From Armatimonadota bacterium (GTDB lineage Bacteria > Armatimonadota > UBA5829 > JAUSEB01), in NCBI GenBank assembly GCA_030649165.1, contig JAUSGG010000040.1, positions 1-37,382 of the forward strand: 37,382 nt of DNA, given 5' to 3'. The translations under genes were made by a program, and so were the position numbers. Of this stretch, positions 1 through 37,382 are shown piece by piece. Below the pieces are notes generated by a model. It was not told the DNA's origin, did not search any database, and worked only from the letters and a program-made list of their open reading frames with translations. The first letter of the stretch is position 1. The number at the start of each line of letters is the position of its first letter.

Positions 1-141
1 GGGGACGCGGACTTGTTGTTTTCGTGCCGGAAAAGCATAACTCCGCGTTCCCGAGTAGCCGCTCCGGCGGCGTATCGAGGGACGGTAAAGCCTATGGCAG
101 ACTGCAGTGTCTTCAGACGTTTCGTGAATAATGCGGGCTAA
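1..141 (+). other. possible tail of an upstream gene, unidentified
   Basis: Two plus-strand frames are open from the window edge: frame 1 to a TAA at 139-141 and frame 3 to a TAA at 129-131. Neither translation is recognisable and I cannot choose between them. The gas vesicle operon probably extends upstream of the window, so a gvp gene could end here, but nothing in the sequence shows that. Confidence 0.15.
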
Positions 142-150
142 AGCGCTCTA

Positions 151-176
151 TCCCTCCAGGCACCTTATGGAGGGGG
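151..176. repeat. degenerate copy of the CTCCAGGTA palindrome family
   Basis: CCCTCCA at 152-158 and TGGAGGG at 168-174 form the outer arms of the palindrome seen in better form at 8368, 8425, 13753, 15961 and 16009. The inner AGGTA/TACCT arms have decayed here. Confidence 0.5.
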
Positions 177-187
177 GTCATATCCGA

Positions 188-224
188 TCCTTCGGCAGCA
201 AGCGGCAGCGACGCTGCCGAAGGA
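188..224 (+). promoter_or_regulatory. 12-bp perfect hairpin in the gvp leader
   Basis: TCCTTCGGCAGC (188-199) is exactly complementary to GCTGCCGAAGGA (213-224), with a 13-base loop. It ends 43 bases before the first gvp start. No U-tract follows, so it is not a standard intrinsic terminator. It could be an mRNA processing or stabilising stem, or another dispersed palindrome. Confidence 0.4.
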
Positions 225-267
225 CGCGCAAGCGTCAAATTGAATACTTATTGGCGGGGAGATATGA

Positions 268-1128
268 ATGACGACACCAGGCGTCGAACCGGGTGAAGAT
301 GAATACGGCTTCTACGTCTATGGCATAGTGGGAGACGTCAGCATCCCACCCATCAATGGCCTGCGCAAGGAGGGCATCGATCCCACCAATCCGGTCCGCG
401 CCCTGCCGTACCGGTCCATCCAAGCCATACTGAGTAGAGCGCCCCTTCGGGAATTTGGCCAAGAGGCGTTGGAGGCGAATCTGCGCGACCTCAGATGGCT
501 GGAGGAAAAGGTCCGCGTCCACGAGGGCATCGTCGAGATGGTATCGGCGCACTGCACCCTGCTCCCTATGAAGTTCGGCGCCATATTCCTGAGCAAGAGC
601 CGCGTGGAAGAGATGTTGGCGGAACACTACGACGGTTTCGTCGACGCGCTCAGGAGGCTGGAAGGTTGCAGGGAATGGGGAGTCAAGGTCTATCGTAACG
701 ATGAAGTCCTGGAGGATAGGATCCAGGAGGTCAGCAACAGCGTAAGAAAGCTCGCGGCAGAGACCGCCGCCAGGTCAGGTGGAGCGGCGTACATTTGGAA
801 GAAGCGGCTGGAGAAGTCCATTGCCTCCGAGACGGCGCTGGTCAGCGACCAGTGCGCCCAATCGAGCCACGACTGTCTCTCGACCCATGCCAAAGGCGCC
901 GTCAGCAATCCGTTACTGGGCCGTAGTATCACGGTAGACGTGGGAGAGATGATCCTGAACGGCGTCTATCTTGTGTCGGACGATCACCTTGATGCCTTCC
1001 AAACCGAATTGGCTGATTTGCGTAAAAACTATGGGAGGCTTGGCTTCACGTTCAGCCTGTCAGGTCCCTGGCCGCCGTACAACTTCGTGAACGGGTTTCT
1101 TACGGAGGGAGTCGTCGCCGATGAGTGA
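268..1128 (+). CDS. gvpF/L: gas vesicle protein GvpF/GvpL
   Basis: A 286-residue accessory protein of the GvpL/GvpF family, needed for gas vesicle assembly and thought to act as a minor component or chaperone for the GvpA shell. Family features are the N-terminal Y-V-Y-G-I-V strand (about 16-21), a central H-E-x-I-V followed by L-L-P-M-K-F-G (about residues 88-112), and the C-terminal SGPWPPYNFV signature (265-274). The ATG follows a GGGGAG site at a normal distance. The next gene starts 8 bases inside this one, so the two are translationally coupled. F and L cannot be told apart by eye; the order F/L - small A-like - F/L - K resembles actinobacterial gvp clusters. The main shell gene gvpA is not in the window and presumably lies upstream. 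Confidence 0.9.
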   Translation: MTTPGVEPGEDEYGFYVYGIVGDVSIPPINGLRKEGIDPTNPVRALPYRSIQAILSRAPLREFGQEALEANLRDLRWLEEKVRVHEGIVEMVSAHCTLLPMKFGAIFLSKSRVEEMLAEHYDGFVDALRRLEGCREWGVKVYRNDEVLEDRIQEVSNSVRKLAAETAARSGGAAYIWKKRLEKSIASETALVSDQCAQSSHDCLSTHAKGAVSNPLLGRSITVDVGEMILNGVYLVSDDHLDAFQTELADLRKNYGRLGFTFSLSGPWPPYNFVNGFLTEGVVADE

Positions 1129-1342
1129 ATCAGTATTAAGAGAGAAGAATCTGGCACTGCTCGACCTCTTGGATCGAATCCTCGACAAGGGAGTCATACT
1201 GCGCGGCGACATCACCATCTCCGTCGCGGATGTGGACTTGGTTTATCTGGGCCTGAAGGTCTTGTTGAGCTCTGTGGACACCGTTGAGCGAATACGGGGA
1301 ATAGCGAATCAAGCGTTGCTGGAGGCGGCGGCAAAAGGATGA
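1121..1342 (+). CDS. small GvpA-like gas vesicle protein (GvpJ/GvpM/GvpS class)
   Basis: A 73-residue protein of the GvpA superfamily. Residues 15-55 carry the helix-strand-strand-helix core of the family (L-L-D-R-I-L-D-K-G, then I-S-V-A-D-V-D-L-V-Y). The hydrophobic strands assemble into gas vesicle walls or caps. It is less like the main shell protein GvpA than the minor J, M or S paralogues: the strand reads D-I-T-I-S-V-A-D-V-D-L-V-Y-L, and it sits between two F/L genes and ahead of gvpK, where actinobacterial clusters place gvpS or gvpJ. It starts inside the upstream gene and shares a 4-base ATGA overlap with the next. The exact subfamily letter is uncertain. Confidence 0.85.
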   Translation: MSESVLREKNLALLDLLDRILDKGVILRGDITISVADVDLVYLGLKVLLSSVDTVERIRGIANQALLEAAAKG

Positions 1343-2091
1343 TCTACCTGTACGCCGTTATCGACCGGCCTTCCGCCCCAATACCCGCCACAATAGGCCT
1401 GTGCGGGGCTGCCACGGACGCGCTGCAATACCGGGATATCGCGGCCGTAATCAGTCCGCTTACAACCACCCAGATACAGGCAACCGAAGACAACCTCTGG
1501 CGGCACGAGATGGTTCTGGAGGAGTTGATGACCGATCGTTCCGTCTTGCCCGTGCAATTCGGAGCTGTGTTCACCGATGAGCTTTCGGCGCTGGCCGTAA
1601 TGGACGAGCGCTACGCCGATTTCGCGGCCAACCTCAACCGGGTCCGCGGCCGCGTGGAATTGGGGCTGCGCGCGTTGTGGGATGATCCTCTCGCTTCATC
1701 TCCCGATTCTCAACCCTCGGACGACGCCGTCGACGGCCGCGCCTATATGCTGGACCGCGTCCGGAAACAGCGCGATCTCCAGGCGCGGCGTCAAGAGGCG
1801 GAGGCGTTCGCTGAAACCATCCACGGATCTATTGCTCGCCTGGCGGATGAAAGCGGCTACCGGCTTCAGGTTTCTCCCAGCCCCTATCTCAACGGCGCTT
1901 ATCTGGTAAAGCGAGAGGCGGTGGCAACCTTCCGTCAGGAAGTAGAGACTCTCGCTTCCACCTACCCGAAGCTTTGCCTGCTGTGCACCGGCCCCTGGCC
2001 GCCGTTTAGTTTTGTGAATGGAAAACAGACTGAAGACACGGAAGGTAACGAAAAATGGCGTTTGCAACCGACGGGCAGTACGAGCCGATGA
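1339..2091 (+). CDS. gvpF/L: gas vesicle protein GvpF/GvpL, second copy
   Basis: A 250-residue second member of the GvpL/GvpF family. It begins M-I-Y-L-Y-A-V, has the central V-L-P-V-Q-F-G segment and ends in the TGPWPPFSFV signature (about 217-226), which the first copy also carries. The ATG overlaps the stop of the small GvpA-like gene (ATGA), and gvpK begins inside its 3' end. Two F/L paralogues in one cluster are common in actinobacteria and other phyla, where they are called gvpF and gvpL. The stretch after the signature (about 25 polar residues) is longer than usual and overlaps the gvpK start. Confidence 0.9.
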   Translation: MIYLYAVIDRPSAPIPATIGLCGAATDALQYRDIAAVISPLTTTQIQATEDNLWRHEMVLEELMTDRSVLPVQFGAVFTDELSALAVMDERYADFAANLNRVRGRVELGLRALWDDPLASSPDSQPSDDAVDGRAYMLDRVRKQRDLQARRQEAEAFAETIHGSIARLADESGYRLQVSPSPYLNGAYLVKREAVATFRQEVETLASTYPKLCLLCTGPWPPFSFVNGKQTEDTEGNEKWRLQPTGSTSR

Positions 2092-2426
2092 GGAAGCTTG
2101 TGTTCCAACAGGGCGACCTGGACGACCTCGCCGTCAGGATGGAAGGGGTCGAGGGCGCCCTTCCGCGGCGTATCAACGCCGACCCCGAAGGCGTGGAGCA
2201 AGGGTTGGCCAAGTTGGTCCTGACTCTGATCGAGCTACTCCGCGAACTCCTGGAGCGCCAGGCCATCAAGCGAATCGAGAGCGGCGCCGTGAGCGACGAA
2301 GAGATCGAACGCCTGGGGACTACGTTTCAGAAACTACAGGCTCGCATGCAGGAGTTGAAGCGAATCTTCAGTCTGAAAGACGAGGACCTGAATCTGGATC
2401 TGGGGCCCCTCGGCGACCTACTCTGA
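2055..2426 (+). CDS. gvpK: gas vesicle protein GvpK
   Basis: A 123-residue GvpK, an accessory protein conserved in gas vesicle clusters and needed for vesicle formation. The core matches the family: I-N-A-D-P-E-G-V-E-Q-G-L-A-K-L-V-L-T-L, then L-L-R-E-L-L-E-R-Q-A, then a G-x-L-S/D-x-E-E-I-E-R-L-G helix, and a short acidic tail D-L-N-L-D-L-G-P-L. The ATG at 2055 has a GGAAGG site 9 bases upstream. A later ATG at 2088 would make an ATGA overlap with the upstream stop, but its Shine-Dalgarno is poor, so 2055 is preferred. It is the last gene of the operon; no clear intrinsic terminator follows. Confidence 0.92.
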   Translation: MAFATDGQYEPMRKLVFQQGDLDDLAVRMEGVEGALPRRINADPEGVEQGLAKLVLTLIELLRELLERQAIKRIESGAVSDEEIERLGTTFQKLQARMQELKRIFSLKDEDLNLDLGPLGDLL

Positions 2427-2578
2427 ACTTGAGAATCAGTAGCCTCAGCGGCGCCGGCAGTTTTCCGATAACACCAACCCAATCCGCAAGGTGACTTCGA
2501 GGTTTTGCCGGCGGTTGCTCCAGTGACATTGACATATCTAAAGTAACTTTCCCCATAAAACCTCGTCGCGCGTTGTAG

Positions 2579-2671
2579 TCACTTCCCCCGCTTCGCATCC
2601 AGGCTCCACGGTCCCGCGCCGGCGGCCGAGAAGTAGAACCAGACGAAGCAGTAGAGCGCCTCTGGAACTGT
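2579..2671 (-). pseudogene. C-terminal fragment of a DoxX-like membrane protein
   Basis: Thirty minus-strand codons between a TAA (just upstream) and a TGA (2579-2581) read A-L-Y-C-F-V-W-F-Y-F-S-A-A-G-A-G, then P-W-S-L-D-A. The aromatic transmembrane helix followed by G-P-W-S-L-D is typical of the last helix of DoxX-family membrane proteins. There is no start codon and no upstream domain in frame, so it is read as a decayed remnant. The match is from family memory, not a search. Confidence 0.4.
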
Positions 2672-2809
2672 TTATGAGCGGAAACCGTGAGTCAGCGCCT
2701 GTTCGTTACTTTGGGCGGAGCGCCACAGCTTGTCCCCTTGAGGTCGTCCCCGCGGCATAGAGCCCAGGGGGCTTTGGGGCAGGGGTCGGATATCGCCACT
2801 GAGGAGTTT

Positions 2810-2835
2810 CCCTACAGGTGAGACACCTGGAGGGG
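2810..2835. repeat. CTCCAGGTA-family palindrome, variant copy
   Basis: CCCTACAGGTG, a 3-base aga loop, then CACCTGGAGGGG. Same architecture and loop as the copies at 8368 and 8425, with a G:C swap in both arms that keeps pairing (compensatory change). Confidence 0.6.
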
Positions 2836-2851
2836 TAGAATGCCCAAGGAC

Positions 2852-2879
2852 CTTGCTCCGCCGCGTCCGGCGGAGCAAG
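2852..2879 (-). terminator. strong hairpin after the polysaccharide operon, terminator-like
   Basis: CTTGCTCCGCCG (2852-2863) and CGGCGGAGCAAG (2868-2879) form a perfect 12-bp stem with a 4-base loop, 12 bases past the stop of the last polysaccharide gene. No U-tract lies on either side. It may block transcription between the convergent operons or mark the mRNA 3' end; as an intrinsic terminator it is incomplete. Confidence 0.45.
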
Positions 2880-2891
2880 ATGAAGTCGTCT

Positions 2892-5135
2892 TCACTTCCG
2901 CGCCGCGCTTAGCGATTTGCGGCGGTGGCGGTGGGTTCGGTGGGTCTGCGTTTCCCCATCCTCGGTGTAGTGGTAGCTGTAGTAGTAGTAATTGTAGTAG
3001 CCCTGGCCTCGCGTGTTTATCTTGTTGATGACGCCGCCGATTATGGGAGTGTCCACCCGCGCCAGGGTTCGCACCGTAAGATGCAGGTGCGGTCGCAGGG
3101 TTTCGCCTACCGACGCGACCAGCACTACGCCGTCCACAAGAGTGGCAATCACTTGAACGTCACTCAAACCGGCGCAGGGCGGGCAGTCGACTATGACGAC
3201 GTCGTATTGGTCGGCAAATTGCCTGAACAGGTCTCTGCTGCGCTGCGAGTTGAGCACCTCAGCCGGGTTGGGCGGAATAGGCCCCGACGCGAGAACCTGA
3301 AGATTGGGAACTCTCGTCGGCAGAACGGCTTCTTCCAGCTTATGCTGGCCGGTGACTACCGTGGTGAAACCGACGTCTCTTGGTATCTGAAACACCTTGT
3401 GCTGTGACGGCCTGCGCAGGTCGCAGTCGACGAGAAGAGTGCGTTTGCCGTCCATTGCCATAGCCATCGCCAGGTTCGCGGAGGTGGTGGACTTGCCTTC
3501 TCCGCGGCCCGCGCTGGTTACCGCTAAGAGCTTGATCTCTCTATCGATAGCCGAGAATGAGATATTGTTGCGGAGAATACGGAAGCTCTCCAGCAACGGC
3601 GAATGCTGGTCTACATCACTTATAAGCCTGGCTTCGCCCTGGGGGATTATCGGCACCAGGGTGAGAGTCGGAGCTCCACTCAATTGTTCCATCATAGAGG
3701 GATCGTGCAAGCGCACGTCCAGCCTCTCGATGATGGTAACTACGCCGGCCGCCATCATGACGCCGAGTACGAAGTAGAGAATGGCGCTCTTCTTGTGATT
3801 CGGAAATGCCGGACCGCCTGCCGGCTGGGCTTGCGCGACAAGTTGTCCGTTAGGCAGCATGGAGCGCTCGCTGAGCAATAGATTGTAGTATTTCTGAGAA
3901 AGCATGTGGTGAGTGCTGTGCAGCATTTCGACCTTTTGCATATGCTCCGTGAGTTGGCGCTCCTCTTCCGGAAGCGCGTCGAACTCTTTTTGGCGACTGC
4001 TCAGAGCGCTCGATATGGTCTGAATACGCGCTGAAAGAGCGGCTTTCGTGGCGACGCCATCGGAATATTTCTTCAGGATATCGTCTCGGATCGGGTTGCG
4101 CGCTTCGGTCCGCGAACTGACGATCATCTCGGCGGCCCGCTTTAAGCTCGCTTCCTCGGCTTTGATCTGACCGTTCAGTTTCTGGACTTCCCTGGACCGC
4201 GGAGTGTACTCCTGCAGCAGAGCCGCGCGCTGGCTGTGAAGGTCATCGATCCTGGCCAAAGCCACTGCGAATTGCGGATTTCGTGTTATGGTGGAGTCTT
4301 TAATAACCTTTTCCTGCTGCGCGTGGAGCTGGTCTTCGAATGCGTTGACCTGTCTCCGCGCGCCTGCCAGTTCTGCTTTTGCCGCGTCGCCATCGAGTCG
4401 GAGTTGGGCTATGTGAGTCGCCACTTTTTCCAGTTGCGCTTCGGGGGCTATCAGACCTGTCCTTCGTTTGAACTGCGACAATTCGGTGTTGGCCGCGGCC
4501 AAATCCTTCTTCAGAGTCGCCATCTGCTCTCCGGCGTATTTCCGGACCTGCTTGGTCGCCTGGTTGTTCCTCTCCAAATCCCTCTTGAAGTAGGTCTCCG
4601 CGATGCCATTGGCGAGTTGGGCCGCCGCCTTCGGATCATACGCGCGGCCTGTGACCGTGATTATCTCGGTGTCCTTCTTCGTCGATACTCTGTATGCCCA
4701 GCCGGGGAGCGAGTCGCCGCCAAATCCTTTGACCCGAAGTCGAGGACTAAGATTTCTGAAAGCTTCATCCGCAATGGTCCCATTGGAAATGACCTCGGCC
4801 TGCGTCTCTATCGACCGGCTGCGGGTCAGAGCCTGAAGATCGTTGATCAAGGGAAGGTCGCCACCGGCTGAAGATCCCCCTGAAGCGTTAGTCACGACCA
4901 CGATCTTCGCTGTCGACTCGTAGATTGGCCTTTGGGCGAACGTGCGGATCATGCCAAACGCGAAGACCGCGGCGATGACCATAAGCACGATCCACCAACG
5001 GCGGAAGAGGATGCCCAGCAGTGCTTGGAGGTCCAGAGCTTCCGGTTCGGCGTATAGCTGCTCGTCGGGAATCGTTGCGGGGTACAGGCTCGATTGAACA
5101 CTACCGTTGAGTCTATCCAGTTTCTGTTGGGCCAT
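2892..5135 (-). CDS. Wzz-type chain-length regulator fused to BY-kinase (tyrosine autokinase)
   Basis: Inner-membrane co-polymerase and bacterial tyrosine kinase that controls polysaccharide chain length and export with the OPX protein. Numbering from the upstream GTG (748 residues): Wzz domain with transmembrane helix about 48-64; coiled coil about 190-400; P-N-H-K-K (446-450) then second helix 451-470; kinase domain with Walker A in SAGRGEGKST (542-551), Walker A' TLLVDCDLR (567-575) and Walker B VVIVDCPP (about 647-654). The C-terminus carries a tyrosine cluster Y-Y-N-Y-Y-Y-Y-S-Y-H-Y (714-724), the expected autophosphorylation site. ATG at 5135 is preferred because AAGGAG lies 7 bases upstream; a GTG one codon earlier is possible. 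Last gene of the operon, separated from the OPX gene by a repeat-bearing 129-base gap. Confidence 0.93.
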   Translation of the reverse strand: MAQQKLDRLNGSVQSSLYPATIPDEQLYAEPEALDLQALLGILFRRWWIVLMVIAAVFAFGMIRTFAQRPIYESTAKIVVVTNASGGSSAGGDLPLINDLQALTRSRSIETQAEVISNGTIADEAFRNLSPRLRVKGFGGDSLPGWAYRVSTKKDTEIITVTGRAYDPKAAAQLANGIAETYFKRDLERNNQATKQVRKYAGEQMATLKKDLAAANTELSQFKRRTGLIAPEAQLEKVATHIAQLRLDGDAAKAELAGARRQVNAFEDQLHAQQEKVIKDSTITRNPQFAVALARIDDLHSQRAALLQEYTPRSREVQKLNGQIKAEEASLKRAAEMIVSSRTEARNPIRDDILKKYSDGVATKAALSARIQTISSALSSRQKEFDALPEEERQLTEHMQKVEMLHSTHHMLSQKYYNLLLSERSMLPNGQLVAQAQPAGGPAFPNHKKSAILYFVLGVMMAAGVVTIIERLDVRLHDPSMMEQLSGAPTLTLVPIIPQGEARLISDVDQHSPLLESFRILRNNISFSAIDREIKLLAVTSAGRGEGKSTTSANLAMAMAMDGKRTLLVDCDLRRPSQHKVFQIPRDVGFTTVVTGQHKLEEAVLPTRVPNLQVLASGPIPPNPAEVLNSQRSRDLFRQFADQYDVVIVDCPPCAGLSDVQVIATLVDGVVLVASVGETLRPHLHLTVRTLARVDTPIIGGVINKINTRGQGYYNYYYYSYHYTEDGETQTHRTHRHRRKSLSAARK

Positions 5136-5168
5136 CACGTCGCTCCTTTGTCTACTGGTAACACGTTG

Positions 5169-5235
5169 ACCTCACCCCAGTCCCGATAGATCGGGAAGTT
5201 CCCCCTCCTCTTAGGAGGGAGTTAAGGGGGAGGTT
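5169..5235. repeat. dispersed CCTCACCCC...GGGGGAGGT repeat, copy 1
   Basis: Begins ACCTCACCCCAG and ends GGGGGAGGTT, with an inner CCCTCCT...AGGAGGG inverted pair. A second copy with the same ends lies at 10929-10998. It fills the gap between the OPX and kinase genes. Confidence 0.55.
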
Positions 5236-5264
5236 TCGAGAACCATAATCGCGAAACGCTCCAC

Positions 5265-6500
5265 TTACCGAATGAACGGATTGATCAGTATCGCCGCCGT
5301 GGAAACGGCTTGCAGGATAGAGGTGAGTTCCGGCTTTCGGGTTTCGGCGACGTATACTACGTCGCCGGGCTTTATTTCCGGATTCTGCGATGCGTCGCCC
5401 TTCTTCAAGAACCTGTTCATATCGAAAACCATGTTCTGCTGCTTGCCGTTCTCCGTTCGGACAATCGCAATGGCCCCCATTTGGCCGCGCCTGTTGTCCA
5501 CTCCCTTTGCCAGTCCAAGAGCGTCGGACAGCATCAGTTTCTGGCCGTCTTTCAATGGATAAAAGCCCGGCTGCGTGACGTATCCCAGCACGGCGACTCG
5601 CGCCTTCGTCTCAGGAACAAGCACGAGGTCTCCGGACTGTAGCTTGACCTTGGAGGTCTGCTGACTGTCCACTATGGATGAAGTGAGATTGACGGTCTCG
5701 GACGCGCCGGACAGGCGCGTAATGCGTATCGCGCTGATCGCGGCGTCTTCCATTGTTCCGCCGGCGAGAGTCAGGGCCTCCAGTACGCCTGCTTCGGCCT
5801 TTCGGATTCTATAGAGGCCGGGATTCGTGACCCTTCCCATAACGTAAACAGGAAGAGTCTCACCGGCGTCAATAGTCAACACGTCGCCGCTTTCTACAGG
5901 AAGGTTCGCTTCGGAATCTCCGCGCATGACTTCTCCAAGATTCCGGACCTCCTTCCGGTCCGTCGCGCTTCGCAGGATGACGGCTTCGCAGTCGGCCGGC
6001 TCGGTGCGCGGCGTCAATCCGCCCGCGGCCGCTATGGCTTCCGCAATTCGCCAGCCGGGTTTTACGTCGAACTGCCCCGGCGTATTGACTGCCCCGAGGA
6101 CGTAGATCCTCTGCATACGCGGAGTTCGAAGGCTGACCGTCACCTCGGGGCTTTTAAGTCTCTCCTTAAGCCCCTGGGTTGCTGTCGCCGCGAGTTCGTC
6201 GAGCGTCATTCCCGCGGCCTTGACCGCGCCGATGGAGGGAAGGGTAAGCGACCCGTCCGTGGGAATCAGGAACTCGCCGGAAAACTCCGGGTGTCCCATT
6301 ACGGTAAGCGTGACGACATCCTCCGGCCCCAGGCGGTAGGAGTAAGACGTATCCGCGAAGGCCGGGCTGCTTGCCAAGAGCAGACAAACTGCCGCGGCAA
6401 GGATTGACAGCCGCGACAGGCGCTTGCAGACCTCGATCGACTGAGTAGGTTGGCGCATATTAGAGTTCCCCACAAGACCCGATAAGTAAGAGGACATCAT
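5265..6500 (-). CDS. polysaccharide export protein, OPX/Wza family with three SLBB domains
   Basis: Periplasmic/outer-membrane polysaccharide exporter, 411 residues. A signal peptide covers about 26-49 (R-L-S-R-L-S-I-L-A-A-A hydrophobic core, A-F-A cleavage site). The Poly_export domain follows (Y-R-L-G-P-E-D-V-V-T-L, to V-T-V-S-L-R). Three SLBB modules each begin with a V-x-G-x-V-x-x-P-G-x-[FY] strand (V-L-G-A-V-N-T-P-G-Q-F; V-M-G-R-V-T-N-P-G-L-Y; V-L-G-Y-V-T-Q-P-G-F-Y). No lipobox cysteine is visible, unlike classical lipidated Wza. ATG 6500 follows AAGGAG at a good distance; a longer frame exists but lacks a ribosome site. It overlaps the end of the aminotransferase gene by 41 bases. Its partner should be the BY-kinase downstream. 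Confidence 0.92.
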   Translation of the reverse strand: MMSSYLSGLVGNSNMRQPTQSIEVCKRLSRLSILAAAVCLLLASSPAFADTSYSYRLGPEDVVTLTVMGHPEFSGEFLIPTDGSLTLPSIGAVKAAGMTLDELAATATQGLKERLKSPEVTVSLRTPRMQRIYVLGAVNTPGQFDVKPGWRIAEAIAAAGGLTPRTEPADCEAVILRSATDRKEVRNLGEVMRGDSEANLPVESGDVLTIDAGETLPVYVMGRVTNPGLYRIRKAEAGVLEALTLAGGTMEDAAISAIRITRLSGASETVNLTSSIVDSQQTSKVKLQSGDLVLVPETKARVAVLGYVTQPGFYPLKDGQKLMLSDALGLAKGVDNRRGQMGAIAIVRTENGKQQNMVFDMNRFLKKGDASQNPEIKPGDVVYVAETRKPELTSILQAVSTAAILINPFIR

Positions 6501-7644
6501 GTTCCGTCTCCTTTCCGAATGAGTGGGCCAGGATGCGGTCGCAGACATAGTCCACCGTATCAATTGGCATATGTGAGTACATCGGTAAAGCAAGGCTTGA
6601 GCTGGAGACCTTTTCGGCTATCGGAAGCCGAGCGGCGCAGCCCTGCCCTATGTCTCGAAACAGCGTTTGGTTGTGCAAAGCCGGGTAGAAGTATCGTTTT
6701 GTTTGAACTCCGTCCTGCTTGAGCCTTTCGTACAGGTCGTCTCGCGTGATTGGAGAAATCTCCGGGTCGAAAAGGGCGACGATATAGTTGCGCGACGAGA
6801 CGCAATGGGGTGGCGTACGCTGGAAGCTAACCCCTGGAATCTCGCGCAAACGTTCCTCGTATCTCCGCATTATCGCGGCGCGGTTGGCGACCCACGTGTC
6901 GATTCGAGCCAGCGACCAGCGCGCGACAAGCGCATTGAACTCCGTCATGCGGGCCGACAGTCCCAGCCATTGCATGTCTTCGCCGTCAGGCGCTTTGCCG
7001 TAGTCGCGCATTTGCCGAATTCGGCGCGCCAGGTCGCCGTCGTTGGTGGTGACAAGACCGCCTTCTACAGCCGTGACGACCTTCGTGGGGCTCATACTGA
7101 ATGCCTCTCCGGCCCCGAAGTTCCCAACCGGCGTTCCCCTGTAAGAGCTGCCAAGTCCCTGCGCGCTGTCGAAGAGAAGAGCGAGGCCGTGTTTGTCGGC
7201 AAGCCTTAGGTAAGCGTCCATGTCGCCGGGAACGCCGAAAACGCATACGGGATAGATAGCGGACGTGCGTTCCGTTATCAGAGATTCAGCCGCGGAAGCC
7301 GACATAGTGAAGCTGTCCGGCTCGCTGTCGCAAAAGACAGGCTTGAGTCCGTTCCACAAAAGGGCCTGGGCTGTGGCGGCGAAGGTGAAAGTCGGCGTGA
7401 CGACCTCACTGCCTTTCGGCAGGTTTAGCGCGCGCAGCAGCAGCATCAGTCCGCTTGTCCCTGATGACACGGCTATGCAGTGGCTGACGCCGAGGCGGGC
7501 GCGGACGTCGGCCTCAAGCCCGGCGACCTGTTCGCCGACCGTCACGCGGCCTGAGGCGATAACCGCGCGTATCCCGGACTGCAACTCCGAGAAATCCGGC
7601 AAAGTCGGCCAGACGATCGGATAGCGGACCTGGTTATGTTTCAT
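6460..7644 (-). CDS. DegT/DnrJ/EryC1/StrS sugar aminotransferase
   Basis: PLP-dependent aminotransferase of nucleotide-sugar biosynthesis, 394 residues, the usual family length. The cofactor lysine is K188 in S-P-T-K-V-V-T, followed by E-G-G. The aspartate that contacts the pyridine nitrogen is D159 in D-S-A-Q-G. The N-terminal W-P-T...S-G-R-V-T-V-G and S-S-G-T-S-G-L loops are also family features. It would turn a keto sugar nucleotide into an amino sugar; the exact substrate cannot be read from sequence. It overlaps the preceding methyltransferase gene (ATGA) and the following OPX gene. Together with PIG-L, GNAT and ATP-grasp proteins in the locus it suggests an amino sugar that is further modified. 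Confidence 0.9.
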   Translation of the reverse strand: MKHNQVRYPIVWPTLPDFSELQSGIRAVIASGRVTVGEQVAGLEADVRARLGVSHCIAVSSGTSGLMLLLRALNLPKGSEVVTPTFTFAATAQALLWNGLKPVFCDSEPDSFTMSASAAESLITERTSAIYPVCVFGVPGDMDAYLRLADKHGLALLFDSAQGLGSSYRGTPVGNFGAGEAFSMSPTKVVTAVEGGLVTTNDGDLARRIRQMRDYGKAPDGEDMQWLGLSARMTEFNALVARWSLARIDTWVANRAAIMRRYEERLREIPGVSFQRTPPHCVSSRNYIVALFDPEISPITRDDLYERLKQDGVQTKRYFYPALHNQTLFRDIGQGCAARLPIAEKVSSSSLALPMYSHMPIDTVDYVCDRILAHSFGKETEHDVLLLIGSCGEL

Positions 7645-8345
7645 CTCGACTCCTCACGGCGTTTCGTTAGGACGAATATGTGGTGGCCCCTGTCTTCGGG
7701 CAAACCATAGGATTTTTCAATGTTGAAGTGAGCCGCAAGCAGGGCTTCGATCTTTTTCAGCGAGGCAGCCGGTTCGGACCCGATCTTCCACTTCCTGCGG
7801 TACTCGGTGTCGAAGCGCCCGGGAAACACTTTGCAGAAAGTCTTTTTCAGGACTACAGGCAGCCGCAGGGAAAGGCCGATCGATCGAAGCGACGTGATCC
7901 GGAAGCGCGCGTAGATTCTCAAGTCCTCGACCGGAAGAGTCAGAATGACGCTTTTCCGCGTCACGCGCCACAATTGTTCCAGGCATCGCTCGAAGTCTTG
8001 AAAGGGGACGTGATGCAGCACCCTCGCGCATACGATCAGATCGAACGAGTCGTCGGAAAGCCGCGAGGTGAGATCCTGCGCTCTAAGCACGTAGTCCGGC
8101 CGAAGGGCGCTATTTATGTCCGCGGTCCTAACATCGATTCCATTCTCGCGCAGCGCCCCGGCAACGATCTTGGGCCCGACGCCTATCTCCAGAACCGACG
8201 AGGGATTGGTCGCAAATGCTTCGCGCAGTTGATACCAGAAGGTGGTCATGCGCTCTCTAGAGACATAGTGGGCGAAGTCGTAGTAGGCCGAGGGCAGCTT
8301 GTCCGCCGTCGTTTGATTATCGTGTTCGAGAACCGCTATTTCCAT
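7641..8345 (-). CDS. class I SAM-dependent methyltransferase
   Basis: 234 residues. Motif I is V-L-E-I-G-V-G-P (51-58), the acidic strand is D-V-R-T-A-D-I, and motif IV/post region is F-D-L-I-V-C-A-R-V-L-H-H-V-P (101-114), typical of the Methyltransf_11 group. The ATG at 8345 follows GGGGA. The stop overlaps the start of the DegT gene by 4 bases. By context it methylates a sugar or glycan intermediate; the substrate is unknown. A run of palindromic repeats lies immediately upstream and separates it from the sugar transferase gene. Confidence 0.8.
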   Translation of the reverse strand: MEIAVLEHDNQTTADKLPSAYYDFAHYVSRERMTTFWYQLREAFATNPSSVLEIGVGPKIVAGALRENGIDVRTADINSALRPDYVLRAQDLTSRLSDDSFDLIVCARVLHHVPFQDFERCLEQLWRVTRKSVILTLPVEDLRIYARFRITSLRSIGLSLRLPVVLKKTFCKVFPGRFDTEYRRKWKIGSEPAASLKKIEALLAAHFNIEKSYGLPEDRGHHIFVLTKRREESR

Positions 8346-8367
8346 TGCTTTTCCCCGTGTTCGCCGG

Positions 8368-8495
8368 CCCTCCAGGTAAGATACCTGGAGGGATAGAAAA
8401 GATACCTGGCGGGATAGAAACCGGCCCTCCAGGTAAGATACCTGGAGGGATACAAAAGATACCTGGAGGGATACACCAGATACCTGAAGGGATAC
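8368..8495. repeat. array of CTCCAGGTA palindromes and half-units
   Basis: Two perfect palindromes, CCCTCCAGGTA-aga-TACCTGGAGGG at 8368-8392 and 8425-8449, are interleaved with three right-hand half-units (GATACCTGGCGGGATA at 8401, GATACCTGGAGGGATA at 8458, GATACCTGAAGGGATA at 8479). Half-units are separated by about 21 bases, so the block is a local tandem amplification of one arm. It lies in the 213-base gap between the sugar transferase and methyltransferase genes. Confidence 0.85.
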
Positions 8496-8558
8496 AAAAA
8501 CGCGAAAAGGCTTTCTTATTTCGCCCTTTGGCCGTTTCGTGCTTTCGTGATAGGGTCC

Positions 8559-9173
8559 CTACGCCGCTCTTTGACGCGGTTGCCGAATCTTGTCCAGGCG
8601 CTCCATTATCTCAGCGTTCTTGGGCGTAATGTCGGCACAGGTAACGATCTTCCACGGCGTGAGCAGCAGTATCCTGAGGTCCAGAAGCATCGATCTGTTG
8701 TCCACATACCGCACATCCATTCTGAGCCGTTCCTCCCAGGACGGAGCGCTGCGCCCGCTGACCTGGACCAATCCGGTCACGCCGGGTTTTACGTCGTGCC
8801 GGCGACGCTCCTCCTCCGTGTAGTAGTCCGTGTACCGCACGTATAGGGGACGCGGACCCACCATGCTAAGATCACCTTTAAGAACGTTGACCAATTGCGG
8901 CAACTCGTCCAGACTGGTCTTGCGCAACAGACGCCCGAGCGCCGTCAGTCTTTGCGCGCTCGGAAGCAGATTGCCGTCCTCGTCGCGCGCGTCGGTCATC
9001 GTCCTGAACTTGAGCAGCGAGAATGGTTCTGCCTTATATCCCGCCCTTGCCTGGCGGAACAGCGCCGGTCGTCCCATAGTCAATATGATTGCCGCTGTCA
9101 CGAGAAGCGCTATCGGCGACAACAGCGCGAGCAGCGCCGCGGCGATTACGAAATCGAAAACCCTCTTGAACAA
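8559..9173 (-). CDS. PglC/WcaJ-type sugar-phosphate transferase (monotopic PGT)
   Basis: 204-residue monotopic phosphoglycosyl transferase that loads the first sugar phosphate on undecaprenyl phosphate. An N-terminal re-entrant hydrophobic helix (about 8-32) is followed by K-F-R-T-M (55-59), the catalytic Asp-Glu pair D89-E90 in S-L-D-E-L-P-Q-L, and V-G-P-R-P-L (105-110). The small size matches PglC rather than full-length WcaJ. The start is TTG at 9173, supported by AGGAAGG 9 bases upstream and by a 28-base overlap with the HAD gene. A second enzyme of the family lies at 11695-12357, so the locus has two possible initiating transferases. Confidence 0.92.
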   Translation of the reverse strand: MFKRVFDFVIAAALLALLSPIALLVTAAIILTMGRPALFRQARAGYKAEPFSLLKFRTMTDARDEDGNLLPSAQRLTALGRLLRKTSLDELPQLVNVLKGDLSMVGPRPLYVRYTDYYTEEERRRHDVKPGVTGLVQVSGRSAPSWEERLRMDVRYVDNRSMLLDLRILLLTPWKIVTCADITPKNAEIMERLDKIRQPRQRAA

Positions 9174-9886
9174 CTACTTACACCTTCCTGGAGCATCCAG
9201 TCCGATAGGATACAGCGAAGATCGCACACGGAATCGGCTTCGATCTCGGCTTTGTTTGTTTCAGACTCAGGCTCCAAGTGAGCCCGCAGTTGGCCGGGAA
9301 GCCTCATGCGAATCGTGCGCCAGCCTAACTGATTCGGCCCCGCGAAATCCTTCTCGGGATTGTCCGCGACGAAAACCAACTCATCCGCGCGGCAGCCCCA
9401 AACCCGCATAATCTCCTCAAATCCCCTGGTGTGGGGTTTCCAGTACTCTCTCCCCCATTTATCGGTATAAATGACAGTATCCACGAGTCTATTCAGTCCC
9501 AAAGCCTGGACTTTCAGCTCCTGGCCGAACCATATCCCATCGCAAAGCGCCGCAAGCCTCAGACCGCTTGTCCGCATTGCCCGCAGCATTTCCTCGATCC
9601 CCGACATAATCCGGATGTCAGGAGCGTGATTGCGATAAAGCTCGACCAGGTCCGTAACCTGGAAACCGCCGGCCAGTTGGGGATAAGCCGACAGCAGACG
9701 GCTGAACGCGTCGCCGCGGACACCTTGCAGAAAACCCTGCCAGAGGAAATCGGAAATTTCGGTCGGCCTTACTCCGGATTGCTCGCCGAGCGTCTTTGAA
9801 ATGCTTACGAAACCGCTCAGGACGTAATCGCATTCCAGGTAAAGCGTGTCGTCCATATCGAAAACGACGCCCCGGATCACTGCCAT
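9146..9886 (-). CDS. HAD-superfamily hydrolase
   Basis: 246 residues. Motif I is D-M-D-D-T (10-14), the motif III lysine is in W-K-P-H, and motif IV is F-V-A-D-N-P-x-K-D, as in haloacid-dehalogenase phosphatases of the phosphoglycolate phosphatase type. Motif II reads L-A-A-L-C-D-G, with Cys where Ser/Thr is usual, which may lower activity or reflect a specific substrate. ATG 9886 follows GGAG and overlaps the end of the ATP-grasp gene by 10 bases; the frame extends further upstream but only through that gene. Paired ATP-grasp and HAD genes next to PglC-type transferases recur in capsule loci; the reaction here is not known. Confidence 0.8.
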   Translation of the reverse strand: MAVIRGVVFDMDDTLYLECDYVLSGFVSISKTLGEQSGVRPTEISDFLWQGFLQGVRGDAFSRLLSAYPQLAGGFQVTDLVELYRNHAPDIRIMSGIEEMLRAMRTSGLRLAALCDGIWFGQELKVQALGLNRLVDTVIYTDKWGREYWKPHTRGFEEIMRVWGCRADELVFVADNPEKDFAGPNQLGWRTIRMRLPGQLRAHLEPESETNKAEIEADSVCDLRCILSDWMLQEGVSSCSRGFSIS

Positions 9887-10896
9887 AACGGCTGCTCCGT
9901 AAACTGCTCGACGTTGTGGCGCATCATGTAGACTCGCTTCCGGTAACCCCCAAACTCCTGTGGAATTCGCTCTCCCGTCAGCATCCTCACTATCCACTCC
10001 GGGTAACGCCCGCCCGCGAAGTGCGTCAGAGGGAATCCGCCGCCGAATCGAGGATTGACTTCCGTAAACGCCGGGCCGTCGTCAGTCAGGAAGGCTTGGA
10101 CCGTAATCGGGCCGCGCGCGCCCAGCGCATCCAGGACGTGGACAACGGGATCGCGAATGTCGTCATCCGCAATGGTGACGCCTTGTACCGATTCCCCGCC
10201 TATGGCCTTGAGGCGCAGACGCGGCACGTAATGCAGGGGCCGCCCTTTGAAGTCGAGAAGGGCGTCGATAGTGATCTCGGGCGCCGTTATGTTCTCCTGA
10301 ACCACGGGGTTGGGCGTTACATCGAGGACCGAACAAAGCGACTTAAGGCTTGCCCGATGCGTGTTCTGACTGGCGCTTCCGTTCCGAGGCTTGACGTATA
10401 GTCCGTCCGGCGCTCCGCTCCTCTCCGGACTATCGGTCCGCGAGATCTCGGCGGCCACGCCGGGGCTTATCAGCCACATCTGGTCCAAAAGACTCTCCGG
10501 CAGCCAGGTTCTGGGGGTGCATATCCCGTTCTCCGAAAAGAACTTGTACGTCAACCACTTGTCTCCACAAGTCCTGACCATCTGCTCAGATGAGATCAGC
10601 GCCCGGCTTCCGCGCTCCTCGAATCTGTGGGCGAATTTCGCCAACAGACCGAGTTCCGTATCTATGGTTGGAACAACCAGATCGATTCCGTGCGTCTCTA
10701 CCAGGTCCAGGACAGTGTCTATATAGTCAGGATCAGCGAGCGCAGGCAGCCGCAGGGCATGGTCGGCCGTGTACAGCGCGGGGGCAAGCGGGTCCATATC
10801 TCCCGCAAAGACGTGAACCCCTTGCGGGTGGACGGCTTCCTGAAAGGCTTTCAGGAGGGACACCCTGCGTCCGGCGCTGGTTATTAGAACGTTCAT
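9877..10896 (-). CDS. ATP-grasp protein, carbamoyl-phosphate-synthase-like
   Basis: 339 residues. An N-terminal Rossmann-like domain (N-V-L-I-T-S-A-G-R-R-V) is followed by an ATP-grasp fold: D-K-W-L-T-Y-K-F-F at the subdomain A/B entry, and the Mg-ATP site E-V-N-P-R-F-G-G-G (279-287). It resembles the CarB-like ATP-grasp proteins found in polysaccharide loci, which probably join a carboxylate to an amine by an acyl-phosphate. A plausible role is amidation of an amino sugar with an amino acid or other acid, but that is inference. ATG 10896 follows GGAGG closely. A 133-base repeat-bearing gap separates it from the PIG-L gene. Confidence 0.82.
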   Translation of the reverse strand: MNVLITSAGRRVSLLKAFQEAVHPQGVHVFAGDMDPLAPALYTADHALRLPALADPDYIDTVLDLVETHGIDLVVPTIDTELGLLAKFAHRFEERGSRALISSEQMVRTCGDKWLTYKFFSENGICTPRTWLPESLLDQMWLISPGVAAEISRTDSPERSGAPDGLYVKPRNGSASQNTHRASLKSLCSVLDVTPNPVVQENITAPEITIDALLDFKGRPLHYVPRLRLKAIGGESVQGVTIADDDIRDPVVHVLDALGARGPITVQAFLTDDGPAFTEVNPRFGGGFPLTHFAGGRYPEWIVRMLTGERIPQEFGGYRKRVYMMRHNVEQFTEQPLWQ

Positions 10897-10928
10897 ACTT
10901 CCTCCAATCGTCGCTTGTGTTTATCAGA

Positions 10929-10998
10929 ACCTCACCCCAGCCCTCTCCTGGAACGAGAGGGAGTCCCCCCTCCGTTCAGGAGGGGTCAGGGGGAGGTC
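10929..10998. repeat. dispersed CCTCACCCC...GGGGGAGGT repeat, copy 2
   Basis: Starts ACCTCACCCCAG and ends GGGGGAGGTC like the copy at 5169, with a middle portion CCCCCCTCC...GGAGGGG. It fills most of the gap between the ATP-grasp and PIG-L genes. Confidence 0.55.
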
Positions 10999-11029
10999 AA
11001 CGCGCTGCCTCGACTTTATCCAATATCTG

Positions 11030-11698
11030 CTACCCTATCTCCCGTACGAGCGCAAATGCTTCGGCGGCCGTCAGGCCTACCGTACCGCCGCGAAATCTGG
11101 CGAGCGCCTCGATTACCTCCAGAGAGCGTGAATGCGGCGGCTCTTTTATCTGGCTGCGTATGCATGACAACGCCTCGATCTTAGTTTTCAAATGGTCCGT
11201 AATATCCGCAAAGACGGTCGGTATGAATGCGGCGTCACCGTGCGGAGAAGCCCACTCTGTTTCGGACAGGGTCTCGTAGCACAGAATCTTCTTTACAGAG
11301 CAGCCGTCGATCGGACGGGCGGCGACGAGACCAGCCAGGTACACTACCTGATGGTCTGCGTGCAAGTCGCCGCGATGCGGCAGGTACACGATCGTGGGTT
11401 GCACGGCCCTGATGACCTTCGCTATACCATCGGCAAGCTCGTGACCGGGGACGGCGTCAAGCTTTGGGGCCGGGAAATCCAAGAACGTTGCGCCGGTAAC
11501 GCCGAGGATGCCGTGCGCCTCTCGAAGCTCAGTCCTGGTGCGCTCGACTTGTTCCGGCGGGAATATCTCCGGCGCTCCGCGGCTCATCACTACAACGTGC
11601 ACCTCGTCTCCGCGCGCGGCGTGACGCGCCATAACGCCGCCACAGCCCAGGACCTCATCATCCGGATGCGGAGCGACCACGAGCGTCTTTATGTTCAC
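11030..11698 (-). CDS. PIG-L/LmbE-family deacetylase
   Basis: 222 residues, the usual size. The zinc-binding signature P-H-P-D-D-E lies at 10-15 and the second metal motif H-A-D-H at 113-116, after D-L. The family removes N-acetyl groups from GlcNAc-type sugars (GlcNAc-PI, GlcNAc-Ins, bacillithiol precursors and polysaccharide intermediates). Here it most likely frees an amino group on a nucleotide-, lipid- or glycan-linked HexNAc, perhaps for the ATP-grasp protein downstream. The start is GTG 11698, with a strong AAAGGAGGT site in the upstream gene and a GTGA overlap with its stop. Confidence 0.88.
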   Translation of the reverse strand: MNIKTLVVAPHPDDEVLGCGGVMARHAARGDEVHVVVMSRGAPEIFPPEQVERTRTELREAHGILGVTGATFLDFPAPKLDAVPGHELADGIAKVIRAVQPTIVYLPHRGDLHADHQVVYLAGLVAARPIDGCSVKKILCYETLSETEWASPHGDAAFIPTVFADITDHLKTKIEALSCIRSQIKEPPHSRSLEVIEALARFRGGTVGLTAAEAFALVREIG

Positions 11699-12357
11699 GC
11701 GACCTCCTTTGGCGCCAGTTGTTCATCGGGGACGCCGCAGCGCTGCCAACCGTCTTTGCCGTAAACCGTGTCGGCTTTGAATACGACAGCCGGCGTCTTC
11801 AAGAGTACGAGAATATCCAACCAGGGAGTCCAATGCTCGACATACCAGATATCCGACTCTATTCGTTCGAGCCAGTTATGAGTTGCGCCGCCGTGGACCT
11901 GCTGCCAGCCGGTCATTCCCGGCGGCATCAGCATCCGTTTCTTGTCTCTCTGGCTGTAAGACTCGAGGTAATCGGGCATCAGCGGCCGCGGTCCCACCAG
12001 GCTCATTTGCCCCAAAAGCACGTTGAAGAGTTGCGGCAGTTCGTCCAGGCGGCGCTTTCTCAGCACACGCCCCACTTTCGTGACCCTGGGATCGCCGTCG
12101 AACGTGGGCAATCCGGCTCCAACGGACGCCGCGTTCGGTATCATCGTACGAAACTTGAAGATAGAGAACATCCTGCCGCGATAGCCGAGTCGTTTCTGCC
12201 TGAAAAACACCGGGCCCTGTGAGTCGAGCTTGATAGCAACCGCAAGCGCTGAGAAGAGCGGGCTCAACAACGCCAGCGCCAGAGAAGCTCCCGCGCAGTC
12301 GAAAAGACGTTTCAGTTTCAACAGAATAAGACGGATGGGAAGGCGCTTAGAAGACAT
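11695..12357 (-). CDS. second sugar-phosphate transferase (WcaJ/PglC C-terminal type)
   Basis: 220 residues. After a basic N-terminus and one hydrophobic segment (about 22-44) come K-F-R-T-M (68-72), the catalytic pair D105-E106 in R-L-D-E-L-P-Q-L, and G-P-R-P-L (122-126). It initiates glycan assembly on undecaprenyl phosphate. It differs clearly from the other transferase at 8559-9173 in length and in its C-terminal part (W-Q-Q-V-H-G, Y-V-E-H-W-T-P-W-L-D), so it probably uses another sugar. ATG 12357 follows GGGAG; a longer TTG start at 12375 lacks a site. It overlaps the GNAT gene by 11 bases. Confidence 0.9.
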   Translation of the reverse strand: MSSKRLPIRLILLKLKRLFDCAGASLALALLSPLFSALAVAIKLDSQGPVFFRQKRLGYRGRMFSIFKFRTMIPNAASVGAGLPTFDGDPRVTKVGRVLRKRRLDELPQLFNVLLGQMSLVGPRPLMPDYLESYSQRDKKRMLMPPGMTGWQQVHGGATHNWLERIESDIWYVEHWTPWLDILVLLKTPAVVFKADTVYGKDGWQRCGVPDEQLAPKEVA

Positions 12358-13303
12358 CGGATACTCCCATATCAAAACTCCAGTCCGCGGCAGCTAAGTC
12401 CGGCAGATTTTCCGTAAGAGCTTTCGCGTACAGGGTCGAGGAGGATTTCGACGCTTCGAAACCCAGGCTCTCATAGAGCCGCTGGTTGGGCTTGTACTGG
12501 CTCCAGATGGCCACCCGGTCAACTCCCATAAACTCGAAGAAGTCCGCCGCGGCTGACAAAAGACGGAGCTTAGGTTGGAGGCCGCCCCGACTGCGCAGTT
12601 CCAAAACGTGTCCCAGACGCTCCTCGTCGCCCGAATAGGTCTTCAGCGCCATTACGCCTTCGCAGCGGTCATCAACGATGGCCCCGAAGCAAGCGTAGTG
12701 GTTTAGAGGATGGGCAATATAGCGCCACTCGAACCACTTCGCGTTCTTGACCGGCGTGAGTACGTCGCCGTCGTCCTCCGTCCCGCGGTCGGGACAGTCT
12801 ACCCCGGAGAAGGTCGTCAGCCTGCGGACGGAACCGCGGTCAGACGCCTTCTTAGCCCGCTCACGAACTCTCCGACCGAAGTCAGAGAGAGGGAGGCTCA
12901 AGGTTGGGAAAGTCATGACTTTCTTCCAGCCGAGGAGCCGCTCCTTGAGCGGCGCCATGTTGCCGTTTGGGAAAGCGAAGACGAAATCGCATTTGGCCGA
13001 CGCGGATTGCTGGGCAAACTTTATCAGCTCCACTATGGTCCGGAGGTCCCGATGTTCCGGATGGACTGCCGCCTGCTGCCCGTACCCCGCCGTGTACGCC
13101 CGCCCGCGCCATCTGAAGGGATAGTAGCCGAACGAGTAATGGCCGATAATCCGATTCTCGTGCTCGGCGACGACAGCCACCCCCCTGTTGTCGGAGTGAC
13201 TCCAATCCCAGTGCAGGCGGCTGCGAGCGTGGCGTGGGAACACACTGACAAGCAGGTCTACAATCTCCGGAACGTCTTTTTCTTGCGCAACGCGTGTGAT
13301 CAT
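12347..13303 (-). CDS. GNAT-family N-acyltransferase
   Basis: 318 residues. The first 140 residues follow the GNAT fold: I-T-R-V-A-Q-E-K-D start, G-H-Y-S-F strand, and the acyl-CoA-binding turn A-V-H-P-E-H-R-D-L. The C-terminal half (about 170-318) looks like a second GNAT-like lobe ending in Y-E-S-L-G-F-E, as in two-domain polysaccharide acyltransferases. It may acetylate or otherwise acylate an amino sugar made in this locus. An acyl donor from the neighbouring acyl carrier protein is possible but not shown. ATG 13303 follows an AGGTGG site. A 151-base repeat region separates it from the ACP gene. Confidence 0.75.
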   Translation of the reverse strand: MITRVAQEKDVPEIVDLLVSVFPRHARSRLHWDWSHSDNRGVAVVAEHENRIIGHYSFGYYPFRWRGRAYTAGYGQQAAVHPEHRDLRTIVELIKFAQQSASAKCDFVFAFPNGNMAPLKERLLGWKKVMTFPTLSLPLSDFGRRVRERAKKASDRGSVRRLTTFSGVDCPDRGTEDDGDVLTPVKNAKWFEWRYIAHPLNHYACFGAIVDDRCEGVMALKTYSGDEERLGHVLELRSRGGLQPKLRLLSAAADFFEFMGVDRVAIWSQYKPNQRLYESLGFEASKSSSTLYAKALTENLPDLAAADWSFDMGVSDVF

Positions 13304-13350
13304 TCGCGATTAGCCACCTAAACCGGCAGAGCCGGAACCCCATTCAATCA

Positions 13351-13422
13351 CGAAAGCACGAAATGACGAAGACACGAAAGGGATTTCCTCTGATTTCGTG
13401 CTTTCGCTCTTTCGTGTTTTCG
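13351..13422. repeat. CGAAAGCACGAAA / TTTCGTGCTTTCG repeat
   Basis: CACGAAAGCACGAAAT on the left faces ATTTCGTGCTTTCG and TTTCGTGTTTTCGTG on the right, making an imperfect inverted repeat between the GNAT and ACP genes. A short relative, TTTCGTGCTTTCGTG, lies at about 8536-8550. Confidence 0.5.
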
Positions 13423-13454
13423 TGACGAGAATTCGATACGTCTCGCACGGAATT

Positions 13455-13703
13455 TCAGACCTGGGAACTCAATAGATTCCTGTCCGCGAGCTCCTTTTGG
13501 ATTTCGGTCAGGCTGTTCAGTGATATTAGCTGCTCGCCGTCGAACCTGGTCCCGAATACCGATTCTATCTCCACGATCAGGTTCAGTTGGCCCAGAGAGT
13601 CCCATTCGGAAACGTCGCCGATTTTCAAATCGGCGCTCACGGCGCCGGGATCAACGTTGAAAACACGGGTGACGGCGTCTACGATCCTGGTGTCCAGCGT
13701 CAT
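13455..13703 (-). CDS. acyl carrier protein
   Basis: 82 residues, normal ACP size. The phosphopantetheine serine is S36 in E-W-D-S-L-G, between the acidic helix II residues expected for the family (D-S-L-x-x-L-N-L-I-V-E-I-E). ATG 13703 overlaps the stop of the fkbH-like gene (ATGA), so the two are coupled; a longer frame upstream is a shadow of that gene. FkbH-type proteins load a three-carbon acid on a stand-alone ACP, so this is probably its partner. A 4'-phosphopantetheinyl transferase is not in the window. Confidence 0.88.
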   Translation of the reverse strand: MTLDTRIVDAVTRVFNVDPGAVSADLKIGDVSEWDSLGQLNLIVEIESVFGTRFDGEQLISLNSLTEIQKELADRNLLSSQV

Positions 13704-15391
13704 TGCGCTTTCGCCTCCACACGGATATAATCCGGGCAATACATCCCGATCCCTCCAGGTACCTTACCTGGAGAGAGGCGCAACCTACGAAGCCCATCCA
13801 CGCCCCCGAATCCGAGTTGGTCGAGCAGCCCTTCGGCCGGGGCGTTCTTCGTGGTGGGAATGTACTCAGCAACAATCTCCTTGACGCCTGTTTTGGCCAA
13901 ATCGTCCGCGACGAAAGAGAAGAACGCCTGCTCCACCTTTCTGCCGATAACGCGACAGCTCAGAAGGCAGGTATCGATTTCCGCGGCTTCGCCTTTGATC
14001 TTCGCGATAATAACCCCGACTATGCCGTTGCTTCCATAGCGGTCGACCAACTCCGTGTCGTAGACGCGGACATTCGGCGAGGCTATGAACCTTTCGATAT
14101 CGCTCACGTCATACCGTCTGGTCGTCAGGTTGAACTGGTTGGTCTTCTGAGTAAGCTGGGCGATCCTTTGGACTTGCTCGCGATGATTGACCCAAATCCG
14201 CATCTCCATCTCCAGGTTGCGGTAGTAGTCTTCCAGATCGGCGAACTTCCCGCTCTCTTGCTGCCTCCGAATGTCCGCCTTGTACATCTCCACTCGATGC
14301 TTGTCTTCATTCGTCTGCATCAGCGTGTCGAAATACTCCGCCGTAACCGACTCGAACCAGCTATTGAGCGTAAAGGGGTCCGAGGGGAACTCAGGAACCG
14401 ACACGTCGGGCAGGGCCTGTTTCACGGCCCCCCGCTCGATCGGGGAGTCGTCGACGAACACAAAGCTGTCGAGCCCCAGCGCAAGCTCTTTCGATAGTTG
14501 AGCGATCGACTCCGGCTTGGGATTCCAACCGATCTTCCGCGCGACAAAATCGTCGTATGTCAGCGCCATCATCGGGTGTTCCGCGAAGACCTGGTCAACG
14601 TCTTCCTCGTTGTTCTTACTCGCTATGGCCAGCAGGAAGCCTCGGTCCTTTAGCCGCCGAAGCTGCATCTGGAAGTCGCGGTAGACCTTGCCAAGGCCGT
14701 CCTCGCCGAGCATGATGCCCTGCATCTTGTCTTCGCCGATCACACCGCCCCAGATTGTGTTGTCGAGATCGACAACCAGGACTTTCTTGCTGCTGCCGGA
14801 CAGCGCCCGAATGGACCGGGCGTAGAGCGCGGCCAGCTCTTCCTGGCCTCGCGGGCTCAGCGGAATCCGGCCTATGTACCACAACCGTTCGTCATAGAGA
14901 CTTGCGCTGCCGAGGCGCGCCGCGGCGGCGGCCCAGTCGCAGATAATGAGCTTGTCGATCCGCCGCTCCGAGCGCCACCTGCTGAGTCCCAGGTTAAAGG
15001 CGTCAATCATCGCGGTATGGAATCGAGTGTTACGGTCGAGCGAGTGGCAGCCGTTGGACATCGGGTAAGCCAAAGTGTTGATGAGCGCGCGGCGCTCGGG
15101 ATTGGCTTGAAGATATGCGCCGATAGGCTCCAGGACCTCTTTCAGACGTGTCTCCACAAGGTCCACAGCCTGCGCAAACTCGGATATTTCACCCGAATGC
15201 TGCTGGAACAACCTGAAGCCTTCGAGATAGACGAGCACGAACTTAGGCCGCTCGGTGTTGAGCGGCGAGGAAGGGTCCAGAAACTCCTGCGCAACCTGAT
15301 CGTACGGCGCGAAGTCCATGTGTTGGCCCGGAAGTTGTTCCTCCAGGAACCTGCGCATGCCCGCGATATTCACGTTGGAAAGAACGCGCAC
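13700..15391 (-). CDS. FkbH-like HAD-IIIC protein (acyl-ACP loading)
   Basis: 563 residues, the family's usual length. The HAD-IIIC motif is V-V-D-L-D-N-T-I-W-G-G-V (D208 and D210 catalytic), with a conserved F-V-D-D-S-P-I-E-R motif IV and a GNAT-like C-terminal domain (N-Q-F-N-L-T-T-R-R-Y). FkbH proteins take the glyceryl group from 1,3-bisphosphoglycerate onto an ACP, or act in related acyl steps in polyketide and polysaccharide pathways. The neighbouring ACP supports that role. A CTCCAGGTA palindrome is read in frame near the C-terminus (L-S-P-G-K-V-P-G-G-I-G, about 539-549). The start is GTG 15391 (AAAGGA about 12 bases upstream); ATG 15358 is an alternative. Confidence 0.88.
   Translation of the reverse strand: MRVLSNVNIAGMRRFLEEQLPGQHMDFAPYDQVAQEFLDPSSPLNTERPKFVLVYLEGFRLFQQHSGEISEFAQAVDLVETRLKEVLEPIGAYLQANPERRALINTLAYPMSNGCHSLDRNTRFHTAMIDAFNLGLSRWRSERRIDKLIICDWAAAAARLGSASLYDERLWYIGRIPLSPRGQEELAALYARSIRALSGSSKKVLVVDLDNTIWGGVIGEDKMQGIMLGEDGLGKVYRDFQMQLRRLKDRGFLLAIASKNNEEDVDQVFAEHPMMALTYDDFVARKIGWNPKPESIAQLSKELALGLDSFVFVDDSPIERGAVKQALPDVSVPEFPSDPFTLNSWFESVTAEYFDTLMQTNEDKHRVEMYKADIRRQQESGKFADLEDYYRNLEMEMRIWVNHREQVQRIAQLTQKTNQFNLTTRRYDVSDIERFIASPNVRVYDTELVDRYGSNGIVGVIIAKIKGEAAEIDTCLLSCRVIGRKVEQAFFSFVADDLAKTGVKEIVAEYIPTTKNAPAEGLLDQLGFGGVDGLRRLRLSPGKVPGGIGMYCPDYIRVEAKAQ
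13750..13776. repeat. CTCCAGGTA palindrome inside the fkbH-like coding region
   Basis: CTCCAGGTA (13753-13761), loop cct, TACCTGGAG (13765-13773). It is read in frame on the minus strand as part of the C-terminal end of the FkbH-like protein. Confidence 0.75.
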
Positions 15392-15399
15392 GTTTTCGT

Positions 15400-15789
15400 C
15401 TATCCTTTCTCCAGGAACTCAACCAGTCCCCGCACACGGTCCATTACGAACGCGACGCGACGCCCGTCGAAGAGCACGGCGGGCTTTGGTGGAGAGACCA
15501 CGGCGCAGCCTCGCAGCCGCGCCTCCTCCAGACTCTGGTCCAGGTCATCCACTTCGTAGCAAATGTGATAGAGTTTGCATCCCCGCTTGAGCCACGCCGA
15601 AACCGGCCCTTCGGCGGCGTCCTGCACAAGCTCCGTCGGCAGCCCGCCTACATCAACAAGTCGCAAATGCGCGCCCTGTTCGGGGTCGAACGTCGTATCG
15701 GTCAACGGCGTCGCCGACTCTTCGGCGCGCAGAGCGGTGTATGCCTCTTCGATGTTGTTCACTGCCATCGCGACGTGATGAAATCTCAC
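15400..15789 (-). CDS. VOC-superfamily (glyoxalase/methylmalonyl-CoA-epimerase-like) protein
   Basis: 129 residues with two beta-alpha-beta-beta-beta modules. The first starts R-F-H-H-V-A-M-A-V and carries L-R-L-V-D-V-G, then T-E-L-V-Q; the second starts L-Y-H-I-C-Y-E-V-D-D-L and ends G-R-R-V-A-F-V. Histidines and glutamates sit where VOC metal ligands are expected. GTG 15789 follows GGAGAG and shares a GTGA overlap with the stop of the glycosyltransferase fusion, so I prefer it to a GTG at 15819. The gene ends 9 bases before the fkbH-like start, which suggests action on the same acyl intermediate (isomerase or epimerase). The exact reaction is unknown. Confidence 0.75.
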   Translation of the reverse strand: MRFHHVAMAVNNIEEAYTALRAEESATPLTDTTFDPEQGAHLRLVDVGGLPTELVQDAAEGPVSAWLKRGCKLYHICYEVDDLDQSLEEARLRGCAVVSPPKPAVLFDGRRVAFVMDRVRGLVEFLEKG

Positions 15790-18287
15790 TTCGGTTGTCT
15801 CTCCATATCTCCCGCCCACGCCGGCTCTCGGGAGACAGACTCAGCCTTGCGGGAGCCGTCATTTCGAGCGGAGCGCCGGCGGAGTCGAGAAATCCGCTTT
15901 TCCTTCCGCATGTTTTCGGAAAAAGCAGATTCCTCACTTCGTTCGGAATGACATGCTCTATCCCTCCAGGTATCCTTACCTGGAGGGACGGACAGTCGTC
16001 GGTTTCTATCCCTCCAGGTATCCTTACCTGAAGGGACGGAAAACAGTCGTCGGTACTCGTCGGCTACGGCCTGATTCACTATGACCGCGTCGAAAAGCCG
16101 TTCGGCCCGTTCACGGGCAGCCCGGCCCATTCGGTCCCTAAGTTCGGGATCGGCAATCATAACGCTCAAAGCCTTGCGCAACGAATCAACGTCTTTAGGC
16201 GGCGCCAACAGCCCCGTCTTGCCGTCTTCCACTGCGTCAACCAACCCAACGATGGCGGTTGCCACCGCCGGAACTCCCATCGCCGCGGCTTCGATGACCA
16301 CGCTGCCGAAGCCTTCCCTGTAGCTGGGCAGGCACAAGATATCCGCCGCGCCGATATACCGCTCCGGCTCGCGCGTCCGGCCCACGACGTGTATCCGCGG
16401 ATTACTCGTCAGTTCATCAATCACGGACCGAGGGAGCGGATCGAACTCCGGCTCGAACGGCCCCACCAGCACCAATTCCACTTTCTTGCCCGCAATGTCC
16501 AAGCTCGTAAAGGCGGACACCAATTCGACGATACCTTTGTCGCGATTGACGCGGCCCACGAAGAGAACGAGTGTCGCATTCTCGTCAACGCCCAACTCGC
16601 TCCGAGTATCCGCGGCCGCGGGTCCTTTCCATATATCGGAATCAAACCGGTCCAAATTGACCCCACTTATCGACCCGGAGGCCAAAACGGCAATCTTTGA
16701 CGGCCTGATTATGCGTTCGCTGATGAGGAATTGCCGCTGAGAGTCACTGTCGGCGTAGCAGTTCGTAGTCAGTATCGCAATGATCCTGTCGCACAGTCTG
16801 ACAATCCAGCGGCGGAGACCTCGCAGCTCGACCCATCGCTGGCCGGTATAGGTGTGAACACGTATCTTGACCCGCGCAAGCCACGCCGCCACGGCAACAA
16901 GCAGGCCGGCCTTGGCCGTGCTCGAATGAACGATGTCGAACCGCTCGGACCTGAAAAGCTTGTAAAGCCGGAACAGCGACTTGATGTCCTGGAATATACT
17001 GATGTCGCGGGACATCTCGACGCAGTGACAGGGCAGCGATAGTCCGCGGCTTATCGACTCCAACTCCGCGCTGAGGCCCGACACGAGCAGGCACTCGATA
17101 TCATTGTCCGCGATTGTCCTCATCTGGCTGCGCAATAGGGCGGCGAACGTCAGCGGCGTGGTGACGACGCGGCAGAGTCTCAAACGTTGTTGTATCGGGA
17201 CACCCTTGTCCCGATGCTCCCGTACTGACTGAGTTTCGGGACACGGGTGTCCCGAAACAACGGAAAACGGGTTGGTTTCGGGATTTCCGCTGCGCTCAAA
17301 TCCCGAAACAACGGGAATCCCCGGATTCTGTTTCGTGCTCGATTGCAAATCGCGCACGATCGAGGTGATGGGCTGGTGTTTCGGGACTTCAGTCCCGAAA
17401 CCGGCGTCGGGAAGCCCGGGAACCTGGGTTTGCATCACCGTTCGCAGCGCTTCTTCAGCGTCGGCCCATTCGCACGGGGTCAAGTCGCGGTTCCGCCTGC
17501 TTATGAGCCGCCCTTGCAGGCCCAAATATGTCGCGGCGCGGTATATCTCGCCCTTCAGATACGCCTGGCCGATCAAAGCGGCCGTTTGCGGCCAGCCTAC
17601 GAATGACGGGCCGTACTTCCGGTATATCCGTCGAAGAGTCCGCCCGGACTGCATGTAATCCCGCAGGTACGCCGTAGGCGTTTTGCTCTGCTCCCGGCAG
17701 AAGTAGAGCGGACGCGGTATCTTGCCGAACGTGGACGATTTGCACGAGCGACACCACAACTCGTTTTCCTCCGCCCTGCGATAAGATGCGTCGTAGGGAT
17801 ACTTGCGCCACCATTCAGCGCGGCCCATAGCCGATCCCTGCACTAGAATCCCTCTCCTGAGCGCGGCATCGGGGCTTGCGTCGAGCTGATCGAGACATCT
17901 AACGCCGATCAGATTGTTCTCGCCGTCAATGATGTAAATCCCGTTGCTTACTATGTCCGCGTTCGGATTGGCGTCCAGATACTCGACCTGTTGAGCCAAT
18001 CGGTCGGGGCGCATAATATCGTCGCCGTCCATTCGGGCGATGTACTCGCCGCGCGCCAATTCCGTAATCCGGTTCAGTCTATACGGCGCGCCCCGGTTCT
18101 CGCCATCGGAGATCACCTTCACGCGCGGATCGTCAACGGACAGGGCGATGGCAAGGGAGCCGTCCGTTGAGCCGTCGTTGATAAGGAGAAGCTCCCAATC
18201 TTGGAACGTCTGCGCGAAAACCGACCGAATAGCGTCCGCCAGCGTCGTCTCGTTATTAAAGAAGGATATTCCGACCGTGACACGCAT
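15786..18287 (-). CDS. GT2-GT4 glycosyltransferase fusion with repeat-encoded linker and tail
   Basis: 833 residues. Residues 1 to about 300 are a family 2 glycosyltransferase (N-D-G-S-T-D around 37-42, metal motif M-D-G-D-D at 86-90). A family 4 enzyme runs from about 369 to 749 (R-L-C-R-V-V-T-T-P-L start; E-x7-E site in Y-R-E-G-F-G-S-V-V-I-E). Both should add sugars at the cytoplasmic face. The linker (about 300-368) is largely encoded by four TTTCGGGA-type palindromes, and the last 84 residues by two CTCCAGGTA palindromes and one HSERSEES-type repeat. The upstream GT2 stop overlaps this ATG (TGATG, AGGAG site). The stop overlaps the VOC gene (GTGA), which supports the long end as real. GT4 could also start alone at TTG 17183, but no ribosome site is visible. 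Confidence 0.82.
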   Translation of the reverse strand: MRVTVGISFFNNETTLADAIRSVFAQTFQDWELLLINDGSTDGSLAIALSVDDPRVKVISDGENRGAPYRLNRITELARGEYIARMDGDDIMRPDRLAQQVEYLDANPNADIVSNGIYIIDGENNLIGVRCLDQLDASPDAALRRGILVQGSAMGRAEWWRKYPYDASYRRAEENELWCRSCKSSTFGKIPRPLYFCREQSKTPTAYLRDYMQSGRTLRRIYRKYGPSFVGWPQTAALIGQAYLKGEIYRAATYLGLQGRLISRRNRDLTPCEWADAEEALRTVMQTQVPGLPDAGFGTEVPKHQPITSIVRDLQSSTKQNPGIPVVSGFERSGNPETNPFSVVSGHPCPETQSVREHRDKGVPIQQRLRLCRVVTTPLTFAALLRSQMRTIADNDIECLLVSGLSAELESISRGLSLPCHCVEMSRDISIFQDIKSLFRLYKLFRSERFDIVHSSTAKAGLLVAVAAWLARVKIRVHTYTGQRWVELRGLRRWIVRLCDRIIAILTTNCYADSDSQRQFLISERIIRPSKIAVLASGSISGVNLDRFDSDIWKGPAAADTRSELGVDENATLVLFVGRVNRDKGIVELVSAFTSLDIAGKKVELVLVGPFEPEFDPLPRSVIDELTSNPRIHVVGRTREPERYIGAADILCLPSYREGFGSVVIEAAAMGVPAVATAIVGLVDAVEDGKTGLLAPPKDVDSLRKALSVMIADPELRDRMGRAARERAERLFDAVIVNQAVADEYRRLFSVPSGKDTWRDRNRRLSVPPGKDTWRDRACHSERSEESAFSENMRKEKRISRLRRRSARNDGSRKAESVSREPAWAGDMERQPK
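15858..15952. repeat. dispersed GTCATTTCGAGC...GGAATGAC repeat, copy 1
   Basis: Starts GTCATTTCGAGCGGAGCG, holds GCGGAGTCGAGAAATC, and ends CTTCGTTCGGAATGAC. On the minus strand it reads in frame as H-S-E-R-S-E-E-S and S-R-L-R-R-R-S-A-R-N-D at the end of the glycosyltransferase fusion. Another copy is at 33486-33724. Confidence 0.8.
15961..15988. repeat. CTCCAGGTA palindrome, perfect 12-bp arms
   Basis: TCCCTCCAGGTA, loop tcct, TACCTGGAGGGA. It is read in frame in the tail of the glycosyltransferase fusion as V-P-P-G-K-D-T-W-R-D. Confidence 0.85.
16009..16036. repeat. CTCCAGGTA palindrome, one mismatch
   Basis: TCCCTCCAGGTA, loop tcct, TACCTGAAGGGA. It is a direct duplicate of the copy 48 bases to its left and also in frame (V-P-S-G-K-D-T-W-R-D). 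Confidence 0.85.
17195..17400. repeat. cluster of four TTTCGGGA/TCCCGAAA palindromes
   Basis: Four hairpins share the same outer arms: TCGGGACA/TGTCCCGA (17195-17214), TTTCGGGACAC/GTGTCCCGAAA (17234-17257), TTTCGGGATTT/AAATCCCGAAA (17276-17308, 11-base loop) and TTTCGGGACT/AGTCCCGAAA (17379-17400). All lie inside the glycosyltransferase fusion between its GT2 and GT4 domains. A related pair is at 33543-33622. Confidence 0.88.
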
Positions 18288-19405
18288 CAGCTTGGGTCTC
18301 CTGAAGCGCTTTTCGCGGTTCGAGGGTTCAGCATGGCGACCATCCTCCATACCGTGTCGAATTTGGAAAGTCTGTAATATGCCGCGCGCGCGCGATCTCT
18401 CAAGGCGTATCTGACGACGAATGAAACGCAGTAACGAACGGGGATATTGAACCCATAGGACAGCGCGGACTCCCTGAATATCGGCCAGGTCCACAAGCCC
18501 ATCTCCGCCGCTTGTGAGCAGAACGAATACCAGCATTGGAAAAAGACCCGCCGGAGCGCGTCCACGTCATAAACGTGCTTCGTTTCGTTGGCGTTTGCCA
18601 ACTTCAAGAGCCATGCTTCCGCTCTTTGGACGTAGTCCAAAGACTTCGGAATGGGCGATCCGGCGAGCGATCGGTGCAGTTCGAGATCTTCTTCGGACGG
18701 CTCGATTCCAAGATGCATGATGGCCTGCCTGTGTACGAAGCTCGACCACTCGCGCACCTCTGACTCGTGCTTGGAAGTGGCCTGCTCGCCGCAAACCCTG
18801 TAATGCAAGAGGGGTTCGGGTATGTTCACCATCTTGCAGTGACGCGAAAAACGAAGCCAAAACTCGTAGTCTTCGGCCTGTTTGAACTCAGTATTGTAGT
18901 AAAGGTCGTGCTTGGCGATCAGTTCCCTGCGCATCATAGCTGTTGGATGGGCGATGCACGGCCAGAACATCTGGGCGGCCCTGATCTCTTTGTCGTCCGT
19001 CACGGGAAGCGCCGCGCCGCCGCGCCGGCCCAGATAGCTCCACCCGGTCCCGCAAACGCCGACCTCCGGGCGGCTCTCCATAAGGGCTACCTGTTTTGCC
19101 AGCCTGCGCCGCGCGCAGATGTCGTCGCTGTCCATACGTGCAACGTATTTGCCGCGAGCCTCCGCCAAGCCCTTGTTCAAGGCCGCGACTACTCCCTGGT
19201 TCTTCTGATGGAACACGCGGACGCGGTCGTCGGTCCGTGCGTACCAATCCAGAACAGCGCCTGAGCTGTCCGTTGAACCGTCGTTGACCGCGATCAGTTC
19301 CAGTTGCGAACAACTCTGAGACAGGACGCTGTCGATGGCTTCTCGCAAATACTTCGCGCCGTTATACACCGGCATAATCACGCTGACTATAGGCGTATCG
19401 CTCAA
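18287..19405 (-). CDS. family 2 glycosyltransferase (third of three paralogues)
   Basis: 372 residues. The GT-A motifs are S-V-I-M-P-V-Y-N-G (8-16), N-D-G-S-T-D (41-46) and M-D-S-D-D (91-95). It transfers a sugar from a nucleotide donor to the growing lipid-linked glycan in the cytoplasm. The start is TTG 19405, with AAGGAG 9 bases upstream and a TTGA overlap with the stop of the previous GT2 gene; the frame runs further upstream only through that gene. It ends in a TGATG overlap with the GT2-GT4 fusion. It aligns without gaps over the first 100 residues with the two GT2 genes upstream, so the three arose by tandem duplication. Confidence 0.88.
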   Translation of the reverse strand: MSDTPIVSVIMPVYNGAKYLREAIDSVLSQSCSQLELIAVNDGSTDSSGAVLDWYARTDDRVRVFHQKNQGVVAALNKGLAEARGKYVARMDSDDICARRRLAKQVALMESRPEVGVCGTGWSYLGRRGGAALPVTDDKEIRAAQMFWPCIAHPTAMMRRELIAKHDLYYNTEFKQAEDYEFWLRFSRHCKMVNIPEPLLHYRVCGEQATSKHESEVREWSSFVHRQAIMHLGIEPSEEDLELHRSLAGSPIPKSLDYVQRAEAWLLKLANANETKHVYDVDALRRVFFQCWYSFCSQAAEMGLWTWPIFRESALSYGFNIPVRYCVSFVVRYALRDRARAAYYRLSKFDTVWRMVAMLNPRTAKSASGDPS

Positions 19406-20544
19406 TTTGCGGGGCTCCTTCGTAAGATTGGGATGCGAAACATCAACGCTTTTGGACCCTTTCGCACAAGGCGTTTGAACGATCTGCCGGACGCCGACTT
19501 TTCCAGCGTCGCGGAGACGTAAGACCGGGTGAAGAGCAGGGCCAGCGAGGGCACGGACCGTCCGGACGTCCGGCGTCCCATAGCGTAAAGCTCGGAACTT
19601 CTGAACTTCCTCCACTTCGCCAGGAGAAACACATCGGTCATCGCGCACATGGAAATCCACCGTTCGGCAAGCAGCGCGCTCAACTCTTCCCGGTCGAAAA
19701 TGGCAGCCTTCTCGTTAGCGTCGATCAGTCGGAACAGCCAGCGCTCAAGGTCGTCCAAGTCTTCCAGCGACTTCGGCGGAAAAGCGTGCGTGCACATTGA
19801 CAGATGGATGGCGAGTTCCTTGTCCGAAGGCTCGATGCCCATGATGCGCAGGAACCTGCCATGGATGGTGGAGAGGTATCTGTAGCATTCCTCGTCCGAA
19901 TACCGTCGGGTGATGGAGTCGGCGTGCGTTCTTATCTTCATCAGAACTTCGGGTATATTCGCCGGCTCGCAGTGAGGCAGAAGCCGAGTGATCAGATCAT
20001 AGTCTTCCCCTACTGGAAAACCGGCGTCGTAGTACAGGCTATGTTTTGCGATCAATTCGCGGCGCATCATGATTGATGTATTCGATATCGTCATCAGAAA
20101 CAGCATCCGGCACTTCAGCTTCCTGGGATCCGTCGGTGGACACGCCCCCACGAATTCCCCCAGGTCGCCAAAGAAACTGCAACTTACGCCGCAAAATCCG
20201 ATTTCGGGGTTGTTCTCCAGAAGCGCGACCTGTTTAGCCAGCCTGTCGGGCAGGCTGACGTCGTCGCTATCCATCACGGCGACGTAATTCCCCCTGGCGT
20301 GTCGAAGGGCGTTGTTTCGCGACGCCGCGATGCCGGAGTTCTCCTGCCGCAACACCCGGACCCGGCTATCCTGTTTCTCATAGCGAGCGAGGATATCGGC
20401 GGAGCCGTCGGTTGAGCCGTCGTCCACGGCCAAAAGCTCGAAGTCCTGAAAAGACTGGTTCAGGATGCTGTCTATAGCTTCCGGCAAATACTCCGCGCTA
20501 TTGTAAACCGCCATAACGACACTGACTGTAGGACAATTGCTCAA
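19402..20544 (-). CDS. family 2 glycosyltransferase (second of three paralogues)
   Basis: 380 residues. S-V-V-M-A-V-Y-N (8-15), D-D-G-S-T-D (41-46) and M-D-S-D-D (91-95) give a GT-A fold with the metal-binding motif. I chose TTG 20544, because GGAGG lies 8 bases upstream and the protein then starts exactly level with its two paralogues. ATG 20559 is 5 codons earlier and has no clear site. The C-terminal part (R-S-S-E-L-Y, then T-L-E-K-S and G-R-S-F-K-R) is close to that of the first paralogue, which makes it a useful comparison for the repeat found there. Confidence 0.85.
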   Translation of the reverse strand: MSNCPTVSVVMAVYNSAEYLPEAIDSILNQSFQDFELLAVDDGSTDGSADILARYEKQDSRVRVLRQENSGIAASRNNALRHARGNYVAVMDSDDVSLPDRLAKQVALLENNPEIGFCGVSCSFFGDLGEFVGACPPTDPRKLKCRMLFLMTISNTSIMMRRELIAKHSLYYDAGFPVGEDYDLITRLLPHCEPANIPEVLMKIRTHADSITRRYSDEECYRYLSTIHGRFLRIMGIEPSDKELAIHLSMCTHAFPPKSLEDLDDLERWLFRLIDANEKAAIFDREELSALLAERWISMCAMTDVFLLAKWRKFRSSELYAMGRRTSGRSVPSLALLFTRSYVSATLEKSASGRSFKRLVRKGPKALMFRIPILRRSPAN

Positions 20545-20587
20545 GCCGTTAACCTCCATCCATTACACACGTGACGTTGAAGCGCAC

Positions 20588-20612
20588 AGGCGAACACAAG
20601 GTTCGCCCCTAC
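20588..20612. repeat. AGGCGAACACAAGGTTCGCCCC repeat, copy 1, supplies a stop codon
   Basis: Contains GGCGAACACAAGGTTCGCC, itself an imperfect palindrome. On the minus strand its TAG (20609-20611) is the stop codon of the GT2 gene 20609-21703. The copy at 20724-20748 is inverted relative to it. Confidence 0.85.
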
Positions 20613-21703
20613 CAACCATTATTGGCTATTGCGCGCGCGAAGCGTTTGAATGACCTGCCCGTCCGCGTCTTTTCCAGAACACTCGACACGCTCGCGCGAC
20701 AGAAGAACAGAGCTGACGACACAGTAGGGGCGAACCTTGTGTTCGCCTGGGCGCGGAAGAGTTCCGATCTCGTGAATCTCTTCCACATCCACACTCCCAA
20801 CTCGACCTCGCCCGCGAACAGACAGCGCCAGCATTCGAACAAGACCCGCGCGAACGCTTTTCCATCACGAACCTTGTTATTATTATTGGCTTCAAGCAGC
20901 TTGCGGAGCCATTTTTCAAATTGCTCCACGTACTCCCGCGACTTAGGGAAACTCGCCGAATGGAACGACAGATGCAGATCGAGTTCTTCGTCGGTCGGCT
21001 CGATTCCGAGGCTGCCGATAGCCATTTTGTGAACCAGCCCCGACCATCGACAGACTTCCGATCGAAACTCCGTTGTCGCCTGCTTATCCCGGACCCGGTA
21101 GAGCAGCAAAGGCTCCGGAATGTTCGCCATCTCGCAATACTGGGAAAAGCGAATCCAAAGCTCGTAGTCCTCCGCCTGCTTGAACTCCATGTTGTAATAG
21201 AGATTGTGTTTTACGATCAAGTCCCGGCGCATAATGACCGTCGGATGCGCCATGCACGGCCCGAAAAGAAGCCAGCTTTTGATCTCTTCCGACTCGGTTT
21301 TCGGCATAGTTACGCCGGAACTGTCGCCAAAGAGCCTGCAAGCGGTTCCGCAAACGCCGACTTCGGGATGGCTCTCCATAAAGGCGACCTGTTTCTCCAG
21401 CCTGTTGGGAAGGCTGATGTCGTCGCTGTCCATCCGAGCGACGTATTTGCCTCGGGCCGACTCCAAGCCTCTTTTGAGAGTGGCGGCTACTCCACTGTTT
21501 TCCTGATGGATTACCCGCACTCGATCATCAGACTGCTGATACCGGTCCAGGATTTCGCCGGAACCGTCAGTCGAACCGTCGTTTATGATGATAAACTCGA
21601 AGTCCCCGAACGTCTGTCCAAGAATGCTGTCCACCGCTTCTCCGAGATACTCCGCGGCGTTATAGACCGGCATAACGACCGAGACGATTGGCGTGTGATC
21701 CAT
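20609..21703 (-). CDS. family 2 glycosyltransferase (first of three paralogues), repeat-edited C-terminus
   Basis: 364 residues. Motifs S-V-V-M-P-V-Y-N (8-15), N-D-G-S-T-D (41-46) and M-D-S-D-D (91-95) sit at the same positions as in the two downstream paralogues, which also supports ATG 21703 over ATG 21712 (the latter overlaps the upstream stop but is only 2 bases after GGAGG). Near the C-terminus, A-Q-A-N-T-R-F-A-P-T is encoded by a dispersed GEHKVRPY-type repeat. The second paralogue has a different 11-residue segment there with the same spacing. The stop codon lies in another copy of the repeat. Role as for the neighbours: sugar addition to the lipid-linked glycan. Confidence 0.87.
   Translation of the reverse strand: MDHTPIVSVVMPVYNAAEYLGEAVDSILGQTFGDFEFIIINDGSTDGSGEILDRYQQSDDRVRVIHQENSGVAATLKRGLESARGKYVARMDSDDISLPNRLEKQVAFMESHPEVGVCGTACRLFGDSSGVTMPKTESEEIKSWLLFGPCMAHPTVIMRRDLIVKHNLYYNMEFKQAEDYELWIRFSQYCEMANIPEPLLLYRVRDKQATTEFRSEVCRWSGLVHKMAIGSLGIEPTDEELDLHLSFHSASFPKSREYVEQFEKWLRKLLEANNNNKVRDGKAFARVLFECWRCLFAGEVELGVWMWKRFTRSELFRAQANTRFAPTVSSALFFCRASVSSVLEKTRTGRSFKRFARAIANNGW
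20724..20748. repeat. GTAGGGGCGAACCTTGTGTTCGCC repeat, copy 2, inside a GT2 gene
   Basis: Inverse orientation to the copy at 20588. It is read in frame on the minus strand as A-Q-A-N-T-R-F-A-P-T within the first GT2 paralogue. The two copies bracket 111 bases. Confidence 0.85.
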
Positions 21704-21708
21704 CTTGC

Positions 21709-22599
21709 TCATATCCTCCGCCACGAACTCGGAACGATGTCGTCCGAGTCTTTCGCTTGGTCGTTGAACCACTTCTTAGGCGCGATGACGACTTTGTTCG
21801 GGTTCGAGCAAAGCCACGCTCCCCACCAACTGAAGGAGCTGTTTGCGATGATATGATGCTTGCACAGGCTCATCAGGTGAAGGTCTTCGTAGTCCTTTTC
21901 CTCGCCGTTATGGTCCATATAGGCGGCCGGGTAATCCAGTTTCAGGTTCTCTTTCGTCCATTCGAGGTCGTCGGAGAAGACGAAGAAATGGGGGTTTTCC
22001 ACTTTTTCGACAAGAAGCTTAATAGCGGCGTGATAGTAATCCAACGGGCAGATCCCATGAACCTCGTTAAAGAGAGGATTTGACACGTAATCCCCTCTCC
22101 GAACGTGCAGGCTGATGGATTCGCATTCGCTTATTGCCGTCCCGGCCCCCCGATTTACGGAGTCGGGAGTGTCTTTCAACGTCAATTCTTTTCGTATAAC
22201 GTCTTCTATATCTTTGAAATAGAGTTCGCTCTGCCAATAGCCGTCAAGGTAAGCGTCCCCGGCGGCGCTCAAGACTTCCGGGTGAAAACCGGTGGAGCAT
22301 TCTTTTATCACCGATGTCTTTTGGGACGATTGGAATCTCTGAGCATATCTACTCAGACGTCTGCCGATTCGCGCGGGCATTGTGTTCCGGCTGCTTCGGC
22401 CCGTGAGACGTTTCACTTCGGAGTCGGAAGCTATATCTTCGACAATGCTGAACCTGTCGAGCCTGTATGGCCGGGGACTGGTCTCATAATTCGAGACATC
22501 CAGCTTCAACGAGTTGTTGTTGACCATCGCGAGCCTCCGTCCGGCCGCGTATTCGAAAAGCTGGTTTCCAAGTCCACCCATTATGCGAACGACAACCAT
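21709..22599 (-). CDS. family 11 glycosyltransferase (alpha-1,2-fucosyltransferase type)
   Basis: 296 residues. All GT11 motifs are visible: G-G-L-G-N-Q-L-F-E-Y-A (8-18), the donor-binding S-L-H-V-R-R-G-D-Y-V, and S-N-S-S-F-S-W-W-G-A-W-L near the C-terminus. The family transfers L-fucose from GDP-fucose, usually alpha-1,2 to galactose; some bacterial members accept GDP-colitose. GDP-sugar supply is encoded at the head of the same operon. ATG 22599 follows AGGAAGG at 9 bases; a longer frame exists but has no site. It shares its end with the start region of the first GT2 gene. Confidence 0.92.
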   Translation of the reverse strand: MVVVRIMGGLGNQLFEYAAGRRLAMVNNNSLKLDVSNYETSPRPYRLDRFSIVEDIASDSEVKRLTGRSSRNTMPARIGRRLSRYAQRFQSSQKTSVIKECSTGFHPEVLSAAGDAYLDGYWQSELYFKDIEDVIRKELTLKDTPDSVNRGAGTAISECESISLHVRRGDYVSNPLFNEVHGICPLDYYHAAIKLLVEKVENPHFFVFSDDLEWTKENLKLDYPAAYMDHNGEEKDYEDLHLMSLCKHHIIANSSFSWWGAWLCSNPNKVVIAPKKWFNDQAKDSDDIVPSSWRRI

Positions 22600-22670
22600 G
22601 GTCTTTACCTTCCTCCGCACGACGCCATGATCACTTGGCATACCGGTCTCGTTTCACTGGATCTCCGTTC

Positions 22671-23582
22671 TCACCGAAGGACTGCCGGATTGATAAGAAG
22701 ATCGTTCTCCTCGTCAAGGACACGGGGAACGGTCCACAGCTTGCGCGCCAACCACCATAGCGCTTCACAAGGTAGAACATGTGTTACGATCCTTGCCCCA
22801 CATCTCGCACATGCCTTGAGCATTCCAGTGCGTCGCGGGGGTAAAGGTAAGTCCCAGTTTACGGCTCTCAGTCTGCCGACGAAGCCGTCATTGTAACCAT
22901 CGTGGCTGCGCACAGGGACGGGAAATAGACCGTGCTCGTTCAGGATATGAATGTCACCATTATCACCACGTACAGACGGCAATGGCGTCGCACTCTTCCT
23001 TACCACAGCCACCACGTTCTGGCCATATTCGACAAATCGGCCCTTCCGGCAGTCAAATCCGTTAAGCAGCAGCACGTACATCAACTGTCCCACATTCCAG
23101 CCTACGGATATGTGTCCGGCGCTTACGTTGTCAATGTGTGGCGGCACGAACACGATCAGACATCCCTCTTCCTTCAGGACACGTCTCACTTCCCGCAGGG
23201 CCATCCCAACATTTGGACAATGCTCCAGTACGTGGCTCATTATCACCGCATCAAACGATGCGTCGGCAAAGGGCATATTCTCGACGCCACATTCCTCTAT
23301 CTGTACGCCGTGGTCTCGACGAAGCTCCTCGATCTCACATCCGTATGAAGCGATCTCCAACCCAGTGCCGGTTACGGACTTCCCGCGCCGTGCCAGCCAT
23401 TTGCTTATCTCACCACGCCCGATCCCGACGTCCAAGAATGAGTGGAACTCATCTAAGGGCAACAAGCTCAGCAGCATGATCACGTCAGCTAGCCGGTCGT
23501 CCAGGGGGTCGCCCTGCCCGCCCATATCGTCAGGTATAGCCGGTGGTCGCACGTAAGCGCTCGTTTCTTTACCTCGCCCCAT
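22671..23582 (-). CDS. class I SAM-dependent methyltransferase
   Basis: 303 residues. Motif I F-L-D-V-G-I-G-R-G-E (49-58), acidic loop G-L-E-I-A, and A-V-I-M-S-H-V-L-E-H-C-P identify a Methyltransf_11/25-type enzyme. The C-terminal half (about 200-303) is unusual and contains C-A-R-C-G, a single CxxC pair that could bind metal or be structural. By context it methylates a sugar residue, or caps the chain end; chain-terminating methyltransferases are known in ABC-exported O-antigens. ATG 23582 follows GAGG at 8 bases and lies 22 bases after the membrane protein gene. Confidence 0.78.
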   Translation of the reverse strand: MGRGKETSAYVRPPAIPDDMGGQGDPLDDRLADVIMLLSLLPLDEFHSFLDVGIGRGEISKWLARRGKSVTGTGLEIASYGCEIEELRRDHGVQIEECGVENMPFADASFDAVIMSHVLEHCPNVGMALREVRRVLKEEGCLIVFVPPHIDNVSAGHISVGWNVGQLMYVLLLNGFDCRKGRFVEYGQNVVAVVRKSATPLPSVRGDNGDIHILNEHGLFPVPVRSHDGYNDGFVGRLRAVNWDLPLPPRRTGMLKACARCGARIVTHVLPCEALWWLARKLWTVPRVLDEENDLLINPAVLR

Positions 23583-23604
23583 CAGTGTAACCTCGTCACC
23601 ATCT

Positions 23605-24933
23605 CTATGTTCGGGAATATGCGGAAGCCGGGCAGTTTGACGCTACCGGCCGTCCAGCAGGCAGACTGTGCGCCCAAGGCAGACACGCGAATCCCAGAAA
23701 TGCCCATCCGAGCATACCTCCCGACATGCCGTTGGTCAGAGCCATGGCGACTACGACCAATCCCAACGTTCTGCCAAGAAGCCGATCGTATTGAGTCAAT
23801 CCCGAACCGTGCGGGGGTCTGCGCTTGGCGAAGTTCGTGACCAGCGACAGCCACGTCATGGCGGCCACGCAAACACCCGTGGGAATTCCGTAGGTGACAG
23901 CGTAGAAGTAGAACGACTGATGCGGAGCGCCGCCCGCCAGGTCTATCAAATCCAGTATTTGTCCGCCTACGCCGAATAACGGCTTCGCGATGAGAATATC
24001 CATAGATCGCATGGCGACGGGAATCCTATATCCGTCTTGGCGTACCGCCAGGAAATGGTCTCTGAGGGCTACGAGCACGAAATTATCGGCGCTCGTGCAC
24101 ACGGCCAATACGCCCAGCGCAAGAGTGGATAGAATGACCGCGTATACCAGCTTTCCGGCCGGCTTCCTTTTCAACGGCGCAATCAGCGCGATAAGCCCGA
24201 CAAAAATGCCGATCCAGACTCCGCGCTCCAGAGTGAAAAACGTAGCGGCGATCCCCAAGCCGGCCAGGCACGTTCCGAGGACGCGGATCAGGGTCCCACG
24301 ATGATAGAGCAAGAGGCTTATCCCGACAATCAGGCCTACCGCCGCGTAAAAGGCGAGCTGCGCCGCGCTCTCGAACTGCGCGCTGTCTTTGTATCCGGTG
24401 GTTTCCATTCTCCACACGTCCGGCAAAGCCGCTCCCGCGCTTGTCGGTTGTCGCAGAAACGACAACGGACTGTGGGGAAAAACGATGATTCCGCAGCCGA
24501 CTATCAAGTGAACGGCCACCGCGCTAACCAGAACGATTCGGGCGGAACGATTATTGTAGTACGCCAGCGCGAAAATTACTCCCGGTATGGCGCCCAGGCT
24601 GGTGTAGATCGTTTCGATCTTGCTCGCGTCGCTGGAGAACATCGAAAGAGCTATCCAACCGCTGGCTCCCGCGGCTAACAGCGCTATCTGGAAGACGCGG
24701 CGGGAAACGATGGAGGTATTGCGCCGAATCCAGAGGGTGTGCAGCGTCTTGAACACCGCCAGGAAATAGCCCGCGTATATCAAGGGAACCAGTATGCCAA
24801 ACGAGCCGGCTATAGCCGCGCCGACGCCCGGCGCCTCCATCGGCAGGAACAACGCCAGCACGGCCAGCGCGAACGGATATCGCACCAGCAGAAAAAGGAT
24901 CAACATCATTAATGGCATTACCGCAAGCGACAT
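23605..24933 (-). CDS. O-antigen ligase/polymerase-like membrane protein
   Basis: 442 residues with about 10-12 predicted hydrophobic helices, starting V-M-P-L-M-M-L-I-L-F-L-L-V. A large extracytoplasmic loop follows the V-C-T-S-A-D-N segment and contains R-D-H-F-L, then the F-G-V-G-G region typical of Wzy_C/WaaL proteins. It either polymerises repeat units (Wzy) or joins the glycan to lipid A core or another acceptor (WaaL-like); the sequence alone does not decide. With an ABC exporter in the locus a ligase role is natural, while the Wzz-type kinase favours polymerase. ATG 24933 follows GAGG at 6 bases. Confidence 0.8.
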   Translation of the reverse strand: MSLAVMPLMMLILFLLVRYPFALAVLALFLPMEAPGVGAAIAGSFGILVPLIYAGYFLAVFKTLHTLWIRRNTSIVSRRVFQIALLAAGASGWIALSMFSSDASKIETIYTSLGAIPGVIFALAYYNNRSARIVLVSAVAVHLIVGCGIIVFPHSPLSFLRQPTSAGAALPDVWRMETTGYKDSAQFESAAQLAFYAAVGLIVGISLLLYHRGTLIRVLGTCLAGLGIAATFFTLERGVWIGIFVGLIALIAPLKRKPAGKLVYAVILSTLALGVLAVCTSADNFVLVALRDHFLAVRQDGYRIPVAMRSMDILIAKPLFGVGGQILDLIDLAGGAPHQSFYFYAVTYGIPTGVCVAAMTWLSLVTNFAKRRPPHGSGLTQYDRLLGRTLGLVVVAMALTNGMSGGMLGWAFLGFACLPWAHSLPAGRPVASNCPASAYSRT

Positions 24934-24985
24934 AAGAAACCTCGCTAAAGACGAGTAAGTAAGTGGCTAGCAACTAACAAGTTCA

Positions 24986-26233
24986 TCACGCGATAAGTCT
25001 TGCCGCTCCGGCAACGGACGCCTCTTGTCCGGCGGCGCAGTCGATTGCTTCCAAATCTTCCTTTACGTCCGCGATGAAGCTTTCCGCGAACGCCTCTTTG
25101 CTAAATGGGTAGAAACTCTCGGATTCGACGAACGCCTTTCCGGCCTCACGGTACCTCATTCGGTCATCTTCCGTGAGCGATTGGAGATACGCATGCAGAT
25201 CCGCGTAAGTCGTAAACTCGCGGCGGTCGATATAACACTCTTTAGGGACCCATTTCTCGATTTCCGGCTCGCCCCAGTACACGGGGATCGTTCCCACGAA
25301 CAGGCAGTCCAGCATCTTCTCCGTGATGTATCCGCGAATCCTGAAATTCTCGTAAGCGAGCGCGAAATGGTACTGCGAGAGCGTATCGTACTTGCTCCCG
25401 CACGTTCCCTTGTAAGCGTTAAGTATATGCTTAGCGGCCCTGCGCGTTTGCAGGCCGGACAGCCACCTGCCGAACGATCTAACGCTTGGGCGCCGCGCGA
25501 TTCTCAACAAGCCGAGCAACGGCGACTGAAGACACGCTTCGCGCCAGCGATGGCCGTAAAGGTCTATAAGCGACCGCTCCCCGAAGTAATCCAGCGCGCG
25601 GATTCGTTCCGAGTAGAGCTCGTATTGGCGCATCGGTGAGTAATTGGGCGAGTTAATCATCACCAGGAACTTCCTGTCCCGATTGCCCCAGTACTCGTCC
25701 AGAGGTCCGCTCGGCGAATTAGGGTAGAAGAATTGGCGCGCGGAAAACTCCGTCGGTACGTTTTTCAGTTCCCCGATCGCATCCGAGAGCGGACTTGCGT
25801 ACACTCGTCGATATATACCGGACAAGGCGTCTAAACGCCTGTATGGGCTTCTTGCGTTGAACGAAGCGTCAACCGGCGGCTCCGGCAAATAGTACGAACC
25901 GAAGCAGATGTCGTTACGTGAACCGAGTCTCTCGTGGAGTTTACTGTCAGAGTTGACCGTGTTCACGATGAAAACGACGTCGTCCCGCTCCTCGGCAGGT
26001 ATGAAGTCGGTAGTGTGAGCCTCGATACCTTCCTTCCTGAGTTCGATCTTCAGGCTCGTCCATACGTCGAGTACGCCGTCCCTGTTCAGGAGACTCTCGG
26101 AGTTATCGAACAGCTTGTCGTCGAGCAACAAATGCGTGTATGGCTCGATGAACACTACCGGCTTGCCGTTTTGCCGATACACTTCCCTGTGAGGCGAACA
26201 CAAGGTATCGCCCCTACAAATGCGATCCGTCAT
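24986..26233 (-). CDS. family 10 glycosyltransferase (fucosyltransferase), copy 2
   Basis: 415 residues. The GT10 donor-binding block is clear: F-A-L-A-Y-E-N-F, then G-Y-I-T-E-K, then F-V-G-T-I-P-V-Y-W-G. Bacterial members (as in Helicobacter) add L-fucose alpha-1,3 or 1,4 to GlcNAc. ATG 26233 has AAGGAG 7 bases upstream. Codons 6-15 (R-G-D-T-L-C-S-P-H) are encoded by a dispersed GEHKVRPY-type repeat, so the N-terminus is repeat-derived; the conserved fold starts at about K-P-V-V-F. It follows the other GT10 gene by 11 bases. The two are only distantly alike outside the donor block, so they probably fucosylate different positions. Confidence 0.88.
   Translation of the reverse strand: MTDRICRGDTLCSPHREVYRQNGKPVVFIEPYTHLLLDDKLFDNSESLLNRDGVLDVWTSLKIELRKEGIEAHTTDFIPAEERDDVVFIVNTVNSDSKLHERLGSRNDICFGSYYLPEPPVDASFNARSPYRRLDALSGIYRRVYASPLSDAIGELKNVPTEFSARQFFYPNSPSGPLDEYWGNRDRKFLVMINSPNYSPMRQYELYSERIRALDYFGERSLIDLYGHRWREACLQSPLLGLLRIARRPSVRSFGRWLSGLQTRRAAKHILNAYKGTCGSKYDTLSQYHFALAYENFRIRGYITEKMLDCLFVGTIPVYWGEPEIEKWVPKECYIDRREFTTYADLHAYLQSLTEDDRMRYREAGKAFVESESFYPFSKEAFAESFIADVKEDLEAIDCAAGQEASVAGAARLIA
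26192..26217. repeat. GEHKVRPY-type repeat, copy 3, in a GT10 N-terminus
   Basis: AGGCGAACACAAGGTATCGCCCC, the same repeat as at 20588 with one extra base in the middle. It is read in frame in the N-terminus of the downstream GT10 gene. Confidence 0.8.
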
Positions 26234-26244
26234 CTCATTTCTCC

Positions 26245-27390
26245 TTAGAGACAACCAGCAGCCTCTCTGGGCCCGGATTCACAGGCGAACACAAGGTTCG
26301 CCCCTACAGCCGGCGTATCCCATAGCAACTTGGCGATTATATCGTTGAACGATCCTTTCGGAGTCCAGGCTCCGAAGGCTTCACTGTCGAGAAATTCCTG
26401 GCCTGCTCGCTGCATCTTGTTGAACTCAGCCGAAGTCATCGACTTCATAAACGTGTGCAGGGCGCTAAAGTCCGGGATGTCCTTCATCCAAATGAAAGCG
26501 CTCCGAGGCACGTACTCATCGACATTTGTAGCGCCGAGGTAGATGGGTATCGTGCCGCTGACAAAGCAATCGAAAATCTTCTCGGTCATGTAGCCGGGAC
26601 GGTTAAACTGGTTCTCGTAGCAGAGACAGAATCTATAATGAGACAGTGTTTCATCCTTGTCGGGCACAGTCCCGATATAAGATCGGAATGGCCGCCAGCC
26701 TCCTAATATGTCCCTGAAATAAGAAGCAATCATTTTCGGCGAGAGAAGGGCCGTGCTCCCGGCTCGCCACAGAGTCAGTTTGGAACCGTTTCTTGTCGTC
26801 TTGCTTATAAGCGCTTGTTTTAGCGCGTAAATCGCTTGCTGTCGAGTCAGCGCGTTATCGTTCCAGTTGGGGCCGTAGAGATCGAAGTCATCTACGGAAT
26901 CGAAGAACCTTATCGCTTTTCGCCTATAGGTGAATCCCTCTCCATCCACATAGCTGAACTTATTGCTGTTTATCATTGCCGCGAGCTTGCGTTCCTCGAA
27001 GCCCGGCAGTGAGGATAGGCGTCTCATTATTTGCGGCCATTTCAATTTGAAAAACCGGACATTGTCTACCAGGTCGTCACGCGAGGTGAATATGGTCCCG
27101 AAATGCTGCCAGACGCGAGGATTATATTGGTCGGGACGTGTTACCTCCGGCTCAAAGAGGAAAAGAACCAGTCGGTCAGGCGTAACACCCGCGGCCAGGC
27201 ACTTCAGCAGCAATTCGCGGTTTAGGTCATAAAAGAGAATTCTGTCCGCGCTTCGGATGTCACCCAGGTCCACCGTGCACATACTTATGCCGCGTTCCGC
27301 CATCAGATCACGCAGCGTCCCAGTTGGCCCATCAAACATCGCATTACCGAGGTAATTATTGCTGAAAGGACTCAAAAGATAAGTTGTCAC
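26245..27390 (-). CDS. family 10 glycosyltransferase (fucosyltransferase), copy 1
   Basis: 381 residues. The C-terminal half has the GT10 block F-C-L-C-Y-E-N, G-Y-M-T-E-K-I-F-D-C-F, S-G-T-I-P-I-Y-L-G, which binds GDP-fucose. The N-terminal half is variable, as expected for the acceptor domain. The last ~20 residues (G-A-N-L-V-F-A-C-E and on) come from a GEHKVRPY-type repeat and the bases after it; the native C-terminus probably ended near L-L-W-D-T-P-A. The start is GTG 27390 after GGAGGGG. A heptamer-repeat gap of 51 bases separates it from the wzt gene. Confidence 0.87.
   Translation of the reverse strand: MTTYLLSPFSNNYLGNAMFDGPTGTLRDLMAERGISMCTVDLGDIRSADRILFYDLNRELLLKCLAAGVTPDRLVLFLFEPEVTRPDQYNPRVWQHFGTIFTSRDDLVDNVRFFKLKWPQIMRRLSSLPGFEERKLAAMINSNKFSYVDGEGFTYRRKAIRFFDSVDDFDLYGPNWNDNALTRQQAIYALKQALISKTTRNGSKLTLWRAGSTALLSPKMIASYFRDILGGWRPFRSYIGTVPDKDETLSHYRFCLCYENQFNRPGYMTEKIFDCFVSGTIPIYLGATNVDEYVPRSAFIWMKDIPDFSALHTFMKSMTSAEFNKMQRAGQEFLDSEAFGAWTPKGSFNDIIAKLLWDTPAVGANLVFACESGPREAAGCL
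26283..26307. repeat. GEHKVRPY-type repeat, copy 4, writes a GT10 C-terminus
   Basis: AGGCGAACACAAGGTTCGCCCC, direct orientation relative to copy 3, which lies 65 bases to the left. It is read in frame as V-G-A-N-L-V-F-A at the C-terminus of the upstream GT10 gene. Confidence 0.85.
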
Positions 27391-27407
27391 GTAGCCCCTC
27401 CCGTTTG

Positions 27408-27435
27408 GAAGAAGTTAGGAGTTAGGGGGAGTTAG
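27408..27435. repeat. GAGTTAG heptamer repeats between wzt and GT10 genes
   Basis: GAAGTTAG, GAGTTAG and GGGAGTTAG follow each other, the same heptamer (CTAACTC on the other strand) found around the thi genes at 34493-34539, 35646-35662 and 36008-36066. Confidence 0.6.
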
Positions 27436-27441
27436 AAACCC

Positions 27442-28785
27442 CTAAATCCCAACCCTCACATCCGATCGTTCGGGGTCCGCAACCCCGGATGTTTCTTGCA
27501 ACCCGCTCGATCCCTCAACGTGAAACCCGTCTCTCTCAAGCCTCCAGTTCGGCACTTCGTGCACTACGGCCGCGTGTGACGACAATCGCCGGTACACTTG
27601 CGGACCGCCTTCCGCAACCTGGAAGTACAGAGCATTCTGGATGAACTCAAGGGTCTCCGTGGGTGTATCGATCGACAGATCGGTCAACACATACTGACCC
27701 GGATACAGCGCCAACCTTGGGAAAGTTGCTTTGAACGTGATCTTCCCGAACAAATCGGTCGGGTGGAACCCGGCGTCGCGGGTTACACAATGATATATAT
27801 TGCCCGATGTAACCGACCGGATGATGAAGCCTATCTGCGCGGCCTTTACCCGCTTGGTGAACTCGACGTCGAAGCACAGGCAAGCCTCGTCGCCGATGAA
27901 GAACGTGTCGCATACGTCGCCTGACGCATTGGTGAGAAAGACTCGCCGGAACCGGACGCCGGTATTTTCGTCGGAAGTCTCGTCCGCATTGGAGGTCGGG
28001 CCGATAAGGTCTATACTTCCATTGCGTTGTGAGATGGCCGCCATGTAACGCTTTACGGCATCCTGCGCGGAGCCGAAATAGTCCAGTCTTCCGTGGTCTA
28101 TGATGGCTCCTTTGGAGCACAGTTGGCTGATTGCGGCCATGTTATGACTTACGAACAAGACAGTTCTACCGGACCTTGCTACTTCGCCCATTTTGCCGAG
28201 GCATTTCTTCTGAAACTCCATATCACCAACAGCGAGGACTTCGTCCACCACGAGTATCTCCGGTTCGAGATGGGCCGCGACCGCAAAGGCCAGGCGAACG
28301 TACATTCCGCTGGAGTAACGCTTCACCGGAGTGTCGAGGAACCTCTCGACTTCAGCGAACGCCGCGATGTCGTCGAACTTGCGCGCGATCTCTTTGCAAC
28401 TCATGCCGAGTATTGCGCCGTTCAGGTAGATATTCTCTCTTCCCGTAAGCTCGGGATGGAACCCCGTGCCGACCTCCAGCAGGCTGGCTACGCGCCCGCG
28501 CATAACGATCCTGCCTTCCGTGGGAGGCGTTATCTTGGACAGGATTTTGAGCAACGTGCTCTTTCCCGCTCCGTTTCGCCCAATGACGCCGACGGCCTCG
28601 CCCTCGGAGACGTCAAAGTTCACGTCCTTCAGCGCCCAAAGTTCGGTTTGAGCCCGGCGAGCTCGCATGGCCGCGGGTGAAAGCCACTTGGCGATCTCAT
28701 CCCGAAGCGAAAGGTACGGCTCCTTGCCGGCGCCGATCCGGTAGCGTTTGCTGATGTTTTGTATCTCAATAACAGGCTTTGTCAT
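27442..28785 (-). CDS. wzt: polysaccharide ABC transporter ATP-binding protein Wzt
   Basis: 447 residues. ATPase with Walker A G-R-N-G-A-G-K-S-T (69-77), signature Y-S-S-G-M (157-161) and Walker B I-L-V-V-D-E-V-L-A-V-G-D (177-188), as in the Wzt/TagH group. From about 285 on is a Wzt-type C-terminal beta-sandwich (F-L-T-N-A-S-G-D, then F-I-G-D-E-A-C-L-C-F-D-V-E-F), which in known O-antigen exporters recognises the modified chain end. The terminal methyltransferase nearby could make such a cap. ATG 28785 lies 2 bases after the wzm stop with no good ribosome site, so coupling is likely. The end after W-R-L-E-R is of low complexity and may be repeat-derived. Confidence 0.93.
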   Translation of the reverse strand: MTKPVIEIQNISKRYRIGAGKEPYLSLRDEIAKWLSPAAMRARRAQTELWALKDVNFDVSEGEAVGVIGRNGAGKSTLLKILSKITPPTEGRIVMRGRVASLLEVGTGFHPELTGRENIYLNGAILGMSCKEIARKFDDIAAFAEVERFLDTPVKRYSSGMYVRLAFAVAAHLEPEILVVDEVLAVGDMEFQKKCLGKMGEVARSGRTVLFVSHNMAAISQLCSKGAIIDHGRLDYFGSAQDAVKRYMAAISQRNGSIDLIGPTSNADETSDENTGVRFRRVFLTNASGDVCDTFFIGDEACLCFDVEFTKRVKAAQIGFIIRSVTSGNIYHCVTRDAGFHPTDLFGKITFKATFPRLALYPGQYVLTDLSIDTPTETLEFIQNALYFQVAEGGPQVYRRLSSHAAVVHEVPNWRLERDGFHVEGSSGLQETSGVADPERSDVRVGI

Positions 28786-28787
28786 GG

Positions 28788-29627
28788 TTACACTATGTCC
28801 GCGAAATATCGTTCCGCGCTTCGGAAGTAATAAAGGCCGAAGACGAAAAACAGCGCGCTCATCAGGGTCGACACGCCAAGAATTCTCCAGTCTACGGACT
28901 GGTGGCTCAACAGCGCCGTCCGGGCGGAGCTTATCACGCCGGAGATAGGATTGAGCCAGAGCATCACGACTTTGACAATCGGATGCTTGTCCAGGGCCTG
29001 GGCCGAATATACAACAGGCGTAACGAACATCAATGTCGATATGAAGAACGGAAGCGCATGGCGCACGTCCCTGTATTTCACGTTCAATGAAGCGGCGAAC
29101 AGCCCCATTCCCAGAGCGCAAATGACCGCGCAAGCCAGTAGGAGCGGGAAGATCAGCAGGCCGATCAGAGACGGGCAATACCCGTAGTAGATCATCATGC
29201 CTGTCAGAATGACCGTCCCTATGCCGAAATCTACCAGGCCGGTTGTGGCCGCCGTGGCCGGAACTATCAGCCGCGGGAAGTAAATCTTTTGTATCAGACC
29301 CGCGTTTGAGATCATCGAGTTGGCCGAGCCGGTCAGCGTTTCGCTGTAATAACGCCAGAACAGGAGTCCCACATACAGGAACACCGGATACGGCGCGTCG
29401 AACTGGGTGGGGACGTTCCCGATGACGTGAAAGATGAACGTGAACACGACCATCGTCACGAACGGCTGAAGCACCGCCCAGAATATGCCCAATATCGTCT
29501 GCTTGTAGCGGACTGCTATGTCGCGCCTGGCCAGAACGAAAAAGAGATCGCGATACCTCTTAAGCTCCCGCCAGTCAATCGAAATAAGCCTCCCCGGAGG
29601 CGCTATCACATATTCCAGATCAGACAC
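28788..29627 (-). CDS. wzm: polysaccharide ABC transporter permease Wzm
   Basis: 279 residues with six hydrophobic helices of the ABC-2 type: V-L-Q-P-F-V-T-M-V-V-F-T-F-I-F, then F-L-Y-V-G-L-L-F-W, and four more. The N-terminal amphipathic R-Y-R-D-L-F-F-V-L-A-R-R-D-I-A-V-R-Y-K, and N-V-K-Y-R-D-V, are family marks. It forms the membrane channel that flips a lipid-linked polysaccharide to the periplasm. The start is GTG 29627 after AAGGAA. Wzt follows directly. A 201-base gap holding a TTAGTGG-type inverted repeat separates it from the ColD-like gene upstream. Confidence 0.93.
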   Translation of the reverse strand: MSDLEYVIAPPGRLISIDWRELKRYRDLFFVLARRDIAVRYKQTILGIFWAVLQPFVTMVVFTFIFHVIGNVPTQFDAPYPVFLYVGLLFWRYYSETLTGSANSMISNAGLIQKIYFPRLIVPATAATTGLVDFGIGTVILTGMMIYYGYCPSLIGLLIFPLLLACAVICALGMGLFAASLNVKYRDVRHALPFFISTLMFVTPVVYSAQALDKHPIVKVVMLWLNPISGVISSARTALLSHQSVDWRILGVSTLMSALFFVFGLYYFRSAERYFADIV

Positions 29628-29721
29628 TACCAGGTTCCTTTCAACAACACGGCAGTTTGCGGCACGAACTTGTTCTTACGAGGAAACCGGGAAAGGGAAT
29701 AAAGGGGAAAAGAGAGTGACT

Positions 29722-29780
29722 AGTGGTTGGTGGTTAGTGGAGGCAAGATACCAACCACTAATCACTAACCACGAACCACT
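29722..29780. repeat. GTTAGTGG / CCACTAAC imperfect inverted repeat
   Basis: TAGTGGTTGGTGGTTAGTGG on the left faces CCAACCACTAATCACTAACC and further CCAC on the right, across about 10 bases. It fills part of the 201-base gap between wzm and the ColD-like gene and could form a long stem in the mRNA. Confidence 0.6.
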
Positions 29781-29828
29781 CCTTTCCCGTTTTCCTGTCT
29801 TTCGCGCTTTCCTCGCCAAAAAGCTTTC

Positions 29829-31043
29829 TTAGGTTTGGCAAGCACATTCGGCGAGGGTAGGCCGGCTGCCTGATACGGATCTCGCGCAGGTTTCGAGAAG
29901 CTCCTTCAGGCCGGACAGTTCCTCGGAGATGTCGTAATGATGGTTTCCGACGAAGAAGCCGTCGTTGTCGACTTTTTCCGCGTTCTTCAGGTCGCCGTGT
30001 ATCTCGTAGTCGAAGTATTGGATGACCGGGTTTTTCGTGAAGTCGCCGGCGACTATTGGCCTGCACTCCACACCGGCTTCCATTAGTCGCTTCACGACCT
30101 GCTCTCGCCGACCGGCCAGGCAGCCTTCGAGGATCAACGAGAAGCCGAACCAAGAACTATCGCCTAAGGGTTTCTGAACGCGCACGTAGTCCAGATTGCC
30201 GAAGAGTTCGACGAAATGCCGGGCGTTCCGCCTGCGCGCGGCCAGAAGACCGCCGAGCTTATCGAGCTGCTCGATCCCGATCGCCGCCGAGACTTCGAGT
30301 GGTCTTACATTGTAGCCCGGAAGGACGAACCGATACATTTCGCGGAACGGGTCGTCGTCTTTGTCGCGCACGAAGTTCTTCGCGGGCAGTTCCCTGGTCC
30401 AGCCGTGCGCCCTAAGCGACACGATGATTTGATAGAGTTCTTCGTCGTCAGTCAGGACCACTCCGCCTTCCATCGTGCACATGTGATGTGAGAAGAACGT
30501 GCTGAAAGTCCCGCAGACTCCGAACGTCCCGGTGTATTTGCCTTCGTAGACGGCGCCCATGGACTCGCAGTTGTCTTCCAAAAGCACAAGGTTTCGGTCG
30601 GCGCATATCTCCCGTAGCCGGTTGAAGTCGTTAGACGCGCCGAGGATGTTCGGCGCGAATATGGCTCGTGTCCGCGGCGTTATCGCCTCTTCGACGGCGT
30701 CCAGGTCCATGTTGAGCGTATCCAAATCCACATCCACGAAGCGGAGTTTGAACCCGTATTGGTGCACTGGGTAGTAGGTCGTGCCCCAGGAAACCGCCGG
30801 GACAATGACTTCATCGCCCGGCATGAGCGGGTTCCGTTTGTACCGCATAGCGGCGACGGCCAACAGATTGGCCGAAGATCCGGAATTGACCATCACGGCG
30901 AATCGCGCGCCGAAATACTCGGCGAATCTCCGCTCGAACTCTTTCACCTGTGGGCCCATCGTGTACCGGCCCGCTCTCAGTACGCTGTCGACGGCCTCGA
31001 TCTCACGATCATCCCAGGTTGAACTGGCTAAAGAGTATCTCAA
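29829..31043 (-). CDS. ColD-like PLP enzyme, GDP-4-keto-6-deoxymannose 3-dehydratase type
   Basis: 404 residues of the DegT fold, but the cofactor lysine is replaced: the motif reads S-T-F-F-S-H-H-M-C-T-M-E-G-G with H186 in the lysine position (compare S-P-T-K before E-G-G in the DegT enzyme at 6460-7644). A histidine there is the mark of sugar 3-dehydratases such as ColD, which remove the C3 hydroxyl of GDP-4-keto-6-deoxymannose on the way to colitose, and of RfbH/E1. Its substrate is the product of GMD, encoded two genes upstream. TTG 31043 has AAGGAG 8 bases upstream and a TTGA overlap with the reductase gene. The longer frame to 31544 is a shadow of that gene. Confidence 0.82.
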   Translation of the reverse strand: MRYSLASSTWDDREIEAVDSVLRAGRYTMGPQVKEFERRFAEYFGARFAVMVNSGSSANLLAVAAMRYKRNPLMPGDEVIVPAVSWGTTYYPVHQYGFKLRFVDVDLDTLNMDLDAVEEAITPRTRAIFAPNILGASNDFNRLREICADRNLVLLEDNCESMGAVYEGKYTGTFGVCGTFSTFFSHHMCTMEGGVVLTDDEELYQIIVSLRAHGWTRELPAKNFVRDKDDDPFREMYRFVLPGYNVRPLEVSAAIGIEQLDKLGGLLAARRRNARHFVELFGNLDYVRVQKPLGDSSWFGFSLILEGCLAGRREQVVKRLMEAGVECRPIVAGDFTKNPVIQYFDYEIHGDLKNAEKVDNDGFFVGNHHYDISEELSGLKELLETCARSVSGSRPTLAECACQT

Positions 31044-31990
31044 TGGACCAACTCCTTCTCCATGCTCAGATGGTATTCGTATGTCTTGCGAATGCCTTCG
31101 GTCGGCCCGGTCCTGGGGTTCCAGCCATAATCGTAAGCGCGACTGGAATCCAGAAGCTTCGTGGCCATACCGACGGGTCTGGACGTATCGAAGGTGAATT
31201 CTCCGTCCCAGCCCAGCGCCTCGGCCGCCATAGTGTAGTAATCCAGGACGCTGTGGTCCTTGCCGTACCCGACGTTCAGATAGTCCGGCAGACGGTCCAT
31301 AAACTCCAGGCAATCGCACATGAAGTCGGTGAGGTCGTCGATGTACAAGAACTCCCTGCGCGCGCTGCCGTCGCCCCATATCTCGATAGTCTTGGCGCCG
31401 GTGGTCTGAGCTTTGCGAATCTTGTCTACTATCGCGGCTATAAGGTGGCTCGATTCGGGCCTGAAGTGGTCGCCGGGGCCGTAGAGATTGCACGGTATGA
31501 GCGTCTTGTAGTTCACGCCGTATTGCCTGCCGCAATATTCGCAAAGCTTGGCGCCGGAAATCTTAGCGAGCGCGTAGCCTTCGTTGGTCGGCTCAAGCGG
31601 GGCCGCAAGCAGATATTCTTCCTTCAGAGGGTTGTTGTAGTCTTTTGGATACATGCAGGAACTGCCGGTGTACAGCAAGTCGCGCACGCCGGCTTCCAGC
31701 GCAGCGCAGATCACGTTGTCATTGATCCTGAGATTCTCAACAAGAAAGCCGACCGGATCTCCGATATTCGCCTGTATCCCACCGACCTTCCCGGCGGTGA
31801 GGATCACTAAGTCGGGCTTCTCCGCGCGCATGAGTTCGCTTACAGCCGCGGCGTCGGTAAGATTGACTTCGCGCCTCGTTCGCAGCAACAGGTTATCATA
31901 GCCGCGCGCGGTCAGGCGGCGGGCAATGGACGAACCCACCAAGCCGGTGTGACCGGCTACGTAAATCTTGGCGTCTTTGGCGATTGTCAT
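31040..31990 (-). CDS. fcl: GDP-L-fucose synthase or GDP-L-colitose synthase (epimerase/reductase)
   Basis: 316-residue short-chain dehydrogenase. NADPH motif G-H-T-G-L-V-G (13-19), S-S-C-M-Y-P (110-115), Y139-x3-K143 in Y-A-L-A-K, and the catalytic histidine H182 in S-S-H-L-I. The serine/cysteine, lysine and histidine of Fcl (GMER) are all present. The enzyme epimerises C3/C5 and reduces C4 to give GDP-L-fucose. ColC, which makes GDP-L-colitose, is a close homologue that cannot be told apart by eye, and the ColD-like gene directly downstream makes that a real alternative. ATG overlaps the gmd stop (ATGA). Three fucosyltransferase-family genes downstream fit either product. Confidence 0.88.
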
Positions 31991-33036
31991 GCCAATACCC
32001 GGTCCTTTCCGGCGACAAGCCGCAAATCCGCCTCCGCCATTATCCTTGCCAGCTCAGCGAACTTGATGGTAGGCTCCCAGCCGAGCATGGTTCTGGCCTT
32101 GGAGTAATCGCCTATGAGCAGGTCTACCTCCGCCGGACGGAAATAGCGCGGGTCGATTCTTACGAGCGTTTTGCCTGTGCGTTTATCTATACCGACTTCG
32201 TTCAGATCGCGACCGCGCCACTCGATCTCCATATCGAGGTATTTGCTGACTTCTTCAATGAACTCCCGCACCGAGTGCGTCTCGTTAGTGGCGATGACGT
32301 AATCATCCGGGTTCGGCTGCTGCAGCATCAGCCACATGGCCTGCACGTAATCCTTAGCGTAGCCCCAGTCGCGCTTGGCGTCCAGGTTACCGAGATACAC
32401 GCAGTCGTCCAGGCCGCATTTCACCCTGGCCAACCCGCGAGTGATCTTGCGGGTAACGAACGTCTCGCCGCGACGAGGCGACTCGTGGTTGAAGAGAATC
32501 CCGTTGCAGGCGAAAAGGCTGTAGCTTTCGCGGTAGTTCCTGGTTATCCAGTAGGCGAACAGTTTCGCGCAGCCATAAGGGCTCCGTGGGTAGAACGGAG
32601 TTGCTTCCGTCTGCGGGATGTCCTGAACCTTGCCGAACATCTCGCTGCTCGACGCCTGGTAGAACCTTGAACGAACACCACTTTCTCTTATGGCGTCCAG
32701 TATACGCAGAGAGCCGATCGCCGTAACGTCGGCGGTGTACTCGGGTATGTCGAAGCTCACCCTCACGTGGCTCTGCGCGCCGAGGTGGTAGATCTCATCC
32801 GGGTTGATCTTCTCGATCAGACGGCTGATGTTGCTCGCGTCCGAAAGGTCACCGTAGTGAAGGAACAAACGAACGTCTTTCCTGTGCGGGTCCTCGAAGA
32901 GATGCTCGATGCGGCCCGTGTTGAAAGTCGAGCCGCGGCGGATTATGCCGTGCACATCGTAGCCTTTGTCAAGAAGGAACTCAGCCAGGTAGGACCCGTC
33001 TTGCCCTGTAATACCGGTTATAAGGGCTTGCTTCAT
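31987..33036 (-). CDS. gmd: GDP-mannose 4,6-dehydratase
   Basis: 349 residues. NADP-binding G-I-T-G-Q-D-G (8-14), the catalytic S-S-S-E-M-F (129-134) with Glu, and Y154-x3-K158 in Y-G-C-A-K, plus the R-R-G-S-T-F-N and [11 protein letters not shown] blocks that are specific to GMD. It makes GDP-4-keto-6-deoxy-D-mannose, the shared precursor for GDP-fucose, colitose and related sugars. ATG 33036 follows AAGGAG at 6 bases; the longer frame upstream is not supported. First gene of the minus-strand polysaccharide operon; mannose-1-phosphate guanylyltransferase is not in the window. Confidence 0.95.
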
Positions 33037-33485
33037 AGTCGACTCCTTACTCCGACCCACCCACGTGCGCGTTGCTTCGGTAGTCCCCAGCTTGCCGAAG
33101 GCCGCCAAAGCATCGTCGCCACGTGAATAACTCAGGTTAGTATGAAACTACAGGCCAGTCACAATCCCGATATTCCAGGCGCGCCGTCTGGGCGGACAAC
33201 GCGCTGTTTGGCTCGTCAGTCCGGACAGTTTTTGTGATGGGGTCAAACAGATTATCGGCGAGGCATGAGGTTCTCTATAGGTATGATTGACAGGTAGCCT
33301 GAACCATGGCGGTCCCAGACAGGGGATTGTGAGTGTTGACGGAAACACCGCCGGCTTCCCGGTCTTCTATCGCAGAGTTCGGAACAATAAGGAGGCGCCG
33401 CGGGGGAAAACGGAGGTCGTCTCGGGGCAAAAGAGCTCCCTAAAGTATAGTAAACTGTAAATGATAGTTCAGTCTTCCGGGCATC

Positions 33486-33724
33486 GTCATTTCGAGCAAC
33501 CGACCCCGCAGGCGGGGTTATTTCGGAAAGAAAGCGGCCCGGTGTTTCGGGATTTGAGGGTTGGGCTTTACACTCGTGCGGTTATAGCACAACCTCGCAT
33601 CCCAACCCGGAAATCCCGAAACGGGGCGCTTTCTTAGGAGCGGAGCGCCAGCGGAGTCGAGAAATCTGCTTCTGAGCGTGACGCAACCGGAAAAAGCGGA
33701 TTCCTCCACTTCGGTCGGAATGAC
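33486..33724. repeat. GTCATTTCGAGC...GGAATGAC repeat, copy 2, split by an inserted inverted repeat
   Basis: The left end GTCATTTCGAGC (33486-33497) and the right portion GAGCGGAGCGCCAGCGG... to GGAATGAC (33637-33724) match the copy at 15858-15952. Between them lies a separate large inverted repeat (33529-33635). Confidence 0.75.
33529..33635. repeat. large imperfect inverted repeat with TTTCGGGATTT/AAATCCCGAAA core
   Basis: The left arm 33529-33565 (AGAAAGCGGCCC, GTTTCGGGATTT, GGGTTGGG) pairs with the right arm 33601-33635 (CCCAACCC, AAATCCCGAAAC, GGGGCGCTTTCTT), with a 35-base loop. It shares its core with the palindrome cluster at 17195-17400. Confidence 0.8.
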
Positions 33725-33766
33725 ATTCCCGCGAAACTGAACTCTCTCAACTGTAAGGTCTAGCGG

Positions 33767-34477
33767 TCACCGGAACGGGGGTGGAGTCACCCCGCTCGCG
33801 CCGTCCAGCGCCGCCCTTATCGCGCCCACTTTCGCCGCTATATCCGGCGCGCCCACGATCTCGGTCACCAGCGAGATGATCTTCGCTCCCCTGGCGCGCA
33901 CAAGCCCGATGTTGTGTTCCTTGATGCCGCCGATGGCGACGAATGGCAGGCTGATATTGCTGACGACATAGTCGAGATATTCAAGCCCAACCGGCTCGCA
34001 TACGTCTTTCTTAGTATTGGTGGCGAAGATCGGTCCGACCCCGATATAGTCGATGATACCGGCGATGCTCATGGCCGCTTGCGCTTGGGAAGGCGAGTGG
34101 GTCGAGAGGCCGATAATCATCTCATCCCCGACCATTTGGCGCACTTTCTCCGGCGGCAGGTCGTCCTGGCCGACGTGGACTCCGTCGGCTTCTACGGCCA
34201 GGGCCAGGTCAACGTGGTCGTTCACAATGAACGTAACACCGTCGCCTCCGGTAAGCTCCCGGATAGCGAGGCACTCCTCGTACATTTGCCGCGCGGACTT
34301 GTCCTTCTCCCGATACTGGATGACCTTGATGCCCGCCGCTATCATCTGCCGCACGGCCTCGACATTCCCGCGCCCGATAGAGCATTCGTCTGCCGTGATG
34401 CCGTAAATATCGGTGGACAGGAAGTTAGCCAGATTGGGTCTCGCATAGACGCCCAGTGGTTGCTCAAATTCATTCAT
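33767..34477 (-). CDS. thiE: thiamine-phosphate synthase ThiE
   Basis: 236 residues, a little longer than typical ThiE because of an N-terminal extension of about 20. TIM-barrel motifs are V-I-Q-Y-R-E-K-D-K (pyrophosphate-binding), F-I-V-N-D-H-V-D-L-A, A-D-G-V-H-V-G-Q-D-D-L and Y-I-G-V-G-P-I-F-A-T-N-T-K-K. It joins HMP pyrophosphate and thiazole phosphate to give thiamine phosphate. ATG 34477 follows GGGGAG. Last gene of the thi operon, 59 bases after thiH, with heptamer repeats of both orientations in between that can form a stem. Confidence 0.94.
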   Translation of the reverse strand: MNEFEQPLGVYARPNLANFLSTDIYGITADECSIGRGNVEAVRQMIAAGIKVIQYREKDKSARQMYEECLAIRELTGGDGVTFIVNDHVDLALAVEADGVHVGQDDLPPEKVRQMVGDEMIIGLSTHSPSQAQAAMSIAGIIDYIGVGPIFATNTKKDVCEPVGLEYLDYVVSNISLPFVAIGGIKEHNIGLVRARGAKIISLVTEIVGAPDIAAKVGAIRAALDGASGVTPPPFR

Positions 34478-34492
34478 TGCAGTTTCTCCCCA

Positions 34493-34539
34493 AGTTAGGA
34501 GTTAGACAACGAAGGCGCCCCCCTAACTTCTAACTTCTA
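34493..34539. repeat. inverted heptamer repeats; one supplies the thiH stop codon
   Basis: AAGTTAGGAGTTAG on the left faces CTAACTTCTAACTTCTA on the right, with about 16 bases between. On the minus strand the first TAG of the right array (34537-34539) is the thiH stop codon. Confidence 0.7.
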
Positions 34540-35640
34540 GATCGTTTGCCAGTCCTTATAAACAGGCTGATATCCCTGCTCGTACAACATCTTCGCCACC
34601 TCCGCCACCGACCTCTCGTCCGCAATCTCAAACTGGCCGGTTTCATCGCAGTGCGAGCGACCGCCGACGGCGGCGCTTACCCCGCCCGACATTTTCGTGA
34701 CGCCGAGCCTGGTCATGTTGTCGCGGAGCCGGGGCGCCTCGCGGGTCGATAGCGTTATACCACTCCGGGGCATGAACAGCCGGAACGCGGTGACATACTG
34801 GACAAGGTTCTTGTCCGTGACCTCGATCTCCGGCACGAAGCCTCCCAGTTGCGGGCGAACGCGCGGCGGCGAAATGCTTATCTCAACGTCCGGATAACTG
34901 CGCTGCAGGTAATCGGCGTGCAGTCCGGCGAGGAAGGCGTCTTTTCGCCAATCGGCCAAGCCAAGAAGAGCGCCGATGTTCACGCCGCGCATGCCTGCCC
35001 GGCAGCCACGCTCGGGGGCGTCCAGACGGAAGCGGTAATTCCGTTTCGGCCCCGCGGGATGAAGATAAGCGTAGGTATCACGGTTATATGTTTCCTGGTA
35101 GATGGTCAAGCCGTCCACCCCGGCCTCGGTCAGCTCGCGGTACTCCGGCTCGGTGAGCGGGTATATCTCGATACTTATCGACGTGAAGTAGCGCTTTAGA
35201 ACCTCGATGCAGTCTCTGATGTACGACACGGGAGTGTGACTCCGGTCCTCCCCGGTTAAGAGCAGGATGTGCTTCAGACCGCTGGCGGCGATAATCTCGG
35301 CCTCGGCGGTAACTTCGTCCACGGTGAGTCGCATACGGTGGAGATCGTTCTTTGCGTTGAAACCGCAGTACCTGCATTGGTTGACACAGTGATTGGCCAC
35401 GTACATCGGCGTAAACAGCAGCATAGTCCGCCCGAAATGCTGTACCGTCAGCCGGTGGGCCTTTTGGGCCATCTCCTCCAGGCAAATGTCCGCCTGCGGC
35501 GACAGAAGCGTCAGGTAGTCCAGCGGCCCCAGCCGGTCCCGCCCGATGGCCCGGCGTACGTCGGCCTCCGTCACGCGGCCAAAAAAGGCGTCGGTGTCGA
35601 AATCCTGATATTGGTCGATTGTGTCAAGAAAGCTCATCAT
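34537..35640 (-). CDS. thiH: 2-iminoacetate synthase ThiH (radical SAM)
   Basis: 367 residues. The radical-SAM cluster C-V-N-Q-C-R-Y-C has cysteines at 85, 89 and 92, followed by G-F-N. The family splits tyrosine into dehydroglycine and p-cresol for thiazole synthesis, an oxygen-sensitive route that replaces ThiO. L-T-G-E-D-R, E-I-Y-P-L, Y-Q-E-T-Y and S-P-P-R-V-R-P are ThiH motifs. The ATG is 35640 or 35637. No ribosome site is visible, because the bases upstream are a CTAACTC heptamer array at the end of the inserted four-helix gene; translation may depend on coupling (17-base overlap). The stop codon lies in another heptamer array. Confidence 0.93.
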
Positions 35641-35983
35641 GGCAGGAGTTAGGAGTTAGGAGCCCCTTACGATAACCATTGAGTAAGTGGCCGACTTCTT
35701 CGCTCATTTCCCAAAGGACGCCTTTGTCTATGTATCCGAGGTCATTGGCAAGGATCAAATAATAGCGACACTCCTCTAGGGAAGCCTCGGAAATGTTCAA
35801 GAACCGGGCTTTCTCCTGGATCGACGTTCTACGAAAACCTTCCGCAATATTGGCAGGAATGGAAACAGCCGCACGGCGAAACTGCGAGGTCAACCCGTAG
35901 AGTTCTTCCTTTGGAAAAACGCGCGTTTCAATATAGACCTGCAACACAAAGGCATGCGCCTTTTGCCAGACGATTAGATCCAC
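35624..35983 (-). CDS. four-helix-bundle protein (23S rRNA intervening-sequence/S23 family)
   Basis: 119 residues. [32 protein letters not shown] and [11 protein letters not shown] are the three helix blocks of the S23/IVP family. Its function is unknown; members occur in rRNA intervening sequences, and relatives (Avd) serve diversity-generating retroelements. The start is weak: only GTG 35983 is in frame and without a near ribosome site; homologous sequence (S-F before V-D-L) runs further upstream, and an ATG at 35996 is one frame off. The C-terminal L-L-T-P-N-S comes from heptamer repeats. It sits between thiG and thiH, where it has no evident metabolic role. Confidence 0.8.
35646..35662. 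repeat. GAGTTAG heptamers at the thiH start
   Basis: Two perfect GAGTTAG units plus a GAG, opposite in orientation to the array at 36008-36066. Together the two arrays bracket the four-helix-bundle gene as inverted repeats. Confidence 0.75.
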
Positions 35984-36007
35984 AAATGACTGTGCGGTTT
36001 CCTCATA

Positions 36008-36066
36008 CTAACTCCTAACTCCTAACTTCTAACTTCTAACTTCTAACTCCTAACTCCTAACTCCTA
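36008..36066. repeat. CTAACTC/CTAACTT heptamer array; supplies the thiG stop codon
   Basis: Eight perfect 7-base units (CTAACTC x2, CTAACTT x3, CTAACTC x3) at 36008-36063, then CTA. On the minus strand that terminal TAG (36064-36066) is the stop codon of thiG. Confidence 0.9.
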
Positions 36067-36831
36067 TCCCAAGAACCCCGTCAGCGGCGATGAAGCGCTC
36101 GCGTATTGCTGAACGGCGCCAAGTCCGGAAATATACGCGGTCCGCCCCGCGTCCACCGCCATGCCGAAGGCCCGCCCCATAGCCACAGGATCGCCGGCGG
36201 TGGCAATTGCCGTGTTTATCAGCGCCGCGGCGCAGCCCATCTCCATCGCCTCCGCGGCCTCCGACGGCCTGCCGATACCGGCATCGACTATGATGGGCAG
36301 TGGAATCTCTTCGATTAGAATGCGGATAAGCTCCCTGGTTTTCAGCCCCCTGTTAGTTCCTATCGGAGATCCCAGCGGCATGACCGCCGCGGCCCCGGCT
36401 TCCACAAGCCGTTTGGCCACGACAAGGTCGGGACTCATGTAAGGCAGAACGACAAAGCCTTCCGATACAAGCGTTTCGGTGGCTTTGATGGTTTCGTAGT
36501 TGTCCGGCAGCAGGTAGCGGTTATCGGAAATGACTTCGAGCTTAACCCAGTCGCCGCAGCCGGCGGCGCGCGCCAGCCGGGCGATACGCACGGCTTCTTC
36601 GGCGGTCCGGGCGCCGGAGGTGTTTGGCATGAGGACACAATCCTTGGGAATATAGGTTAAGATGTTCTCCTCGGCGAAAGCCATATCCACCCGTCGCACC
36701 GCTACGGTGACGACCTGCGCGCCGGAAGCGGCCACCACGTCAGGAATTATCTTGTTGGACGCGAACTTGCCGGTGCCCAGAAACAGACGGCTGGTAAGCT
36801 CTTTACCGCCGATTTTCAGCGCGTCTGACAT
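36064..36831 (-). CDS. thiG: thiazole synthase ThiG
   Basis: 255 residues, the typical size. TIM barrel; K97 in D-W-V-K-L-E-V is the Schiff-base lysine that binds deoxyxylulose phosphate. [29 protein letters not shown] and V-D-A-G-I-G-R-P-S are family motifs. It condenses DXP, dehydroglycine (ThiH) and ThiS thiocarboxylate into the thiazole. ATG 36831 follows GGAGG 8 bases upstream, 4 bases after the thiS stop; a longer frame is a shadow of thiS. The stop codon is the first unit of a heptamer array, so the native 3' end may have been altered. Confidence 0.95.
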
Positions 36832-36835
36832 AAGA

Positions 36836-37036
36836 TCAGCCTCCTCCCATAAAGGTGACAATCTCCACCTTGTCGCCGCCCGTCAGCGCAAAGCGCGACC
36901 ACTCTTCCCTGGGCAGGATCACCAGGTTATGCTCCACCACTACCGTATTGGGATTGACTCCCTTTTCGGCCAGCAGCGTCGCCACCGTCAGTTGCTCGGC
37001 GACCTCGGTTTCCTCGCCGTTCACGTAAACGCGCAC
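36836..37036 (-). CDS. thiS: sulfur carrier protein ThiS
   Basis: 66 residues when started at GTG 37036, which has GGGAGG 8 bases upstream; this is the usual ThiS length. A longer ATG at 37054 adds 6 residues and lacks a site. Ubiquitin-like fold with V-N-G-E, the T-V-A-T-L-L helix, V-V-V-E-H-N and the C-terminal M-G-G-G, whose terminal glycine is adenylated and thiocarboxylated. First gene of the thi operon, directly downstream of the riboswitch and terminator. No thiF is in the window. Confidence 0.93.
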
Positions 37037-37054
37037 TTGAGCTGCCTCCCGCAT

Positions 37055-37088
37055 AAACAAATAAAGCACACCCACGGTTAGGTGTGCT
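37055..37088 (-). terminator. riboswitch-controlled intrinsic terminator
   Basis: On the minus strand AGCACACC, loop TAACCGTG, GGTGTGCT, then TTATTTGTTT. The stem is 8 bp perfect and is followed by a T-rich run ending at the start of the thiS leader. It lies directly after the TPP aptamer, so TPP binding probably favours termination. Confidence 0.85.
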
Positions 37089-37094
37089 CTTAGC

Positions 37095-37180
37095 GCCTTC
37101 CTACGCGGGCATTACCCCGATCAGGTCAAGAGGTCAGGGCTTATAACCCACTCTCAGCCCATAACATGAGCTCCCTCGTA
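37095..37180 (-). promoter_or_regulatory. TPP riboswitch (THI element)
   Basis: On the minus strand the aptamer shows the conserved GGGCTGAGAG, then ACCTGATCGGGGTAATGCC and GCGTAGGAAG, in the right order and spacing. These are the pyrimidine- and pyrophosphate-sensing arms of the THI element. It controls the thiSGHE operon by the terminator that follows. Confidence 0.95.
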
Positions 37181-37197
37181 TATTGTCTCGTTCTTAT

Positions 37198-37227
37198 ATA
37201 ATATAGTTGTTTGCGGTGAGCAGTCAA
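37198..37227 (-). promoter_or_regulatory. sigma-70-type promoter of the thi operon
   Basis: On the minus strand TTGACT (37227-37222) is followed by 16 bases and TATATT (37205-37200), or by 18 bases and TATTAT (37203-37198). The predicted start near 37190 lies just upstream of the riboswitch. Confidence 0.65.
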
Positions 37228-37230
37228 CTA

Positions 37231-37382
37231 ATTCTGCAACTGGTGTTATTGCCGAGCGATTATGTCCCCTCTATTGCAGAGCGAAAATGTCCCCTTAATG
37301 TCTGTCAAGCTATCCTAGTTGCGCCGATCCTGGATCCGTTTCCGGCTCGCCGAGCTGTTCCTTTTGCGGTCCGCGCTGTTGC
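37231..37382 (-). mobile_element. apparent end of an insertion sequence, cut by the window edge
   Basis: Two copies of the pattern GAGCGA-2-ATGTCCCCT follow each other (GAGCGATTATGTCCCCT at 37254-37270, GAGCGAAAATGTCCCCT at 37279-37295). Multiple terminal repeats of this kind are seen in IS21-like elements. On the minus strand an open frame enters from the window edge and stops at TAG 37315-37317, with a basic R-K-R-N-S-S-A-S-R-K-R end, as at the 3' end of a transposase gene. The family assignment is tentative; the element lies directly upstream of the thi promoter. Confidence 0.4.

Follow-up and report, generated by a model that had tools for sequence, protein, structure and literature searches.

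A VOC-superfamily protein, an FkbH-type protein and a stand-alone acyl carrier protein (ACP), encoded side by side in a polysaccharide locus of an Armatimonadota genome, are best explained as an ACP-dependent glyceroylation module for glycans in which the VOC protein contributes a step of its own, a reading to which we give somewhat better than even chances. It builds on genuine genes, translational coupling, conserved active sites, a conserved gene linkage and a glycan context, all of which were read from nucleotide and protein sequences. In the proposed mechanism, of which the substrate, the reaction of the VOC protein, the acceptor sugar and the identity of the transferase in this locus are predicted, FkbH would transfer the glyceryl group of 1,3-bisphosphoglycerate to the adjoining ACP as a thioester, the VOC protein would act by way of an enediolate at C2 of this alpha-hydroxyacyl-ACP, most likely by epimerization from D to L or a related isomerization, and an N-acyltransferase would move the acyl group from the ACP to an amino sugar. 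What is new here, in the best reading of the data, is the use of FkbH-ACP chemistry on glycans, accompanied by a conserved VOC step. In the open-access literature, no article was found that treats FkbH together with either O-antigen or glyoxalase, and one mentions a gene with an fkbH domain in a locus for a flagellar glycan (PMC7099621); subscription journals may contain prior reports.

The window, meaning the whole stretch of DNA analyzed, is an entire contig of 37,382 bases (C155) from a draft genome of 5.48 Mb that is 99.3% complete. VOC, FkbH and ACP are genuine genes, close-packed on the minus strand, where the order is fused glycosyltransferase, VOC, FkbH, ACP, GNAT, phosphoglycosyl transferase, PIG-L, ATP-grasp, HAD phosphatase, second phosphoglycosyl transferase, methyltransferase and DegT (Table 1). 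At the FkbH/ACP junction the sequence ATGA holds both the ATG of the ACP gene (13703-13701) and the TGA of the FkbH gene (13702-13700), and this four-base overlap confirms the translational coupling claimed in the original prediction. The likely start of the VOC gene is a GTG at 15789, which overlaps the stop of the upstream glycosyltransferase gene, and its stop is separated from the GTG of the FkbH gene by 8 bases (15392-15399), not by the 9 bases given earlier. The GNAT gene is the next one past the ACP gene, after a gap of 151 bases. Glycan genes flank the cassette on both sides (two phosphoglycosyl transferases, PIG-L, ATP-grasp, DegT and glycosyltransferases) and no PKS or NRPS module occurs within the 37,382-base window, in agreement with the earlier description of a cassette amid glycosyltransferases in a polysaccharide locus.

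Table 1. Features of the window discussed in the text, with coordinates, strand and supporting evidence.
Feature	Position	Strand	Evidence or remark
VOC protein, distinct FkbH-linked subfamily	15400-15789	-	PF13669 53 bits; H/E/H/E metal set, invariant Asp; 129 aa from GTG
FkbH-type HAD-IIIC glyceryl transferase/phosphatase (predicted)	13700-15391	-	TIGR01686 295 bits; catalytic motifs invariant in alignment
Stand-alone acyl carrier protein	13455-13703	-	PF00550; 4-base ATGA overlap with FkbH; Ser 36 in DSL
GNAT-family protein, candidate acyl transferase	12347-13303	-	PF00583 + PF13527
Phosphoglycosyl transferase (Bac_transf)	11695-12375	-	PF02397 213 bits
PIG-L family de-N-acetylase	11030-11698	-	PF02585 101 bits
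ATP-grasp ligase (PylC-like)	9877-10896	-	equivalent gene after PIG-L in L049
HAD phosphatase	9146-9997	-	PF13419
Second phosphoglycosyl transferase	8559-9173	-	PF02397 204 bits
DegT-type sugar aminotransferase, nearest QdtB/perosamine-synthase group	6460-7644	-	PDB kin 2po3, 7b0d, 3frk, 3bn1
Fused glycosyltransferase ORF, GT2 + GT4 domains	15786-18536	-	repeat-like linker between domains
Palindromic repeat, closely similar copy	13749-13776	.	in frame inside 3' coding end of FkbH; extra residues versus relatives in alignment
Palindromic repeat array	15957-16049		tail of upstream glycosyltransferase ORF
Palindromic repeat	8364-8494		

The score of FkbH against TIGR01686 is about twice the curated cut-off of 146.65, the protein carries the HAD motif DLDNT as well as the DD and SCR motifs, and residues D208, D210, T212, D314 and D315 of the DxDxT and DD motifs are invariant in the alignment. 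FkbH occurs as a single copy genome-wide. The adjoining ACP matches PF00550 with 21.9 bits (cut-off 20.8) and has the serine of the DSL motif, a position occupied by Ser in 73/73 aligned FkbH-linked ACPs. As an FkbH-ACP pair has a known role in tetronate and FK520-type pathways (PMC7489565), the window cassette might simply supply glyceryl-ACP or methoxymalonyl-ACP to a polyketide or NRPS product encoded elsewhere in the genome. However, the genome search revealed only two ketosynthases, both stand-alone (416 and 422 residues), and neither an NRPS condensation domain nor a modular PKS was detected in this 99.3% complete genome, and therefore the usual consumers of glyceryl-ACP are absent. In addition, the cassette has glycan genes on both sides, and among its neighbors (glycosyltransferase, GNAT, phosphoglycosyl transferase and PIG-L) neither a dehydrogenase pair nor an O-methyltransferase adjoins it. 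A supply role for polyketides or NRPS products is strongly disfavored by these searches and was rejected; we give it hardly any weight. Compared with the glycerate-utilization operon of tetronate producers (Mad7/Mad8 and relatives), the window lacks the PKS, the tetronate acyltransferase and the dehydratase pair and has the VOC and glycan genes instead, and of the FabH-like enzyme and PKS partner that mark that operon, no KASIII was found among the cassette neighbors and no modular PKS in the genome. The methoxymalonyl-ACP pathway (FK520 and relatives) has FkbH and a stand-alone ACP as a first step in common with the window cassette, but its two dehydrogenases, O-methyltransferase and PKS are not encoded beside the latter.

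The linkage between FkbH and VOC was surveyed in GTDB species genomes, in the 80 loci whose FkbH comes closest to a query alignment led by the FkbH of the window; FkbH similarity was the sole basis of this choice. The loci were scanned for VOC proteins twice, with an iterated VOC profile and then with a profile of the cassette VOC (A2). A match to the iterated profile was obtained in 22/80 loci, and a VOC of the same subfamily was located at most 2.5 kb from FkbH on the same strand in 21 of the 80. The A2 profile gave 22 matches in 1.46 Mb of FkbH loci, 21 near FkbH on the same strand and one elsewhere; the 2.5-kb same-strand zone makes up 14% of the searched strand-bases, and the chance of 21/22 matches falling there is about 4e-17. 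Because 59 of the 80 FkbH loci contain no VOC, including one in which FkbH lies beside PseH/NeuB (L067), the VOC is optional to FkbH loci, a point against the proposed module. In 36 whole genomes, VOCs of the cassette type are rare, with mostly one or two matches per genome, and the weaker matches are probably ordinary epimerases. A case outside the locus selection is genome G297, where the domain match of the second FkbH is followed by a VOC about 1.2 kb further downstream.

Maximum-likelihood analysis of 96 FkbH proteins placed the FkbH of the window in a well-supported clade (SH-aLRT 98) of 28 rows, 15 of them with VOC; one step out there are 30 rows, 17 with VOC, as compared to 5/66 outside. 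The VOC label changes 13 times on this tree versus 20.1 times in shuffles, and 0/500 shuffles gave a value as low. The clade of the window spans Bacillota, Bacteroidota, Ignavibacteriota, Chloroflexota and others, so FkbH and VOC travel together, in a wide but patchy distribution such as horizontal transfer of a module would be expected to produce. FkbH-ACP occurring mostly without VOC or glycan genes, the outcome that would have spoken against the original prediction, is not seen in the window's own clade, whereas outside this clade most FkbH proteins are without VOC. Within the window's own phylum, FkbH exceeded the cut-off in 18/291 genomes, most of them with an adjoining ACP; a contiguous VOC-FkbH-ACP arrangement was found nowhere else among these 291 genomes, which likewise speaks against the proposed module, and no other genome with FkbH has a VOC on the same contig. 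A genome of the same class (G221) contains a truncated VOC end and a truncated FkbH-ACP on separate contigs, fragments that are consistent with the gene order of the window, though unjoined.

The VOC protein matches PF13669 (Glyoxalase_4) with 53.4 bits (cut-off 27). Residues H15, D45, E63, H85, C87, A114 and E134 (numbering of the 139-aa ORF) are invariant in cassette VOCs. Four of these, H15, E63, H85 and E134, are the metal ligands, in the His-Glu-His-Glu pattern of glyoxalase I, and are conserved wherever the residue is covered. Scores of 46.6 bits against methylmalonyl-CoA epimerase (TIGR03081) and 19.1 bits against glyoxalase I (TIGR00068) are far under the curated cut-offs of 114.95 and 120, respectively, and the position of Glu48, the catalytic base of methylmalonyl-CoA epimerase, is occupied by I, V, L or T in 23/23 aligned VOCs. 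Glyoxalase I was ruled out by its cut-off, and methylmalonyl-CoA epimerase by its cut-off together with the loss of Glu48. Methylmalonyl-CoA epimerase 1jc4 and the VOC protein have the VOC fold in common and agree in three of four metal-ligand positions, whereas at the fourth Gln65 of 1jc4 stands opposite E63; its thioester C2 chemistry can serve as a model for the VOC protein, although the latter has a hydrophobic residue in place of the catalytic Glu48. The nearest solved structures, 3hdp and 2qh0 (149 bits), were deposited as 'glyoxalase'. Judged by its residues and scores, the VOC protein is a catalytic-looking metal enzyme, kin of methylmalonyl-CoA epimerase and glyoxalase I and a member of neither family. 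These two enzymes move a proton at the carbon beside a thioester or hemithioacetal. As the glyoxalase-type metal site is kept but the base of methylmalonyl-CoA epimerase is missing, the VOC protein is probably an isomerase or epimerase of an ACP-bound acyl group. C2 of glyceryl-ACP is just such a carbon, and epimerization from D to L would be the simplest reaction that the VOC protein could carry out unaided, which would fit those loci, the window among them, that have neither KASIII nor SDR. The role of the VOC protein, left open in the original prediction, is in this way narrowed to a metal-dependent isomerase or epimerase type rather than settled.

Since it is a VOC-superfamily member with the H/E/H/E metal set of glyoxalases, the protein might also be a bystander, such as a methylglyoxal-clearing glyoxalase or an ordinary methylmalonyl-CoA epimerase. 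The same two cut-offs, the hydrophobic or Thr residue at the Glu48 position and a linkage to FkbH many-fold above chance all argue against such a bystander, which we regard as quite improbable. Alternatively, the VOC protein might make a different acyl group, if the enediolate lost water to give pyruvyl-ACP and this were reduced to lactyl-ACP, so that the glycan would carry lactyl or pyruvyl and not glyceroyl groups. By established chemistry, an acidic alpha proton beside a beta-hydroxyl makes the elimination plausible, and SDR reductases accompany the VOC cassette in 4/21 loci; however, both in the window and in most VOC loci the surroundings of the cassette hold no FabG-like SDR, and the PDB relatives of the VOC protein are of epimerase or glyoxalase types and not dehydratases, which leaves the formation of lactyl or pyruvyl groups unlikely.

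The gene context of the 21 VOC loci is consistent with glyceroylation of glycans. An ACP lies at most 500 bp from FkbH in 20 of them, glycan genes are present within 7 kb in 17, no ORF of more than 1500 residues occurs in any of the 21, and a PglD/PseH-type acyltransferase was found in 16/21, versus 13/59 loci without VOC. In one locus from Ignavibacteriota (L057) and one from Bacillota (L090), VOC-FkbH-ACP lies inside a Pse operon and adjoins PseH and PseI; in both, PseB, PseC, PseH and PseI exceed their NCBIfam cut-offs, and PseG is present too, in L057 below its cut-off. Clostridial loci (L054, L072, L112) encode a phosphoglycosyl transferase, one or two PglD-like proteins, LicD and an epimerase. 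Nearest to the window in content is L049, with a phosphoglycosyl transferase, PIG-L, a PylC-like ATP-grasp protein and glycosyltransferases around the cassette, and PIG-L is also present in the VOC-FkbH loci L072 and L079. In L093 (9824-13661), an MBOAT O-acyltransferase comes after FkbH-ACP-VOC, an arrangement suggesting that the acyl group is transferred outside the cytoplasm. On a plasmid of Paludibaculum fermentans (L142, 3819-4485), an ACP and a cassette-type VOC adjoin each other in an XrtA exosortase polysaccharide locus with no FkbH nearby, and this occurrence of VOC beside ACP therefore points to an ACP-bound substrate of the VOC protein. An ACP is thus the partner that the VOC has in common across loci, and the off-loading enzyme varies. 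The survey shows that many phyla have FkbH-ACP-VOC, in most cases within glycan loci and frequently accompanied by an N-acyltransferase of the GNAT, PseH or PglD type, and this recurrence supports ACP-dependent glycan decoration, as originally predicted, as the best reading, with a predicted acceptor and transferase. As a separate observation, L140 (5619-6035) has a cassette-type VOC beside PglD-like and asparagine-synthase-like proteins, and no FkbH in the stretch examined.

KASIII is encoded in 9/21 VOC loci, which counts against a plain glyceroyl product, so the final acyl group there may be longer. Bacteroidales loci (L052, L060, L079, L082, L085, L091, L097) have KASIII, a second ACP and sometimes an SDR beside VOC-FkbH-ACP, and hydroxyacyl groups of C4 and longer are known on O-antigens (PMC10609480). 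KASIII might thus condense glyceryl-ACP with another unit to form a longer hydroxyacyl group for the sugar, with the VOC protein acting on the product. Against such chain extension, 12/21 VOC loci lack a nearby KASIII and none was found among the cassette neighbors in the window; the VOC is kept in KASIII-free loci, and therefore its step needs no extension. As a general account of the cassette, chain extension seems improbable to us.

If the cassette does glyceroylate glycans, the transferase in the window would probably be the neighboring GNAT protein; PIG-L could expose the amine to be acylated, and the DegT aminotransferase is an alternative source of the acceptor amine. The GNAT protein had been named earlier as a candidate transferase, and this assignment is plausible but tentative. 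PF13527-type proteins (weak scores) follow FkbH-ACP in L056 and L069, in the same position as the GNAT protein of the window, but their identity is only 19-20%, and this remote relationship to other FkbH-linked GNATs counts against the assignment. A search of the rest of the phylum for homologues of the window GNAT gave none with E below 1e-10, and its AlphaFold model, built from a three-sequence input, is poor (mean pLDDT 39). Neither NeuB nor PseH was detected among the window genes scanned.

For the Pse operons of L057 and L090, PseH is a natural candidate transferase. The 4-amine to which PseH attaches an acyl group ends up as N7 of pseudaminic acid (PMC6388019). Pse5Am7Gra of Tannerella forsythia carries its N-glyceroyl group at this PseH-acylated nitrogen, the same position as predicted for L057 and L090. 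A candidate gene for the N-glyceroyl group of T. forsythia 'remains elusive' according to a 2018 report (PMC6120980), and in 2019 its genetic basis 'remains a major challenge' (PMC6388019). N-glyceroyl sugars exist on bacterial glycans (PMC6388019, PMC10609480), among them a D-glyceroyl amino sugar in the O-antigen of Pragia fontium, as cited in PMC10609480. By the presence of the cassette in a Pse operon, L057 and L090 are candidates for PseH-type N-glyceroylation of nonulosonic acid; the window, with neither NeuB nor PseH among the genes scanned, is not placed in this group.

The flagellar locus of Campylobacter jejuni resembles these loci in having an fkbH-domain gene, cj1302, in a pseudaminic acid glycan locus and glyceric acid derivatives on the sugar; it differs in that the glyceric acid is dimethylated, and the sections available from the source mention no VOC protein (PMC7099621). 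The authors describe cj1302 as a pseudogene in strain 12664, which has no dimethylglyceric acid on its flagellar glycan, and report that dimethylglyceric acid is likewise absent from strain 12661, but with cj1301 lost instead (PMC7099621). The association between loss of cj1302 and missing dimethylglyceric acid is therefore a correlation only.

A broader proposal can be put forward only tentatively, and we consider it rather doubtful as a whole: FkbH-linked VOCs may constitute an undescribed acyl-ACP epimerase or isomerase family by which glyceryl-ACP is given its configuration (D to L), and bacteria in general may use the cassette, together with a PseH-, PglD- or GNAT-type enzyme, to make amino sugars with N-glyceroyl groups or acyl groups derived from them, which would also account for the step that is missing for N-glyceroyl pseudaminic acid. 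The conserved cassette in Pse operons is a concrete candidate route to glyceroyl groups and indicates the acyltransferase that should use it. FkbH chemistry would be extended from antibiotics to cell-surface sugars, and a first role would be proposed for a VOC subfamily whose solved structures (3hdp, 2qh0) are named only as glyoxalases.

The palindromic repeat CCTCCAGGTANNNTACCTGGAGG occurs at about 70 sites on many contigs of the genome, and none were found for a reversed control. With this genome-wide repeat, and with GC and GC3 of the cassette close to those of other genes of the contig, contamination of the contig was judged unlikely. The upstream ORF, in which a repeat-like linker joins GT2 and GT4 domains, may have arisen when repeats fused two genes. 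Three paralogous GT2 glycosyltransferase genes lie in tandem (18287-21772), with DNA repeats 63-76% alike, apparently as a result of tandem duplication. The segments 21709-22641 and 24986-27390 contain one gene that is GT11-like by its sequence motif and two for fucosyltransferases of the GT10 type (PF00852), which could function in fucose or colitose transfer. At 29829-33108, genes resembling, by eye, GDP-mannose dehydratase and Fcl/ColC accompany a gene whose product is a ColD-like aminotransferase (PDB 2gms, 482 bits), and together they suggest a pathway to GDP-colitose. Near the other end of the contig, at 268-2091, two putative genes resemble, by eye, gas vesicle GvpL/GvpF.
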